Shown: in pieces, positions 1-64,000 of the stretch
Numbering within the stretch: position 1 is the first letter of the stretch
How the letters are laid out: each line of letters starts with the position of its first letter
Virus record (IMG/VR): IMGVR_UViG_3300043570_002257
Coordinates: 56,227-120,226 of that record
Strand: one strand, 5' to 3'
Origin: a virus
Length of the DNA: 64,000 bases
Notes under the pieces: generated by a model
Database searches by the model: none
Told to the model about the DNA's origin: nothing
What the model saw: only the letters and a program-made list of their open reading frames with translations
Position numbers and translations under genes: made by a program

Positions 1-1
1 A

Positions 2-511
2 GTATGTAACAATGGTATGATACTAAACAACAATAAGTTTGGTGCGTACAAACGCGTGCATAAAGGTGCAGCTGACCTGTTAGCTGAAGGTAAAATTGCA
101 GACTTTATCAAAGATTCTGAAGTATACTGGGAAAACCTAGTAGAACATAAGGATAAAATGAAGGATGTACTATTGACAAGCACAACTCAACATGATTTAT
201 TAGGTGAATTGTTTTTTAAACGAGATATTTTAAATACCTTGCAGCTTAATCAAATACGTTCTGAGATGAAAAAACCAAGTTTTGATTATAAGGTTGACAA
301 TGATTCTGCTTGGGCACTGTATAATCACATTACATTGTCTCTAAAAGATTCACATCCAGCAACATGGATGGACGATCAAACTATAGTACATGAGGTTTTT
401 GCCAACATGTTAGGATTAGAAACTGAAGATGCATTGACTGCAGTTTGGAGTACTTTGCAAACAGTACAAGACGCACTGGTTGAAGAATTAGTAGAAATAC
501 CTATTTTTTAA
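2..511 (+). CDS. DUF932-like phage protein, C-terminal part (5' partial)
   Basis: The reading frame is open to the left edge: before the first ATG at 17 it reads V-C-N-N-G, so the gene begins outside the window and what is visible is its C-terminal part. The stretch VCNNGMILNNNKFGAYKRVH resembles the 'vC.NGm...' core of DUF932 proteins, which are common in large phages and of unknown function. Later residues such as WALYNHITLSLKDSHPATW also fit that family. No catalytic motif is evident. It ends with TAA and is followed directly by a strong hairpin and T run, so it closes an operon entering from the left. The family call is from memory of the motif; the partial status is seen directly. Confidence 0.6.
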   Translation, partial: VCNNGMILNNNKFGAYKRVHKGAADLLAEGKIADFIKDSEVYWENLVEHKDKMKDVLLTSTTQHDLLGELFFKRDILNTLQLNQIRSEMKKPSFDYKVDNDSAWALYNHITLSLKDSHPATWMDDQTIVHEVFANMLGLETEDALTAVWSTLQTVQDALVEELVEIPIF

Positions 512-520
512 AAGTTACAG

Positions 521-556
521 CAATAGCAGGGGCCTAAAAACCCCTGTTTTATTGTT
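521..556 (+). terminator. Intrinsic terminator after the DUF932-like gene
   Basis: CAGGGG (527-532) pairs with CCCCTG (541-546) around an 8-nt loop and is followed by TTTT. Outer bases CAATA and TATTG extend the stem with a small bulge. It sits 10 nt after the upstream stop codon and 27 nt before the next gene. Confidence 0.8.
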
Positions 557-582
557 CACAATAAACTATAAACCATAAACAC

Positions 583-747
583 ATGATTGACATTATTAAA
601 GAAGCCTATTTAAAAGTCAAAGACAAAGAAACTGGCGTAAACAAAGTATTACTTCTGAGAAGATATTTAAAAATTAAATATCACCTTCAGATTTCAAGAA
701 CAAGCTTAATTAGTAGACTTAAAACCTGGAAAAAAGAAAGAATATGA
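583..747 (+). CDS. Small basic 54-aa protein, possible helix-turn-helix
   Basis: An ATG at 583 opens a 54-codon frame ending in TGA at 745-747. The stop overlaps the ATG of the dNMP kinase at 744 in an ATGA arrangement, the typical signature of translational coupling and the main reason to accept this short gene. The product is rich in Lys and Arg (about a quarter of residues). Its second half (LQISRTSLISRLKTWKKERI) could form two helices like a helix-turn-helix, suggesting nucleic-acid binding, but no family is recognised. The ATG is preceded by an A-rich stretch (ataaacac) like that before other genes here. Confidence 0.6.
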   Translation: MIDIIKEAYLKVKDKETGVNKVLLLRRYLKIKYHLQISRTSLISRLKTWKKERI

Positions 748-1421
748 CAAGATTAATTGGCATCTCTGGCAAAATAGGATCTGGTAAAGACACTTTTGCA
801 GAAATTATTAGGTTGCTTGTTACAGCACCCTTTATGACAAATGAAACCATTGAACATTATTTGAAAAACCCTAATCCTTACATCACAAAAACAGAATGGG
901 CTGTCAAAAAGTTTGCTGGTAAACTTAAAGAAGTAGCTTCTTTGCTTACAGGTATCCCTGTATACAAATTTGAAGACCAAGACTTCAAGAAAACTAATTT
1001 ACCAGAAGAATGGAACAACTGGTATCCTAACCAGGATCGCTCTGAACCTATGACAGTAAGAGAACTATTGCAAAAGCTTGGTACTGAGGCCATGAGAAAT
1101 GGTCTTCATACAAATGCTTGGGTAAACGCCACATTTGCAAACTTTAAATCTTCATCAAGATGGTTAGTTACAGATGTACGTTTTCCAAATGAGGCTACTG
1201 CCATCATAGAAAAAGGTGGTATTTTAATACGCCTTGAAAGAAATTCTGACACAGGAGATCATCCTTCTGAAACAGCACTTGACAATTATGACTTTAACAT
1301 TGTCATTAAAAACACAGGAACATTATCTGAACTTATTGATAGTGCCAGGTTACTCTGTGGTGAATTAAATTTATTAAATAACAATGAGGATTATCCTCCT
1401 CACTTTGAAGGTTTTTTTTAA
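744..1421 (+). CDS. Deoxynucleoside monophosphate kinase
   Basis: Phosphorylates dNMPs to dNDPs with ATP in the cytoplasm, feeding phage DNA synthesis. The N-terminus carries a P-loop, GISGKIGSGKDT, with G9 to T17 as the Walker A. The middle segment TVRELLQKLGTEAMR, then W-V-T-D-V-R-F-P-N-E (around residues 145-155) and a C-terminal E-x3-D-N-Y-D-F stretch match the T4 gp1-like dNMP kinase family as I know it. The 225-aa length is close to T4 gp1. The start overlaps the upstream 54-aa gene by 4 nt, and the next gene follows after 12 nt. RNR and thymidylate synthase genes nearby on the same strand support the role. Substrate range cannot be read from the sequence. Confidence 0.85.
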   Translation: MTRLIGISGKIGSGKDTFAEIIRLLVTAPFMTNETIEHYLKNPNPYITKTEWAVKKFAGKLKEVASLLTGIPVYKFEDQDFKKTNLPEEWNNWYPNQDRSEPMTVRELLQKLGTEAMRNGLHTNAWVNATFANFKSSSRWLVTDVRFPNEATAIIEKGGILIRLERNSDTGDHPSETALDNYDFNIVIKNTGTLSELIDSARLLCGELNLLNNNEDYPPHFEGFF

Positions 1422-1433
1422 AAATATAAAATT

Positions 1434-1763
1434 ATGATAAATGAAGATAAATTGTTCCTTGTTTTAGATGAAACAGGACACAATGTAGAATACACAATTG
1501 AAATGCCTTCTGAGGAAGATGCTTACTTTATGAGAAGGTCTAGATCAGAATGTTGGTCTGAATCTGCAAGAGGCGAACTTATCCTTACAGTTTTAGACTC
1601 TGGAGAAGGTTATAGAATCAAGTGGGAAACAAAGCCAAATAAGACCCTAGATTACGCTCAAACTGTTGAGTTGACCATTATGCTCAATTTCTTAAATAAC
1701 ATGTCCAGAATGCCTAATAGGTACTCTGTTGTGAATGCTGAGTTGATTGTTGATATTGTATAA
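1434..1763 (+). CDS. Hypothetical 109-aa protein
   Basis: Not recognised. It is a small acidic soluble protein with no membrane segment, no signal peptide and no Cys/His cluster. Alternating charged and hydrophobic segments (ELILTVLDSGEGYRIKWE) suggest beta structure, and the end (LNAELIVDIV-like) is hydrophobic. It lies 12 nt after the dNMP kinase and ahead of a hairpin terminator, so it is the last gene of the small plus-strand operon that starts with the 54-aa gene. Confidence 0.7.
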   Translation: MINEDKLFLVLDETGHNVEYTIEMPSEEDAYFMRRSRSECWSESARGELILTVLDSGEGYRIKWETKPNKTLDYAQTVELTIMLNFLNNMSRMPNRYSVVNAELIVDIV

Positions 1764-1770
1764 ATGAAAA

Positions 1771-1790
1771 TCCCCCTGAAAAGGGGGACT
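1771..1790. terminator. Bidirectional terminator between convergent genes
   Basis: TCCCCC (1771-1776), loop TGAAAA, GGGGGA (1783-1788). It is followed by CTTTCT on the plus strand and by TTTTCATTTA on the minus strand. It lies between the plus gene ending at 1763 and the amidase gene ending at 1844 on the minus strand, and can serve both. Confidence 0.75.
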
Positions 1791-1843
1791 TTCTAACAGA
1801 AGAAGAAACCAACTAAACTATGAAGTATAGCTTTTTTTATATT

Positions 1844-2497
1844 TTATGATAAGCTTTTCAGCATCTCAATCATTTTAGGGTGTGGATAAATGTCTACTTT
1901 ATCCTTTCTCACAGAATTGTGAGTATAAACTCCTGGTTCACCAGCCAAAGCTCTTTTACTAATGTCCCAAATGTCTTCATTATAAGATAAGGGAATTTTG
2001 TAAGTTTCTTTCCATAAAAGTAATAATTCTTTTACACTGGCAATCTGAGCATCTGTGTAGTTGTGGTAGTATTTGAATCCTTTGTAAGGTTTTTCAAGTG
2101 TACAAACTTCACTAGCAGGTACTTCTCTATTGACATAGTTAAAGTATTTACCATCTTTTAAAGTCAACTGACCCCAGTTACAGATTTCAATACCAATTGA
2201 TATCTTATCTATGCTCTGATACTTAACGCCAGCTTTTGTAAATGTGTCTTGTTTTAATCCTAGGTGATAAGCCCAGTATTTAGACCTAAAACCTTGAACA
2301 ATTTCACCATCCCTAGCTCCTATTCCTTTACCAGAAATAGAAACACATGTTCCAATCTTTTCTGAATTAGCTGCCCATCCTGCAAACACTTGTTCAGCAT
2401 TTGCGTTACCTGCAGTGTGATGCAAATAGATTTGTTTTTTTGGGTGTTCTTCTTGAAAGTATTGACTTGTTGGAAATGCAACTTGTTTTATATTCAT
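1844..2497 (-). CDS. N-acetylmuramoyl-L-alanine amidase (endolysin)
   Basis: Cleaves the amide bond between N-acetylmuramic acid and L-alanine in peptidoglycan to lyse the host. It has the amidase_2/PGRP fold signature: YLHHTAG near the start with H26/H27, a central IGIEICNWG, and a C-terminal H193 followed by R-K-D-K-V-D202 before Y-P. H26 or H27, H193 and D202 are the likely zinc ligands, with Asp where some members have Cys, and K200 is near the T7 lysozyme catalytic Lys position. At 217 aa it is one catalytic domain with no evident wall-binding domain and no signal peptide, so it needs the neighbouring holin for export. It is the last gene of the minus-strand lysis cassette and ends at a bidirectional terminator. 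Confidence 0.88.
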   Translation of the reverse strand: MNIKQVAFPTSQYFQEEHPKKQIYLHHTAGNANAEQVFAGWAANSEKIGTCVSISGKGIGARDGEIVQGFRSKYWAYHLGLKQDTFTKAGVKYQSIDKISIGIEICNWGQLTLKDGKYFNYVNREVPASEVCTLEKPYKGFKYYHNYTDAQIASVKELLLLWKETYKIPLSYNEDIWDISKRALAGEPGVYTHNSVRKDKVDIYPHPKMIEMLKSLS

Positions 2498-2523
2498 GAC
2501 ATTTAAATTTTAGCAAGACTAGA

Positions 2524-2802
2524 CTAGTCTAAGTCATATTCTCTATTTATATTTATTAATTGTTCTGCATACTTATCTCTCTGTACAATCAGATACTCAC
2601 ATCTTTCTATTAATCTTACTCTTTCTTCCTCTGTAAGTTTAAGAATAAGAGCTTCTTTTTGGTCTATCATTTTTTTATACTCTTCTAAATTCTGAGTATA
2701 AGTACTGTTTTGATACCACAAAATTGCAACCAAAAGAATAATTGTAAAAGATTGTTCTTTTAATTTACCAAAAAATGTATCAGACATAGATTTGTTTTCC
2801 AT
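2524..2802 (-). CDS. Spanin-like or holin-accessory membrane protein, 92 aa
   Basis: One hydrophobic segment (about residues 17-31, FTIILLVAILWY) is followed by a charged, helix-prone region rich in Glu, Lys and Arg up to the end. This topology (short cytoplasmic N-terminus, membrane anchor, long periplasmic coiled coil) is that of Rz-type inner-membrane spanins. It overlaps the holin stop by one base (TAATG) and precedes the amidase, exactly where a lysis accessory protein is expected. It ends with TAG, showing TAG is a real stop here. The spanin assignment is an inference from topology and position. Confidence 0.65.
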   Translation of the reverse strand: MENKSMSDTFFGKLKEQSFTIILLVAILWYQNSTYTQNLEEYKKMIDQKEALILKLTEEERVRLIERCEYLIVQRDKYAEQLININREYDLD

Positions 2803-3059
2803 TAGATTTGATCCTCAGATGATTTGTCTTTATTAAATGTAAACTTATCTAAACTTGTAAGACCTAAACAGCCAAACGCTAACAAAGCTACACTCTCTAC
2901 TAATATAGATGAAGGTGCAACATCAACAGAAGAAAAGCTATTATGATACATTGTAACACAAAGTGTAATAGAACACATAATTCCTACAACACGCTTAGAA
3001 CTAACTGAACCTCTTTCGTCAGTTAGCATACACTTAAGATAACCTAGTAATTTTTTCAT
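2802..3059 (-). CDS. Putative holin, 85 aa
   Basis: A small protein with a basic N-terminus and two predicted membrane helices (about 24-40 and 51-70) joined by a short loop, ending in a charged tail. The segments GSVSSKRVVGIMC and LLAFGCLGLTSLDKFT resemble small holins I associate with Bacteroidota phages. It would form membrane lesions that release the downstream amidase. Its start overlaps the preceding gene by 4 nt (ATGA), and its stop shares a base with the next ATG, so the cassette is tightly coupled. Confidence 0.75.
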   Translation of the reverse strand: MKKLLGYLKCMLTDERGSVSSKRVVGIMCSITLCVTMYHNSFSSVDVAPSSILVESVALLAFGCLGLTSLDKFTFNKDKSSEDQI

Positions 3060-3655
3060 TTTAGTTTGATTTTCCAGTATGAAGAAATGCCAATATAAGG
3101 TTGCAGATTTTGTGATATGCCAGTTTGCACACCAAAAATCTGATCCTTTTTGTTTTTGTATAATAAACCTACTTGAAGATTAGCTAACTCAAGACTTTTG
3201 TTTATAGAAATTCCACCTCCTATATACAACTGCCTGCGTTGTTCTTGTTTTACATAACCTGTAACTGTAGGTATTTTGTAATTACGCAAATATGATCTTG
3301 ACTTTAATAGATTGTATTGCACTGTATCAGTTACAATAACATAACCAAGATTGTCCAATTGTAATGAATCACGATAGATATTTCTAGCTCCATAATTATT
3401 TGCAAGTTTTAAGTATTGTGATTTAAGTTTGTTATAACTACTATCTGGTACAAAAACTGTATCTCCTGGTAAAGAAATTGTATCTTTTATAAATAAAGGA
3501 ACTTTCTTAACCTCTTTTTTGATAACCTTATTCCAAACAGTATCATATACAACATTATCTTTACCTGGAACAAATACTTTTTTTGTACATGATCTTTGTA
3601 AAAAAATGATTGCTACTAATACAGCAATTACAATTAAATATATACGTTGGTTCAT
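3056..3655 (-). CDS. Membrane-anchored protein with beta-rich C-terminus (lysis cassette)
   Basis: An N-terminal membrane helix (residues 5-19, IYLIVIAVLVAIIFL) is followed by a periplasmic-type region with repeated D-T-V/D-S segments. The C-terminal 60 residues (about 141-199) alternate hydrophobic and polar residues and end in an aromatic-basic strand, resembling outer-membrane beta-strands (LYIGGGIS, FGVQTGIS, YIGISSYWKI). Such a protein could span the envelope between inner anchor and outer membrane. It is not a classical u-spanin, because it has no lipobox at the N-terminus and no C-terminal helix. The position between a coiled-coil membrane protein and the holin supports a lysis role; function is inferred. 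Confidence 0.65.
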   Translation of the reverse strand: MNQRIYLIVIAVLVAIIFLQRSCTKKVFVPGKDNVVYDTVWNKVIKKEVKKVPLFIKDTISLPGDTVFVPDSSYNKLKSQYLKLANNYGARNIYRDSLQLDNLGYVIVTDTVQYNLLKSRSYLRNYKIPTVTGYVKQEQRRQLYIGGGISINKSLELANLQVGLLYKNKKDQIFGVQTGISQNLQPYIGISSYWKIKLK

Positions 3656-3671
3656 TTGGTTTGTTTTTAAA

Positions 3672-3998
3672 TTAGCGTTTCTTTTTAAGAGTTAAATCAT
3701 ATCTCTCATCCTTGACAATTGCAGGACTTTTTTCTTGATTATTTGAAGGCATTGTTGGTTCTGATGAACGTTGTGGAACAAGCACATATGTCTTTAACAA
3801 CTTGACGTCATCTTCAAGCTGCTCAATTTTAACTCTATCAGCACTTTGTTGCACAAGAAGCAACTTGACATCTGATCTCATTTCTGTTATGTCTCTCCAT
3901 AACAACATACCCACAAGACCAATTAGAACAGGACTAGCCCATTCTTTAAGAATGCTAATAACCTCTGCTCTAGGGTATTCTGTTTTATTTGTACTCAT
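3672..3998 (-). CDS. Membrane protein with coiled coil, 108 aa (lysis cassette)
   Basis: First gene of the minus-strand lysis cassette. A membrane segment at about 22-37 (SPVLIGLVGMLLWRD) is followed by a heptad-like stretch (about 38-70: M-x2-D-V-K-L-L, then V-K-I-E-Q-L-E-D-D-V-K-L-L) and a polar tail ending in K-K-K-R. The layout resembles XhlA-like hemolysins or inner-membrane spanin subunits, so it may be an antiholin, holin partner or spanin. The gene starts beside the divergent regulatory region at 3999-4339. Confidence 0.6.
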   Translation of the reverse strand: MSTNKTEYPRAEVISILKEWASPVLIGLVGMLLWRDITEMRSDVKLLLVQQSADRVKIEQLEDDVKLLKTYVLVPQRSSEPTMPSNNQEKSPAIVKDERYDLTLKKKR

Positions 3999-4179
3999 TT
4001 TTTGTAAGAATATAATTTTCTATAAGATAATTTATACCCCTACCTCTCTCTTATATAATATACAGAATAATTTACAAATCACAAAAGAATCTCAAATTAA
4101 TATGTCAATTTTCAAATATTTTTACCATCTTTGTAGCTTATGAAAAATCAAAATAACATTAAAACTTAACACTCTTATT

Positions 4180-4211
4180 TTTGGTAAAGAAGGGTGATTT
4201 TTGTATCTTAT
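4180..4211 (+). promoter_or_regulatory. Candidate promoter for the nrdB-thyX operon
   Basis: TTTG at 4180-4183, a 20-bp spacer, then TATCTTAT at 4204-4211. The Bacteroidota consensus is TTTG, 19-21 bp, TAnnTTTG; the -33 and spacing fit but the -7 differs at two positions. Transcription would start near 4218, at the base of the first leader hairpin. No better-spaced match was found before the gene. Confidence 0.4.
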
Positions 4212-4216
4212 CTAAG

Positions 4217-4279
4217 TGAAGTCAAAATATGATTTCATTAGACACAACCTGGGAAGTAATAACTTTGCCAGGTTTTTTT
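4217..4279 (+). promoter_or_regulatory. Two-hairpin leader of nrdB, possible attenuator
   Basis: Hairpin 1 pairs TGAAGTC (4217-4223) with GATTTCA (4231-4237), allowing one G-U. Hairpin 2 pairs AACCTGG (4246-4252) with CCAGGTT (4268-4274) and runs straight into a T run (4273-4279), the form of an intrinsic terminator. No upstream plus-strand gene exists for it to terminate, and nrdB starts 60 nt later, so premature termination of the nrdB message is a reasonable inference. No known riboswitch was recognised. Confidence 0.45.
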
Positions 4280-4309
4280 GCCAATATCAATTGGTATTCA
4301 GTAAACTAA
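4229..4309 (+). other. 26-codon leader ORF across the nrdB attenuator hairpin
   Basis: ATG at 4229 opens 26 codons ending in TAA at 4307-4309, 30 nt before nrdB. The peptide starts M-I-S-L-D-T-T-W and contains two Trp and two Phe codons. It spans hairpin 2 and its T run, so ribosome movement could change the fold, as in leader-peptide attenuation. It could equally be chance in an AT-rich gap; nothing else supports translation. Confidence 0.2.
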
Positions 4310-4339
4310 CATAATAATTAACAATAAATACAAACATCT

Positions 4340-5314
4340 ATGGGTATCTTTGACAAAAGAGTGGCTTTTAAGCCTTATGAGTATCCTGAAATTATCAAAT
4401 TCAGGGATGCCATAAAACACAGTCGTTGGGATGTGGAAGAGTTCAATTTTGACTCTGATGCATTTGACTTTAAACACAAACTAAGTCCTCATGAAAAGGA
4501 GGCAATCAAAAGAACACTTTTGGCAATTTCACAGATAGAAGTATCTGTTAAAACATTCTGGGCAAAACTTGGTGAGCATATTCCAAAACCAGAATTTAAC
4601 TCAGTAGGAATCACGTTTGCAGAAAATGAAGTTGTACACTCTGAAGCATATAGCAAGTTGCTAGAAGTTTTAGGATTAAACAATGAATTTGATATGCTAT
4701 TGCAAAATCCAGTTATTGGAGGACGCGTTGATTACTTGACAAAATATCTCAAGAACAGTGGAGAAAATGCTAAGCAGGTATATACTTTAAACCTTGCTTT
4801 ATTCTCTATGTTTATTGAGAACGTATCACTGTTTAGTCAGTTTGCAATTGTAAAATCTTTTATTGAAAAAAAGAACATGTTGAAAGAAGTAGACACTGTT
4901 ATTGAAGCTACAATGAAAGAAGAAATTATACACGCACAACTTGGCATGCATGTTATCAATCTTATTAAAAAAGAATATCCAGAATGGTTTGGAGAAGATT
5001 TTTATGACAAAATCTACAGGGCTTGTAAAAAAGCATTTGAAGCAGAAGTAAAAATCATTGACTGGATATTTGAAGAAGGTGAGATTGACAGCATTTCTAA
5101 AGAAGCTGTTATTGAATTTATTAAATCAAGATTTAATGATTCATTAATTGCTATTGGTGGTAAAGAACTTTTTGAAGTTAATCAAGAAAAACTTGCAGAA
5201 CTTTATTGGATGGTTGAGGCTATCTATGGTTATGTAAGAAATGACTTTTTTAATACACAAGGAACTAACTACACTAAATTTCAAAAATCTATAACAAGTA
5301 AAGACTTATTTTAA
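4340..5314 (+). CDS. nrdB: Ribonucleotide reductase class I, small (radical) subunit
   Basis: Holds the diiron-tyrosyl cofactor that starts radical chemistry in the large subunit, reducing ribonucleoside diphosphates to deoxy forms. By alignment with the E. coli pattern the metal ligands are E67 (QIEVSVKTFW), E97 and H100 (ENEVVHSEAY), E160 (MFIENVSLF), and E195 and H198 (KEEIIHAQ). Y104, four residues after H100, is the radical tyrosine, so the enzyme looks complete. The C-terminus (YTKFQKSITSKDLF) ends in an acidic-aromatic tail of the sort that docks in the large subunit. At 324 aa it has the normal length. One base separates its stop from nrdA. Confidence 0.95.
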   Translation: MGIFDKRVAFKPYEYPEIIKFRDAIKHSRWDVEEFNFDSDAFDFKHKLSPHEKEAIKRTLLAISQIEVSVKTFWAKLGEHIPKPEFNSVGITFAENEVVHSEAYSKLLEVLGLNNEFDMLLQNPVIGGRVDYLTKYLKNSGENAKQVYTLNLALFSMFIENVSLFSQFAIVKSFIEKKNMLKEVDTVIEATMKEEIIHAQLGMHVINLIKKEYPEWFGEDFYDKIYRACKKAFEAEVKIIDWIFEEGEIDSISKEAVIEFIKSRFNDSLIAIGGKELFEVNQEKLAELYWMVEAIYGYVRNDFFNTQGTNYTKFQKSITSKDLF

Positions 5315-5315
5315 A

Positions 5316-6968
5316 ATGACAAAAATGGACTGGTACACACCCCTCAGTGAAGAATTCATGGGAAGAGGGTATTTTCACAACAATGAATCTATTGAAGATA
5401 GAATTAACTCTATTGCTAACTTAGTTGGTAATACATTTAAAGACGAAGAAGTAAAAGACAAAGTAAAAGATTACATTGAAAAAGGTTACTACGTTCTTCC
5501 ATCACCTGTATGGAGCAATGTAGGTACTGGTCGTGGTTCTGGTATCTCTTGTTTTAACACACATGTTAGTGACAGTATTGAGTCTATTGTAAGGGCTAAT
5601 GCTGAAGTTGGTATGCTGTGTAAAATAGGAGGAGGAACATCTGGTTACTTTGGTGAATTACGTCCAGCAGGTAGTGCTGTCTCAACAGGTGGTGAAACCT
5701 ATGGAGCTGTGCACTTTATGCAAATGTTTGACACAACAAAGAATGTAATTTCTCAAGGCAATGTTAGACGTGGTGAATTTGCTGCGTACTTAGACATTGA
5801 CCATGGTGATATTAAAGATTTCTTGAGAGTAAATGGTGAGGGCCACAACCTTCAACGTTTTCCTTTTGGTGTTTGTGTTTCTGACAAATGGCTTGAAGAG
5901 ATGAAAGCTGGCGATATGGAAAAGCGTGAACTTTGGGCCATGGTGATTGACAGCAGAAACAGAACAGGTTTTCCTTACATCTTTTACACTGATAATGTAA
6001 ACAATGGAACTGTTGATGTTTATAAAGATAGCAAGTCTGTTATAAATTCTTCTAACATGTGTACAGAGATATTACTTCCTTCTACAGAGGAAGAATCCTT
6101 TGTATGTGACTTAGTAGGTATGAACCTTGTAAAGTTTGATGAGTGGAAGGATACAGACGCTGTACGCATTGCTGTTTATATTGCAGATGCTGTTCTTACA
6201 GAGTTTATAAACAAGTACAGAGACATGCCTTTTATTAGTAGAGCTATACGCTTTGCAGAAAGACATAGAGCTATTGGCATTGGTGCATCTGGTTATCATT
6301 CTTACTTACAAAGTAAGATGATTCCTTTTGAGTCTATGCAATCTAAACTTGTAAATACACTCATGTTTAAAACAATTCAAGAGCAAGCATGGGCAGCAAG
6401 CCGTGACATGGCGTCACGCTATGGTAAACCTGCAGTTCTTGCTTCTGACAAATATGATAGACGTCATACTACTCTTACTGCAATAGCTCCAAACACATCT
6501 TCTTCTTTTATTATGGGACAGCAGTCTCAAAGTATAGAACCTTACACTAGTAACTACTATATTAAAAAGACTGCAAAGGTTAAGCATTCTGTAAAGAACC
6601 CTTATCTTAAAACTCTTTTAGAAGAAAAAAACCAGGATACTTTTGAAGTTTGGCAATCAATACTTCAGAATGCAGGTAGTGTTCAACACTTATCTTTCTT
6701 GTCAGAAGATGAGAAACTTGTTTTCAGAACCTTTATGGAAATTTCCCAGATGGAGATTATTATTCAAGCGTCTACACGTCAGAAGTATGTTGACCAAGGA
6801 CAGTCTTTGAATCTTATGGTTCATCCTCAAACGCCAACAAAAGATATTAATACTTTGTTATTGAAAGCCCATGAACTTGGCATCAAAACATTGTACTATC
6901 AATTGGGGCAAAACGCTGCTCAAGAATTTGCTAGAGATATTCTTTCTTGTGAATCTTGTGCAGGATAA
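5316..6968 (+). CDS. nrdA: Ribonucleotide reductase class I, large (catalytic) subunit, compact
   Basis: Reduces ribonucleotides with its partner NrdB. Active-site residues are all present: C79 (GISCFNTH) and C264 (SFVCDL) form the reducing pair, N247-x-C249-x-E251 (NMCTE) is the catalytic triad, Y527-Y528 (TLYYQL) is the radical relay, and the C-terminal C545-x2-C548 (SCESCAG) is the redox shuttle. At 550 aa it is much shorter than the usual 700-800. The start is only about 75 residues before the first catalytic Cys, so there is no N-terminal ATP-cone and no room for overall-activity regulation by dATP through that domain. It is intact rather than truncated. It follows nrdB after one base. 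Confidence 0.95.
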   Translation: MTKMDWYTPLSEEFMGRGYFHNNESIEDRINSIANLVGNTFKDEEVKDKVKDYIEKGYYVLPSPVWSNVGTGRGSGISCFNTHVSDSIESIVRANAEVGMLCKIGGGTSGYFGELRPAGSAVSTGGETYGAVHFMQMFDTTKNVISQGNVRRGEFAAYLDIDHGDIKDFLRVNGEGHNLQRFPFGVCVSDKWLEEMKAGDMEKRELWAMVIDSRNRTGFPYIFYTDNVNNGTVDVYKDSKSVINSSNMCTEILLPSTEEESFVCDLVGMNLVKFDEWKDTDAVRIAVYIADAVLTEFINKYRDMPFISRAIRFAERHRAIGIGASGYHSYLQSKMIPFESMQSKLVNTLMFKTIQEQAWAASRDMASRYGKPAVLASDKYDRRHTTLTAIAPNTSSSFIMGQQSQSIEPYTSNYYIKKTAKVKHSVKNPYLKTLLEEKNQDTFEVWQSILQNAGSVQHLSFLSEDEKLVFRTFMEISQMEIIIQASTRQKYVDQGQSLNLMVHPQTPTKDINTLLLKAHELGIKTLYYQLGQNAAQEFARDILSCESCAG

Positions 6969-6995
6969 TTAACTTTGTAACGTAAAACCAACAAC

Positions 6996-7619
6996 ATGAA
7001 AGATCTATATGATTACTTAGTGAAGAACAAGGTAAGTCCTAATGGATTGTTTGTATTACATTGCACCTTTAACAATTACATGTATCCATCCTATGTAAAT
7101 TTCAAGACGGAACAATACCGTCTTGAAACTACAGGACATCTTGTAAAAGAAAGTACAGGTGTAAATGATATTTACAAAATAACCCTAACAGGAGAACACC
7201 TTTTAAAAGAGTGTGAACACATTCTAAACAAAGCAAAACGTGCTAAGAAAAATCCAATTGCTCTTGCTGAATGGGATGATAAGATTGCAGAATACAATCT
7301 ATTATTTCCAGCAGGTAAGAAGTCTGGTACAAGTTTAGCATTCCGTACAAATCCTAAAGAACTTGTTGCTGCATTTGTGTGGTTTTTTAAAGAATATCCT
7401 GAGTATACTTGGGAAGATGTCTTTACTGCAACTACCAGATATGTGGAACCATTTGAAGAATCTTCAGATTACACATACATGCAAACATCAAGATACTTTA
7501 TTAAAAAAGATGACAAGAGTAAAAATACAATTTCAACACTTGCAGGAATATGTTATAACATATCTCAAGGAAATGATGAAGATGTAAAAGAATCTGGTTA
7601 TCATTATTTTGGCCCTTAA
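6996..7619 (+). CDS. Hypothetical 207-aa protein, possible winged helix
   Basis: Function not recognised. The N-terminal 65 residues read like a winged-helix domain: a helical start (LYDYLVKNKVSPNGLFVLH), then Y-R-L-E-T-T-G-H-L-V and Y-K-I-T-L-T-G-E-H-L-L, the pattern of a beta wing and final helix in MarR- or PadR-like folds. The C-terminal half has W/F/Y-rich helices (LVAAFVWFFKEYPEYTWEDV) and ends in a conserved-looking Y-F-I-K-K segment. It lies between nrdA and a DUF3846 gene in the nucleotide-metabolism operon. A DNA-binding regulatory role is an inference from the N-terminal pattern only. Confidence 0.65.
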   Translation: MKDLYDYLVKNKVSPNGLFVLHCTFNNYMYPSYVNFKTEQYRLETTGHLVKESTGVNDIYKITLTGEHLLKECEHILNKAKRAKKNPIALAEWDDKIAEYNLLFPAGKKSGTSLAFRTNPKELVAAFVWFFKEYPEYTWEDVFTATTRYVEPFEESSDYTYMQTSRYFIKKDDKSKNTISTLAGICYNISQGNDEDVKESGYHYFGP

Positions 7620-7629
7620 ACTTAACACA

Positions 7630-8025
7630 TTGGTAAAAGCAATTAAAATCAACGCAAAGAGTAGATGCATTGAGATTGTGGATTTAGGTCCACAACTCAG
7701 TGACATTTATGAGTTACTTGAATGTAACATTATGACTGTTGCATATCCGCAGACAGTAGAACCTACATCAGATGTTATCTATGTAGATGATGAAGGTTTA
7801 TTTAAACCTCTTGACAAAATTCCTGGAGCATTCTTTATAGATATGTATCCAGCACAACCATTATTTGGACATGCTCTTATAGTAGGTACAGATGATGAAG
7901 GACGTAATGCTGATGTAAACATTACAGTTGAACAAGTTTCTGATATGATTCAATTTCTTGATGAAGAAGAAATAAAACTCTATCAAGAACATCTAACTCA
8001 ATCACCTCAAATATTTAATTTCTAA
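7630..8025 (+). CDS. DUF3846-like protein, TTG start
   Basis: The segment V-K-A-I-K-I-N at the start, Y-E-L-L-E-C-N-I in the first third, and Y-V-D-D-E-G-L-F followed by a P-x-F-F and G-H-A-L-I-V-G-T-D-D-E-G run match the DUF3846 family, small proteins of unknown role in phages and plasmids. No ATG lies near the start. I chose TTG at 7630, because family members usually begin M-V/x-K-A-I-K and the TTG follows an A-rich stretch 10 nt after the upstream stop. A TTG at 7609, overlapping the previous gene by 11 nt, is the alternative. The stop shares a base with the thyX ATG (TAATG). Confidence 0.7.
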   Translation: MVKAIKINAKSRCIEIVDLGPQLSDIYELLECNIMTVAYPQTVEPTSDVIYVDDEGLFKPLDKIPGAFFIDMYPAQPLFGHALIVGTDDEGRNADVNITVEQVSDMIQFLDEEEIKLYQEHLTQSPQIFNF

Positions 8026-8783
8026 TGAAAAACAAAGTAGAATTACTAGGATATTATGGAAATGATCTAGTTCATGCACAATCTGCATGGACTAGTACCT
8101 CCAGAGAATTATCAGAAGACAAGTTAGCAAGAGTAGGTACATTACTTGACATGCTTGCTATAGAAGGACATCACACTCCTTTTGAAAAATCAAGTTTACA
8201 TTTTCTTGTAACAGTAGATCAAGCAACACACATTCATTTATTAAAACATCGCATTGGTGTTTCTATTAATGGTGAGTCTGCTAGATATAAAGAGTTAAAA
8301 GAAGATAAGATGTATATTCCTGAAGACTGGAAAACTATAAACAGATTTCCAAAGATTGTCACTGAAGAAGACGATGAAAATGATGTAGAGTATGAAGAAA
8401 CTGCACTTTATAATGCAAACTTTGATGGTAATGCTCTTCAGATTCTTTTAGAAGACTGTGACAATAAAGGTCAAAACTGGAGTGATATACTTGAAATTTA
8501 TGCAGAACTTGGCAATGCATTATACCATGCAGCACTAAAAGATCTTACACCTGTACTGGGACGTAAACGTGCAAAAGAGTCAGCTAGATTCTTTAAAACA
8601 ATGAATAGTCAAATTACTATGGATGTAATGTTTAACTGGAGAAGCTTTGCACATTTCTTAAAACTTCGTAACTCTGAGCATGCTCAAAAAGAAGTTAGAG
8701 AATTAGCACAGCAAATGTTAGAATTAGTAGAAGAGATTCCTGGTAATCCTTTTCAGAAAAGCATTAAAGCTTTTGACTTGTAA
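8025..8783 (+). CDS. thyX: Flavin-dependent thymidylate synthase
   Basis: Methylates dUMP to dTMP with methylenetetrahydrofolate as carbon donor and FAD/NADPH as reductant. The ThyX signature is clear at residues 74-88: K-H-R-I-G-V-S-I-N-G-E-S-A-R-Y, with R76, S85 and R87 in the FAD/dUMP binding positions. It differs from the usual RHR-x7-S by a Lys at the first position and one extra residue, a form I believe occurs in other phage ThyX. An upstream H-H-T-P-F (49-53) and a C-terminal S-F-A-H-F-L-x-L-R (around 205-213) also match. At 252 aa it is full length. It is the last gene of the operon and ends just before a strong terminator. Confidence 0.92.
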   Translation: MKNKVELLGYYGNDLVHAQSAWTSTSRELSEDKLARVGTLLDMLAIEGHHTPFEKSSLHFLVTVDQATHIHLLKHRIGVSINGESARYKELKEDKMYIPEDWKTINRFPKIVTEEDDENDVEYEETALYNANFDGNALQILLEDCDNKGQNWSDILEIYAELGNALYHAALKDLTPVLGRKRAKESARFFKTMNSQITMDVMFNWRSFAHFLKLRNSEHAQKEVRELAQQMLELVEEIPGNPFQKSIKAFDL

Positions 8784-8787
8784 TAAA

Positions 8788-8820
8788 AAAAGGGCCTTGC
8801 AAAACAGGGCCCTTTTCTTT
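8788..8820. terminator. Bidirectional terminator between thyX and the tail-side block
   Basis: AAAAGGGCC (8788-8796) pairs with GGCCCTTTT (8808-8816) around an 11-nt loop, with A and T runs on both sides. It lies between the convergent ends of thyX (8783) and the minus-strand gene ending at 8843, and can act on both strands. Confidence 0.85.
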
Positions 8821-8842
8821 AATACGTTAAATAAATTTACTG

Positions 8843-9280
8843 TTATAATCCAAGCAATTTAAAAAATGCTGGGAAGTTACCTTCAGTTTCTAATGAACTG
8901 AAATCTTCAATTTTGAATGCTGGTTGATCAAGTTCTTTTTCTTGAACAAACAACTCTTCAAGTTGTTCTCTAAACTTGATGTAGTCAGGATGTAACTGAA
9001 CCTTATCTGATTCACCGTTTTCACCTTTGATAGTTTCAATTTCTGGAATAGAAATTTGACCATCTTTTTCAACACCTAGTTCTTTAATAAGATCCATACG
9101 CATTTTTTCAAATGTTTCTTTCTCTTCACCTGTGACTTTAGCAATTTTAGTAAGTTGATACTTTGTTGCTAATGACATTTTTTGGGAAAGTAATCCCTTG
9201 AACTTTTCAGTTCCATTAAGTTCTGCATCCAATGTTAAGATCTCTGCTACATTGAATTTGATTTTAGTTGATTCTGCCAT
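8843..9280 (-). CDS. Hypothetical 145-aa protein, DUF1617-like pattern
   Basis: Not firmly recognised. It is a soluble, mostly helical, charged protein. The run from L-A-T-K-Y-Q-L-T-K-I-A to F-E-K-M-R-x-D-L-I-K-E-L-G and then D-G-Q-I-S-I resembles the small phage DUF1617 proteins, found near tail genes in other phages. It has its own promoter with an exact Bacteroidota consensus and a palindrome in the spacer, so it is transcribed and possibly regulated separately from the upstream virion genes. It ends at a bidirectional terminator. Confidence 0.7.
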   Translation of the reverse strand: MAESTKIKFNVAEILTLDAELNGTEKFKGLLSQKMSLATKYQLTKIAKVTGEEKETFEKMRMDLIKELGVEKDGQISIPEIETIKGENGESDKVQLHPDYIKFREQLEELFVQEKELDQPAFKIEDFSSLETEGNFPAFFKLLGL

Positions 9281-9310
9281 AAATTGATTTTTTAATATTA
9301 AAAGTCTTCA

Positions 9311-9341
9311 CAAAGATAATCAAATATTTGATAATTACAAA
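9311..9341 (-). promoter_or_regulatory. Exact Bacteroidota-type promoter with palindromic spacer
   Basis: On the minus strand, TTTG (9341-9338), a 19-bp spacer, then TATCTTTG (9318-9311) match TTTG-N19-TAnnTTTG at every defined position. The start point would be near 9304, giving a leader of about 24 nt to the ATG at 9280. The spacer contains the perfect 14-bp palindrome ATCAAATATTTGAT (9319-9332), placed where a bound repressor would block polymerase. Confidence 0.75.
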
Positions 9342-9342
9342 C

Positions 9343-9492
9343 TTATCTTCCTTGTGCGTTATAAGGTTTTACATAATTTTTTGATTGTGAGCTGACAGAG
9401 TGCTTATTTTTTGAATGAACACCTGGTCTTCTTACTTTGGGCTTAACTTTGTGTACCGCAGAATTCACTGCACCACCTTTTTTAGCTGCCAT
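9343..9492 (-). CDS. Small basic 49-aa protein
   Basis: ATG at 9492 opens 49 codons to TAA at 9343, three bases after the stop of the 172-aa gene, so it is in the same operon. The product is very basic: it starts M-A-A-K-K-G-G, has a K-P-K-V-R-R-P-G-V-H-S-K core, and ends S-K-N-Y-V-K-P-Y-N-A-Q-G-R. Short proteins with an R-P-G-V-H and an S-K-N-Y-x4-Y-x-G-Q-G pattern recur, as I recall, in Bacteroidota phages, which supports a real gene; their role is unknown. Binding to nucleic acid is plausible from charge. Confidence 0.7.
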   Translation of the reverse strand: MAAKKGGAVNSAVHKVKPKVRRPGVHSKNKHSVSSQSKNYVKPYNAQGR

Positions 9493-9495
9493 AAG

Positions 9496-10014
9496 TTAGC
9501 AATCTACAACTTTTCCTTTTCCAAAAGCAAGTTCTAATTTCTCTTTCAATTTTGCATAGGCAAATGTAAAGATATCAATTTCTGCTAAAGGAGACAAATC
9601 AGGTACTGTTGTTATCTTAACCTCTTGTACGTCTGTCATAACAGTTTGAATAACAGTTTTTGTAACTGTTTCCATAGTTGATTCAGCGCCATCTACTCCA
9701 GGCATAAGAACTTCTTCAGTAACTTCAACTTCTGTTGCAACTGGACGTTGTACAGTAATTGTTTCACTTACTTCTTTTGTCAATGAAACGTTAAATTGAT
9801 CTCCAATTTGAACATTCTTTGCAATACCATTTAACATATTTCCTGCAAAAGGAGCTCCAATAGATAAAGCAGTTGCTTCAGCTTCTGAGTTAAAGATTTG
9901 TAATGCAAAGTTTGCATTACCAGTTTTGCTGATGTTGTAATTTACAATACGAACATACGCTTGTTTGGTAATTCCTTGATCTGTACCAATTTCAGATGTA
10001 ATTTTTAGTGCCAT
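9496..10014 (-). CDS. Hypothetical 172-aa protein, probable virion component
   Basis: No family recognised. The first 60 residues alternate polar and hydrophobic positions (AYVRIVNYNIS, ANFALQIFNS), suggesting a beta-rich fold. A Thr/Val-rich middle follows (VTKTVIQTVMTDVQ), and the end is helical with a Lys-rich segment. There is no signal peptide or membrane helix. It lies downstream of the adhesin and fibre genes on the same strand, followed after three bases by the basic 49-aa gene. A structural role is inferred from position. Confidence 0.65.
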   Translation of the reverse strand: MALKITSEIGTDQGITKQAYVRIVNYNISKTGNANFALQIFNSEAEATALSIGAPFAGNMLNGIAKNVQIGDQFNVSLTKEVSETITVQRPVATEVEVTEEVLMPGVDGAESTMETVTKTVIQTVMTDVQEVKITTVPDLSPLAEIDIFTFAYAKLKEKLELAFGKGKVVDC

Positions 10015-10078
10015 TTTTTTATGTTTTTTAGTTAATTTCTACATTAATAATATACAAAAACTCTGTCAAAGAACCAAA

Positions 10079-10333
10079 TTATTGAGGTTTTTCAAGAGAA
10101 AGTATTGCATTGTGATGAAAAATTAGTGAGTTTATAGGTACAATACCCGTACTTACAGACTTATTTGTACCAATTCTGAGTGTAAATTTACCATTTACTT
10201 TACTACAAAAAAAATAAACTGTGTCTAACACACTAATCATTGCTTCAATTTTTAGTTGTTCTGTGTGAAAAGTGTATGTATCACCCAATCTATATAGATG
10301 ATTTTCAATTGTGTATGAGTTTAAGTTTGTCAT
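10079..10333 (-). CDS. Hypothetical 84-aa protein
   Basis: Not recognised. It is a small beta-rich protein without membrane segment or Cys cluster. Segments YRLGDTYTFH, VLDTVYFFCSKVNGKFTLRIG and VPINSLIFHHNAILS look like strands. It sits 12 nt after the Cys-rich adhesin gene and about 64 nt before the 172-aa gene, in the fibre operon. No start nearer the upstream gene is apparent. Confidence 0.6.
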   Translation of the reverse strand: MTNLNSYTIENHLYRLGDTYTFHTEQLKIEAMISVLDTVYFFCSKVNGKFTLRIGTNKSVSTGIVPINSLIFHHNAILSLEKPQ

Positions 10334-10345
10334 ATATTATAGTTT

Positions 10346-11266
10346 TTATTGTGGTGGATTATTTCCATCACAAGGTTGTTGTTCATGATAAACGCCATAA
10401 TATGCATATTGTATATCACAACAGCCAATAGGTTCACCATATTTACCATTATTAGTGAATACAGGATTGCCATCACAATCAGTATAATTAATAGGTCCTG
10501 TACCATCTGAAAAAACATAATAACAAGTTGGACCACCACCACAGCCACAAGCTGTAGAATTTGCTTCAATTAACTGAGTATATGTGCCATAACAACCATC
10601 TGAATAAAATTGAAAATTGTCACACTGAATACAACCATCATATAAGTATGTTCCATAAGGATCAGAACAACAGCATCCACCACAATTAGTACTACATCCT
10701 TGACTTACATCATAAGTACCACCAGTTCCATTTGCATATCTGTAATACAAAGTACATCCTGTACAAAATTGTGACAAATATGTTCCATAAGCAGGATAAG
10801 CTCCTGTTGTTGTCATTGACACAGTATTAGAATACGCTGAGAATCCACCTGTAGAAGTACATGTTATACGTACTCTAATAAGATATGTTGTACTAGAATT
10901 TAAACCTGATATAAGAGAAGTAGAAGCACATGATCCTGTACTAGTAGTCCATGTACCACCTCCGTTAAAACTGTATTCTGTGTACATTGTTGTACAATTA
11001 GAAAGTGTAACATTAACACTTAAACTATTTGTACCAGCTGTACCTGCTGTTATAGTAGGTGCTACACAACATGTAAAAGAATGATTATAGTTTCTCCACT
11101 CACTGTAAGCAGCAGGATCAACTGAACTTGGAAAAGATCCACTACATGTTTTTATAGCAGAGTATTCACCATTTTCAGCTGTTTTAATAGATAATACTGA
11201 ACCAGATGCTCTACCCAGTTCAGTATTTATAGCTGATGCTCTAACTATATCTTCTCCTATTGCCAT
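10346..11266 (-). CDS. Cys-rich fibronectin-type adhesin, tail fibre region
   Basis: About 23 Cys in 306 residues. The first 65 residues (E-W-R-N-Y-N-H near the end) match the N-terminal part of tail-fibre proteins seen in Bacteroidota phages, probably for attachment to the tail. Residues about 69-155 form a fibronectin type III-like domain (SLSVNVTL ... YTEYSFNG ... LNSSTTYLIRVR). The rest is a Cys-rich duplication: Y-G-T-Y-L-x3-C-x2-C occurs at about residues 160 and 207, each followed by a Y/F-rich segment, G-T-Y and another Cys. There is no signal peptide, so it is assembled on the virion rather than secreted. It starts one base after the upstream fibre stop. A receptor-binding role is inferred. 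Confidence 0.7.
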   Translation of the reverse strand: MAIGEDIVRASAINTELGRASGSVLSIKTAENGEYSAIKTCSGSFPSSVDPAAYSEWRNYNHSFTCCVAPTITAGTAGTNSLSVNVTLSNCTTMYTEYSFNGGGTWTTSTGSCASTSLISGLNSSTTYLIRVRITCTSTGGFSAYSNTVSMTTTGAYPAYGTYLSQFCTGCTLYYRYANGTGGTYDVSQGCSTNCGGCCCSDPYGTYLYDGCIQCDNFQFYSDGCYGTYTQLIEANSTACGCGGGPTCYYVFSDGTGPINYTDCDGNPVFTNNGKYGEPIGCCDIQYAYYGVYHEQQPCDGNNPPQ

Positions 11267-11267
11267 A

Positions 11268-14200
11268 TTAGTTTAATTTAGCTTTAAGTTCATCAATTTC
11301 TTTTTGTTGTTCTTTTATTGCTTCTATCAGAACACCTACTATGTTACCATATTTTACACCATACTCATCAATGTCAGAAGCATAAGTAACAGCTTCTGGT
11401 AATACCTCATTCATTTCTTGAGCAATTACCCCCACCTGTCTAACCTTTTCTTCATCATCTATTCTGGTATAGAATACACCTCTCATTTCTTTTACTTTAG
11501 AAATTGCACTGTCAATTGTAACAATATCAGTTTTCTTTCTTACGTCAGAATATGCTACGATGTCACCTGTTGAATATATTGCACCAGTTACATACATACC
11601 ATATAGTATTGAAGTAGTTGTACCATTGATGCCCATACAAGAATTACCTAAATTATAATATAAATACCATTTAGTACTTGCTTGTCTATATATACCACCA
11701 TTACCAGCAGCATCATACATTATTCCATGTACACCACTATTATTATCGTATATACCACTGTAACCACCTTTAGTACCTTTTATTGCTAGTTGAGTATAGT
11801 TACTTATATCATTGGCTTGTAAGTGAGCACCATAATATGATGGCCAGTATAAACCAGTACTAGCATTAAATTGAATCCATGTATCTGCTTGATAATATGT
11901 ATTACCATTTTTACCTACAAATGTAGTATTAGCATATGTTCCTAATGTACCTGCATTAGTTGCATAAGCAACAGATTGACTTGCAATATTTCCACTAGAA
12001 ATTGCGTATACCCATGTTTCAAAAGTACCAGTACCTTTATAACTTCTAAACCATAATTGATTGTCATAATAACTCATAGCTATTTGAAAACCATGGTAGT
12101 TAGCTTGATTACTATGTCTTACGTTAATAGAGTTATACCAAGTAGCACTAGGCCAGTTAGTACCACCACCACCATTTTCATAAAATCCACTATTAACTTG
12201 TGAGTTAGCATTTGAATGAGTTGCAATTAAAGAAGGACTTGTCATCCAATCAGGTCTTGATGTTATGTTACCCCACGCAACTGAACCAGAACTGCCTCCA
12301 ATACTTAAACCAGATGCTGTTCCTGTTAATCCTGTTCCTGCTCCACTAAAAGATGCTGCTGTTACGTTTCCATCTGCTTGATTAATAGTAACCTTAACAC
12401 TATTGTCTCCCCAAAATTCAATGAGATTACTTAATTGGTTATGTTTAATACCCCACTTGTTTGTATCACTTCCTAATGAATCTGAAAATATCCAAGTATC
12501 TCCTGCAGCATCATCTGTACGACCTGCTCCTGATTGTAATAATCCATTTGCATAGGTGTTATCAATACCTCTAAGTTTAATACTCCAAATACCACTTGCT
12601 CCACTTCCTGTAAGAGAAGGTGCGTAAGCTGTATAGTTTGCACTATTAAGTAAAACTCTCCATGGATTAAATATAGCTTCATCACCATTTCTAGTTCTGA
12701 ATGCAAGACCAGTTCCTCCACCACCATAAGATGCATTAAATTGTAATCCATATCCACTAGCAGCAAAATGTGTTAAAGGGCCTGTATATGGTGCATTATT
12801 ACTATAAGTAAAGCCAGATTTATTTCCAGCAATAGTATTAGCATTATAACCTGGAGAATTTACCCACCCATCGTAATTAAATATTTCAAGTGGTTTACTA
12901 GTCACATTTGCCCATGCAACAGCATCTGCAGTGCCTGCAGTGCCTGCAGTAGTAGCATAATTTACAGATTGAGATCCAATATTTGCTGAGGTTATGACAG
13001 CACTTCCGTTTGCATACAATGTGCCACCAATAGCAGCATAAGTATTTCCAGAAGTATCTATTCTAAATCTTTCTGATCCCCATGTACCATCAGTTCCATT
13101 TGGAGCTAATCCCATGTTTTGAGTAACACGGAATTGGTCATCATAATAACAATAACCTATATTCCAACGTGTACTGCTATACCCACTACTAAACATAATA
13201 GATGGTCTGTCAGAACCAAGATTACTTGCAATATGAAATCTTGCAATAATTCCATAAGAGTGGTCTCCATTAGAAGCTTCAAAACTATAAGGAATATAAT
13301 TACCTCCTGCTGATTGTGTTGTTAACCATTTACCTGATTGACCATGAGCTACTGTATTAACAGTAGTTTTATGATATTCAGAACCATCAGTATGATATTC
13401 ATGACCTGCTCCATTAGCAGGAGCTTGAGCTATATAAGTATGACCATATACCCAGTTGTCATTACCTGCAGTTGTAATACCATTTGGAAAGAATGCAGAA
13501 TCATTAGTTCCCCACGCATTTCCAGGACTTACATATCCACCTTTTGCGTAGATAACATCGGTAAAAGGGTTTACATAAACTGCACTTGTTCCATAAACAT
13601 AGTTACCATCACCCCATAGCAACTGATAAGTTGAATTAGAATTATTATTATAGTTAATTGTTACTTGTGAAGCTGTACCAGCAACACTTGCACTTCCTGC
13701 AATATTTGCATAAGCCACACGTACACCTGCTGGAGTAGCTGGAGAAACTTTAAGTTCCCAATAACTACCACCATCATAGTTCATGTACATATAATATGGA
13801 GCAGTTCCACCATAAGTATATGGAGCATCAGAAGCATATAATCTAGTTGAGTTTAATGCATATGTTGCATTTCCTGTAATGTTTATAGCCCAAGTTCCAC
13901 TTACTCCTGTACCATCTGCAAATGCTAATTTCTTTGACCATGTGATAGCATCCACACTACCACCACCAACTGTTGCGTTAGCACTACTATAATCTAGAGC
14001 TAAGAAACCATGAGTATCAGCTCCTGCCCATGCAATCATAGTACCATAAGAATTCTGACCTGGTAATGCAGTTGGTGTAGTATTCCATCTTGCTGTTGAT
14101 ATTTGATAACCACTAGTAGAAGCACCAAATAATGTAGTTCTAAAGTTACTTGTTGTAAGAGCATCTATATTAGCAGAAGCTGCAAGTCTATCTCTTATTA

Positions 14201-17200
14201 ACCCAGTATTTGATGTTATACTTGATACTGATGCAGCATTACCAGCGTTAGAAGCGTATGCAGCACTGTTAGCAGTAACAGCATTACCTGTAATTGAAAT
14301 ACCCCATGTTCCAGAAGCACCAGTACCAGTTAATGTTGGTGCGTATGAATTGTAGTTACCAGCATGTAAAACTTGATTGCCTCCTTGTTGTAACGTACCA
14401 CTTGTTACGTTAACTGTTGAACCACTAATGCGTAAATTAGAATTAGATGCTTCTAAATTTAAAGTACCATAAACAGCTGTAGCTCTATTGTAAGCAATAA
14501 TATAAGCTTCACCACCTGATACTCCAATCTCAGCAGCTAAACCTTCTGCAGCATTTCCATTATACCATCCAGTAAAACGACCCATACCACTTGTAGATAT
14601 ATCTCCACTAAAACTTCTTTGTGATGTTGTAGCTGAATTACCAGTGATGCTAATACCCCAAGTGCCTGTTGCTCCTGATCCTGTTAATGAAGGAGAATAA
14701 GAAGTATAATTTACTGAATCTAAAACAGTTCTCCAAGCTTGCCATGTACCATTATTTTTACCTCTTACAGCAATTTGTCCTGTTCTATAATCACCAAATA
14801 TTTGATGTTGCCAAGGTGTACTATGTCTTTGAGAATATAATGCACCATCTGTTTGACCCAATAATGCTACGCCTGTATAACTTATACCATTACTATCAAT
14901 TGTGTCAGGTGCTGTTGCAGAATTGGATCCTGTATTTCTAAATCCCCAATCATCAATTGTATCAGCATTTCCTGCGTTTGTTGCATATGTTGCAGTAGCA
15001 GCGTTACCTGTTGTACTAATACCCCATGTACCACTATTATAAATATAAGGAGTTTCATTAGAATGTCTTAGTCTACCACCATATATATAAACAGTTCCAC
15101 CACCATTACCAAAATACATATCACCACCTGAATAATGATTAAAGTATATGTCATATCCAGTTGCACCTCTTGAATCTAAGTGTAAGTTACCATTAGAAGT
15201 TCTAATTCTAGCGTATGTTGTATCTGTTGACCAACCACCAAGATGCAACGCAGCAGCAGCATTGTATGTGCCAGCTCCATAAAGTATTAAGGCAGTAGCA
15301 TCACCATTTACAATTGTGTTTGTAACGTTTGTGTACACACCATTTGTAACTGTACCTGCGTTACCAGAAACACTTATACCCCATGTTCCACTTGCACCTG
15401 TTCCAGTAAGAGTGGGAGAGTAAGAGTTATAATTAGCAGCAGTTAAAGCAATACTATCATTTACATATAATACACCAGAACTATTAATATACATTTTTCT
15501 AGTCCATGCATCACTATCTGTTTGACCTGCATAATAAAAAGCCAAAGTACCATCATTATGAATAAGCCAGTTACAATCTTGATTTGTACTTCTTAATACA
15601 ATTGATGGATACTCTCCACGAATTGTAAATTTTTCTGGATTAGTTCCACCCCAGTTAGCATTGATTTGTAACTTACCTGTTATTGTACCACCTGAAAGTG
15701 GTAAAAAAGAAGTAGATGTATAAGCATTAGATCCAAGACCTAAAAAGGCTTGAACTTTAGCAGCTGTTGCAGAACGGTGATAATTATCTCCAAACTTTGC
15801 TATGATATGAGTTATTGCTCCTGTACTTACATCATCTGTTGTGTTTATGTAAGAATAAAATCCATAATATCCATAAATATGACCACTAGGATCTCTATAT
15901 ACTATTGTACTTCCTGTTGCAGGTACTGCTGGATTATTGTATCCTGAAATAGAACCTGTTGTAGCAGATGAACCTGTAACATTAATAGCCCATGTTCCTG
16001 AATTTGTAACAACTTGATCACCATGCCAATAAAGAATACCATCCATTCTCATTTCTAAGAACTTACCAAGAATACCACTAATGTGAAATGCTATACCTGT
16101 TGTAGTTTCATCATAAGATTCAGTCCAAAGAGCAGCAGTAGTATAGTTACCATTAGTCTGAGACTTTCTACTTTTTAGTGTTGAAGTAAATACTCCACTT
16201 GTTCCTATTAAAGCACCTGTAAGGGTTCCTCCTGCTAAAGGAAGTTTTGTAGGATCTGATGCTGTAACTGTAAATGATCTACTAGCTGATAAATCTTGTG
16301 TTACACCGTTTATTGTTAATGTTCTTGAAGGTGGAACATAAGCTGTTGAATCAACAGTTCCATCTGCTTTTAAGAATTGAGAAGATGTACCACCTGATTT
16401 AATTATTAAATTAGCTGTAAATGAACCTGCAATTTGCATGTCACCAGAAGTAGAGTTAAGTGCAGCAATAGGAGCAAAAGATTGTCTTCCCCATGTGAAT
16501 CCTCTACCTGTATCTTCATTATTCATTTGCATTTTGATAGAGTAGTCAGTAACTGGTCCATAGTAGTACAATGAAGATGCACCCATACTTATTTTATATG
16601 CGTCACTTCCACTCCAGAATCTAAATCCATAACCATTACCAGCAGTAGCATCATAAAAATTATTTACATTACTACCATTTGGTGCTGAACCTGCTGTAGT
16701 TGCATAGCTTACAGATTGTGAACCAATGTTACCAGAATGTATAAACTCACGCCAAGTAAACCAACCAGCTTCTGTTCTTCTTCTAAAAAATGCCGTATCT
16801 GAAGCATAATCAAAAGCTAATTGAGTTCTTCTACTATAACTATTACCAACATTAATTGTTCTAATGTTTGGAGAAGATAAAGGTGGTGTGCCACTTGGGA
16901 TAGGGTCAAATGTTACAAAACATTCTCCGTAATCTGAATCTATATTTCCAGTTAAAGTGGCTAATGTTTTTACAAATGAACTTGAATCATAACCATCTAA
17001 AGTATCTGCTTGACCAGCATAGCTTGAGTAATATGAATTACCTGTAATGCTAATACCCCACGTTCCTGACGCTCCTGTACCTGTTAAAGTTGGAGAATAA
17101 GAGTTGTAGTTAGCATCAGAAAGCATTGTAGCCCAACTTGCAGCTCCACTAATATTGGTAGATCTATATAATAATGGACCACCAATTAGTGAACCAAGTT

Positions 17201-17819
17201 GAAGATTATATCTACTATTAGCATCAGTAGAACTCCATGTAGGAAAAGAAATTAATCCAAAATCACCTGCAGGAACATTAACTCCATTAAAGAAAGTATA
17301 AGAACCTGCTCTCCATATACTATTAGCATTAGCTGTTCCAATGTAATTGTTAGCAAAATATTGAGCAGTACCACTAACATCAATCCCCCAAGTCCCACTT
17401 GCATTAGTACCTGTTAGGGTAGGTGCGTAATTATTATAATTTGCATCTGTTAATACCTCTGCCCAAGATGTCCATACTCCAGCATTAGTCCTACCCCTAA
17501 CAGCCATTCTTTTAGTAGGGTCAGTATCTAACCAAATTTGTGCACCATAAACAGAAGTAGTACCTGACCATGTCATACCTAAAATATGACCATCATTACC
17601 TCCAGGCCCTAATGCTAAAGTGTGTATAAATGAATGACCTGATGCAGGCATTGCACTGTCTGCAGCAACAACAGTTCCTCCATTTGGACTTAATAAAGAT
17701 GTAGCAGAACCTGTTGTAGATCCTGATGTATTGGCATAGTTAACTGACTGAGAAGCAATGTTTCCAGCATGTATGGCAGCATATCCACCTATTGTTGTAC
17801 CAAGTAATAAAATAGCCAT
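11268..17819 (-). CDS. Giant repetitive tail fibre with C-terminal S74-type chaperone
   Basis: A 2183-aa trimeric-fibre type protein. The N-terminus (LLLGTTIGGYAAIHAGNI) is typical of phage fibre repeats. The shaft repeats N-Y-x2-Y-x-P-x-L-T-G followed by A-S-G-T-W-G-I-S-I-T-G-N at six places, plus several half copies, and repeats G-N-I-x-S-Q-S-V-x-Y-A-T four times. The last 95 residues are an intramolecular chaperone of the endosialidase type (peptidase S74): S2091-D-V-R-K-K2096 supplies the Ser and Lys of the self-cleaving dyad, followed by V-G-V-I-A-Q-E-M-N-E-V-L-P-E and a terminal coiled coil. The domain would release itself after trimerisation. One base separates this gene from the next fibre. 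Confidence 0.88.
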   Translation of the reverse strand: MAILLLGTTIGGYAAIHAGNIASQSVNYANTSGSTTGSATSLLSPNGGTVVAADSAMPASGHSFIHTLALGPGGNDGHILGMTWSGTTSVYGAQIWLDTDPTKRMAVRGRTNAGVWTSWAEVLTDANYNNYAPTLTGTNASGTWGIDVSGTAQYFANNYIGTANANSIWRAGSYTFFNGVNVPAGDFGLISFPTWSSTDANSRYNLQLGSLIGGPLLYRSTNISGAASWATMLSDANYNSYSPTLTGTGASGTWGISITGNSYYSSYAGQADTLDGYDSSSFVKTLATLTGNIDSDYGECFVTFDPIPSGTPPLSSPNIRTINVGNSYSRRTQLAFDYASDTAFFRRRTEAGWFTWREFIHSGNIGSQSVSYATTAGSAPNGSNVNNFYDATAGNGYGFRFWSGSDAYKISMGASSLYYYGPVTDYSIKMQMNNEDTGRGFTWGRQSFAPIAALNSTSGDMQIAGSFTANLIIKSGGTSSQFLKADGTVDSTAYVPPSRTLTINGVTQDLSASRSFTVTASDPTKLPLAGGTLTGALIGTSGVFTSTLKSRKSQTNGNYTTAALWTESYDETTTGIAFHISGILGKFLEMRMDGILYWHGDQVVTNSGTWAINVTGSSATTGSISGYNNPAVPATGSTIVYRDPSGHIYGYYGFYSYINTTDDVSTGAITHIIAKFGDNYHRSATAAKVQAFLGLGSNAYTSTSFLPLSGGTITGKLQINANWGGTNPEKFTIRGEYPSIVLRSTNQDCNWLIHNDGTLAFYYAGQTDSDAWTRKMYINSSGVLYVNDSIALTAANYNSYSPTLTGTGASGTWGISVSGNAGTVTNGVYTNVTNTIVNGDATALILYGAGTYNAAAALHLGGWSTDTTYARIRTSNGNLHLDSRGATGYDIYFNHYSGGDMYFGNGGGTVYIYGGRLRHSNETPYIYNSGTWGISTTGNAATATYATNAGNADTIDDWGFRNTGSNSATAPDTIDSNGISYTGVALLGQTDGALYSQRHSTPWQHQIFGDYRTGQIAVRGKNNGTWQAWRTVLDSVNYTSYSPSLTGSGATGTWGISITGNSATTSQRSFSGDISTSGMGRFTGWYNGNAAEGLAAEIGVSGGEAYIIAYNRATAVYGTLNLEASNSNLRISGSTVNVTSGTLQQGGNQVLHAGNYNSYAPTLTGTGASGTWGISITGNAVTANSAAYASNAGNAASVSSITSNTGLIRDRLAASANIDALTTSNFRTTLFGASTSGYQISTARWNTTPTALPGQNSYGTMIAWAGADTHGFLALDYSSANATVGGGSVDAITWSKKLAFADGTGVSGTWAINITGNATYALNSTRLYASDAPYTYGGTAPYYMYMNYDGGSYWELKVSPATPAGVRVAYANIAGSASVAGTASQVTINYNNNSNSTYQLLWGDGNYVYGTSAVYVNPFTDVIYAKGGYVSPGNAWGTNDSAFFPNGITTAGNDNWVYGHTYIAQAPANGAGHEYHTDGSEYHKTTVNTVAHGQSGKWLTTQSAGGNYIPYSFEASNGDHSYGIIARFHIASNLGSDRPSIMFSSGYSSTRWNIGYCYYDDQFRVTQNMGLAPNGTDGTWGSERFRIDTSGNTYAAIGGTLYANGSAVITSANIGSQSVNYATTAGTAGTADAVAWANVTSKPLEIFNYDGWVNSPGYNANTIAGNKSGFTYSNNAPYTGPLTHFAASGYGLQFNASYGGGGTGLAFRTRNGDEAIFNPWRVLLNSANYTAYAPSLTGSGASGIWSIKLRGIDNTYANGLLQSGAGRTDDAAGDTWIFSDSLGSDTNKWGIKHNQLSNLIEFWGDNSVKVTINQADGNVTAASFSGAGTGLTGTASGLSIGGSSGSVAWGNITSRPDWMTSPSLIATHSNANSQVNSGFYENGGGGTNWPSATWYNSINVRHSNQANYHGFQIAMSYYDNQLWFRSYKGTGTFETWVYAISSGNIASQSVAYATNAGTLGTYANTTFVGKNGNTYYQADTWIQFNASTGLYWPSYYGAHLQANDISNYTQLAIKGTKGGYSGIYDNNSGVHGIMYDAAGNGGIYRQASTKWYLYYNLGNSCMGINGTTTSILYGMYVTGAIYSTGDIVAYSDVRKKTDIVTIDSAISKVKEMRGVFYTRIDDEEKVRQVGVIAQEMNEVLPEAVTYASDIDEYGVKYGNIVGVLIEAIKEQQKEIDELKAKLN
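12570..17440 (-). repeat. Repeated shaft modules in the giant fibre gene
   Basis: DNA coding for the N-Y-x2-Y-x-P-x-L-T-G / S-G-T-W-G-I unit recurs near 17380, 17050, 15370, 14650, 14300 and 12590. Copies share most bases of a stretch of about 65 bp (for example the core complementary to ATACCCCATGTTCC). Spacing is irregular because of inserted unique segments, so these are dispersed intragenic repeats rather than a tandem array. Confidence 0.75.
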
Positions 17820-17820
17820 A

Positions 17821-20800
17821 TTATTTAGTTTCTAGTTTTTTAATTTTATCTGATAATTCTTTTACTGCACCTATAAGTACAGTTGTTAAACGTGAGTAGT
17901 TAACACCTATGGCTTCTCCATTCTCATCGTATTGTACAAACTCTGGATATGTTTCAGCAACCTCTTCTGCAATAAGTCCTAACTCTTTAATAGTAGAACC
18001 AATTTTATTGTAAGCTACTGGTCTCAAATCTAATACTTTTTCTAAATTTCCAGTAATTGTGTTTATGTTTTCTTTTAACTTAAGAGAAGATGATTCTGTA
18101 AGTGCTCCACCAATAGTTAGATTACCTAAATAATCTAATGTAAGTCTTTGTAAATGAGTTCCACCTGGTTGACGCACAGCAATTCCAAATACACCTTCAT
18201 AATTACTAGCACCTTTATATGCTCTTATTGATGCTCTATGATGATTTCCATCAGTATCAACAGTTGCAAATCCCATTTGTGCTCTTTGTCCACTTGTAGT
18301 TGATCTCAAAAGAAGAGCGTCAACAAAATCATCTAATAGAGGACTATGGTCAATTACTAGACCATAGTTATTACTAGTTGTAATTACATCACCAGCCTTA
18401 GAAACTTTACCTGCAATACTACTAGTTACTGTAGTTGCAAAGTTTGGATCATCTCCCAATGCTGCTGCTAATTCATTTAATGTATCTAAAGCACCAGGTG
18501 CAGCATCTATTAAGTTATTAATCTGAGTAGTCACATAAGCTGTAGTAGCATATCCTGCAGAAGCATGATTGCCCCAACCATATGCAGTATTCCATTGTGT
18601 AGAATTACCAGCTACTGTAGAAATTGTTCCAGTAATAGTAACATCACCTGAATTAGTTAATGAAAGTTTTCTAGTTCCATTCCACTGAATAACAAAGTCA
18701 GCTCCAGCAGCACCTCCTGAACGAGTCATACCAAGTCTCCAATGATCACTATACCATCCATATTCATGACCAGAAACTAAGTCATCTGTAGTATATGTAG
18801 ATGGTATATATACTGCAACTTCTCTTCCTTCACTACCTGTTATGGTAATTGGAACTGAAGTTGTAGCACCTCTTCCTGTAACTGATGCTAAAGTATCTGT
18901 GTATGTTGTTAAATATGCCTGAGATTGTACCCACGATTGAGTTGCAACTGCTGCACTGTTAAGTGTTAGAGTAGTAAAGTTTGTTTGTGATGTAGTTGCA
19001 GAATTACCAGTAATATGTGTAGCAAGAGCTTTATAAGGAACTGTTTGTATTAATGTACAATCAGATAAATCTGCGTCTGTCCAAGTCCATCCTGTGGTAT
19101 AAGAATCAGCAGAGTTAGAAGAGAATACACTTTCTACATACATTTTTGCCCAATATCCAGGATCAGGTAAATGAATAATTACAAAACCATCTGAACTTTT
19201 AGCAAGAGTAATTATAGGAGACCATGCACCATTAGAAATAGCATTTCTACTGTAGAACTCACTATTGTAATAATGCCAACCAATAGATAAAGAAACCATT
19301 TGAGAAGCTCCATATCTAAATCCTTTAATGTTTACAGTAAAATCTGAACCTCCATAATTCCAAGGAATATTTGTTTTTATCTTAAATTGAGTAGGAGTAA
19401 CTCCTGTATTCAAATCAAGAATACCCATTGAAAGTTTTTTTGCACCAACAGACGCAACACCTGTAACTCCTAACTTTTCACTTATATTAAATGAACCTGT
19501 AAGATCAGTTATATTTGTATTAATACGTAGTCTTTCAACAGATGCAGTTTTAAATATAATTGTGTTAGGATTAGTTGCTCCACCTCCTGCTACATTTATA
19601 GAAGAAACATATCCATTTGTTGATCCTGCAAAAACAGTTCCTGTAGATGCATCAGCTCCACTACCCAATATACTATTGTAAGGATAAACACCACCACTAA
19701 AAGAACTTGCTGTTACTGTACTTAAAAAAGTAGCAGAGTACCAAGGATAAGTTGCGTTACCTAAATTTTGTGCTGAATAAGTTCCTACGCCATTTGTTGA
19801 AATAATAACGCCTGCACCAAATCCAAAACCAATATCATTACCATTAGTAGCGTTATCATAAATACCACCACTTGTTAATATTGTTCTGTTGTTTGCTGTG
19901 AAAGATGTAGCGTTTACAGTTGAACTGAATGTCGCTGCACCTGTTGAAGCAATTCTTAATAATTCTGCACCATTATTGCCATTTCTAATTTGTAAAAACC
20001 CAACACCATTTTCAGATAGTTTACCTATTGAGTAATCTGTACCGGGGCTTGAGTTAAAAAATACACCACCAAATGAAACATTAGCCCCATCTGCATTAGT
20101 ATCTCTTATATTCATCAATGCACCACTATTAACAGGAGGAGTACCAATAGCATAAAACTGAGTATTTGATACAACTTGACCTGTAAACCTACCAGTTCCG
20201 TTTACATCTAACAAATATGAACCACTTGCAGTTGTACCCAAAAGTAATTGACCACTTGCAGTCAAAGTCATTCTTTGTGTAAATGTTACTGCATTACCCG
20301 CAGTTCCACTTGGAGCGTTTGACCACTGATGTTCGCCTAAATATTGAGAGTATCTTGTAGAAGCCAATCCTGTATTTTTATACAAAGGACTTCCTGCCCA
20401 ATTATAATAATAATTTAAACCAACTGATATTGAATTGTAAAGATTTGTTGCATTTTCAGTCCATATAATACCATTAGCACCTATTTCTAAAACACGAGAA
20501 TCAGAATAAGCGTTTAATGGTGTAACTCCTAAACCAATTGTGGTTGCGTTTTCTTGTAACAAAGAATTTCCTAAAGCACTTGCTCCTGTAAACTTTGGTA
20601 AGTAATTAGTAGTTCCCGTACCTGTAATAGGATTTGTTAAAGTTGATGTACTACCATCAGCCATTAAATATTGGGTAGATGTACCTCCACTTTTAATTAA
20701 TGATACTGCTGTAAATGTTCCACTTGATTCCCAATTTCCATACAATGAGCCACCATAAGAGCCACCATAATTAACTCTAACAGACCATCCACCTAAATTA

Positions 20801-23493
20801 TTTAATAACCCAAATCCATCTCCATCCCAATAAACATATCCTTTTGTTGTCCCTTCATATCCTTTTTTAAATAATAAAGCACCACCAGTAGCTGCTGCTG
20901 ATGATGTAACATTCCAATATGAAGCATTAGATGCGTAAAAGTTTGTATCGTAGAAATTACTTTTTAATCCTGTTGTTGCAGAAGTAAGTTCAAAATTACC
21001 ACCTGATGTGACAGTTGAACCAAATTCTGCTATACCTGAACCATATAAGTTAATAGCATTAACAGTACCCGCAGCATTACTAATCCTTATTGCAGGTAAA
21101 CTATTACTTCCATTTTGAATATATAAACCATAACCAGTAGCAGATGTGTTTTGAAGATAACCTACAAAATAACCTGCATTTGATTTAGTTGCATTAAATA
21201 CCTCTCCACTTTGTAATCCTGCATTTGAAAAACTTGTTGCGGTAACTGAAGATGAGAATGTAGCTGCACCTGATGGACCAATTGCCATACCATTTGAAGC
21301 AGTATTGCAACCAAAATAGGCAAATGTACCATAAGCATCTATAACAGCTGTTCCATTTGTGTTTTGTCCAATAGAAAAAGTTCCTATATTATATACTGTA
21401 CCAGTTCTTGTATGGTTTCCTGTTAAAGGAAGATATAAACCAGCATGATTACCCCAGCCAAAAGCTGTATCCCAATTTGCATTATTATATCCTGATACAG
21501 AAATTGTAAGTTCTTGAGGACTTGCACTACCATTAGCTGTAATACTAATACCACTTCCTGATACAAAATTAACTGTATCTAATCCTACAGCTGTAAGTTT
21601 TTGTACTCCATCAACTTTCCAATATTTGAATGTTGAATTCATTGCAACTTTTGCAATTCCTGCAGAAGGATTTGTTACATCAAAACCTGAATCTTCATCA
21701 AATTGTAAAATATTTATTCCACTATAACTTTCTGTTGCAGTTCCAGCAATATTTACTTGCTGTACAGAAATTGTTGGAGATGGAATTTGAGAAATTGCTG
21801 TAGTTACATATGTTTGAGTAGCATAAGTGTTTGAATCTATGCTACCATCTGCTTTTAAAAATTGTACTGAAGTTCCTCCTGCTTTAACAAAAGAGTTACC
21901 TGTAATATTGTATGCACGCAAATCTGCATATGCAAAAGATCCATGTGATGTATCTATAAAAGGTGATGCATCTGGTTCAGGTGTATATCCTTTAAAGAAT
22001 TTCCATGTGTTATCTGTTGCATCTCTAAATAAACCAGTGTGTGCGTATGTACCATCATTGTAACCACCTGCAAAACCAAGATCTGGATTTACTGATGTTT
22101 TTGCTCTAGCAGTTCCACCAGAAACATAAAGACCAACTACACCAAATGCAATTGTAAATGAGTTTGTAGATACTGCAGTAATAGTTTGATTTGTCAAGTT
22201 GTAAACACTTGGGTCTACACCTGAAATTGTAACAAGCATACCTGCAGTATAGTTATGTGATTCCAGTGTAGTATATACTACTGTGGATCCATTACCTACA
22301 ACGTTTGTAATTGTTGTTTGAATACCATTGTTCAGATAAATCATATTATCTGAAACTGATAAGTTTTGGGCGTTTACAATTGTGCTTGTACCACCAATTG
22401 TTAAGTTGCCTGCAATGTTAATGTCACCACCAACATATAAATTTTTTGTAATACCAACACCTCCATTAACAACAACTGCTCCACTTGAAACTGAAGTTGA
22501 TTGGGTGGTGTCAGAAAATGTTTTAATACCAGCAATACTTTCGTTGCCAGTTGTATGAACTACATTTGCATCATTTGCTGCAGTGTATCCTAAAAGAGTT
22601 GCAACTGATTTTGGTTTGTATAAACTTGTAGATGATTCATATGCTATTACATAATTGTTTTGAACGCCATTTTCTACATAATCATGTAGTTCTTTCATTT
22701 CAAAACCATTCTGTACTTTTACAAAGATCTCACCATTGTTTGTGTTTACTCTTGTAACAACACCAATAAATACTAAGTGTGCAGGAGCAGAAGGTTTGTT
22801 TAGTAAACCATAAATTAAATTTCCACCAGTACCTAACCAAACAGGATCACCAGCGTTTGCACCATTTGTATTTAAACCTGCAAGTAGACCTTCTGTCAAA
22901 ACTCTTGCCATACCGTTTGTAGAAACAGTAGACATCAAAAGACCTATTGTCTTAGAAGATGTAGATTCAGAAGCATTAGATGCTAAACCAACAATCATGT
23001 TAGTTCCATCTGCACCTGTTACATAAACAGCTTGGCCTTTATTTATTGCCACACCTGCTTTTACTTCATGACTTAAAGAATCAGAAGAAACAAAACTTGG
23101 AAATGTTTGATATGCACCAGTACCATCTATGTACTGAGAAACTGTTCCAGTAGGATTGTTGTATTTTGCATCAAGAGCTGCCTGTAAATCTGTTTGAGTA
23201 GAAAGTGTTCCAGTAATGGAACCCCATGTGATAGATGATACACTAATTGTACCATCAATACCCACAGATAATCCTGAACCTATCTTAACACCACCCAATA
23301 CAGATGCAGACGCAATACTTAATGTAATCGTTACATCACCAGTACCTGGATTTACACCAGTTGAAGATAATGTCAAGCCCGTTCCAGCAATGACTTTTGT
23401 AATCAAAGCTGAACCTGAAGTAGTAGTGTTTATATCACTTCTTATAATGTTCAGAGGTCTTATCTGAGACTTCCTAACTAGAGTTATTGACAT
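17821..23493 (-). CDS. Giant tail fibre with S74-type chaperone domain
   Basis: An 1890-aa fibre protein. The first 250 residues are Gly/Thr/Ser-rich beta repeats (for example GTGLTLSSTGVNPGTGDVTITL). Residues about 330-420 hold a segment (NLYVGGDINIAGNLTIGGTST) typical of phage fibre shafts. G-G-T-S-x-Q-F/Y-L-x-A-D-G occurs twice and also in the downstream 2183-aa fibre, so the two genes share modules. The C-terminal 91 residues are a chaperone-of-endosialidase domain: S1802 and K1807 (ESSSLKLKENI) match the Ser-Lys dyad, then L-R-P-V-A-Y, L-G-L-I-A-E-E-V and a terminal coiled coil. Ser-Lys cleavage would free the mature fibre. It lies in the minus-strand fibre operon. Confidence 0.87.
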   Translation of the reverse strand: MSITLVRKSQIRPLNIIRSDINTTTSGSALITKVIAGTGLTLSSTGVNPGTGDVTITLSIASASVLGGVKIGSGLSVGIDGTISVSSITWGSITGTLSTQTDLQAALDAKYNNPTGTVSQYIDGTGAYQTFPSFVSSDSLSHEVKAGVAINKGQAVYVTGADGTNMIVGLASNASESTSSKTIGLLMSTVSTNGMARVLTEGLLAGLNTNGANAGDPVWLGTGGNLIYGLLNKPSAPAHLVFIGVVTRVNTNNGEIFVKVQNGFEMKELHDYVENGVQNNYVIAYESSTSLYKPKSVATLLGYTAANDANVVHTTGNESIAGIKTFSDTTQSTSVSSGAVVVNGGVGITKNLYVGGDINIAGNLTIGGTSTIVNAQNLSVSDNMIYLNNGIQTTITNVVGNGSTVVYTTLESHNYTAGMLVTISGVDPSVYNLTNQTITAVSTNSFTIAFGVVGLYVSGGTARAKTSVNPDLGFAGGYNDGTYAHTGLFRDATDNTWKFFKGYTPEPDASPFIDTSHGSFAYADLRAYNITGNSFVKAGGTSVQFLKADGSIDSNTYATQTYVTTAISQIPSPTISVQQVNIAGTATESYSGINILQFDEDSGFDVTNPSAGIAKVAMNSTFKYWKVDGVQKLTAVGLDTVNFVSGSGISITANGSASPQELTISVSGYNNANWDTAFGWGNHAGLYLPLTGNHTRTGTVYNIGTFSIGQNTNGTAVIDAYGTFAYFGCNTASNGMAIGPSGAATFSSSVTATSFSNAGLQSGEVFNATKSNAGYFVGYLQNTSATGYGLYIQNGSNSLPAIRISNAAGTVNAINLYGSGIAEFGSTVTSGGNFELTSATTGLKSNFYDTNFYASNASYWNVTSSAAATGGALLFKKGYEGTTKGYVYWDGDGFGLLNNLGGWSVRVNYGGSYGGSLYGNWESSGTFTAVSLIKSGGTSTQYLMADGSTSTLTNPITGTGTTNYLPKFTGASALGNSLLQENATTIGLGVTPLNAYSDSRVLEIGANGIIWTENATNLYNSISVGLNYYYNWAGSPLYKNTGLASTRYSQYLGEHQWSNAPSGTAGNAVTFTQRMTLTASGQLLLGTTASGSYLLDVNGTGRFTGQVVSNTQFYAIGTPPVNSGALMNIRDTNADGANVSFGGVFFNSSPGTDYSIGKLSENGVGFLQIRNGNNGAELLRIASTGAATFSSTVNATSFTANNRTILTSGGIYDNATNGNDIGFGFGAGVIISTNGVGTYSAQNLGNATYPWYSATFLSTVTASSFSGGVYPYNSILGSGADASTGTVFAGSTNGYVSSINVAGGGATNPNTIIFKTASVERLRINTNITDLTGSFNISEKLGVTGVASVGAKKLSMGILDLNTGVTPTQFKIKTNIPWNYGGSDFTVNIKGFRYGASQMVSLSIGWHYYNSEFYSRNAISNGAWSPIITLAKSSDGFVIIHLPDPGYWAKMYVESVFSSNSADSYTTGWTWTDADLSDCTLIQTVPYKALATHITGNSATTSQTNFTTLTLNSAAVATQSWVQSQAYLTTYTDTLASVTGRGATTSVPITITGSEGREVAVYIPSTYTTDDLVSGHEYGWYSDHWRLGMTRSGGAAGADFVIQWNGTRKLSLTNSGDVTITGTISTVAGNSTQWNTAYGWGNHASAGYATTAYVTTQINNLIDAAPGALDTLNELAAALGDDPNFATTVTSSIAGKVSKAGDVITTSNNYGLVIDHSPLLDDFVDALLLRSTTSGQRAQMGFATVDTDGNHHRASIRAYKGASNYEGVFGIAVRQPGGTHLQRLTLDYLGNLTIGGALTESSSLKLKENINTITGNLEKVLDLRPVAYNKIGSTIKELGLIAEEVAETYPEFVQYDENGEAIGVNYSRLTTVLIGAVKELSDKIKKLETK

Positions 23494-23516
23494 ATCTTAA
23501 GTAATTATAATTTTTT

Positions 23517-24086
23517 TTATGGTATTGTTATTTTGTAATCAACAGTCAACAAATCATCAGTTGCAGGAGGTGTGAAAAATTGGATCATGTTTGGACCAAC
23601 TTCATCATAATCATATCCTGCACCAAGTGTTTGTCTAATACCATTAATGTACACTCTTGTGCTATCAGGCACGTATATACTTCTTAATTGAAAAGCTGAG
23701 TTGATACCATTTCTAGTACCAACAATATCATAATCATAATCAGTTATGTCTACAATTGAAGACGCGTCTGAATAGACATTACCATTTATATCAACTTTTA
23801 AAACACCAGCATCTAAAGAAGTAAAAGCAACAGAACCATTGACAGCTAATCCGCCAAGAGTTAAGCTTAATGTTGTGATGTTATCATTTGCAAGTACTTG
23901 GTCTATACCAATACTAGAAGACGCAGCACCAAGGTCAGAAAGCATTTCAATTGCTGTTCTGAATTTAACACCTTTGGTGGAAGGGTCATAAACTAAAAAT
24001 TTGTCAGCCACAATTCCCAAGTTAGGGAGATTGTGAACTGACAGCATTCCTCTTATTAATAAATCTGCTTCTACTCTACGACTCAT
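23517..24086 (-). CDS. Tail fibre or fibre-connector protein, 189 aa
   Basis: A small beta-rich fibre-like protein. Repeated motifs such as K-F-L-V-Y-D-P-S-T-K-G-V and L-T-L-G-G-L-A-V-N-G-S-V are seen in phage fibre shafts. The C-terminal part (S-I-Y-V-P-D-S-T-R-V-Y-I-N-G-I-R-Q, then G-Y-D-Y-D) resembles a small beta-sandwich used as a receptor-binding or connector module. It precedes the 1890-aa fibre by 23 bases and follows the 392-aa fibre, suggesting stepwise assembly of one fibre. The connector idea is inferred from order and size. Confidence 0.7.
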   Translation of the reverse strand: MSRRVEADLLIRGMLSVHNLPNLGIVADKFLVYDPSTKGVKFRTAIEMLSDLGAASSSIGIDQVLANDNITTLSLTLGGLAVNGSVAFTSLDAGVLKVDINGNVYSDASSIVDITDYDYDIVGTRNGINSAFQLRSIYVPDSTRVYINGIRQTLGAGYDYDEVGPNMIQFFTPPATDDLLTVDYKITIP

Positions 24087-24133
24087 GTAAATATTTTTTT
24101 GTGTCTAACACATTGTTTTGTTATATTATCTGA

Positions 24134-25312
24134 TTAGATAATAACAACCTTGAACTCATTCAACATTGGTGGAAGTGCAAATATTAATTGAACATCATTT
24201 GCTGTTGTAGCAATAACTTCACACTCAATTAATTCTGCTGGGAAATTTGCTTCAAAAACTTGAACATGCACATTATCCCCTTTTCCATGATTAATATTAA
24301 ATACAGTTGCAATACCATCACCAATAAGTGTAGAATACTTTAATGTTGTAGTATTTACAGCAGTAACGTGACCAAAGGTATCAACACTAATATTTTGTAT
24401 AACTTGGCTTAATACATTTGAAGTTGTAGCTGCAGTTGATGTATCTGTGTGAGCTACAGTAACTTGACCACCACTTACTGTTACAGTAATACCTGCACCA
24501 GCTACTACGTTAGGTGGATCATTTGTAGTTAAGATGTTATAGAATGTTGAACCATCAGTAGTTAATTGCCACTTGTCAGTAGTTTCATTCCAAATTAAAG
24601 AAACATTTGTTAATGTTCCACGTTCAACTTCAATACCAGCATTTTCTGTAGGAGCAGATCCTGTATAGTTACTGTTTAATGTGACAATATTATCAGCAAG
24701 AAGTACAGTTTCTGTGTTTACAGTTGTGGTAGTTCCGTTTACTACAAAGTTAGCATTGATAATAATTTCAGAACCATTGAACTGAATAGGCGAGTTCTTT
24801 AAGTTACCAGCTGCACCATCCCAAATAGGTAAAGTATTATCACTCAAGTTAGCTGCATTTTTAAATGCTACACTTGGAGTAGAACCTTCACCACCAGAGT
24901 TTGATACAGTAATACCAGTACCAGATGTAACACCTGCTACATAATCACCTGTAGTATCAGTACCAAGGGCAACACTATTTGCTGCAATTGTAACTGCTAC
25001 TGTTAATGCTCCAGAAACATATGCTGCTGTACCAGTAACATCACCTGAAAGATTAATGCTATTTAAACTTTTTTGTAACTTACCAAGAGATGTAATAACA
25101 GTGTCAGCACTAGTGATAGCTGCTGCTGTTCCTGCAACAGAGTAAGTTGTTAAGGTTCTGTCAAGTACTAAGTCTATGACTGTACCTGTGCTATCTTTCT
25201 TGGTTAACCAACCATTTAAGATGTAGGCTTTTACAAAACCTTCACTTGGATTACTAAATGTAGCACCATTGAGTTCAGGAAGCTGTAAAGGCACTAAGAA
25301 TTTTGATGCCAT
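24134..25312 (-). CDS. Tail fibre protein, 392 aa
   Basis: First gene of the fibre operon. The N-terminus (M-A-S-K-F-L-V-P-L-Q-L-P-E-L) could be the virion-attachment segment. The shaft is Gly/Thr/Val-rich: I-N-L-S-G-D-V-T-G-T-A, G-T-G-I-T-V-S-N-S-G, and G-A-G-I-T-V-T-V-S-G-G-Q-V-T-V-A-H, a pattern known in phage fibres. The C-terminal part (TLIGDGIATVFNINHGKGDNV) resembles the small sandwich of the neighbouring 189-aa protein. There is no chaperone domain, so it probably folds without cleavage. A -7-like promoter element lies about 30 nt before the start. Confidence 0.75.
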   Translation of the reverse strand: MASKFLVPLQLPELNGATFSNPSEGFVKAYILNGWLTKKDSTGTVIDLVLDRTLTTYSVAGTAAAITSADTVITSLGKLQKSLNSINLSGDVTGTAAYVSGALTVAVTIAANSVALGTDTTGDYVAGVTSGTGITVSNSGGEGSTPSVAFKNAANLSDNTLPIWDGAAGNLKNSPIQFNGSEIIINANFVVNGTTTTVNTETVLLADNIVTLNSNYTGSAPTENAGIEVERGTLTNVSLIWNETTDKWQLTTDGSTFYNILTTNDPPNVVAGAGITVTVSGGQVTVAHTDTSTAATTSNVLSQVIQNISVDTFGHVTAVNTTTLKYSTLIGDGIATVFNINHGKGDNVHVQVFEANFPAELIECEVIATTANDVQLIFALPPMLNEFKVVII

Positions 25313-25341
25313 AATATTTTATGTTTATATGTTAATTGTTA

Positions 25342-25372
25342 CAAATTTATATCAGAACAGGCATTTCTGAAG
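25342..25372 (-). promoter_or_regulatory. Candidate promoter for the fibre operon
   Basis: On the minus strand TAAATTTG (25349-25342) fits the Bacteroidota -7 consensus TAnnTTTG exactly, followed by TAA. There is no TTTG at -33; CTTC lies 19 bp upstream (25372-25369). The same TAAATTTGTAA with CTTC 20 bp upstream occurs at 53551-53582, so this may be a phage-specific promoter class. An imperfect hairpin (CATTTC/GAAATG, 25362-25377) covers the spacer. Confidence 0.45.
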
Positions 25373-25444
25373 AAATGGCGTCCTCTACTATAATATAAGA
25401 AATAATCCAGAAATATCTATAAAATACTTGCATAATTTGAGAAT

Positions 25445-25469
25445 AACTAGTCACAATTTGTGACCAGTT
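25445..25469 (-). terminator. Strong 11-bp inverted repeat after the 1969-aa gene
   Basis: AACTGGTCACA and TGTGACTAGTT pair over 11 bp, one being G-U, around a 3-nt loop, 6 nt after the stop at 25476. Only ATTCTC follows on the minus strand, so the U run of a normal terminator is weak. It may be a factor-dependent terminator or an RNA-protecting end. Confidence 0.5.
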
Positions 25470-25475
25470 GCTCAA

Positions 25476-28400
25476 TTACTGCTTACCTTTCATTTGATCT
25501 ATGATGTAATTAGGATTTATTGTGTTCCTTATATTTTTAATACCAGTCAAATCAATGATGTCTTTTCCTACTTTAGCATCTCCTTTTTCATATGCTCCAT
25601 ACTTACGTCCATAGAATGCATCTTTCCAAACTTCTTGGTAGAATTCACTATCATAAGCTGGATCAGGTTCTTCTCCACCATTGATTGTCATTGCAACTCC
25701 ATAGTTTAAAGCGTGAGATGCAAATTTTTTAACTGTTTGTAATTCTCTAAGGTATGTTGTTGCTGTGGTAAAGTTCTTAATATACTCATCTCCTCCAGCT
25801 CCTACAGGCCACATTGCTAAAGTTTCACCCTTAACACCCCATAAAAGTCTAATAGCATTACCCTCAAGCATACCTAATTCTTCATCCTCATCATCTTTTT
25901 TACGCACATACATCAGTGCCATTCTACCAAGAACTGCAAGAATTATCATTGCAATCATATCTCTTCTAGCCTGACCAACCTTTTTAGTTAAGAACTGACC
26001 CATTTTATTTTCAGTATTTTTACTCATTGCCGTACTACCAAGTAGCAAATGCTTAGCAACTTCTTTAGAGCCGAATGATTTATTAGCTAACATCAATGCT
26101 CTCCAATAACCCATTGCTGCCTCAGAACCTTCCCAGTTAGCACGTAAGTAACCAAATCTATTAAGTAGTTGAGGTACAAGATACTTTCTAAAGAAAAACA
26201 ACATTTTACCTGCAATATTTTCTTCTACTTTTGTTTGGTCAGCTTTTGCGTAGTTACCTTGAGCACGTCTCATTTCAGAATAGATTGTATTTTTTATTCT
26301 GTTTTCATCTTGCTGTGTGTACTCTACATCTTTTCTTCTTATAAGCATTCCATCTTTATCTTTGATATAGATTTCATGCACAGGAACATATACATCATTT
26401 CCTTGTTCATCTTTCTGATAAACTGGATTACCTTCAGCATCATGCTTTTCTATGACCTTAAACTTATGGTGATTCATAATAGCATACATTACTGTTACTG
26501 CAATTTCTGTATCTCCTTTATCTTGCATCATAAATCCAAGTTCTTGAACATTGGTTAATTTGCCAGCAATTCTACGTCCTTTAGAACCAGTTACTTCTGA
26601 CACATACTTAATGAAATCTTTCTGTGCAGGATTAAAGAAACGATACAACATAGTGTCTTTGTTTACATCACTTACTCTACCCCAATCTCCAAAGTATTGG
26701 TGTAAGAAACCATTGTAACCATACACCTTCTTTTTAGCCCACATGTAATCATCTCTACCATACTTATCACTATCCATACCACCCGCAGCAATAAATGCTT
26801 GTACGTTACCTGATACGTAGTTTTTAGTTTGATTGACAACATCAAAACCAATTCTGATTAAACTTGTGTATGCAAAAACAGCATTCATTCTTTTAGCAAG
26901 TGCTCTGCTTATTTGTTCTTTTGTTTCAGCTTGACCATATAAAAACTTTTTACGTTCAAACTGTAAGATTTCAATTACGTTGTTTAGTTGTGCTAAACGT
27001 TTTCTCATATCAATCTCAATATCTTTACCACTTGCTTCATCTTTTACAATCATTGGTTTATCTTGTGCAATCTTCTTTTGAAGTTGTTCAGCAAGTAATT
27101 CTAAATGCTCAATATACATATCTGCTTGAGGAGCAACCTCTTGCATTGCAATATTATAATGTGCTTCAGTAGCGTATTTTATTACAGCTCCAATTGCATC
27201 TTGAGTTTGTATATTCTCTGGTAATTGAGTTGTAAATCTATGTCTAATTTTAGAACCATGACTACCAAAGATATTCTCAACAGAATCAACAGCACCAACT
27301 CTTCTAACATTTCTATCCACAAACTTTTCAAACTCATCGCTTACAGCTTGTTTTAAACCTTTACCTTTTAAGTTTTCAATTGTAGATGCACTATATCCAG
27401 GAACCATGTAACCAATTTTAACTCCTTCAATTCTTGCTTGAAGATTAAAAAACATCTTCATAGTATCATTGTAAAAAGAAAAAAGTTCTTCATCTTTCAT
27501 CAACTCATTATACTTAGGATTAACATTAGCAGAATTCTGATAAGCAGGATCAACTACATAATGTCCATCACTATTCTTTTGAATTGCTTTTGGCATTGGC
27601 ATACCATCAGGTGATTTTAAAAAGTCTGGATTTTTAGATGTTTCTTTTAAACGTTTTATCTTATACTTAGGATGAGGCACAGTCTCCATGTATTCTTGTT
27701 CAACAGCAGGAGCTGGCATCTTCTCATAATTATAATTTTTAGGTTGTCTATTATTTCTAATATCATACCCAGTAAGAATGCTATCATATTTGTTATCATG
27801 ATGCATGTTATACCATTTTTCAAAATCAACTTCTTGTTGTCCAAATTGTCTTTCTTCAAAGATCAATGCTTCTTCAGCTTCTTCAACTGCTTTCTTATCA
27901 CCAGATGTTCTAGCAACTGCAAGTTTGTTTTCAGCTTCAATGATTGAATTCTTATGAGCATACAAAGATTTTACTTTAACTTCAAAGGCGTCATTGTAAG
28001 AGTCACTAAGTTTTAAAGCAACAATGCGTTTAATACTTTGTGTAATATCACTTGAACGTTTTTTCTCTTCTGGTGAAAGTCTTCCTGCAGTTTTACTTTT
28101 GCTTGTAATAATATCTTCAATTTTTGCATCAAGTAAACTTAACTCATCTATCTCTATCTGACTTAAATACTGTGGTTTAATTCTACCACCTATTTTGTAA
28201 GGATTTAAGATGTTTCTTCTTTGCTGCATTAAATCTGTAATCTCAGGATCTGAACCAAATAACTCAGCACGTGCTTCATATAAAGCAGCTAGTTCTTCAT
28301 ACCATTCACTCTTAGGTCTAGTAACAGTATTTCTTTTCTTCCACTTTTCCCATTCTTCTGGAAACTCAGTTTCATATTTAGTTCTAGCGTTAAACTCCAT

Positions 28401-31385
28401 TCTATCATAGTATGACTGATTTACATCAAACTCAAACAGGTTATTAAACTCTGCCATAAGTTCTGCATACTTTGGATTAGTTTCTTTTACACTAGCTCTA
28501 AGCTTTTGAATCTCAATTTCAATCTCTTGAAGTCTATCAAAGTCGTGTTCTTCTAGTAACACTTCATTACCTTTACCTACTTGATATGTAATTACTTCAA
28601 TCTCCAAATACATTTCTTGTATTTGATTTCTGATTTCAAGAGGTATGTTTAATTGAAGTTCATAAAACTTTTCATTATAAGGAAGATGACAGTTTTCCAT
28701 CATCCACTTTATATAATCATTTTGTTCTTTATTCTTTTTTGCAATAGCATCTAATAAAGATTGTTTGTTTACTGCTTCTTCTGGAGTTTTAACACTTGTG
28801 TTATATACAGTTTTAGCAGTTTCAATATCTTTATTTAACTGTTTTATGTTTGCACTAAACTGTTTATATGTGTTTTCATAATCTTCACTAAATGGTCTAA
28901 GCATAAATAACTCACTTATCTCTTCTACTTCACCATTTTCTTTTGTTATAGTTGACCTTTTACGTTCAGATAATTTTGCATTTATATCTTCAACAGACAT
29001 TCTTTGCAAAAGCTTATCACGTTTTTGGTCAAACTTTAATGCAGCTAAATCATTTTGTAAGTTTAATCTTGCAATTCCTTCAGCATTTTTAAGCATCATT
29101 GTAAATGCTGATATTTCAATTCCACTATTTGATGCTGAAGCAATAAACTTGTCCAACATTAAATTTTGCATCCAACTGTTTGTGTTAAAAGCATTTGGTG
29201 AACCTAAATATAAATCACTAGTTGAGTCAGTAATACCATTAATGTATCTTTCTAATGATTCACGATCACCACTAAGTCCTCCATCTATAATGCTTTGTTT
29301 TGTAAGTATCTGTCTTTCAAGCTTTTCAAGTTCATGCATAAGTTCAGGACTTCCAGGTCCCATTCTTTCTGCAAGTTTTTGTTTATAATCCTTGCTCATA
29401 AAGCTTAATAAAGAAGATTTAATAGTTTGACCTATACCTAATGCTTTACCATTCTTCAAAGCATCATACTCTTTTTGTAAAATTAAAAGTTGTGCTTGAG
29501 TCGCTTCTTTTAAATCTTTGTTTACTTCTTCAAATACTTTATCTCCAATTGATTGTAATACTTTTACAGAATTAAACATTGCTGCTTTACCAAAGTTAGA
29601 TTGGATTCTTTCTTTATCAGCTTCAATACCAGATATAACTTTCATGATATTGCTATCAACTGTTATGTTATTTTCAGGATTGCTTCTTGCTTCATCAGTA
29701 ATTTCTTTTATAATATCAAGTACAACTGATAAAGACTTTGATTTTTTATATGCTTCAGATATCTGAGTTCCTTCTTTTGTTGTTAATGAGTTTCTATCTA
29801 ATTTAAAATTTGCAATTGACTCATCTGACAACGCTGCTAACTTTTGAAAGTCTGCTGCTGTTGCTTCAATAGCAAGGGCTAAATTCTTAGAAAATCTCAA
29901 GTTCTCAGAAGATACATTTTGAATTGTATTTAAGATTGCTCTAAAATCTTGTAAACTTTTTGTTCTAGCTTCAAGCATTTCTTGCAATCTTGGATTCTGT
30001 TTTTCTTCAGGTGCATTTTTTAATTCCTGAATTCTTTTATAAGTTTCATTAATTTCATTTTCAATAGCATTCTTCAATACTTTCTTTAATGCTTCATCAT
30101 CTTCTTTTCTAGGTTCAAACTCAAGAGTCTTTGCCTTTTTTGCAATCTTTTCTTCTTCTTCATTTTCTGTGGTTGGTATTTCATTATCAACTACAGATCT
30201 TAATTGTTTTAGATTAGCAGCATTCATTGTATCAATGTTCTGCCATTTAGCATCATCTCCTGGTACAGGAACTACAGCAGCATAACTGTAGTAGTTTTCT
30301 TCTTCAAATACATGAATTGTAGAACCTAAGTATTTCTTGTTGTCATCTGTTTGATACATCAAAGCAACAATTGATTTGTCTTTTACATCAATGTCAGACT
30401 GCATAAGAATATTTTCATAAACTTTAAGTTGTAAAGTCCATGTATCATATGCTGTTCTACTTTGTTTACCAAATGATGGAGATGTACCTTCTTTGTTTGA
30501 TATTGCAAATGACTTATGTGCTAAGTCAAGAAAAGCTAAATCTGGATTTGCTTGTGGTACTCCACCTGGAGGTGTTTCCATTAAACTCTTAACCTTTTTT
30601 GTTTTAAAGTCAAATATGTTTACACGTCCTTGACTATCAATTAATAACAAATCTAAACGTCCAAGTATCTTAGAACCTGTACGTGTAGTACCCATTACTG
30701 TAATCTCAGGTAATATTTTAAATCCTCTATCATTATATACAGAAATGTTCATGGCTAATTGTTTTGCCATTTCAAACATGTCTTTCTCATTTAGATTTTC
30801 TATAAAGAAAGGATTCTTCTTAGTATAGTTGTCATAAGTTTCTTTAAAGAAATCCTCATCTAGAATATTATGAATAGCACTATCTAGTTCTAAAGACTTT
30901 AACTGTGCAACCTCTAATACCTCATGCATAAATGTTCCAAACAACTTAAATGCCTCATACTCATGAGGATCTATTTCAGCACCTGTAAAATCTGCAGAAC
31001 CAATAAAGTTAGAAACACTGATAGTCTTAATAATAGGCATACCAGATTTTGCTAACTCAATATTCTTTCTAAGAAACTCTTGGTATGAATCATTCATTCC
31101 AATTAGTTTATCATAGGTAACTCTTTGTTTTGGATTAGCATCTAGTTTTTGCTTTTCCAAAGATGTTCTTTGCTGTATAGCTCTCTGTAATTTGAACTCA
31201 TCAGAAGATCTAGATACCTGCTCATCTTTTTCTTGAATCTTAAGCTTACTTAATATAGCTTCAGCTTGTTCAATTGAGGGCGTATTGTTACCATTTAATG
31301 TATAAGCTGTCATAGCCTGACCTTCACCTAGTTTTGCAACCAGTTCTTTCCACTCAGGACTATTTGGATTTGGACATGTATTCAT
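25476..31385 (-). CDS. Giant virion-associated protein with PD-(D/E)XK nuclease core
   Basis: A 1969-aa protein directly downstream of the candidate polymerase, one base apart. Residues about 150-330 form a PD-(D/E)XK nuclease of the RecB/Cas4 type: H154 (T-F-M-H-E-V-L-E), D245 (G-R-L-D-L-L-L), D259-x-K261 (I-F-D-F-K-T-K-K) and Q-L-K-V-Y-E-N-I-L near 322. All key residues are present, so activity is likely. The rest is mostly helical and charged, with long coiled-coil-like runs (about 420-500 and 780-1000), and a hydrophobic segment at about 1800-1820 (MIAMIILAVLGRMALMYV). Such giant proteins in crAss-like phages are packaged and ejected. Host DNA degradation or DNA processing at entry is an inference. 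Confidence 0.75.
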   Translation of the reverse strand: MNTCPNPNSPEWKELVAKLGEGQAMTAYTLNGNNTPSIEQAEAILSKLKIQEKDEQVSRSSDEFKLQRAIQQRTSLEKQKLDANPKQRVTYDKLIGMNDSYQEFLRKNIELAKSGMPIIKTISVSNFIGSADFTGAEIDPHEYEAFKLFGTFMHEVLEVAQLKSLELDSAIHNILDEDFFKETYDNYTKKNPFFIENLNEKDMFEMAKQLAMNISVYNDRGFKILPEITVMGTTRTGSKILGRLDLLLIDSQGRVNIFDFKTKKVKSLMETPPGGVPQANPDLAFLDLAHKSFAISNKEGTSPSFGKQSRTAYDTWTLQLKVYENILMQSDIDVKDKSIVALMYQTDDNKKYLGSTIHVFEEENYYSYAAVVPVPGDDAKWQNIDTMNAANLKQLRSVVDNEIPTTENEEEEKIAKKAKTLEFEPRKEDDEALKKVLKNAIENEINETYKRIQELKNAPEEKQNPRLQEMLEARTKSLQDFRAILNTIQNVSSENLRFSKNLALAIEATAADFQKLAALSDESIANFKLDRNSLTTKEGTQISEAYKKSKSLSVVLDIIKEITDEARSNPENNITVDSNIMKVISGIEADKERIQSNFGKAAMFNSVKVLQSIGDKVFEEVNKDLKEATQAQLLILQKEYDALKNGKALGIGQTIKSSLLSFMSKDYKQKLAERMGPGSPELMHELEKLERQILTKQSIIDGGLSGDRESLERYINGITDSTSDLYLGSPNAFNTNSWMQNLMLDKFIASASNSGIEISAFTMMLKNAEGIARLNLQNDLAALKFDQKRDKLLQRMSVEDINAKLSERKRSTITKENGEVEEISELFMLRPFSEDYENTYKQFSANIKQLNKDIETAKTVYNTSVKTPEEAVNKQSLLDAIAKKNKEQNDYIKWMMENCHLPYNEKFYELQLNIPLEIRNQIQEMYLEIEVITYQVGKGNEVLLEEHDFDRLQEIEIEIQKLRASVKETNPKYAELMAEFNNLFEFDVNQSYYDRMEFNARTKYETEFPEEWEKWKKRNTVTRPKSEWYEELAALYEARAELFGSDPEITDLMQQRRNILNPYKIGGRIKPQYLSQIEIDELSLLDAKIEDIITSKSKTAGRLSPEEKKRSSDITQSIKRIVALKLSDSYNDAFEVKVKSLYAHKNSIIEAENKLAVARTSGDKKAVEEAEEALIFEERQFGQQEVDFEKWYNMHHDNKYDSILTGYDIRNNRQPKNYNYEKMPAPAVEQEYMETVPHPKYKIKRLKETSKNPDFLKSPDGMPMPKAIQKNSDGHYVVDPAYQNSANVNPKYNELMKDEELFSFYNDTMKMFFNLQARIEGVKIGYMVPGYSASTIENLKGKGLKQAVSDEFEKFVDRNVRRVGAVDSVENIFGSHGSKIRHRFTTQLPENIQTQDAIGAVIKYATEAHYNIAMQEVAPQADMYIEHLELLAEQLQKKIAQDKPMIVKDEASGKDIEIDMRKRLAQLNNVIEILQFERKKFLYGQAETKEQISRALAKRMNAVFAYTSLIRIGFDVVNQTKNYVSGNVQAFIAAGGMDSDKYGRDDYMWAKKKVYGYNGFLHQYFGDWGRVSDVNKDTMLYRFFNPAQKDFIKYVSEVTGSKGRRIAGKLTNVQELGFMMQDKGDTEIAVTVMYAIMNHHKFKVIEKHDAEGNPVYQKDEQGNDVYVPVHEIYIKDKDGMLIRRKDVEYTQQDENRIKNTIYSEMRRAQGNYAKADQTKVEENIAGKMLFFFRKYLVPQLLNRFGYLRANWEGSEAAMGYWRALMLANKSFGSKEVAKHLLLGSTAMSKNTENKMGQFLTKKVGQARRDMIAMIILAVLGRMALMYVRKKDDEDEELGMLEGNAIRLLWGVKGETLAMWPVGAGGDEYIKNFTTATTYLRELQTVKKFASHALNYGVAMTINGGEEPDPAYDSEFYQEVWKDAFYGRKYGAYEKGDAKVGKDIIDLTGIKNIRNTINPNYIIDQMKGKQ

Positions 31386-31386
31386 A

Positions 31387-34300
31387 TTATAAGCACTTAA
31401 TTTTTTCTAAAATTTGTTCATTTGACATTACTGCTCTTAGATTAACAATTACACCTTGCGCAGCAGTTTTGAATTCTTCAATTGACATGCGTTTACTGCT
31501 TTCATTATAAAGAGCATTTACAACACTATCTGTAAGTTCTAAATTCTCCATATCTATTTCTAACTGAGATTTAGATACAGTTTGTTTTACTGTAGATTCT
31601 GGTAGCATTGCTACTGTTTCTTCAGACTTTTTAATTTCTGGTGCAATATACTCTAATTTTTTCTTACCTGAAACATAATCCATATAAGTTTTAGCTGCCT
31701 CTTTTGTAAAGCCAATTGAACTTAAACTGCCTGTTGTCAACTGATCTGGGATCAATGTATATTTTGCAGTATACCCTTGGTTTACATATTCACCTTTACC
31801 AACTATAGAGTTAATAACGCTTTTGCCAAAACTGTTATTTTCAATTTCACTGTCAACACCGTTTAACAAATACTTTTTAAAACCAACAGAGATTATTAAT
31901 GGGAAATTGTATTTGTTTGTAAACTTATCAAATGTGATAGATACCTTTTTACCAATCTCATCCATTGTTTCTTTTGTTGCTTCCTTTATGTCTTTTGGAA
32001 CATCCATGTTAAATATAATTTCTTCAACAGGTTTTTGATTTTCCTCAGATAATAATCTAAAAGTTTTAGCATTTTTAAGTTCTTGACCTGAGAATCTATT
32101 CAACACATTGTTTAAGATATTTCTTCTTGACGTTTCACTTTGTTCAGCATCAAAATTAAATGACTTCATTATGTTAGACATAAGACTTGAAGAAAACCCT
32201 GTTGCAATTTTAATATTTGAATTACCAACTTCTTTTGTTGCAGCATAAGCCATCTGTAAAAACAATTGATCAAAGAACTCATAAACATCTTTGTCAGTAG
32301 CTTCTTTACCAATAAGATCTTTTATAACGTCAATAAGTTTATTTTTATCTCCTTTTGTTTCTTCAAGTTTAGAAATAAAACTATCAATGTAGTTTGATAA
32401 AGGAATCATCATTCCTGGATCTAAATATTGTAAGAAAGAACCAGCTTTATATTGAAGACCTGTCTTTGCTAATTCATGATAAAATAGTTTTTTAGTAAAC
32501 ATGTTTTCATTTCTCAATAAGAAACTAGCATCATCAGAAATTTCATCAGATAAGTTTCCAGAGATTTTAGACTTGTTTATCATCTTAATACTTCTTTCAT
32601 TAACATATCCACCTGATGTTAAGAACGCTTTGTTTTCAGAAATATCTGGTCTTAAAAGTTGCAAGAACTTATTATTAGAATACTTCTTTTGAAATTCTTC
32701 TAATTGTTCAGGAAGTGTATTTGTAAACCAGTACTCAGGTGTAAACGTATCAACTAAATTCTTATCATCTTGTTCAATAAGAGCATCCATGCTTGTTCCT
32801 GTTTTTCTACTACCAGGCATGTTTTTCTGATATTGTTTTAATGCAACATAACTTGTAATAACTTTTGCAATGTTTGCTTTATCAACAAATACAGAATCAA
32901 ATGCTTTCTTAATTGGAGCAAAGAACTGAGTTCTTTCTAAAAATAACTTTGAAGCTTGTTCATTTAAATCTTCTAGTGCTTCAAATAATTCTGGCCAAAC
33001 TTGATTTTCATCAAATATTTTTTCTACAGATTCTGGTGTAAAAATACTTTCTTCACCACGTAGTGTTTTTATATTTTCAAAAAGTCTATCAAAGTTTGTA
33101 AAAGATGGATTTAGTTTTTTAAACAAATCAATCATTGAACCTGCTTTTCTTATACTATAAGTTTGGTTAGCTTGATCCTTATACAATTGTAATAAGATAA
33201 TCTTTTGTTCAGCATCAGTAAATTGTATTCTATTTGTTGTCTCTTCTAGATCAGTTGCTTTATCTGTAATATCAATCATAGCTGATACTTCAAAACCAAT
33301 TTCATCAGCACGTAATGTGTTCTCTAAAATAGATTTTGTATTCAACTTACCAGCTTTAAAATCTACTACTAACTTTTCTTTGTTAAGAATGATCTTATAA
33401 GGATTTGAAGATGGATCAATTAAACCAGCTTTAATTAAGTTTGATAATGCATCTTTGTTTGATGTAGCTATATCTTTAATTTGATTACCAATCTCTTTAC
33501 CAAGATATGTGTAACTTGTTGATAATGATTCTGTTATTGCATATTTACCTGCTTGTACTTCTTGTACAGCTTTTCTAATTTCTGGTATGAAGTTAAATGC
33601 AATTGCAAATTCAGGAGATAAACCTACACCTATCATTGCTAGAGTAATTCCAGTATTTACTTCATTCATCTGCAATACAGCAGGAATTGGTTTTTTTGCA
33701 CCATCTGCAAACATACCAAGTATGTTACCAACCACAGCAATTACACGTTCATTATCAGCATTTATTGTACCAAATTTGTTTAAATAAACTTGCTCAAGAT
33801 CTGCATTTTTAAAAGACCATATAACATTCTCAGACTTAAGTCCAAGTCCATATTGAGAAGCAAGAGCTACAAATTTGTTTGTATTAGCTGCAATACCAAT
33901 ACCATCTTTAAACATTGATGTATCAACCTTTGATGCAATAACAGCATCTGGTGTATACATATTATACATTGTAGAATACTCATCTAAGTTAAGACCAAAA
34001 TTATCAACAATTTGCTCAAATCTTTCTATTGAAGAACGTTCATTAACATAAAGATATTTATATACAACTTCATTAGACATGATGTCTAGTTTAGATTGCA
34101 AGTTTAAATTTTGAAATATTGGACGTACAGACAATGCATAGTTAGGATTTGCTTCAAATGCTTGTGCGCTTGCTGGCAATCCCATTTTACTAAACACATT
34201 TAGTATTGCAGTAGCTTTTAAGCCACCATCTATAAAACGATTTGCTCTACTTACTTGTCTGCCATACTCATTTTTTTGACCACGTTTTTCTACTAACTCT

Positions 34301-37300
34301 TCATTATATTCACCAACTTCTTTTCCTAGTGCACGTCTATCATCTAATGCACTTCTATCTGAAGGATTGATTTCATTTCTTTTAATTGCATCAACAAATT
34401 CTTCTCTTGCTTCATCTCTTATGTCCATTAATTCTTTAATGTCACTTTTGTTGCTTTCATAAGATTCTTTAAGCTCAGAAAAATTCATTGCACCATTAAA
34501 ATCAGACTCATCAAATCCAGAATGATAAAGAACATCTAAAACATTCTCACTAACATCATAAGAAGTTTCATTTAATAACTTTTTGATTTCCTTTTTAATC
34601 AAAGGTCTCATGTCTTGATCCTTACTCATGTACTGAACAAATTCAGCAAACTTGTTTAGATTAGTATTTTGACCACCTTCATATTCACCATATAATTTTG
34701 GATTACCTGATAAATCAAAATAGTGTGCAAATGTTTGGCTATATAAAGCATCAACGTCAAAGTCAGAACCTGCAAGTAAATGTACAAGATGAGGAAGTAT
34801 AATACCATTTAAGTTTGAACTATCCATAAAGTCCACTACTTTAATAGCAACCATTGAACGTTTATCTTCTGTAGGAATACGCACACCAAACATCTTTAAA
34901 AGATTTTTCATATAGAATGCTTCATGCTCTTTACTTTTAAATAAAGGTTTAGGCATAATTGCTTCTATAAAATAAGTCTTAACTCCTGTCTTTTTGTCTA
35001 TCTCTATACTAACTCCTAAAGGTCTTTCTTTTAATAAACCATATCCTTCAGGATTATTTTTATAATTTTCAGTAGAAACAACTTCATTATTTTCATCTGC
35101 AAGAACATTCATTCCCCAAGATGAAATATGTATACTTTTAGTTCCAGAACCTTTTTCATCTGTAACATGTTTAGAATACTGTGAAAAGAAATAGTACTCT
35201 AGCATATTACGTATACCTGGCAAGTTTGCACTATGAACAGGTTTACCAGAAGCATCAAGATCAAATAGTTTTAATGTTGCTGTATTAGCACCTTGTTCTT
35301 CTAAACTTGCACTTATAAGTTCAAAGATTTTACCAACTTGGAAATCTCCATCTTTACGTAATATTGTTTTTAATGTTGCAAGATTAGATTGACCAATTTT
35401 TTTAAGACTTGATTGATACTCTACAAGTGTTTCTGTAATCTTATTTAAAGCCTTCTCTTCGCTTGCAGACATCTTAATGCCCTTAGCTTTGATTAATTCA
35501 TTTAAGTTGATTACATCAGCTGCTATGAGCATTTTACTTTGTACAGAAAACTTAGCTTTATCTTTAACACCAGAGGTTTCTACTTGTAAAAACTTGTACT
35601 TGTTATCTATATCCATAGATGATAAAGCAAGATTCAAATAACCATCAGTCTCATTGATCTTTTCAGCTGCAGAAAAATAGTCTAAAGGTAATCGTGTAGC
35701 ATTTTTAGATGCTGTTGTATCCATTAATTGATCAATCTGATGATACTCCATAGAATTCAAAAGATCATGTAACACCTTACGATGTGGTAATGGTCTAAAG
35801 TATTCATGAATATCTTCAACAGTTTTCTTTATAACAGTATCTAGAGATTCAATTTGATTGATTTCTTTTGCCTTTACCAACTCTTGTCTTTCAGCACGCA
35901 ATGAATACAAGTTCATGTATAAACCATGTAAAGTATCTTGAGCTTGTGTCAAAGATTGATTACTTTTAGGAACAATTATACTTACATCAAGTCTATCAAT
36001 AAGATTTTCTGATTGTTTATGATAACTATTTCTTGAAGCTGTAATTGTTTTCTTAGGATTGTTTACAACCTTACCTGCTTCCATCATGCGTATTTCTGTT
36101 TCAGAAAGCGTGCGATAATGTTTAGCTATAAGAGAATATAAAATATCAGAACTTAGTCTACCCATTGAATCATGCATATCAATTTGATGCATTAAAGTAG
36201 TAATACTCTGACCATCAAATATATCACGCATGGTTTTTTTAGATCCAAACTCTGATAACAATTGTTCTTTTATTTCAGATGATTTTATTGTAGTGTCATT
36301 TATAATAGCTTGTTTAGAATAATATGGTCCATATTCTGGATGATTATCACTTATAAATCCTTTGATAGTATTTAAATATGCTACTCTATGATATCCTTCT
36401 TTCATTGTGCTACCTGCAGCAAGTAACTTTTTGTTACGCTTAAAGTAGTCAGTTGAATCTTTGATATTCATTGCAATATCACCATCAATTATTTCATTAA
36501 AATATAAAGCATTCATCCAGTTGTTAAAAAAGAAATCAGTAGCTAATCCTTCTAGATTTGCATTTTGAATTTTATCTTTTGAAGCACTGTATGTTTCTTC
36601 AGTAGGTTGATAAGCATTGCTTAGTAATGTTTCAGGTACATTGTTTACAACAATTTTTGTAGGTATAAATGCTGAATCATAGTATGTGATAGGTGCTTTA
36701 GGTTCTCCTGTTCTAGCATCTATCTCTAGTTTACCAGATGAATAATGTCTAACAATGGTTTTTTTAGTAAGAACTTTTAAATCAACTAAATTTTTAAGAT
36801 GCTTGTCTAATTGCGTTTGAGCATAGTTATTTAAAGAATTTAACAATGCTTCTTTTATAGCAGGGTCAAGTTCATTATATGTAACACCTTGCTTTGCAAA
36901 ATCAGCTAATCCATTTTTATCAACGTTAGATTCTATTTCAGGATTTTCTGTAAAGAAGTCTGCAAGTTTATTAAACTTATAAGCTCTTAAGTCTTTTAAT
37001 TCAGTATTAACTTTAGATTTATCTTCATTATCCAGAACACCATTATAGTTATTAAGAATTGGTGCTTGTTTACCTGAATCAAAATCTTTTTTATTTTGTT
37101 CAGATCTAGCCCATTCTTTTGCAATACGTTTGTATTCTTGTTTTATAACATCTTCAAATGTATCTACAATCTTAAGTCTTTTGTCAGAGTTTAATACTTT
37201 ACCTTTTGCATTTGCAAATGGTTTGTATAATCCAGTAACTAAATAGTTAGTTTGTGATGCTTCTAATTGGGAGAATGAACGTTGGTATGTTTGTATATTT

Positions 37301-40300
37301 GTAACAACATCTGAAACATTACCTTCAGAATCTGCTTCCTTTTTAAAACTAGAATGTGTAGTTCTTTTTATAAAAGCCAAATACTGTGTAATATATAATG
37401 ATTTTTTATCTATATTTTTAAAACTTTTACCATCTTTGATTTTAGTACCAACTGTTTGTGATACTCCACCAAATAAAGCAACATTAAGATTGTCTAATAA
37501 AAGTTTTGTTTCTCTTGCTCTAGGTGTATCTTTATTGTTAAGCAAATCAGTTAACGCAGCATTATCAAAAAAGAAGTCTTTTAAGAAATCTTTATAAAAA
37601 GGATCATCTTCTAATGTAGCAAGTAATCCTTTACTGCGTATTGATTGAAACAATAAAGTTACAGGAGTATTGCTTACATATCTGTAAATAGGTTTACCTT
37701 CTGCATTACGCACTGTTGGTAATATATTACTTAAATCATACTTTACAATATACTCAGATGCTTTTTTAATAATAGTATTAAAGCGATTTATAGATTTATC
37801 TTTACTGTTATTATTATCAAGTTCAACTGCAAAATCATTTGTAGAAATTCCTTGAACAATCTTGTCAAAAATATCATTGACACTAAAGAAGAAATCTCTT
37901 TCTAAATATTTCTTTTCAGATACAAATCTTGAATGAGCATCATAGTGTGATTTTGCTTTTCCTGTTACATTTAGATCTACTTTATTGTCAGTCTGGTCAA
38001 TTGCCATAATTGACATTCTTATTAATGACTTAGGAAACTTAAGACCAACATTATTGAATGCTTCATACAGTTCATTTGTTAATCTTTCAAGTTGTGTATT
38101 TTGTGTTGATACCTCTGTTAAAATAAAAGGACTAGTCATCTTTTTTGATAACTTAACTAATTCTTTTACTTGACTAAGATACTCTTTATTGTTTTTGTTT
38201 TCTTTGTATGTTTTTATAATTGAAGTAAGAAAGTCTTTTTTCTTATTATCAACATCTTGTTTAAACACTTGGTCAATAATTGTAAACCCAGTTGTACTAA
38301 GGTTTGTCTCATTGCTTTGAGGATCAATTTCTTCTACAACAGTTTTAGGTTTAATCATTACATAGTCAACTGCTGTTTTATGTAAAACATCAACAACCAT
38401 GTTATATAACTGTTTGTTTTTTGTTGGTACTCCATCACTCTCCATACCTGTCTCACGACTTAACTTGTTATATATAGCAAGTATGTCATTGCCCATTACA
38501 TAAAATCCATCTTCAATTTGCCCTTCACCTGTTATTTTAATATGTTCTATAATGTTTGAAGGTTCAATGTCTGCAGAAGTTTGTAATAAAGAACTAAATA
38601 TCTGTTCACCAGGAATCATTCTTGGAACTTTAATTCCTAATTGTGGATGTACTTGGTCATATCTTACAATAGTTAAATACTTTCTTATCATTCTTGGTAA
38701 TGACTCTGCATTTATTTCATTAAATGAAGAATCATAATCAACAGATTCAGAAGTCTCAGAATCTAGTTCTGCATCATCATCTGAAATAACATTTTCATTT
38801 GCTCCAGACATTTCTTTTTGCATGACATCATTGTCAGCAGATTTTTCATTACTATCTAGAATTGAGTTAATGCTATCAACTTTTTCTTTAACTAGATCTC
38901 TAAGCATTTCATAAGATACTTTTCCAAGACTATTGTCTTTTGGCTCTTCACCAGGTACAATAATCATATTCTTTGAACTTACTCTTCCATCATAAGCAGG
39001 ATTTCCAGTTGTGTTTATGTCAAACAACTTTTCACCATTAACCCTAGCACCCAACATGAATCTGTAGTTTGTATACAAAGGACCCATGGTAGAAAGAATT
39101 CTATCTTTAAGTCCAGGATCTGACGCAATCATTTTTGCGTTATCTGGCAATGCTAATAAAACATCAAGATTGTATTCATAGTCTAATACATATTTTGCAA
39201 TACGGTCAAACTTTGTTGTAAAACTTTCTTTTTGACCATCTTCTAACATGTATCCTGCAAGCATATTAACAAGTTGATCTTGGTCTGCTCTACTAAGTGT
39301 GCTTGTAGATTCACCCACCATACCTGTGCTTGTTGTAGATACTTGTCTAATACCATCAATTAACTTATATGCAAACTGACCTTCAAACATTCCTGAAGAT
39401 ATAACTTCATTTTTGTATTGGCCTGTTTTTATCTTGCCATAAACATTATCAATGTATGAGCTATTCTTTGAGAACATTTCCAAAAGCTTTTTCAATAGTG
39501 CCATTAACTGACCTATAATTCCTTTTGGTTTAGTGTTATTAAGCATGTAATTCTGAAACCCATCAGCAAGAATTTCTTCTGCTTTAAGTCGTTTCAATAC
39601 ATCTAATGTAAATGAATAGTTACGTTGACGTGCAAATTCCTTAAGAGCAGCTTCAGTAAATTGAGAAGCATTCTTTTTAACACCTGTTACAGCATCAATA
39701 AGATTATTTCTTTCTTCAGCATTAAGTAAATGTCTAAACACACCATGAAAAGCTTCATGATAAACTACACCTTTACCTTTAAGAGCATCATTTAAGTAGA
39801 TAACTTTATCTTTAAATGCACCTAAAACTGTACCATTAAATTGCATTAAAGAAATAAGTTCTTCTAGTGCTACATTATCAATTCCAAATTGTGGTAAATT
39901 TTGTCTCAACCATTCAACAGAACTAAGTCTTTCTTCATCTGTTTCAACAGTAACATTTGCATCTTCAGTTAAAGAAAATACTTCAATGTCTGGTAAATCT
40001 GATGACTCAATTTGTGTTACCTTTACATCTTCTTTTTCATGAATTTTTTCAGCAACTGTGATAGGAGCTAAAACTTGTTCTTGAACTATTGCAGGTGCAA
40101 TAGCTTTTGGTACAATTGTAAATCTTTTATAATCAGCTTCAACAATTTTCATGTTGAATGTATTTTTGTAGTATTTATCAGAGTTTTTAGTAAGTGAACT
40201 TTTAATTCTTGGTATCAACAATCCATCAGATGTAGTGTCAGCAACAATCCACTCAGGTCTAAATACACCATTTGTGGTAAAGTCTCTTTTTAAGTTATCC

Positions 40301-42735
40301 ATAAATCCAGGAAACATTGTTGTTCTGCTTTCTAACTTATCAACAACACTTGTAATTAACATTTCAGCAAAAGTTTCTTGAGATTGTTCAATTGCTTTTG
40401 CAAGTTTTTTAATCACAGGTAACGCAGTTTCATTTTGACTTAATGTCTCTACTGCGTCATAGAATGTTTCTAAGTCTTTTGGATTACTTAAATCTAAATT
40501 CTTTAATGCAGGATATGCTTCCTTAACTTCTTTTGTAAGTTGACCATTACCTTTAAATGAATCTGCTAACGTATGAATTTTCTTTTCATCAATTGGAAAA
40601 TTAAATTGTTGCTTGTTTTGAGAATCATTAATAAATTTATAGTCATTTGATGCTTCATTACCTGTTGCTCTTATTTCAACTTGCAATGTTCCTTTGTTTA
40701 CATCTTTATTTGATAGTGCAAGATTAACATAAAAAGGTGCTTGTTTTTGATTTTGCCCTTGGTATGTTTTATTGTTATTTTTTACTTTAAATGTGTAATT
40801 GTTTTTACCATATTCATTTGTAGTAAGCAATGCTCTATTATTAAGAAGAGTATTAGATAGGTCAATTACAAATTTGGCAAATTCTACTTTACTTTCCATT
40901 TGAGAAGTAAGTGGATTGATTGTCATGTAATTAATTTTACCTGCATCTTTAAATGTAAGTATAATGTTGTTTTGATTACCATGTTCTGGTTTTACAACAC
41001 TTCCTAACACTTTATCTTCAAAGACACCTATTACTTGTTCTGCGTAAGATTGTTGAGTATGTTGTTTACCCTCAGCATCAAGTATTCTTTGGTTACTATT
41101 AAGTACTGATCTTAATACATATGTATCACCAACTTTGTTATAAATAAAAGGAATGTCAATTGTTTCTGTTTTAGTAACCTCAGTTCCATTAATAACTGTT
41201 ACAACTTGTAACGTTTTAACTAATGCTGGATTTGTTACAATAGCATCTTTAAGTCTTCTGCTTGTTCTAATGTTTGATCTTTTACCTGATGCGTCATATG
41301 AGTCAAAAAACTCACTTGTAACATCAACAGATGTAGCACCAGCTTCATACTGATTAGTTAATTGTTCTGACAGTTTTGTTTTAAAAGCATTGTACAAATT
41401 GCTTGATTCTGCAATCTTTGCAATATCACTATCACTTAATGATTCATTTCCCTGTTTTGTATTTTTAACAGCTAATGCTTTTATAAGATCTTGATGTTCT
41501 GGTTTAGAAAAATCAACTCTTTCAGTGCTGTTATCGCTATTTACAAATACAAAGTTATCACTACTATATAAGTAGAATTTTTCACCAGTACCAATTATTT
41601 CTCCTACAAGAACAAATTGTTGTTCACTAGACTTAGGTCTAGATACTGTCATTACTTTCTTATTAGGTGAAGATTTTAATGCTGCTGTTTGTGTTGCATT
41701 TTCAAATGTTTCATGTTGTCTTTTTTCTAATCCAGCATATTTTACATTTTCACCAGCCACTTCTTGAATACGTTGTACTCTTCTATCAGCAACATTACTT
41801 AATTTTACAGCATGGATTTTTATACCAGCTTGTGTATTCTTCATGTTTGATAACTTCTTTTCAAGTTCAAACTGATCAGCTGAATCAACAGCTTTTATAG
41901 AAAAACTTGAAAGCAATGTGTGTTGTTGAAATACTTGTTCACCTGCATTACTCTTTGAGTTATCTGCAACACGTGCATCTTTTGCAGAAAGTATTTCTGT
42001 TAATGGAATGATTGTTAATGTTCCATCATCATTTATACGTTTAAATTGTTCATCTTCTCTTAAAGCTTCTACCATTTGACCATTAGTCAATGTTACCAAA
42101 ACATTGTTTAAGTCAGCAAGAGCTGCAATTTCAGACAATGAAACAAATGAAGATGTCATTCTTAAAGAATCTAAAGAATGAAGCACCTGTTTAATAAGAA
42201 AATCTTTGTGAACTTGATCAGTAGTATGATCGTTTATTGTATCTGTTATTACTTTTTGAAAATCATCAATCAAACTTTCTCTTTCATCATTTGTAGGAAA
42301 AGAAGTTATACTAAAGTAATTGTTTATTGCAGTCAAAATTCCTTCTTGAGAAATCAAATCTAGACGAGTTATGTTCTTTTTAGTTGAAAGAGCATCAATA
42401 GCTTTGTTGATTGATTCTACCTTTAACTTAGAAGGTTTCTTTAACCCAAACATTACACTCACTTCTGAGACATAATTAGAAACATCATCCATAAATGACA
42501 CAGCACCCATAACATTTTCAGCGTTACCAGCATTGTAAAATTTACTATCAATTCCTGACAATCCCTTATAGATGTATGCCATGTTATGTACAGACAACAT
42601 CTTTTGTTCAGGTGTAAGTGAACTGTTCAATATAAACTTTGCAGCATTGTCAAAGTTATTATATACTGAAGGATCTAACTTTATTAAATTAAGTACAACT
42701 GAGTTGTACTTGTCAGTTTGTATTTGACACGCCAT
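31387..42735 (-). CDS. Giant 3782-aa candidate virion RNA polymerase with zincin motif
   Basis: The longest gene of the window. Around residue 2658 it reads A-G-S-D-F-D-V-D-A-L-Y, with D2658, D2660 and D2662 matching the catalytic DxDxD of the crAss-like virion RNA polymerase (phage phi14:2 gp66 family, related to eukaryotic QDE-1-type polymerases). Earlier, G-V-V-Y-H993-E-A-F-H997 is a zinc-protease HExxH, preceded by a W-L-R-Q-N-L-P segment that I recall before such motifs in other Bacteroidota phage giants. The protein may cleave itself or virion partners and then transcribe early genes after ejection. No signal peptide or clear membrane helix is seen. It starts 28 nt after the 1641-aa gene. 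The polymerase call rests on one motif plus context. Confidence 0.72.
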   Translation of the reverse strand: MACQIQTDKYNSVVLNLIKLDPSVYNNFDNAAKFILNSSLTPEQKMLSVHNMAYIYKGLSGIDSKFYNAGNAENVMGAVSFMDDVSNYVSEVSVMFGLKKPSKLKVESINKAIDALSTKKNITRLDLISQEGILTAINNYFSITSFPTNDERESLIDDFQKVITDTINDHTTDQVHKDFLIKQVLHSLDSLRMTSSFVSLSEIAALADLNNVLVTLTNGQMVEALREDEQFKRINDDGTLTIIPLTEILSAKDARVADNSKSNAGEQVFQQHTLLSSFSIKAVDSADQFELEKKLSNMKNTQAGIKIHAVKLSNVADRRVQRIQEVAGENVKYAGLEKRQHETFENATQTAALKSSPNKKVMTVSRPKSSEQQFVLVGEIIGTGEKFYLYSSDNFVFVNSDNSTERVDFSKPEHQDLIKALAVKNTKQGNESLSDSDIAKIAESSNLYNAFKTKLSEQLTNQYEAGATSVDVTSEFFDSYDASGKRSNIRTSRRLKDAIVTNPALVKTLQVVTVINGTEVTKTETIDIPFIYNKVGDTYVLRSVLNSNQRILDAEGKQHTQQSYAEQVIGVFEDKVLGSVVKPEHGNQNNIILTFKDAGKINYMTINPLTSQMESKVEFAKFVIDLSNTLLNNRALLTTNEYGKNNYTFKVKNNNKTYQGQNQKQAPFYVNLALSNKDVNKGTLQVEIRATGNEASNDYKFINDSQNKQQFNFPIDEKKIHTLADSFKGNGQLTKEVKEAYPALKNLDLSNPKDLETFYDAVETLSQNETALPVIKKLAKAIEQSQETFAEMLITSVVDKLESRTTMFPGFMDNLKRDFTTNGVFRPEWIVADTTSDGLLIPRIKSSLTKNSDKYYKNTFNMKIVEADYKRFTIVPKAIAPAIVQEQVLAPITVAEKIHEKEDVKVTQIESSDLPDIEVFSLTEDANVTVETDEERLSSVEWLRQNLPQFGIDNVALEELISLMQFNGTVLGAFKDKVIYLNDALKGKGVVYHEAFHGVFRHLLNAEERNNLIDAVTGVKKNASQFTEAALKEFARQRNYSFTLDVLKRLKAEEILADGFQNYMLNNTKPKGIIGQLMALLKKLLEMFSKNSSYIDNVYGKIKTGQYKNEVISSGMFEGQFAYKLIDGIRQVSTTSTGMVGESTSTLSRADQDQLVNMLAGYMLEDGQKESFTTKFDRIAKYVLDYEYNLDVLLALPDNAKMIASDPGLKDRILSTMGPLYTNYRFMLGARVNGEKLFDINTTGNPAYDGRVSSKNMIIVPGEEPKDNSLGKVSYEMLRDLVKEKVDSINSILDSNEKSADNDVMQKEMSGANENVISDDDAELDSETSESVDYDSSFNEINAESLPRMIRKYLTIVRYDQVHPQLGIKVPRMIPGEQIFSSLLQTSADIEPSNIIEHIKITGEGQIEDGFYVMGNDILAIYNKLSRETGMESDGVPTKNKQLYNMVVDVLHKTAVDYVMIKPKTVVEEIDPQSNETNLSTTGFTIIDQVFKQDVDNKKKDFLTSIIKTYKENKNNKEYLSQVKELVKLSKKMTSPFILTEVSTQNTQLERLTNELYEAFNNVGLKFPKSLIRMSIMAIDQTDNKVDLNVTGKAKSHYDAHSRFVSEKKYLERDFFFSVNDIFDKIVQGISTNDFAVELDNNNSKDKSINRFNTIIKKASEYIVKYDLSNILPTVRNAEGKPIYRYVSNTPVTLLFQSIRSKGLLATLEDDPFYKDFLKDFFFDNAALTDLLNNKDTPRARETKLLLDNLNVALFGGVSQTVGTKIKDGKSFKNIDKKSLYITQYLAFIKRTTHSSFKKEADSEGNVSDVVTNIQTYQRSFSQLEASQTNYLVTGLYKPFANAKGKVLNSDKRLKIVDTFEDVIKQEYKRIAKEWARSEQNKKDFDSGKQAPILNNYNGVLDNEDKSKVNTELKDLRAYKFNKLADFFTENPEIESNVDKNGLADFAKQGVTYNELDPAIKEALLNSLNNYAQTQLDKHLKNLVDLKVLTKKTIVRHYSSGKLEIDARTGEPKAPITYYDSAFIPTKIVVNNVPETLLSNAYQPTEETYSASKDKIQNANLEGLATDFFFNNWMNALYFNEIIDGDIAMNIKDSTDYFKRNKKLLAAGSTMKEGYHRVAYLNTIKGFISDNHPEYGPYYSKQAIINDTTIKSSEIKEQLLSEFGSKKTMRDIFDGQSITTLMHQIDMHDSMGRLSSDILYSLIAKHYRTLSETEIRMMEAGKVVNNPKKTITASRNSYHKQSENLIDRLDVSIIVPKSNQSLTQAQDTLHGLYMNLYSLRAERQELVKAKEINQIESLDTVIKKTVEDIHEYFRPLPHRKVLHDLLNSMEYHQIDQLMDTTASKNATRLPLDYFSAAEKINETDGYLNLALSSMDIDNKYKFLQVETSGVKDKAKFSVQSKMLIAADVINLNELIKAKGIKMSASEEKALNKITETLVEYQSSLKKIGQSNLATLKTILRKDGDFQVGKIFELISASLEEQGANTATLKLFDLDASGKPVHSANLPGIRNMLEYYFFSQYSKHVTDEKGSGTKSIHISSWGMNVLADENNEVVSTENYKNNPEGYGLLKERPLGVSIEIDKKTGVKTYFIEAIMPKPLFKSKEHEAFYMKNLLKMFGVRIPTEDKRSMVAIKVVDFMDSSNLNGIILPHLVHLLAGSDFDVDALYSQTFAHYFDLSGNPKLYGEYEGGQNTNLNKFAEFVQYMSKDQDMRPLIKKEIKKLLNETSYDVSENVLDVLYHSGFDESDFNGAMNFSELKESYESNKSDIKELMDIRDEAREEFVDAIKRNEINPSDRSALDDRRALGKEVGEYNEELVEKRGQKNEYGRQVSRANRFIDGGLKATAILNVFSKMGLPASAQAFEANPNYALSVRPIFQNLNLQSKLDIMSNEVVYKYLYVNERSSIERFEQIVDNFGLNLDEYSTMYNMYTPDAVIASKVDTSMFKDGIGIAANTNKFVALASQYGLGLKSENVIWSFKNADLEQVYLNKFGTINADNERVIAVVGNILGMFADGAKKPIPAVLQMNEVNTGITLAMIGVGLSPEFAIAFNFIPEIRKAVQEVQAGKYAITESLSTSYTYLGKEIGNQIKDIATSNKDALSNLIKAGLIDPSSNPYKIILNKEKLVVDFKAGKLNTKSILENTLRADEIGFEVSAMIDITDKATDLEETTNRIQFTDAEQKIILLQLYKDQANQTYSIRKAGSMIDLFKKLNPSFTNFDRLFENIKTLRGEESIFTPESVEKIFDENQVWPELFEALEDLNEQASKLFLERTQFFAPIKKAFDSVFVDKANIAKVITSYVALKQYQKNMPGSRKTGTSMDALIEQDDKNLVDTFTPEYWFTNTLPEQLEEFQKKYSNNKFLQLLRPDISENKAFLTSGGYVNERSIKMINKSKISGNLSDEISDDASFLLRNENMFTKKLFYHELAKTGLQYKAGSFLQYLDPGMMIPLSNYIDSFISKLEETKGDKNKLIDVIKDLIGKEATDKDVYEFFDQLFLQMAYAATKEVGNSNIKIATGFSSSLMSNIMKSFNFDAEQSETSRRNILNNVLNRFSGQELKNAKTFRLLSEENQKPVEEIIFNMDVPKDIKEATKETMDEIGKKVSITFDKFTNKYNFPLIISVGFKKYLLNGVDSEIENNSFGKSVINSIVGKGEYVNQGYTAKYTLIPDQLTTGSLSSIGFTKEAAKTYMDYVSGKKKLEYIAPEIKKSEETVAMLPESTVKQTVSKSQLEIDMENLELTDSVVNALYNESSKRMSIEEFKTAAQGVIVNLRAVMSNEQILEKIKCL

Positions 42736-42763
42736 ACTTTTATATTCTTTGATTTTACCAAGA

Positions 42764-45700
42764 TTAAGAGAAACAGTCAGTTATCTTCCTCAATTCATTT
42801 AAAATTGATTCTTCTGTAACAATTCCTCCCTCTACAAATTTACTACTTTTTTCTGATATTTGCTGCATTTCAGGGTTGCTAATTACACTAGGACGCTTTA
42901 CCAAAACTGGTAAATTAAACCTTGCTGTCATAGCAGCACCTGCTGAACCATGTCTTACAATTGGTTCAGTTACACCCATTTGCTTTAAATACTTTTCAAT
43001 TACTTCTTTTGCTTTATTAAAGTCTTGTTGATTTCTTATAGGTAAGTTATCAAATTCCTCTTTTTCCTTTTCAGTAACTGTTATTCCAAGTTCATTAACT
43101 AATGCTGAACCATTTATGGATACAGTAGTTGTAACAATTTCATTGTTTTGATCTCTAAGTAGCTCATAACCATTCTTTAATTGGTTTACAAACCATCTAA
43201 GTCCATCTGTAGACACACTAATGTCTTCTGAATACTCATGATAAACAGGCATCATTGATTGTAAACCAATTGCCATTTCTTTTATTTTAGCTTTATTGTT
43301 ACCTAAAGAATTTAATTTTGAAGTAAACCTTTCAGTAGGTTTATCATTCTCATAGACTCTCATGTACCCTAGATACTCATTTTCATTTTGAGCTGCAAAA
43401 TATATGTCAATTGTTTCTGTATCAATATTTTTGTATCCTACATAAACAACACCATTTTTTTCAATTATGATGTCTCTCATGTAAGCACCTTCTAACTTGC
43501 CAAAAGCTTTACCATTTTCTTCTGGTGGTGTTAAAGGAAACATGTCATCAGCAAACTCGCTAACTGTTTGATTTTTAACAACTTCAGGTTTTAATGATTG
43601 TTGAATTTGATTATGTAATGTTTGTAAACCTTCAAGAGTTAAACTTGCAGAAGTTGAAGGTGTTTCTGTTGTATCAAATAGTGGTAATTGTAAAGCACTA
43701 CTTGGTTCAATGATAACTGGTTTTTGAGCAACTGCTTCTAAAGGCTTTCCTAAGACAATAGATTTGCTAAGTCTAGTTAAAAACTTTTTACCTTCTGGTA
43801 TTTTATTGAACTCTTCTAAAGTTTTAATCTCAGTATTGTTTCTTCTATTATATCTATCTAATGCCTTCTCACCACGCTCACTCATCATTTTTATCTTATC
43901 AGATGCGTCTTCAACATTATCCAACATAGGAGCAATGTATTCTTTTGCAAATTCAAGATTTGTTTTAGTAGCATTTAAACTTGCAGATAACTCTTCAGCT
44001 TTTTCTTGAGACTCAATTTTGTCATCTGTTACAGTATTGTTATTTTTATCAACAACATCAAATCCTGATTCTGAATTACCAGTTACACTAAACTCATCTG
44101 TAGAAGGAAGATTAGTTTGAGAATACATCTGTTGTAACTCTTCTTCTGTCATTGGTGTTTCTTCAACAGGAGTTTCAATAATAGGTACAACTGGTGTAAA
44201 TGTATCTTCTTCAGTATCTACAGGAATAACTTCCTCAGCTTGATCTCCTGCGTTAATTGGTGCATTTCCCAAACCTTCTGTTCCAGGACCAACTGGTGTT
44301 TCTACAACAGGTTCTTCAGTCATTGGAGTTTCAATTTCAACTTCAGTTTCTTCTTTAACTCCTGTTGTTTTTTCAACAACTCTTTTAACTTCTTCTTTTA
44401 TAAAAGCTTGAATTTCAGTTATAAGTTTTTGACCATATTCTTTATTTTCAACACCAGCATCCTTATTAGAAATAAGTGTTAAAAGATTTGTATAGGATTC
44501 ATAGTTCAACAAGGAAGTAGCAAATTCTTCAACTGCTACTTGAATTTGTTCTTCACTAAAAATCATAGCATATTCATTCTGAGCTGATAATAATCTTTGT
44601 TCAAGACTTTTTTCACCCATCATCATTGATACATTAAGAAACAATGATAATTGTTGTTTGAACTTACCATCTAGCATTCTTGCTACAGTTCTTTTATAAT
44701 TTTCTGGATTTAATAATTGATCAACTGATCTCATGTAGTCAGCTGTATCTTTATCTAATCTCATGTAATCATACACTTTTCCAAAAGAATCTCTTAATGT
44801 TTGTTCAGAAATTTCAACATCAGAACCAGCTTGTTGATTTCTTATATTCATTAAGTTCCTAAAAGTATCTAAAACTTCAGGATGATCTATGCTATATAAA
44901 TCTTGTTCTTCTTCTGACAATACATATTCACCATTCTCATTTACTGTTTCAATTTTACCTCTATATTTTTCTCCAACAAATACAGTTGTTTCATCTTCAG
45001 TGATTACTTCACCTTCTTCATCTACTTGTACTATATCTTTTCTAGTAGCCCAAAAAGTTTTCCATTTTTCAACATTTTGAATTTCTTTTTCTTTTAGCTC
45101 AATTTGTTTTTCAAGTTCCTTTTTAGTTGCTGCATCAATATCTTCTGATTTTAAATTGTTTTGTAAATTAGCCAATTCAGAAGCCATAAAATCTAAATCA
45201 ACATTAAGAACCTTTTCATTTGTCAAAGTTCTAATTGCATAGTCAGCAGAATTACTCATACCTGGCATTGCAAGAATATCACTTGCAACTTGTTTTGCAC
45301 GATTAGCTGACATCTCACCTTTAACTGCATTTAATGCAATAATCTGAATTGCTTCATCTTGTACTCTACGCGTGTAACCTTCTATAAATCTTCCTCTAGA
45401 ATTATCTGAAAACGCAAAAGGGTTTGCTAAATTATTCTTAACATGAGATGTAACGTTATCTATTGTGTCAGAATACTTTTTAATATCTTTTGCAACAGCT
45501 TCAGAAAACTCTTGAGCTGTAGCATACTTAGTATCTTCTAATTTATAACCAAATGACTTTTCAAAATCTTCATTTGTCATTTCAACACCCATTCCCTTTA
45601 CAGCATTGTAAAGCATGTCAATTGAATTTGTACGTTTGGCACTTGCAACTGCACTTAGTAAGGCATTGTCTTTACCATTTTCAAATTCATATCTTGAACC

Positions 45701-47689
45701 TTTGGCAGCACCTTGAGCAGTTTGTTGAGCTGCATCTACTTGTGCATTAAAGTTAAAAACCTTTTGTTCAAACTTACCTTCATAAGATTGTTTAAAAAGA
45801 TCATTCATTCTTTTTAAATCTTCATCAAGTTGCTTTTCTGCTTTCTTTAAAGGATTTGCAGCCTCATCAGCTTTATATTGATTATTTATGACAGCTCTAT
45901 TTGCTGCGTCTAAAGAACGCGATGCAACAGCTGTTGGTAGTCTTATGATAGAACCTGTCAAGGCTCCCATCAAAAATGTTTTTAAACCTTGTTTTGTGAA
46001 CTGATCTTCAGCTCCTTTACCAAACGCTTCAGATAAAGAATACTTTGTACCATTCATTTGGCCAGCATAATAATCTCTCCAACCTGCAGCTGTTGTTTCT
46101 TGTAAGTTTTCTTGTAAACCTTCTACAATTTCAAACGCTAATGCGTCTTTTGCAAATGCTTTACCAAATTGATAAAGAGCTTGTTTTTTTCCAAAGTCTT
46201 TTGCAACTTGACCTAAGACACCATAAGTACCAGTTAATCCTTTTTTGTAAAGTTTAGCAGCAGCTGCTTTTCCTTCTACTCTAAGAATTTGTTCTGCCAT
46301 ATCATCAGCAATCATACTTGCAGGAATAAACTTATTAAATAAAGTTCCAAACTGCAATTTGTTTGTTGCTAATAAAATAGCCATGTTAGTATTAAAGTTG
46401 GAAGAACTTGCTTGCATTGAAAGACTTCTCATTTTTTCAAAGTCTTGTGCACTTGGAACTTCTCCATTATTATCAATTTTATACTGCTGAACCATTTTAT
46501 CAAGAGTATCACCATAAGATGTTACTGCTTCAAAACTAGCTTCAGTAGCTGCCATGTTCATCTCTTGACCAACACGTCTTAATCCTTGTAAACTTAATCC
46601 TAGTACTTGACCTGCGCTTGCACCACCTTTTGTGGCAGCTGCAACTCTTTCACCATATCTAATACCAGTTCCAAGTAATGGCGTACCCTTTAAAAGGTTT
46701 TCACCAAATTCAGAAAAAGATTTAGACTTTAATGTTTTAAGCCAACTATAATTAAATGCTTCAAAAGTTTGAGCCATTGTTGATCTTAATGGAGCAGCAC
46801 CAGCTGATGCTATTTTGCCTGCCTCATCTATCTTATTTAATACTCTAAGTTCATCTACACTTTTTGCTCCTAGTTTACCAAAACCTTCTAGAACATCTTT
46901 ACCAAAAACTCTAGCACCACCTAAAAATCCTTCTTTTGCAGTTTGTCGTGCTGCAACACGTGCTGCTTGACCTGCAGCAGTAAGAGCAAATGTTTCAGCT
47001 CCTGCTCCACCAGTCAATGCTGTAATAGCAATGTCAGCAGCAATTTCAATACCAAGTCCTGCAAAAGTTCCTAATGCAAAACCAGCATTACCAACAAACT
47101 CAGACATTGTTCTTTTAGAAAAAATACTATCTTCATTCTCAGGTTGTTCAAACACAAAGTTTTTCTTCATGTCTATCTGATCCTTATAATATGTTTCCAT
47201 CATTGTTTCCTCATCTGGTCTCATTTTATCCCAGTCCATAGAAAACAATGCATCAGCCATACGTCCATAACCTTTCCAATAATCTTTGAAAGTATTACCA
47301 AACTTATAGCCAAATGAGTCAAAACCTTTATCTAATGCAGAACCCCATGTTTCTTTATCAGCAAATTTTTGATAGTTTGTTGGATCAAATGCATTAAAAT
47401 ATCTACCCTCAAATCCTTTCTGATACATGTATTTATCAGTTAAAGAATCAGGAGCAAACCCCATAGAACTTGGTCCTACAGGTGCAAATGCTTTTTGTGT
47501 TAATGATTGTTGAGGTACTGAAAATATATCTCTTGCACTATTTGCAGTTAATGAATTAAACATTAAACTGAAACTATCATCTTTAGCGTTTTTAGATGGA
47601 TCAACAGGTGCAGATTCCAATGGAGATATTCTATCATCCACAGGTGGTAATGCTTCTTGACTAAAATCAAATGTTATATTCTCTGCCAT
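42764..47689 (-). CDS. Giant 1641-aa cargo-type protein with membrane-active region
   Basis: No enzyme motif recognised. Residues about 200-248 are Gly/Ala-rich and hydrophobic (FVGNAGFALGTFAGLGIEI, then A-I-T-A-L-T-G-G-A-G), the kind of sequence seen in ejected proteins that penetrate membranes. Long charged helices occupy the middle. A Pro/Glu/Thr-rich linker at about 1110-1195 (repeats of E-T-P-x-E-E and P-M-T-E-E) separates a C-terminal domain with alternating strands. It sits between the 867-aa protein and the candidate polymerase, as expected for crAss-like cargo proteins packed in the capsid or tail. Function is inferred from position and composition. Confidence 0.65.
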   Translation of the reverse strand: MAENITFDFSQEALPPVDDRISPLESAPVDPSKNAKDDSFSLMFNSLTANSARDIFSVPQQSLTQKAFAPVGPSSMGFAPDSLTDKYMYQKGFEGRYFNAFDPTNYQKFADKETWGSALDKGFDSFGYKFGNTFKDYWKGYGRMADALFSMDWDKMRPDEETMMETYYKDQIDMKKNFVFEQPENEDSIFSKRTMSEFVGNAGFALGTFAGLGIEIAADIAITALTGGAGAETFALTAAGQAARVAARQTAKEGFLGGARVFGKDVLEGFGKLGAKSVDELRVLNKIDEAGKIASAGAAPLRSTMAQTFEAFNYSWLKTLKSKSFSEFGENLLKGTPLLGTGIRYGERVAAATKGGASAGQVLGLSLQGLRRVGQEMNMAATEASFEAVTSYGDTLDKMVQQYKIDNNGEVPSAQDFEKMRSLSMQASSSNFNTNMAILLATNKLQFGTLFNKFIPASMIADDMAEQILRVEGKAAAAKLYKKGLTGTYGVLGQVAKDFGKKQALYQFGKAFAKDALAFEIVEGLQENLQETTAAGWRDYYAGQMNGTKYSLSEAFGKGAEDQFTKQGLKTFLMGALTGSIIRLPTAVASRSLDAANRAVINNQYKADEAANPLKKAEKQLDEDLKRMNDLFKQSYEGKFEQKVFNFNAQVDAAQQTAQGAAKGSRYEFENGKDNALLSAVASAKRTNSIDMLYNAVKGMGVEMTNEDFEKSFGYKLEDTKYATAQEFSEAVAKDIKKYSDTIDNVTSHVKNNLANPFAFSDNSRGRFIEGYTRRVQDEAIQIIALNAVKGEMSANRAKQVASDILAMPGMSNSADYAIRTLTNEKVLNVDLDFMASELANLQNNLKSEDIDAATKKELEKQIELKEKEIQNVEKWKTFWATRKDIVQVDEEGEVITEDETTVFVGEKYRGKIETVNENGEYVLSEEEQDLYSIDHPEVLDTFRNLMNIRNQQAGSDVEISEQTLRDSFGKVYDYMRLDKDTADYMRSVDQLLNPENYKRTVARMLDGKFKQQLSLFLNVSMMMGEKSLEQRLLSAQNEYAMIFSEEQIQVAVEEFATSLLNYESYTNLLTLISNKDAGVENKEYGQKLITEIQAFIKEEVKRVVEKTTGVKEETEVEIETPMTEEPVVETPVGPGTEGLGNAPINAGDQAEEVIPVDTEEDTFTPVVPIIETPVEETPMTEEELQQMYSQTNLPSTDEFSVTGNSESGFDVVDKNNNTVTDDKIESQEKAEELSASLNATKTNLEFAKEYIAPMLDNVEDASDKIKMMSERGEKALDRYNRRNNTEIKTLEEFNKIPEGKKFLTRLSKSIVLGKPLEAVAQKPVIIEPSSALQLPLFDTTETPSTSASLTLEGLQTLHNQIQQSLKPEVVKNQTVSEFADDMFPLTPPEENGKAFGKLEGAYMRDIIIEKNGVVYVGYKNIDTETIDIYFAAQNENEYLGYMRVYENDKPTERFTSKLNSLGNNKAKIKEMAIGLQSMMPVYHEYSEDISVSTDGLRWFVNQLKNGYELLRDQNNEIVTTTVSINGSALVNELGITVTEKEKEEFDNLPIRNQQDFNKAKEVIEKYLKQMGVTEPIVRHGSAGAAMTARFNLPVLVKRPSVISNPEMQQISEKSSKFVEGGIVTEESILNELRKITDCFS

Positions 47690-47710
47690 TATGATGGTTT
47701 CTTAATTTTA

Positions 47711-50314
47711 TTATTTGTTTTCGTGACTTACTCTAGATATGATATAGCGATCAAATATTGATTCTATATAAGTATTAGCTTTTATCAAGCTTTCTACATC
47801 ATTTAAAGTATAAGGAACCATTTCACTTTTTGTTTCTGTCTTTTGAGTGTGAGGATTATAAATTTGCACATTAAAAAGAAGATTAGGATTACCTTTTGCA
47901 TCTTGTGTACCAACAATATTATAGTCAAAACCAAATTGATTATGATACTCATTTCCAGATACTCTAGCATTTGGATTTGTCATAAAATCATCAAGAACTC
48001 CTAGTGACTGAGATGTCACTGTATTTCTTTGAGTATATGCGTTAAATCTTTTTAAAGCTGGATTACTTTGAATTGATTCATATGGTAAAGTAAATGTTAA
48101 TGTACCTGCACCTTTTATACCTAATTTTTTACTTATCTCAGTTTTCTGAGAAAGGTTAAGTTGTACTTGTGCATTTTTTCCATCATAGAATACATTGGCT
48201 TGATCACCAAATAACTCAGATAGATCTGATGCATTAAGATTCTTTAACAACCCCATATCTATTGCTGTACCATCAGATGCTTTAATTGCTGAAACTGAAT
48301 ATGGATCTTTTACTAATACCTCAACCTCAGCAGCACCTAACTTACTAAAGTTATAACGTTGACCTACAGGTGTTAATCTAGATGAATATTCTGAAGTTAC
48401 TAATCCTTGCAATCTTGTTTTAGCTGCTTCAGTTACACCAGAAAAATCTATATCATATCCTCCTGTTGCAAGCATACCTCTGATTTTTGCACCTCTGTAC
48501 ATTTCTTTTACATTACCATTTTCATCAACTACTTCTTGAGAAAGTCTCAACATGTTTTGATTTAAATTTTTACGTTCAGATTCTAATACTTTAAAATTAT
48601 CACTTGCAGAAACAAAAGATTTAACAAATTTTTGAGCATCAGAAGTTTTATGCATTTTAGAATACTGACCAAGTTTTGCAGTAGCAGCATTATATGTTGC
48701 ACCAGCTAACATGTCTAACGTTAAAGATGCTTGGTTTTTATCATAGTTCTGTAAATCAACTCCTACTTGTTTTCCATAAGATTTAACTACATTCCATTCT
48801 TGAGCAGATAAGTTACCTTTAGCTTTCATTTTAGAAACAGCAGCTTTAAACTCACTATACTTATTAGCATCTTCGTTTAATACAAGAAGTGCTAAACCAT
48901 TCTCACCATTAAATGTGTTCAAATAAAGTTTTTCTTTATTCTTACTCATTGCTTCAGAAATCAAATCAGCACCATATTGTTTTTCTCCAATACCTGGACC
49001 TAAAGCTTCTTCTGATGGAATATATCCTTTTCCTTTTAATGCAAGAATTTTTAAATCATTACTCATTGCAGTCTTTTCTTTATCCCAAATAAGTTTTTCT
49101 CTGTCCATAGAAAGTCTTGCTCCTGCAATTTTCTCTTGTGAAGCAACTCTAAACTTTGTAGCCCATGTTGTATCTGGTTTATATTCAAGTGATTGTTTTG
49201 CTGTTGCAAATGTGCTACCAAATACTTTTGCAGTATTGTCTCTTGCTTCAGATGAAAATAATGAATATAAATTTGATGCAACATACTGTGGTCCTTCTTG
49301 TTGCATTTTTGCAACCTCAGACTTAGCACCATCAAGATTTTCTTTATATGTGTCACGTTTTTTAAGCAACTCCATATAATTATCTTTAACATTTGCTAAT
49401 GTTGGTGGAAAACCATTTGGATATTTTTTTTCATAAAGATCAATTTCATCATCAAGTTTTTTAAGTTCTTTGTCAGCTGTAATACCTTCAGTTGATACTT
49501 TAGCATTTATAACTGGAAACATCTTTTGAGAAATCTTTTGAACTGCTTCATCTCTTGATATGCCAGTTGTTGACATTTCATTTCTAATTGCAGATTCAGC
49601 AGACACTCTACCCATAACTTGAAACTGTCTATCAAACTTATTGCCCATTGTAGCTTTTGCCCAATCTTCATAAATAATAGATGTAGTAGGACCATTTATT
49701 TTTTTCATAATATAACCACGTCCATCAGGACCTGATTGTGTAATTTCTAGACCTGCTGCTTTTGCTTCTTTTCTTAAGTATTCCATTGTGTCTTCAAATG
49801 GAACAAACTCACGTGGTTGTATTTTTTGTACAGAACCATCTCCTCTTTTAGCATTTCGCAAATCATCTTCTGCAAATGCTATATCCATTTTACTATATTC
49901 ATTGTACATACCACGCATTTTAGGATCAGTACTATTTCTATACTGTTCCATTTTTTGCTTTTGTGATTGATGAAACTTTGTTACTGCCATGTCATACGCC
50001 ATATCTTGATCCTGAGAAATAGGATCAATTAAACTTTGCGCACGCATTATATTAGTAGGATTAGAAAGATCAACATTAGAAACACTTTTTAATGCTCCTT
50101 GTAGCTTTTTAAAAGCCTCTTGTCTAAAAGTTTCATTGCCAGAATTTGTCAATGCACTATTTAAAACAGAGTTGTAAAGGTTTTTGACCATGCTAAAACC
50201 ACGATCATATTCAGCCTGTCTTGTACCATATACCTGAGTCAGAAACTGGTAGTCAGGTTTGTATAGTTGCATTGGACCAAGTTGATCAGTAAGTCCTTTT
50301 ATAAATGTTGCCAT
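47711..50314 (-). CDS. Putative virion cargo protein, 867 aa
   Basis: Not recognised as an enzyme. It is a largely helical protein, with Q-x-L-Y-K-P-D-Y-Q-F-L near the start and repeated K/E/Q-rich helices (about 80-150 and 270-335) typical of internal virion proteins. The C-terminal quarter is more beta-like (Y-D-I-D-F-S-G-V-T and F-D-Y-N-I-V-G-T-Q). No Cys/His cluster, P-loop or membrane helix is seen. It starts 28 nt after the 1049-aa gene and is in the same transcription unit as the giant proteins downstream. I assign it to the virion from context only. Confidence 0.6.
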   Translation of the reverse strand: MATFIKGLTDQLGPMQLYKPDYQFLTQVYGTRQAEYDRGFSMVKNLYNSVLNSALTNSGNETFRQEAFKKLQGALKSVSNVDLSNPTNIMRAQSLIDPISQDQDMAYDMAVTKFHQSQKQKMEQYRNSTDPKMRGMYNEYSKMDIAFAEDDLRNAKRGDGSVQKIQPREFVPFEDTMEYLRKEAKAAGLEITQSGPDGRGYIMKKINGPTTSIIYEDWAKATMGNKFDRQFQVMGRVSAESAIRNEMSTTGISRDEAVQKISQKMFPVINAKVSTEGITADKELKKLDDEIDLYEKKYPNGFPPTLANVKDNYMELLKKRDTYKENLDGAKSEVAKMQQEGPQYVASNLYSLFSSEARDNTAKVFGSTFATAKQSLEYKPDTTWATKFRVASQEKIAGARLSMDREKLIWDKEKTAMSNDLKILALKGKGYIPSEEALGPGIGEKQYGADLISEAMSKNKEKLYLNTFNGENGLALLVLNEDANKYSEFKAAVSKMKAKGNLSAQEWNVVKSYGKQVGVDLQNYDKNQASLTLDMLAGATYNAATAKLGQYSKMHKTSDAQKFVKSFVSASDNFKVLESERKNLNQNMLRLSQEVVDENGNVKEMYRGAKIRGMLATGGYDIDFSGVTEAAKTRLQGLVTSEYSSRLTPVGQRYNFSKLGAAEVEVLVKDPYSVSAIKASDGTAIDMGLLKNLNASDLSELFGDQANVFYDGKNAQVQLNLSQKTEISKKLGIKGAGTLTFTLPYESIQSNPALKRFNAYTQRNTVTSQSLGVLDDFMTNPNARVSGNEYHNQFGFDYNIVGTQDAKGNPNLLFNVQIYNPHTQKTETKSEMVPYTLNDVESLIKANTYIESIFDRYIISRVSHENK

Positions 50315-50342
50315 GTGTTATTTCTACTTTACTTTTAATTAA

Positions 50343-53300
50343 TTATTGACCATCATCCCAAGGTGTTGGATTGTATGCAGCAGGCATTGTCATACCACTC
50401 ATATATGCTTGCTGAAAATTATTCCTCATTGAATTTGATTGCCTAGAAGGTTGTAATACCATGTTAGATTGTTTATCAGCATGTAATCTTGCACTCTTAT
50501 CACCCATTATTGGAAGAGCTTGATCATATGCTTGTTTCCAAGCACTTAACGCTGCTTGTGAATTTCCAGCCATATTGTATCCTGCGTTAGTACCACTTCT
50601 TGCACTACTTCCATATGGATTTTGATAAACATCAGGAGCCATTGCAGTTCCTTCATCTCCAAATATTTGTCTTCCTTCACCAGAAAATTCTACATCACCC
50701 ATAATAGGATCAATATATACTTGTGGAAATAAAACATTTTCCATTTGTTTTTTTCTAAACCAGTTAGATGTACCATTGTTAAATGCTGCAATCTCTCTCC
50801 ATTTCTTTTGTTGTAAAGAGTTATCATATTGTTGATTCAATGTTGCCATATCCTCAACATACTTTTGACGTGCATTTTCATTACCAAGTATTTCTTGATT
50901 CTGAACTTGAGCATTTGTATTGTATGCTTGATTAACAATTCCAATGTTTGCAGATTCTGTTGTATCTAATACGTTTGCAGCATTAGCAAAACCTTCACCA
51001 GATGCACCTAAAGTTGTAGCTAATCCTACATTACCATCAGCAGTATTTTGTACTTGACTTTGGTATCTTGCCATTTGCTCTTGATTAGCAGCAAGCTTTC
51101 TTGTAGGATCTAATAAATCATAACCTGGTGTAACTAAGTCAATTTTACCTTGTGTAGGTTCATAACGATTAACTTGATCTGTTGCAGTTCCAACATAGTT
51201 TACAATATCTTGTAACCACCATGGTCCATCTTTCTTAGGTTGTTTTTCAGAAGGTGTTTCTGGAACATTTGTAGTTGGTGTTTCTGGTGTATCTTTTACT
51301 GGCTCAGTAGGTTTTTCTGTATTATCAAAAAATCTAGGTACAGAGTATGTAACTTGACCAAATTTAGAATCTCTAAAGTAAGGGTTAGTTTCTTTGTTAG
51401 AACCAAGTGGTGCAAAGTATGGTACTCCAAATTGTTTCATTGATTTCTCATTGATTGTATCTTGGAACCAACCAGCTGCTTTATCACCTGTTTCTCTACC
51501 TGATTTTAAATCTTTTTTAAGTTGTTCAAATCCACCTGTATATTCTTTATTAATCCAGTCACCATGTCTATCTTGAAAGTCAGCCCATTCTTCTGGAGAC
51601 AAATCACCACTAGTTCTAGCAGCAGCATTTCCTGAAGAAAGATAAATACCAGTACCTTTTACATTTGGTTGATTAGCAAATGTACCAAAGTTTGTATTTG
51701 TGTATTTAACATTCTGAGCTTTAGATATAATCTGATTAATGTTTTGAGAACCATATTGTTCATTCTGAACATCTGTTCTTGTGCCTTGTGCTACAATTGC
51801 ACCATTAGCATCTTTTACATACTTTTGGTTTCCTTTATAGTATGCTTTTAAAACAGTACCATTTTCTAATGTAATGTTTCCAGCAAAAACTTCTTGATTA
51901 GGATCAACACGTTTAGTACTAGCAGCCTGTGCATCTTGTTGTGTTGCAACAGTAGTATTTAATGTACCATTATTAACTTGAGCTCCTACTTGATATGAAT
52001 CATATACTGAACCACCTGAAGCAAAATAATTTAATGCGTCTTGAGCTGTTTTAGGCTTACCAGTAGGCTTTGGTTGTTGAGTTGGCACATTCTGTCTTGG
52101 AGCATTTTGAGTAGCTTGTTGAGTCTCAACAGGAGTTTGTTTAACAATTGTCTGTTGAGGTGCTGCTACTGGCGCTGGATTACCAAATGTACCAACATTT
52201 GTAGAATTTGGAGTTTGTTGTGTTTTTCCTGTATAATCAAATGTATTTGTTGCAACTGCATTGCTTATAACAAGTGGATCTAATACAAAGTTTCCTCCTA
52301 CTGGTTTACCAGTATTATCAATTTTTTGAACTTTAACACTTGGAGCATTATATGCACCACCACCACCTGAAGGAATTCCTGTTGTAGGACTTACACCTGA
52401 AGAAACATTGTAACCTCTAAATGCTGCATTTGCATCTACAACTTTATACTGTTGACCTTTAGCATAAAAAGTATCACCAGGTTTAAATGATTGACCTGCT
52501 ATTTTTGAAATTGTATTTTTAGAATAATAATCTGGAGAATTTTGTGGAGTTGTTCCAACATAATATCTTTTATATTTATCACCAGCTATTCCTGTTTCAG
52601 CATATTTACCTTCTGCTGATTTATTTAAAATTTCACCAAGTTTTTCTGAGTTAACATCATAAGTTCTACCAGAACCATCATCAGCTTTAAATGAAACTTT
52701 ATCACCTGTTCCCCAACCCCAGTTATCTTCATGTTTAACATATCTAAAAGGAACACCATTTAAATAGATAACAGTATTAGGTGTATATTTTATAGGACCA
52801 CCATCTGGATATTTTCTTTTCATAGAACCACCATACATCATTCCTTCTTCTTGTCCTTCCATGACTTCTTCTTGAACACTTTCACCTTGTTCCATTCCTG
52901 GAACTTGTGCACCTTGTAATCCTGACATAACAGATTCTGCAATTGCAGGAATTCCATCAGGAAATCCTTTCATAGATTCTTGTACTAATGCAAGCATACC
53001 CAATTTTTGAGTATTCTTTTTTAGCATCTCAGCAGAAGAACGTTTTTGAATAGCATCAGTGTCTTCACTTTTTAAGTCTTGAACAAACTGATTGATTTGA
53101 TATTTCTTTGCAATTTCTGCAGGAGTATAACCACCTTTCTTTTCTTTTAAACCAAAGATAGATTCAAGGATTTCTTTATCCTTAATCTTTAACTTCTTTG
53201 TATCAGAAAATATAAATGAACCTTCAGGAATATTTACAGGCATACCACCTTTAGAGTGGCGTTTACCTACAAAAGTAAATTGTTCTAAGAAACCGTCTTT

Positions 53301-53492
53301 GTTGATATCACCAACTACTGTTTCACCACCTTCTACTTCAATGTTAGCTTCCTCTTCAGAAGTTGCACTCATAGTATTTTTAACATTACTTGTGCCTTTA
53401 CCGCTATCAGTAAAACTAACATTTCTGCCAACTAGACTATAGTCTTGCTGATCTCCAGGTTTTGGTGCTTTTTTAATTCTAATCTTTTGCAT
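50343..53492 (-). CDS. Putative virion cargo protein, 1049 aa
   Basis: The N-terminal part has A-N-I-E-V-E-G-G-E-T-V-V-G-D and G-K-R-H-S-K-G-G-M-P-V-N-I, a module I associate with virion proteins of Bacteroidota phages. The segment F-I-F-S-D-T-K-K-L-K-I-K follows. A Gln/Pro/Thr-rich linker lies at about 444-484. The C-terminal 250 residues are rich in Asn and Gln (NTADGNVGLATTLGASGEG, then coiled-coil-like repeats). There is no enzyme motif. A candidate promoter with the -7 TAAATTTG lies about 60 nt upstream, making this the first gene of a five-gene giant-protein operon. Confidence 0.6.
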   Translation of the reverse strand: MQKIRIKKAPKPGDQQDYSLVGRNVSFTDSGKGTSNVKNTMSATSEEEANIEVEGGETVVGDINKDGFLEQFTFVGKRHSKGGMPVNIPEGSFIFSDTKKLKIKDKEILESIFGLKEKKGGYTPAEIAKKYQINQFVQDLKSEDTDAIQKRSSAEMLKKNTQKLGMLALVQESMKGFPDGIPAIAESVMSGLQGAQVPGMEQGESVQEEVMEGQEEGMMYGGSMKRKYPDGGPIKYTPNTVIYLNGVPFRYVKHEDNWGWGTGDKVSFKADDGSGRTYDVNSEKLGEILNKSAEGKYAETGIAGDKYKRYYVGTTPQNSPDYYSKNTISKIAGQSFKPGDTFYAKGQQYKVVDANAAFRGYNVSSGVSPTTGIPSGGGGAYNAPSVKVQKIDNTGKPVGGNFVLDPLVISNAVATNTFDYTGKTQQTPNSTNVGTFGNPAPVAAPQQTIVKQTPVETQQATQNAPRQNVPTQQPKPTGKPKTAQDALNYFASGGSVYDSYQVGAQVNNGTLNTTVATQQDAQAASTKRVDPNQEVFAGNITLENGTVLKAYYKGNQKYVKDANGAIVAQGTRTDVQNEQYGSQNINQIISKAQNVKYTNTNFGTFANQPNVKGTGIYLSSGNAAARTSGDLSPEEWADFQDRHGDWINKEYTGGFEQLKKDLKSGRETGDKAAGWFQDTINEKSMKQFGVPYFAPLGSNKETNPYFRDSKFGQVTYSVPRFFDNTEKPTEPVKDTPETPTTNVPETPSEKQPKKDGPWWLQDIVNYVGTATDQVNRYEPTQGKIDLVTPGYDLLDPTRKLAANQEQMARYQSQVQNTADGNVGLATTLGASGEGFANAANVLDTTESANIGIVNQAYNTNAQVQNQEILGNENARQKYVEDMATLNQQYDNSLQQKKWREIAAFNNGTSNWFRKKQMENVLFPQVYIDPIMGDVEFSGEGRQIFGDEGTAMAPDVYQNPYGSSARSGTNAGYNMAGNSQAALSAWKQAYDQALPIMGDKSARLHADKQSNMVLQPSRQSNSMRNNFQQAYMSGMTMPAAYNPTPWDDGQ

Positions 53493-53550
53493 AATAAACT
53501 TATGAAGTTTAAACTTTATTATATTGTAAACCTCCTACATTTAGAATTTA

Positions 53551-53582
53551 CAAATTTAATTTGATTTTTCCAATTTTAGAAG
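53551..53582 (-). promoter_or_regulatory. Candidate promoter for the giant-protein operon
   Basis: On the minus strand TAAATTTG (53558-53551) fits TAnnTTTG exactly and is followed by TAA; CTTC lies 20 bp upstream (53582-53579). The 11-mer TAAATTTGTAA is identical to the one before the fibre operon at 25342. The leader to the ATG at 53492 is about 50 nt and contains a 12-bp palindrome, AAGTTTAAACTT (53505-53516). Confidence 0.45.
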
Positions 53583-53598
53583 GGTTTTTCTATATTTT

Positions 53599-56500
53599 TT
53601 AGTCAAGATATTCTATCTCTCCACCCATTGCAAGAATGCGTTTTATCTCATCTTCATCAGCATAAAACTCACCACCTTCATTGTATTGTCTTGTTGCTGG
53701 AATAAAAGGAATTAATCCTCCATATCTAGCTGATGACATTTTAGTACCAAAGTCTTGTATTGGAGTATTTGCAACAAGTGCAAAGTTTGATGCTGGACCA
53801 GCGTTTAATGTGTAGTTACCAAATGGATTGATTGCGTTCTGAGGATTGTATCTGTTCATTGTATTGCCAGTTTCTCTTAAACGTTGCTCATATTCTTTTT
53901 GATAATCAGCAGCACCAAGTACTTCATTTGCCATACCTAATCCTGCAAGAGCATTGTTTGCAACCATCATACCAACTCTATCACCTTTAACAGTTTGAGT
54001 AGATTGTTTCGCAATAGCAGATACATCACCAGGTTGTGCAGCACCACCAGGAGTTTGAGCTACTTCAGTACCTCCAACACTTGTTGCAACAGCAGGTTGA
54101 AATGATGAAAGGTATTGTTGATAATCATTCATATCTCTACCTTCTTCACCCATAAGACCTCTGTTATTTTCAGCCATCCATTCATCAAATGTTAAAGGTG
54201 TTTGACCTCCAACTTGATATTCTTTCATTGAACCACCATATCTTGCTATGTTATCAATAGACTTTCCAAGAGGAACATTACTATCAAAATAACCAGGACC
54301 TATTGGACCTGAAGGAAGCATTTCATTCTTTCTTCTCATCTCATCTATAGGTGCTTCTTGGTACATGCTAGGTTGTGAATATTTTTTCATGAAGCTATTT
54401 GGTTCTTCTTTTCTTTTATTTGTAACATCTTGCATTGTTCCAGATTCTTTTGTACCAGGATTTACAATATATTCTGTTGTTTTAGGATCAGCAAATAATT
54501 TTTCATAACCTAATATTGCACCAGATAAACCTGCAGTAGCTCCAGCAATACCTTTAATCTTACCAAGTAATCCTTTGTTAGGTAAAGCCCATACCATTGA
54601 TCTAGGATCTCCTAATACGTTTGCCTTGGCAAGTCCTCTGTTCCATGCATTGTTTTCCAATGCACCTATTGTATTTGATTCAGTCTTAGTTGTTCTTTGA
54701 TCTCCAACTCTGTAGTTTTCATAATCATACATTGAATTTCTATTAGTGTTAGATGCATCTGGAAAAATAATATCTCCTGGTAACATACCTTTAGCATTCA
54801 ATGGTTCCCCACCTTCTGCCCATGTGCCAAATCTTTTATGCCAATATAATGGTGAGAATGGATCTTTTGCTTTTGCAGAATCTCTTCCACCCATTCTATC
54901 CCAGAATCTATCTTGGCGTTTCTCAGAACCATGTTGACTAAAGTCTTTCATGCCTTTCCATCCACCATGTACAACTTTGTACTTATCATCTTTCTTTGCA
55001 AGTACCATCCATTTCTTGCCAGGTCTTGTAGATTGTTTTTTAACACCTACTTTTGTGAAACCCATGTTCTTATAACGATCAGGCACTGTGCCACCAGAAG
55101 CCATCTCATACATTTGTCCTCCAAGTTCCTTAGCAAAGTTCTTAGCAAAGTTAGCTTTTTTTACCATAGCTGGAGAATATTCTTCCTTATTTGATAAAAT
55201 ATGTGTTGCAGCTCCTTGTACACTCATTCCCATTCTTGTTGCTTGAGCTTTAAATGTACCTTTTTTCTTAGGATTAATTTTAATACCTCCATATTTCATT
55301 TCAGCATCATCATCTAGAATACTCATCATATCATCAAAGTCATCTTCAACTTCTCCATCAACAGTTTCTAAATCATTATCTTCAATGTCATCTGATTCTA
55401 AATCAGCATCTTCCTCTTCTATATCAGATTCTTCAACATCATTTTTTGCAGACTCAATAAAAGAAGATGCTTCTTCTTGTGAGATACCTCCTGCAATCAT
55501 CATGTCCATGATCTCTTCTTCACTTGTTCCATTTTCAAGCATCATTGAGATTTCACCCAATGCATCATTTATATCAGGACCTGCCTGTTGCTGAGGTTGC
55601 ATATTTTGTTGTTGCATTTCTCCACCTTCTTGTTTAGCTTTAATACGTTTCATATTATCTATTTGTAATTGCTTATTCATTAATGCATTATTAATAAGCT
55701 TAAGGCGTTGTTCATCTGTAAGTCCTGGTATAGAACCTATCTGTGCACCAATCTTATTATTATAAAAATCCATTTCTCTACCTTCAGGATTATTGTGATA
55801 CATTTCATACAAAGCACCTAATGCTCTTGATCCATATTCTCTTATTTTTTGTTCTGAACCAGGTAAAATTTCATTCATAAATGATGGTACAGGAAGATTA
55901 GAGGCAACACTTGCTGCAGAACTTACATGTCTTACAGCGTCTAATGGTCCTTCATTATCTTCACCAAATCCAAATCCTTTTGCTTCAGCCATATCAGCTG
56001 CTTTATTTACAAAAGGTGCATACAATAATTTGTCACCAAACTGTCTAACATTTTTATTAATTCTTCTTGCGTACTCTGTCATTAAATCTGCTTCACCTGT
56101 TGAACCTCCTGTTTGATAATTTTGAGCCATACTTTCATCATAAGGATTACTAATGTTTTCTCTTTTTATATTATCAACCTTTCTACTATATATACCAGAA
56201 ACTCCTTTTTTAATCATTGAGTGTGCTTCAACATTATCTATAATAGACTCTGTGCCATCAGGATTTCTCATAACATACACTTTATTATCAGGAGTGTATT
56301 GATTACTATCAACTGACATAGGTTTTAAAGAAGCATTATCATTTGCATCAATATTTGAAATACCTCTTGATGGAATTGTATCCATGTTTGATCTTTCAAG
56401 ATAATAAGGTTGTTCAGGTTTTTTAAAATTATAAACCCATTCTGATGAACCACCTGCATTAGGAGAATATGTACCTACTTGTCTAGTATAATCTATCATA

Positions 56501-57174
56501 GGTGATGTCCTAGTGCCAAGACGTTCATTTATATAACTAACATAGTCACCTCTTAACTTTCTATACTTATCTTTATTATCCTTACCTTCAACTAACGCAA
56601 TGTTATATTTTACATCTTTTTCATAATTATCATCACCATAAACTTCTTTCTCTTTTTCTAATCCACTTGGCAAACTATTATGAAAATTCATAAGTTTATT
56701 TTTCAAGTTAGTACCTGTATTAAAAGCACTTAAACTATCACTATAATTTTTAAGTCTTGGATCATTACGGTCAGTTACAGGAATAGAAACTCTTCCTCCT
56801 TTTTGTGCTTTAGCATTAATCTTACGTTCTTGCTCTAACATTTCTTTTGTAGGTTTTTTACCAGAACCTTTATTATCTCTAATGTTATCCCACAATCCTC
56901 TCTTAGAATAAGAACCATCTGCACGTTTAATCATCTCACCACCTTTTTCCATTGGTGTTTCAACAACATAGTCACCACCAAATAGATATTCTCCACCTGG
57001 CATCATCATTTGTGAGTTACCTAAATTATCAACTCCTCTCACAGGAAAGTCTACACCTTTCATTGTAATCCTATTTGAAGGAATTACATTAACAGGATTA
57101 TTAACATCAGGGCTATTGTTTTTATAACCCTGTGTGCTAATAAATTTCATCAATATTTTGTTAGCATCTTTCAT
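53599..57174 (-). CDS. 1191-aa virion-associated protein with conserved basic viral modules
   Basis: A mosaic protein. Residues about 410-477 hold D-A-V-R-H-x2-S-S-A-A and G-R-E-M-D-F-Y-N-N-K-I-G, a conserved unit with His, Arg and Asp that may be enzymatic but is not assigned. A Gln-rich linker (520-535) leads to a UBA-like helix set, and 578-625 is highly acidic. At about 630-682, K-K-K-G-T-F-K-A-Q-A-T-R-M-G-M and later V-K-K-A-N-F-A-K-N match a short basic module found in many large viruses. At about 715-785, S-T-R-P-G-K-K-W-M-V-L and P-F-S-P-L-Y-W-H-K-R-F match another. Short G-G-E/Y-G-G repeats recur throughout. It starts at a TAATG overlap with the 1995-aa gene. Role unknown; nucleic-acid binding is plausible. 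Confidence 0.65.
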   Translation of the reverse strand: MKDANKILMKFISTQGYKNNSPDVNNPVNVIPSNRITMKGVDFPVRGVDNLGNSQMMMPGGEYLFGGDYVVETPMEKGGEMIKRADGSYSKRGLWDNIRDNKGSGKKPTKEMLEQERKINAKAQKGGRVSIPVTDRNDPRLKNYSDSLSAFNTGTNLKNKLMNFHNSLPSGLEKEKEVYGDDNYEKDVKYNIALVEGKDNKDKYRKLRGDYVSYINERLGTRTSPMIDYTRQVGTYSPNAGGSSEWVYNFKKPEQPYYLERSNMDTIPSRGISNIDANDNASLKPMSVDSNQYTPDNKVYVMRNPDGTESIIDNVEAHSMIKKGVSGIYSRKVDNIKRENISNPYDESMAQNYQTGGSTGEADLMTEYARRINKNVRQFGDKLLYAPFVNKAADMAEAKGFGFGEDNEGPLDAVRHVSSAASVASNLPVPSFMNEILPGSEQKIREYGSRALGALYEMYHNNPEGREMDFYNNKIGAQIGSIPGLTDEQRLKLINNALMNKQLQIDNMKRIKAKQEGGEMQQQNMQPQQQAGPDINDALGEISMMLENGTSEEEIMDMMIAGGISQEEASSFIESAKNDVEESDIEEEDADLESDDIEDNDLETVDGEVEDDFDDMMSILDDDAEMKYGGIKINPKKKGTFKAQATRMGMSVQGAATHILSNKEEYSPAMVKKANFAKNFAKELGGQMYEMASGGTVPDRYKNMGFTKVGVKKQSTRPGKKWMVLAKKDDKYKVVHGGWKGMKDFSQHGSEKRQDRFWDRMGGRDSAKAKDPFSPLYWHKRFGTWAEGGEPLNAKGMLPGDIIFPDASNTNRNSMYDYENYRVGDQRTTKTESNTIGALENNAWNRGLAKANVLGDPRSMVWALPNKGLLGKIKGIAGATAGLSGAILGYEKLFADPKTTEYIVNPGTKESGTMQDVTNKRKEEPNSFMKKYSQPSMYQEAPIDEMRRKNEMLPSGPIGPGYFDSNVPLGKSIDNIARYGGSMKEYQVGGQTPLTFDEWMAENNRGLMGEEGRDMNDYQQYLSSFQPAVATSVGGTEVAQTPGGAAQPGDVSAIAKQSTQTVKGDRVGMMVANNALAGLGMANEVLGAADYQKEYEQRLRETGNTMNRYNPQNAINPFGNYTLNAGPASNFALVANTPIQDFGTKMSSARYGGLIPFIPATRQYNEGGEFYADEDEIKRILAMGGEIEYLD

Positions 57175-60100
57175 TATCTTGAACTATTAAGATGTTTTGA
57201 GTTTGTTAGTTTTAATATCATTTTTTTGTCACCACTTACATTCTTGCGTAAGATTACTTTGTTTCCATAATGTCTAAACTTTTTATGTTCAGTTGGTGTT
57301 TTAAAGTAATTTACATAATCTGGATTTATTGTTCTTTCATAACCAGAACATTTTGTAATCCACATTGGTATATCATTTCCTGTAAACTCACCTCTATCCT
57401 TTGTAACATCCCAAAACTGATTAAATCTAAACTTGTTTTCTTCTTTAGAAAAAAGTATGTTAATACCATTTGCTGTTGCTTGTGGGTAATTAACCAACTC
57501 TAATGGATTGTTCTTGCCTTTAAGTTTAAGTTTTAATAAACCAGACATTTGTTCTGAGTTATGTATAATTGCTCTGTCAAAGTTTTCATCAAGAATATGA
57601 TTAAAATCTTTACCATCATTAAAGAACTTATATACGTCTAGTGTATACTCTATGCTTCTAAGTGTTGTTACACTGTTAGGAGTTGTCACAGGATACTCTA
57701 CTTCCCATGGATAATCTACACCATAGTAATTAGCAAAACTATCCCAGCGATCATTGTGTTTCCAAAAACCATTACCTTTAATTGTAAAGAAGTGTTCATG
57801 TGAAGGCATCAATAAACTAGGTTTCCAATCATGGAAACTTATCCATAACTTTTGTTTTGGATCATAACTTATTGTCCAACCACATGGTGTAAAACACTTA
57901 GGGTCATCATATTCACATGGACATTTAATTAATTCAGGTTGAACTACAATAATCTCTAATTCACAAATGTTTGTGAGATCATCTTTAGTACTTATTAATT
58001 GATAAGTAGTATTTATTACAGGTGATACAGTTATTGAATCTGTTGCGTTTACAGTAATATTATTTGGCATAAGCACAACAGAATCTGGTCCACCATCAAC
58101 AGACCATGTTAATGTTATTGATTCACCTAAATTTATTGTGTATGGTGAAGATTCAAATGTACAACTCAGATCTACTACTGGGCATGGTACATTTAAAATT
58201 GTATCAGATATGATAGTATTTACAATACCAGAAAGAGATGTACTTTTTGTACCTCCTGTAGTATCTGCATAAATATTATGTACTATATTTATTGCAAATG
58301 GAATAATTGGTAGGTCATTACTAACACCTACACCTGTAGCAATTGGAAATATTTTTATTCCAGCTGCTGCAGCATTGTCTGCAATTACTTGAACTCTTGC
58401 AAGATCTACACCAGGATCAAACACATCATCTGTGCCAGAAGGTCTAGCATCTGTAACCATTATGATTACTTTAATTGCTTCTGGTCTAAAAGTTCCTGCA
58501 TCACCATCAATTGCCATTTGTATACCAACATCTGTTGGTTCTGGTTCCATCTCACCATTTCCTATAGTAACAGCTTGCAATGCAGCATTAAATGATGTAA
58601 TGTTATTTAAAGACATTGTATGTCTTACAACATTAAGTACAATGTTTGATTGATCTACTGTTATTAAACCAAACCTATAATTATTGTTAGATTTTATTGC
58701 AGCATCAGCAGCAATATTTACAATACTTTGTTTAATATTTGTCAATACACCACCCATGCTTCCTGTAATATCAATTACAAAAACTAAATCTAATGGCGCT
58801 ATACAAGGTGTAACTGGTTCCTCTGCCATCAACATAATTGGAGCTGGCGTAGAAAATTCAGGTATAGTGCCTTGTAATGTAGCAGGTCCAGTTTCACCAC
58901 AACTATAAAAAGGAGAAACTAAAATTTGGTAATGTGCTTCGTTATTTAATGTTTCTGTAAAAGGAAAAGAACCTCTTACATAATTTATTACAGAAGGAAA
59001 AGTATAGGTATTTGTAGGATAGTTTACTGCAGTACCAAGCATCAAAATAGGATAAGTCCACGCTAAAGAACCATCAAGATCTAAAACTCCTTTTCTTATT
59101 TGAATACCATATTGTTGTGGATTTTCTTGATTACTTGCTAATGTAGGATGTTCCCAGTTTATTGTCAATGTTCCATCAGGATTAAGTCCTGTGGTTGATA
59201 TTGTAGTAACTGGTACAGGTACACACTCAGTAGGATCTCCTCCACCACCTGTGGTTCCACATGGATAGTAAGGTACACCTGAAGGATCATCAAAATGTAA
59301 ATCTGATCTTAAAGGAATATAATCTTTCTTTGTAAAGTATACTAACTCATACTGAGGATCATAAATTGCTTGTACTCCAATACCTGCTACAGGATTATCA
59401 TACAATGGATAATCTGGATATTGACGTAATAATTCAGAAGGTAAGTTTTCAGCAAACCAGAACTTTAAACCATTTCTAGATATCTCATTAAGACTACCTG
59501 CGTAATGCATAATCTTACCTGATTTCTGAGAAGCATAAAATAAACCATGTGGTGTATTTACTGCAGATCTTGAAGAAATACAAGCACCATATTCTAAAGC
59601 ATCATCTGCATTAGTAATACTTTGCATATTTTGTTGGAATAATCCACCATCACCAATGGTAATTTTTACACCACCTTTAGTTTGTAACTGATCAACCCCA
59701 ACAAATTGTGTAGGTTCATCATTCTCAAATAAGATAATAGCACCAGTACCATTTAAAGATTTTATTGTACTGATTTTTCCTCCAAAATCTTTATAGTTAA
59801 GAGGTAAGAAGTTTCTCCAGTTGTCTCGTTTAAGACCTGACTGCTGTTGGAGAGAGTACACTCCACGTTTAGGGTAGTACTCAAAACATGTGCTATAGAT
59901 AGCTGGGTCATAGTCCCTAGGTAAAATTTGTCCCCAGGTTGCAAAGTTGTTGAATAATTTTGATGTGCTGAGTGATAAGTCATATTTGTTATAAATTGGT
60001 TTAGTTATTAAATCTGATCTAAACATTGTAGCCTCATCATTAAATGAGTTACCATATACATCATAGAACTTTTGAAAATCTTCTTCACCATAATCTCTAA

Positions 60101-63100
60101 ATGCCATATTAAGTTCAGACTCAGTATAGAAATCTCTAATACCATTATGGAATAAATATGCAAAACAGTTTCGTAATGTCAAATAAGGTTCAGTACCAGG
60201 TCTGTCTAATCTATGAAAATCACTAGGTGTTGTAAAATCTAACTGTGGTATAATAGGAATGTTCAATATTTTTTTAAATGATAAATCTACATCAAAATCA
60301 GTTGCATCAAATTTATCATAGTCAATCCAATACCTTGGTACAGGTCCATTTACATAATTTCTATAATTATACTCAGTAGTATTTGGCATATCAAACATCC
60401 ATGTATTAAAAAACATGTATGGATTTTTTTCAGTATATCTATTAATATAGATGTCACCACCAAATATTGTTGATGTTGAATAAGTAGTTGTTAACTGAGG
60501 TTCTGTTGAGTATATACAAGAATCTGTTGGCAGTTGAACTATTGACGTTAATTGACCGTATTGATTTTCAAAATCTACTTTTAATGCACCATAGTAAGCT
60601 ACAGTATTTGTTATTACAGAATCTTTAGTAGGATTTGAACGATCAATTCCTCCATCTCTAACTCTATGCTTTGTGTTATCTATTATAGATACAACATTTG
60701 GTAAATCAGATGTTAACTTAACAGCAACATATTTATTTCTATTAAGATTATTAATTCTATATGTTGCATCTAAATCATGAATTCCTGAACCAATATATTT
60801 AGTTCCTGAATCTGCAACTTTTCTTCTAAAAGCATTAGGTAATCCAGAAGGTACATCAGAATTTGATACATTAGAGTATGAGTCATAAAATCCATGACTA
60901 TTATACTGAAGCATGTATTGTCTTTCCTTACCAAGTTTTCTTAAAATATCTAAAGTTTGATCTATGCCTTGCCCTAAATAGTATACAGCTGTTGTTGCCA
61001 TTACTAGAAGTCCTGCAACTGCAGCTGTAGAACCTATAATATTTGAATATGCTCCTGCTATTAAATCAGGTACTATGGTTGCTGGTCCTGTATCTCTTGA
61101 AGAAGTAGTACCTTTTTCATAACCAGCTCCAAATGGTGCAGCCCAAAAAGTGTCGTGTCCTGTTGTGGTAGTTTTACCAACAGCAGAAACTACTGCAATA
61201 CCCAATCCTACAATACCTGCTAATATAAAAGCAGCATCTGATAAGATTACATGTTTTGGATGTTTATGAGGATATTCATATTTACCTGTTACTTTACCTC
61301 TTTCTTCTGTATAAATTTTAATATAGTTAGAACCAACATAAGGTTTAACAAAGTTTGTTTCTACACCATGAAAAGAAAAATAATTTTTTTTATGAGTATC
61401 AAGTTTAGATCCTGATTCAACTCCAGATTGAGTTCCTCTACCTTCATCAAGTATAGAATAGTCATTACTTAAAAAGTTATCAGGTCTAATGTCATTATAA
61501 GGATAGTTTTGAAACAATCCTTTTCTTTGAGTATTTCCTTGAATGTCAAACTCAAACATGTTGTTAAATAATCCTTTAGCAACAATAGTTCTATTTCCTT
61601 CTCTTGATCCTCTTAATATTTCATATCCTACAACATCTTTTATTGGAGTAAGTGTTTCATCTACTGGATGTTGAACATTAGAAAATTCTACACCTAAATT
61701 ATAAATATACTCTCCACCTTGACTGTGAATATGAATAGTTTCATTAGAAGGCATCTTGTGATGTCTAATTGGTTTACCACATAATGTTCCCCAAACATCT
61801 GGTTTATCATCAGGATATCTTTCTGTTGATTCCCAATACGCCATATCACCTTTAGCAATGATAGCACCACCATCTTTGGTAGTACCAGATGCTACATATT
61901 TTGTTGCAGTATCATACACCTGCCATACTTCAGTTTCTGAAGGATTAATAACGTCAGATGTTGATACAGGATTTGTATCTATTCCTGTAGATATTCTACC
62001 AGGAATATGAAAAGATGCACTTCTAGCACCAGTCTTATATACCCATCTAATAAAAAATGCATATACTTCATCACGCATATAACCTGTAACATTACCTCCA
62101 TTGTGATAATAGTCTGAAGGAAATTGTGCAGCAACCCACTGCACTTTTATATCATTTGCTTGTTTTTGATAATTAAAGTATGGTTGTGTAGTTACTCCTG
62201 TTCTGATAAGATAGTTATTAACAGAGTGCATTTTCTCACTCTTTTCATATACTATTGACTTCAAAGGTATTAATGCAAGTTCAACAGTTTCTAAACTTTG
62301 ATTATATAAATCAAGATGTACTGATGTTTGTCTAGTTGAATAGTAACCTATTTTTTTTGCTATTGTTTGTTGATTAATAACTGCAATAACAACAAGTTCA
62401 TACTCATCATAATCCTTATCTAAGTTGCTTACAATAATATCTAAAGAACCACCTATTCCAGTGTGGTCCCATAATGCTTGTGGTTGACTTGGTATTGAAT
62501 AGTCTGTAAGTCTTATTCCATTTTCTGAATAAGCTACTACAGCCATATAACTACCATTATTCAATTGACCAGATCCTTGTGCTTTTTTTACATCCACACA
62601 TGGTTGAGTTACAAGAGGATGTAATCTTAATGCATCACAATCTAAATCAGTTGTATATTCTGGAATAAAACAATCAGGATCTTGAGACAAGTTATTACCT
62701 GTTGTCTTGTAAGGAATTCTATCTAAGTTTAAAGTTCTATCAGGATTTAAATTATCTTGAAAGAATGTAGAAAAAGTGCAGTCATAATTTTCTTTTGTAA
62801 CTGCAGTAATCAAATTAGTTTTTTTAAAACCAAGACATGGATCATTTATAACTACTGTATATGAACAATCTCTTTCATCAAAAATACCAATCTCAGAAGA
62901 AACATTATTTGTAGAAAATATAACCCATGAAGTTTTAGATTTATGAGATATTCCAATTACATCATAAGTTGCGTTTACACAAAACTTATTAGAGGGTTCG
63001 TTACCAATAGAACCAGTCTCACCATAGTGAGCATTGTTTATGGCATTAACAGCATTAGTCCAAAGACCTTCTGATATGTAAATATCAGTATAGTCTTTAA

Positions 63101-63161
63101 CCATACCTTTATTAAAGGCATTAGTTTTGGCAGCACTTGTATTTGTAAAATTCTCGCTCAT
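57174..63161 (-). CDS. 1995-aa tail or 'stabilization'-type protein with von Willebrand A domain
   Basis: The first 130 residues (N-A-F-N-K-G-M-V-K-D-Y-T-D, A-I-N-N-A-H-Y-G-E-T-G-S-I-G-N-E) match the conserved start of crAss-like tail 'stabilization' proteins as I know them. Two hydrophobic segments at about 640-665 and 705-730 could insert in a membrane. A fibronectin-like region lies at about 1310-1400. Residues about 1455-1640 form a vWA domain with an intact MIDAS: D1464-I-T1466-G-S1468, a Thr near 1540 (E-P-T-D), and D1571 (V-T-D-A). An Ig-like segment follows (about 1660-1730), and the rest returns to tail-type sequence. vWA domains bind protein or glycan ligands through a metal ion, so surface adhesion is the likely use. 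A TAATG overlap links it to its neighbour. Confidence 0.75.
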   Translation of the reverse strand: MSENFTNTSAAKTNAFNKGMVKDYTDIYISEGLWTNAVNAINNAHYGETGSIGNEPSNKFCVNATYDVIGISHKSKTSWVIFSTNNVSSEIGIFDERDCSYTVVINDPCLGFKKTNLITAVTKENYDCTFSTFFQDNLNPDRTLNLDRIPYKTTGNNLSQDPDCFIPEYTTDLDCDALRLHPLVTQPCVDVKKAQGSGQLNNGSYMAVVAYSENGIRLTDYSIPSQPQALWDHTGIGGSLDIIVSNLDKDYDEYELVVIAVINQQTIAKKIGYYSTRQTSVHLDLYNQSLETVELALIPLKSIVYEKSEKMHSVNNYLIRTGVTTQPYFNYQKQANDIKVQWVAAQFPSDYYHNGGNVTGYMRDEVYAFFIRWVYKTGARSASFHIPGRISTGIDTNPVSTSDVINPSETEVWQVYDTATKYVASGTTKDGGAIIAKGDMAYWESTERYPDDKPDVWGTLCGKPIRHHKMPSNETIHIHSQGGEYIYNLGVEFSNVQHPVDETLTPIKDVVGYEILRGSREGNRTIVAKGLFNNMFEFDIQGNTQRKGLFQNYPYNDIRPDNFLSNDYSILDEGRGTQSGVESGSKLDTHKKNYFSFHGVETNFVKPYVGSNYIKIYTEERGKVTGKYEYPHKHPKHVILSDAAFILAGIVGLGIAVVSAVGKTTTTGHDTFWAAPFGAGYEKGTTSSRDTGPATIVPDLIAGAYSNIIGSTAAVAGLLVMATTAVYYLGQGIDQTLDILRKLGKERQYMLQYNSHGFYDSYSNVSNSDVPSGLPNAFRRKVADSGTKYIGSGIHDLDATYRINNLNRNKYVAVKLTSDLPNVVSIIDNTKHRVRDGGIDRSNPTKDSVITNTVAYYGALKVDFENQYGQLTSIVQLPTDSCIYSTEPQLTTTYSTSTIFGGDIYINRYTEKNPYMFFNTWMFDMPNTTEYNYRNYVNGPVPRYWIDYDKFDATDFDVDLSFKKILNIPIIPQLDFTTPSDFHRLDRPGTEPYLTLRNCFAYLFHNGIRDFYTESELNMAFRDYGEEDFQKFYDVYGNSFNDEATMFRSDLITKPIYNKYDLSLSTSKLFNNFATWGQILPRDYDPAIYSTCFEYYPKRGVYSLQQQSGLKRDNWRNFLPLNYKDFGGKISTIKSLNGTGAIILFENDEPTQFVGVDQLQTKGGVKITIGDGGLFQQNMQSITNADDALEYGACISSRSAVNTPHGLFYASQKSGKIMHYAGSLNEISRNGLKFWFAENLPSELLRQYPDYPLYDNPVAGIGVQAIYDPQYELVYFTKKDYIPLRSDLHFDDPSGVPYYPCGTTGGGGDPTECVPVPVTTISTTGLNPDGTLTINWEHPTLASNQENPQQYGIQIRKGVLDLDGSLAWTYPILMLGTAVNYPTNTYTFPSVINYVRGSFPFTETLNNEAHYQILVSPFYSCGETGPATLQGTIPEFSTPAPIMLMAEEPVTPCIAPLDLVFVIDITGSMGGVLTNIKQSIVNIAADAAIKSNNNYRFGLITVDQSNIVLNVVRHTMSLNNITSFNAALQAVTIGNGEMEPEPTDVGIQMAIDGDAGTFRPEAIKVIIMVTDARPSGTDDVFDPGVDLARVQVIADNAAAAGIKIFPIATGVGVSNDLPIIPFAINIVHNIYADTTGGTKSTSLSGIVNTIISDTILNVPCPVVDLSCTFESSPYTINLGESITLTWSVDGGPDSVVLMPNNITVNATDSITVSPVINTTYQLISTKDDLTNICELEIIVVQPELIKCPCEYDDPKCFTPCGWTISYDPKQKLWISFHDWKPSLLMPSHEHFFTIKGNGFWKHNDRWDSFANYYGVDYPWEVEYPVTTPNSVTTLRSIEYTLDVYKFFNDGKDFNHILDENFDRAIIHNSEQMSGLLKLKLKGKNNPLELVNYPQATANGINILFSKEENKFRFNQFWDVTKDRGEFTGNDIPMWITKCSGYERTINPDYVNYFKTPTEHKKFRHYGNKVILRKNVSGDKKMILKLTNSKHLNSSR

Positions 63162-63532
63162 TACTCTTTGATGTTGTAATTTTTCTGACGTAATACTTTA
63201 TATATTGTTTCTGTCAAATGACCAACTAACCATGCTGTTGATTCCTCATCTGTTATATTTATATCTGTTAAAATTCTAACAGCTAAATGATATACTTCAT
63301 GAGAAATTAAATTTATAGTAAGTTTGTCTGATTCATAAACAATATAATATTCTAATCCTTTTTCACCTGGCATATCAAAAACACATCCTTGACTATCTGT
63401 AACGTCAACAATAGATTTTGTTTTTTTGTCAAGATAGTCTTGCATGTCTTGCATTTTCTCTACAACACGTAAGTTTATTACAGTGTCATAGATAGCAAGG
63501 TTTATTTTTTTTTTAAATATTTTAGCAGTCAT
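63161..63532 (-). CDS. Small HExxH putative metallopeptidase, 123 aa
   Basis: The motif S-H-E-V-Y-H-L-A-V, with both His and Glu of a zincin, is followed 15-20 residues later by D-E-E-S-T-A-W-L, where a Glu could be the third zinc ligand. The N-terminal half is basic and strand-like (K-I-N-L-A-I-Y-D-T-V-I-N-L-R-V-V). The Y-Y-I-V-Y-E-S-D segment precedes the motif helix. At 123 aa it is one of the short virion-region HExxH proteins common in phages of this host group. Stop and start overlap both neighbours by a single base (TAATG), so it is translated in step with them. Proteolytic activity is inferred from the motif. Confidence 0.65.
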   Translation of the reverse strand: MTAKIFKKKINLAIYDTVINLRVVEKMQDMQDYLDKKTKSIVDVTDSQGCVFDMPGEKGLEYYIVYESDKLTINLISHEVYHLAVRILTDINITDEESTAWLVGHLTETIYKVLRQKNYNIKE

Positions 63533-64000
63533 TAGATTCTACTCTTAAACATGTTATAGTAATTGTGATACTGTGCTTTTCTGTTCATCTCCCATGTTTG
63601 TTTTAACTCTCTAAAGTCAGGTGTGTTTACAAAAGATAAAGCGTTGTTTCTTGATGATCTAAGTTTTTGTTCTACTAATTGTAAATAATTAAGTACATTT
63701 TCACCAGACATATACAAGTTCTCATATATTCTTTGTTTCAAAGCATACTCATAATATTCATTTACCAATGGATGTTCCATTACCAAAAGATTTCCTTTAT
63801 CATCTTCCATCAAACTTTGGTAGTTGATATAAACAACACCCTCATCAAAGTTTGTTACTAAGAACCCATTTTTTATATAAGCTACATTAGGATCATGACT
63901 GTTTAAATTAAAACAATCAGCTGATACTGATTTACTTTTTTCAATTCTTAAAGGTATTAAATTAGAATGCTCATATCTTCTACCATTTAAATTATATGCT
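63532..64000 (-). CDS. Tail or adaptor-type structural protein, C-terminal part (5' partial)
   Basis: Although an ATG occurs at 63810, the frame is open to the right edge and reads A-Y-N-L-N-G-R-R-Y-E-H-S and then D-E-G-V-V-Y-I-N-Y, so the visible 156 codons are the end of a longer gene starting beyond 64000. The segment with V-Y-I-N-Y, D-D-K-G-N-L-L-V and N-E-Y-Y-E-Y-A-L-K is a pattern I recall from head-tail or ring proteins of Bacteroidota phages, followed by a helical tail (Q-L-V-E-Q-K-L-R-S). The stop shares one base with the next start. Identity beyond 'structural' is not certain. Confidence 0.65.
   Translation of the reverse strand, partial: AYNLNGRRYEHSNLIPLRIEKSKSVSADCFNLNSHDPNVAYIKNGFLVTNFDEGVVYINYQSLMEDDKGNLLVMEHPLVNEYYEYALKQRIYENLYMSGENVLNYLQLVEQKLRSSRNNALSFVNTPDFRELKQTWEMNRKAQYHNYYNMFKSRI

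Follow-up and report, generated by a model that had tools for sequence, protein, structure and literature searches.

The tail muzzle of a crAss-like virus carries an adhesion-type domain in one of its loops. The gene lies in the window, which is the whole stretch of 64,000 nucleotides analysed here, from IMG/VR record IMGVR_UViG_3300043570_002257. Its protein holds a von Willebrand A (vWA) domain with a complete metal-dependent adhesion site (MIDAS), as part of a cassette that comparison with relatives places as an insertion into the muzzle core. Our reading, to which we give odds of about two to one, is that the virus binds its host with the cassette, a metal-dependent adhesion head that an Ig stalk carries at the tip of the tail.

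The crAss-like phages are among the most abundant viruses, few have been cultured, and how they recognise their hosts is largely open. MIDAS-bearing vWA domains are the type of adhesion domain that human cells use in integrins. The analysis suggests that integrin-type MIDAS domains are also used at the tail tip of a virus. It singles out two loops in a protein of known structure as candidate sites for the exchange of adhesion domains, and makes the type of cassette a readable candidate marker of host range in metagenomes.

Insertions in muzzles have been described before, and so have adhesins built on vWA domains. What appears to be new is their combination, with heads being exchanged at two equivalent turns of a propeller. 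No description of a muzzle vWA cassette was found in the full-text literature searched, in which subscription papers are thinly covered. The only paper there to name both Crassvirales and Willebrand is a review of armed phages, in which each term occurs once.

The muzzle protein and its cassette

The features of the gene are as follows, with residue numbers for the encoded protein. L numbers are our labels for matching loci elsewhere.

57174..63161, (-): whole gene, crassvirus-type tail muzzle, 1995 aa, homologous to PhicrAss001 gp44 and the Fpv1 muzzle
59262..63161, (-): muzzle core, N-terminal part, residues 1-1300, from alignment with cassette-less homologues
61167..61253, (-): hydrophobic segment 1, residues 637-665, Kyte-Doolittle scan
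60981..61040, (-): hydrophobic segment 2, residues 708-727, Kyte-Doolittle scan
57927..59261, (-): inserted cassette, site 1, residues 1301-1745, absent in L006-L009 and L011-L015, present in L002-L005
58812..59240, (-): fibronectin-III-like beta-sandwich, residues ~1308-1450, with Cys1313/Cys1421, from the model; L002 and L005 lack the whole module
58194..58799, (-): vWA domain, residues ~1455-1656, from Pfam PF00092, AlphaFold2 and Foldseek
58758..58772, (-): MIDAS motif 1, D1464-I-T-G-S1468
58533..58535, (-): MIDAS Thr1543, in EPEPTD
58449..58451, (-): MIDAS Asp1571, in VTDARP
57942..58181, (-): Ig-like beta-sandwich, residues ~1661-1740, with Cys1667/Cys1733, from model and alignment; duplicated in L002
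57177..57926, (-): muzzle core, C-terminal part, residues 1746-1995, from alignment with empty homologues, crAss_MUZ_C in Fpv1 and the model
57771..57779, (-): site 2, residues 1795-1797, empty here, with vWA-type inserts in other phages

The PHROG class of the protein is virion structural. Its homologues include structural proteins of the Cellulophaga phages phi17:2 and phi4:1, the 'muzzle protein' of csAssE-Sib, and proteins of Leptolyngbya phage Lbo-JY46 and of Flavobacterium phages. In blastp, residues 1071-1297 directly match residues 1010-1221 of PhicrAss001 gp44 (E 3e-5), and the match to the Fpv1 muzzle is stronger (E 4e-18). The Fpv1 homologue in turn matches the Pfam families crAss_MUZ (PF25731, E 2e-34) and crAss_MUZ_C (PF25729, E 6e-14). 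Neither family matches the window protein directly at E<=1, so its membership is drawn from the Fpv1 bridge and from structure. The modelled C-terminal part (residues 858-1558) of an empty homologue, L060, has 7qok_A (E 3.8e-14) and 7qol_P (E 5.1e-14) as its top PDB matches, both from cryo-EM of the PhicrAss001 tail muzzle gp44. The same virus record encodes homologues of the PhicrAss001 major capsid protein and portal, and in L005 virion structural genes lie directly upstream of the muzzle gene. In the model, residues 1746-1995 form the end of a propeller and a domain of the ring-joining type. By homology and predicted fold the protein is a nozzle-like crassvirus tail muzzle, with a propeller and ring-joining fold.

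The preliminary description had called it a tail 'stabilization' protein with two membrane-like helices. The former is an older name of this hallmark crAss gene, whose structural identity, by homology and fold match, is the tail muzzle. The latter were located as the two hydrophobic segments in the list. At least one such segment occurs in 66 of 79 muzzle homologues; PhicrAss001 gp44 and csAssE-Sib have none. Possibly these central segments insert into a membrane during infection.

The vWA domain is the sole clear Pfam domain in the protein (VWA PF00092, residues 1458-1620, E 5e-13). Its score of 50.1 bits, against a cut-off of 23.8, is far beyond chance. All five MIDAS residues are present (D1464, T1466, S1468, T1543 and D1571). 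They are retained in the four to five nearest vWA copies, with Thr in place of S1468 in one. The loops of the site are mostly invariant, at 22 of 34 positions versus 42 of 138 elsewhere in the domain.

An AlphaFold2 model of residues 1290-1760, built from ten sequences, has a Rossmann-like vWA at ~1457-1656, in which strands and helices alternate and pLDDT is mostly 65-93. Beta-sandwiches lie on either side of it, at ~1320-1432 and ~1666-1740. The best PDB matches of this model, found with Foldseek, are integrin beta headpieces (E 4.5e-12). Over the model as a whole, TM-scores are low (~0.3); this means that the match supports the fold of the domain, not the arrangement of the modules. Every module has one cysteine pair (1313/1421, 1453/1660 and 1667/1733), and each pair co-occurs with its module. 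Cys1301 and Cys1747/1749 are at the base of the cassette. The pairs within the modules probably form disulfides.

A full MIDAS in a Rossmann-like vWA domain, flanked by fibronectin- and Ig-like segments, had been proposed from the sequence alone. The site is indeed complete, with T1543 as the downstream Thr, and AlphaFold2 and Foldseek agree on the fold. The flanks fare less well: the model makes them beta-sandwiches with a cysteine pair each, but no fibronectin type III or Ig family profile in Pfam matches them.

Insertion at two exchangeable sites

Nine homologues (L006-L009 and L011-L015) are without the cassette; ~7-20 residues bridge window residues ~1300 to ~1742. Before the gap they are 45-70% identical to the window protein. 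In the closest of them the identity is 69-70% on both sides of the gap, and residues ~1301-1741 are cleanly missing. By this alignment, residues ~1301-1745 are an insertion into the muzzle core. The preliminary description had suspected as much, and the boundary that it gave, about 1300-1740, agrees with the aligned gap of 1300-1741. That the region is a core-fold part of all homologues is ruled out by these close relatives. Carriers among the relatives are L002-L005 and L010, the last of which ends at a contig edge. An artefact or chimeric contig is ruled out as well, given the presence of the cassette in the independent contigs L002-L005.

The fibronectin-III-like (FN3-like) module is missing in L002 and L005, and L002 has two Ig-like modules. 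This makes the cassette internally modular. A search for a close cellular donor of the vWA domain gave nothing better than 35% identity to a Chloroflexaceae MAG, and a search of a phage collection at the DNA level gave no match. L054 and L055 are also cassette-less at this site, and at least L011/L054 retains the CG...CPC motif of occupied sites. It is possibly the scar of a lost cassette.

The wider comparison covers the best 80 of 104 muzzle homologues, some of them nearly identical. Most of these have little or nothing at site 1, and about 19 have an insert of ~140-440 aa there. A second site, at window residue 1795, is empty in most of the same best 80 of 104 and holds 143-804 aa in about 18. 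Site 1 is modelled as the turn between strands C and D of one propeller blade, and site 2 as the C-D turn of the next. The two sites are then equivalent, and should face the same side.

Pfam VWA is found at E<=0.01 in 14 of the 28 inserts scanned. The vWA inserts of site 2 form a second class (IDIVIAVDxSGST...TD), in which 13 of 13 listed members have DxSxS and most have the later Thr and Asp. This second class is located at site 1 in L062 and L063. Another head at site 1, beta-rich and weakly PA14-like, is found in L064-L067, L071, L079 and L092. Its PA14 identity is a lead only, with L066 alone at Pfam E 0.07 and no PDB profile match. In L118-L120, with muzzles of 2733-2889 aa, both sites are occupied. 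Site 1 is a recurrent exchange point for inserted domains, and site 2 is its equivalent one blade on. Related viruses have a different domain or none at site 1, which makes it look like a plug-in site for host-binding parts.

With no insert in most homologues and widely varying insert sizes, it might be thought that the propeller turns merely tolerate insertions, and that the cassette is a near-neutral passenger. We consider this very improbable, as the MIDAS residues are kept across divergent copies and at two sites, and the ratio of dN to dS (omega) in the vWA domain is well below 1.

A quick tree of the core, made with the insert columns left out, with some long branches and site states assigned by hand, needs 14 changes of state at site 1 and 4 at site 2. 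L061, which has a vWA head, nests inside the clade of L064-L067, which have the other beta-rich head (supports 96-100). The cores are 83-87% identical, the heads 16-20%. L061 is the clearest case of head exchange.

The vWA head also changes fast. Between the window and L005, dN is 0.279 in the vWA domain versus 0.022 and 0.019 in the flanks, while dS is 0.72 versus 0.64 and 0.58. Among close relatives, amino-acid change in the domain thus runs at ~13 times the rate of the core on either side of it, while the two are similar in synonymous divergence. Since dS in the domain is near that of the flanks, this fast change comes without signs of distant import, and recent import is not favoured as the cause of the divergence between the window and L005/L004. 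Omega of the vWA domain is about 0.4, which is below 1, so positive selection is not proven. The FN3-like module that the window shares with L010 has a dS of 0.30, versus 0.65-1.13 in the core, and may have been exchanged.

A candidate adhesion head at the tail tip

The muzzle of PhicrAss001 is a hexamer at the end of the tail, and it is for gp44 alone that the hexamer is known; the crass domain has been proposed as the part that meets the cell, and muzzles differ in length where the crass and IG2 regions have taken up insertions (PMC10172136).

In the mechanism that we propose, a cassette of three modules (FN3-like, vWA and Ig-like) is inserted in the C-D turn of one muzzle blade of a crAss-like podophage. 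It would be displayed on the surface of the virion and play a part in adsorption. The vWA head would bind a ligand on the host surface, probably an acidic group, through a divalent metal in the intact MIDAS. The Ig-like module would be the stalk. By analogy with PhicrAss001, the hexamer would give each virion about six copies. The C-D turns of the two neighbouring blades would be plug-in sites at which lineages gain, lose and exchange adhesion heads, and such an exchange would change the surface that the phage recognises.

Infection does not generally require the cassette, which many homologues do without. First recognition is probably done by the tail fibres, which counts against the cassette as the receptor-binding head. 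The window also encodes two adjoining giant proteins of 2183 and 1890 aa (11268-17819 and 17821-23493, both (-)), each with a C-terminal S74 endosialidase-type chaperone. They are probably tail fibres or spikes.

Modules of the vWA, Ig and FN3 types generally bind matrix. The cassette might then attach the virion to material around the host, like capsule, extracellular matrix, mucus or particles, and not to a specific infection receptor. In line with this, the site-2 vWA profile finds its best PDB relative, a weak one, in a mussel thread matrix protein (E 0.005). We still regard this as unlikely: a place at the tail tip beside the ejection gate, and not on the head, fits host recognition better, and so do fast, exchangeable heads.

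The cassette could also be a structural module that touches neighbouring virion proteins, such as tail fibres or the docking hub, and makes the tip more stable. In crassvirus tails, disulfides between proteins are abundant, and fibres surround the muzzle (PMC10172136). Muzzles of 69% identity do without it however, and change ~13 times faster than the core is unexpected for an assembly interface, which makes this role improbable.

Host binding by the head may extend further. The vWA domain would be an integrin-like switch, in which metal-dependent ligand binding causes a conformational change that, through the Ig stalk in its propeller turn, helps to open the muzzle gate. This is a doubtful addition. 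If true, receptor specificity and the ejection trigger would be combined in one exchangeable tail-tip plug-in.

Known systems and other vWA proteins

Like the window protein, PhicrAss001 gp44 has the homologous propeller and C-terminal part and the same position in the structural gene block, and its relatives vary by insertions (PMC10172136). It differs in that neither a vWA nor any other large domain occupies these turns. Where insertions have been described in its relatives, they fall within the crass and IG2 domains rather than the C-D turns of the last blades.

Adhesins with a MIDAS-bearing vWA, like the integrin I and beta-I domains, pilus-tip adhesins and Bdellovibrio Bd0875, share the fold and the full site. 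They also share Ig-type flanking modules and disulfide-type cysteines. Bd0875 is a precedent from bacteria: it acts between Bdellovibrio and its prey, and entry into the prey requires the aspartate of its MIDAS (PMC11003981). Unlike these, the muzzle vWA belongs to the tail tip of a virus, which presumably has six copies of it, and it is swapped against other domains at a fixed loop.

Among cultured relatives, the muzzles of phi17:2/phi4:1 and of FpV4/Fpv3 have inserts at site 1 that are ~26% identical between the two groups. The muzzles of FpV4-1.1 to 1.3 and Fpv3 are identical to that of FpV4, and Fpv1 is 73% identical after site 1 but has no such segment. Where the first vWA strand would be, the FpV4 insert has NIVIQFDRSGS, a hydrophobic strand with DRSGS; the phi17:2 insert has no canonical DxSxS. 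Pfam vWA matches neither the FpV4 nor the phi17:2/phi4:1 inserts, and against the site-2 vWA family profile the Flavobacterium/Cellulophaga insert reaches E 0.001 with a low hhalign probability (20%). That these inserts are vWA domains is suggestive only. The phi4:1 muzzle homologue with a site-1 insert, gp042, is annotated as a virion structural protein from MS/MS.

Tailed phages also have AAA+/vWA pairs of the CobS/CobT type, which are like the muzzle in placing a MIDAS-bearing vWA in a phage genome (PMC8651126). They are unlike it in being of an intracellular enzyme type, in separate genes, without Ig modules and outside the virion. The present virus record has what looks by sequence like such a pair. 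There, an AAA_5 ATPase gene adjoins one for a protein of 627 aa whose C-terminal domain is a vWA (DESGS), outside the window at G000 C1:32571-35112 (loci L165 and L167). It could be argued from this pair that the muzzle vWA too partners an AAA+ ATPase, like the vWA proteins of CobS/CobT or MoxR pairs. The idea is scarcely credible. The pair is a separate gene neighbourhood ~80 kb away and has its own vWA partner, which weakens the case. The muzzle vWA sits in a structural protein with Ig/FN3-like flanks, and no AAA+ partner gene adjoins the muzzle gene.

Further vWA proteins were met at L026-L049, with the match near position 7001 of those loci. They are lipoprotein-like and ~420 aa long, have repeats rich in cysteine, and carry a vWA (DISGS) at the C-terminus. 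They were rejected as muzzles, being a different protein family. Their vWA is about 28-31% identical to that of the muzzle, and the family occurs in more than 20 other viral contigs.
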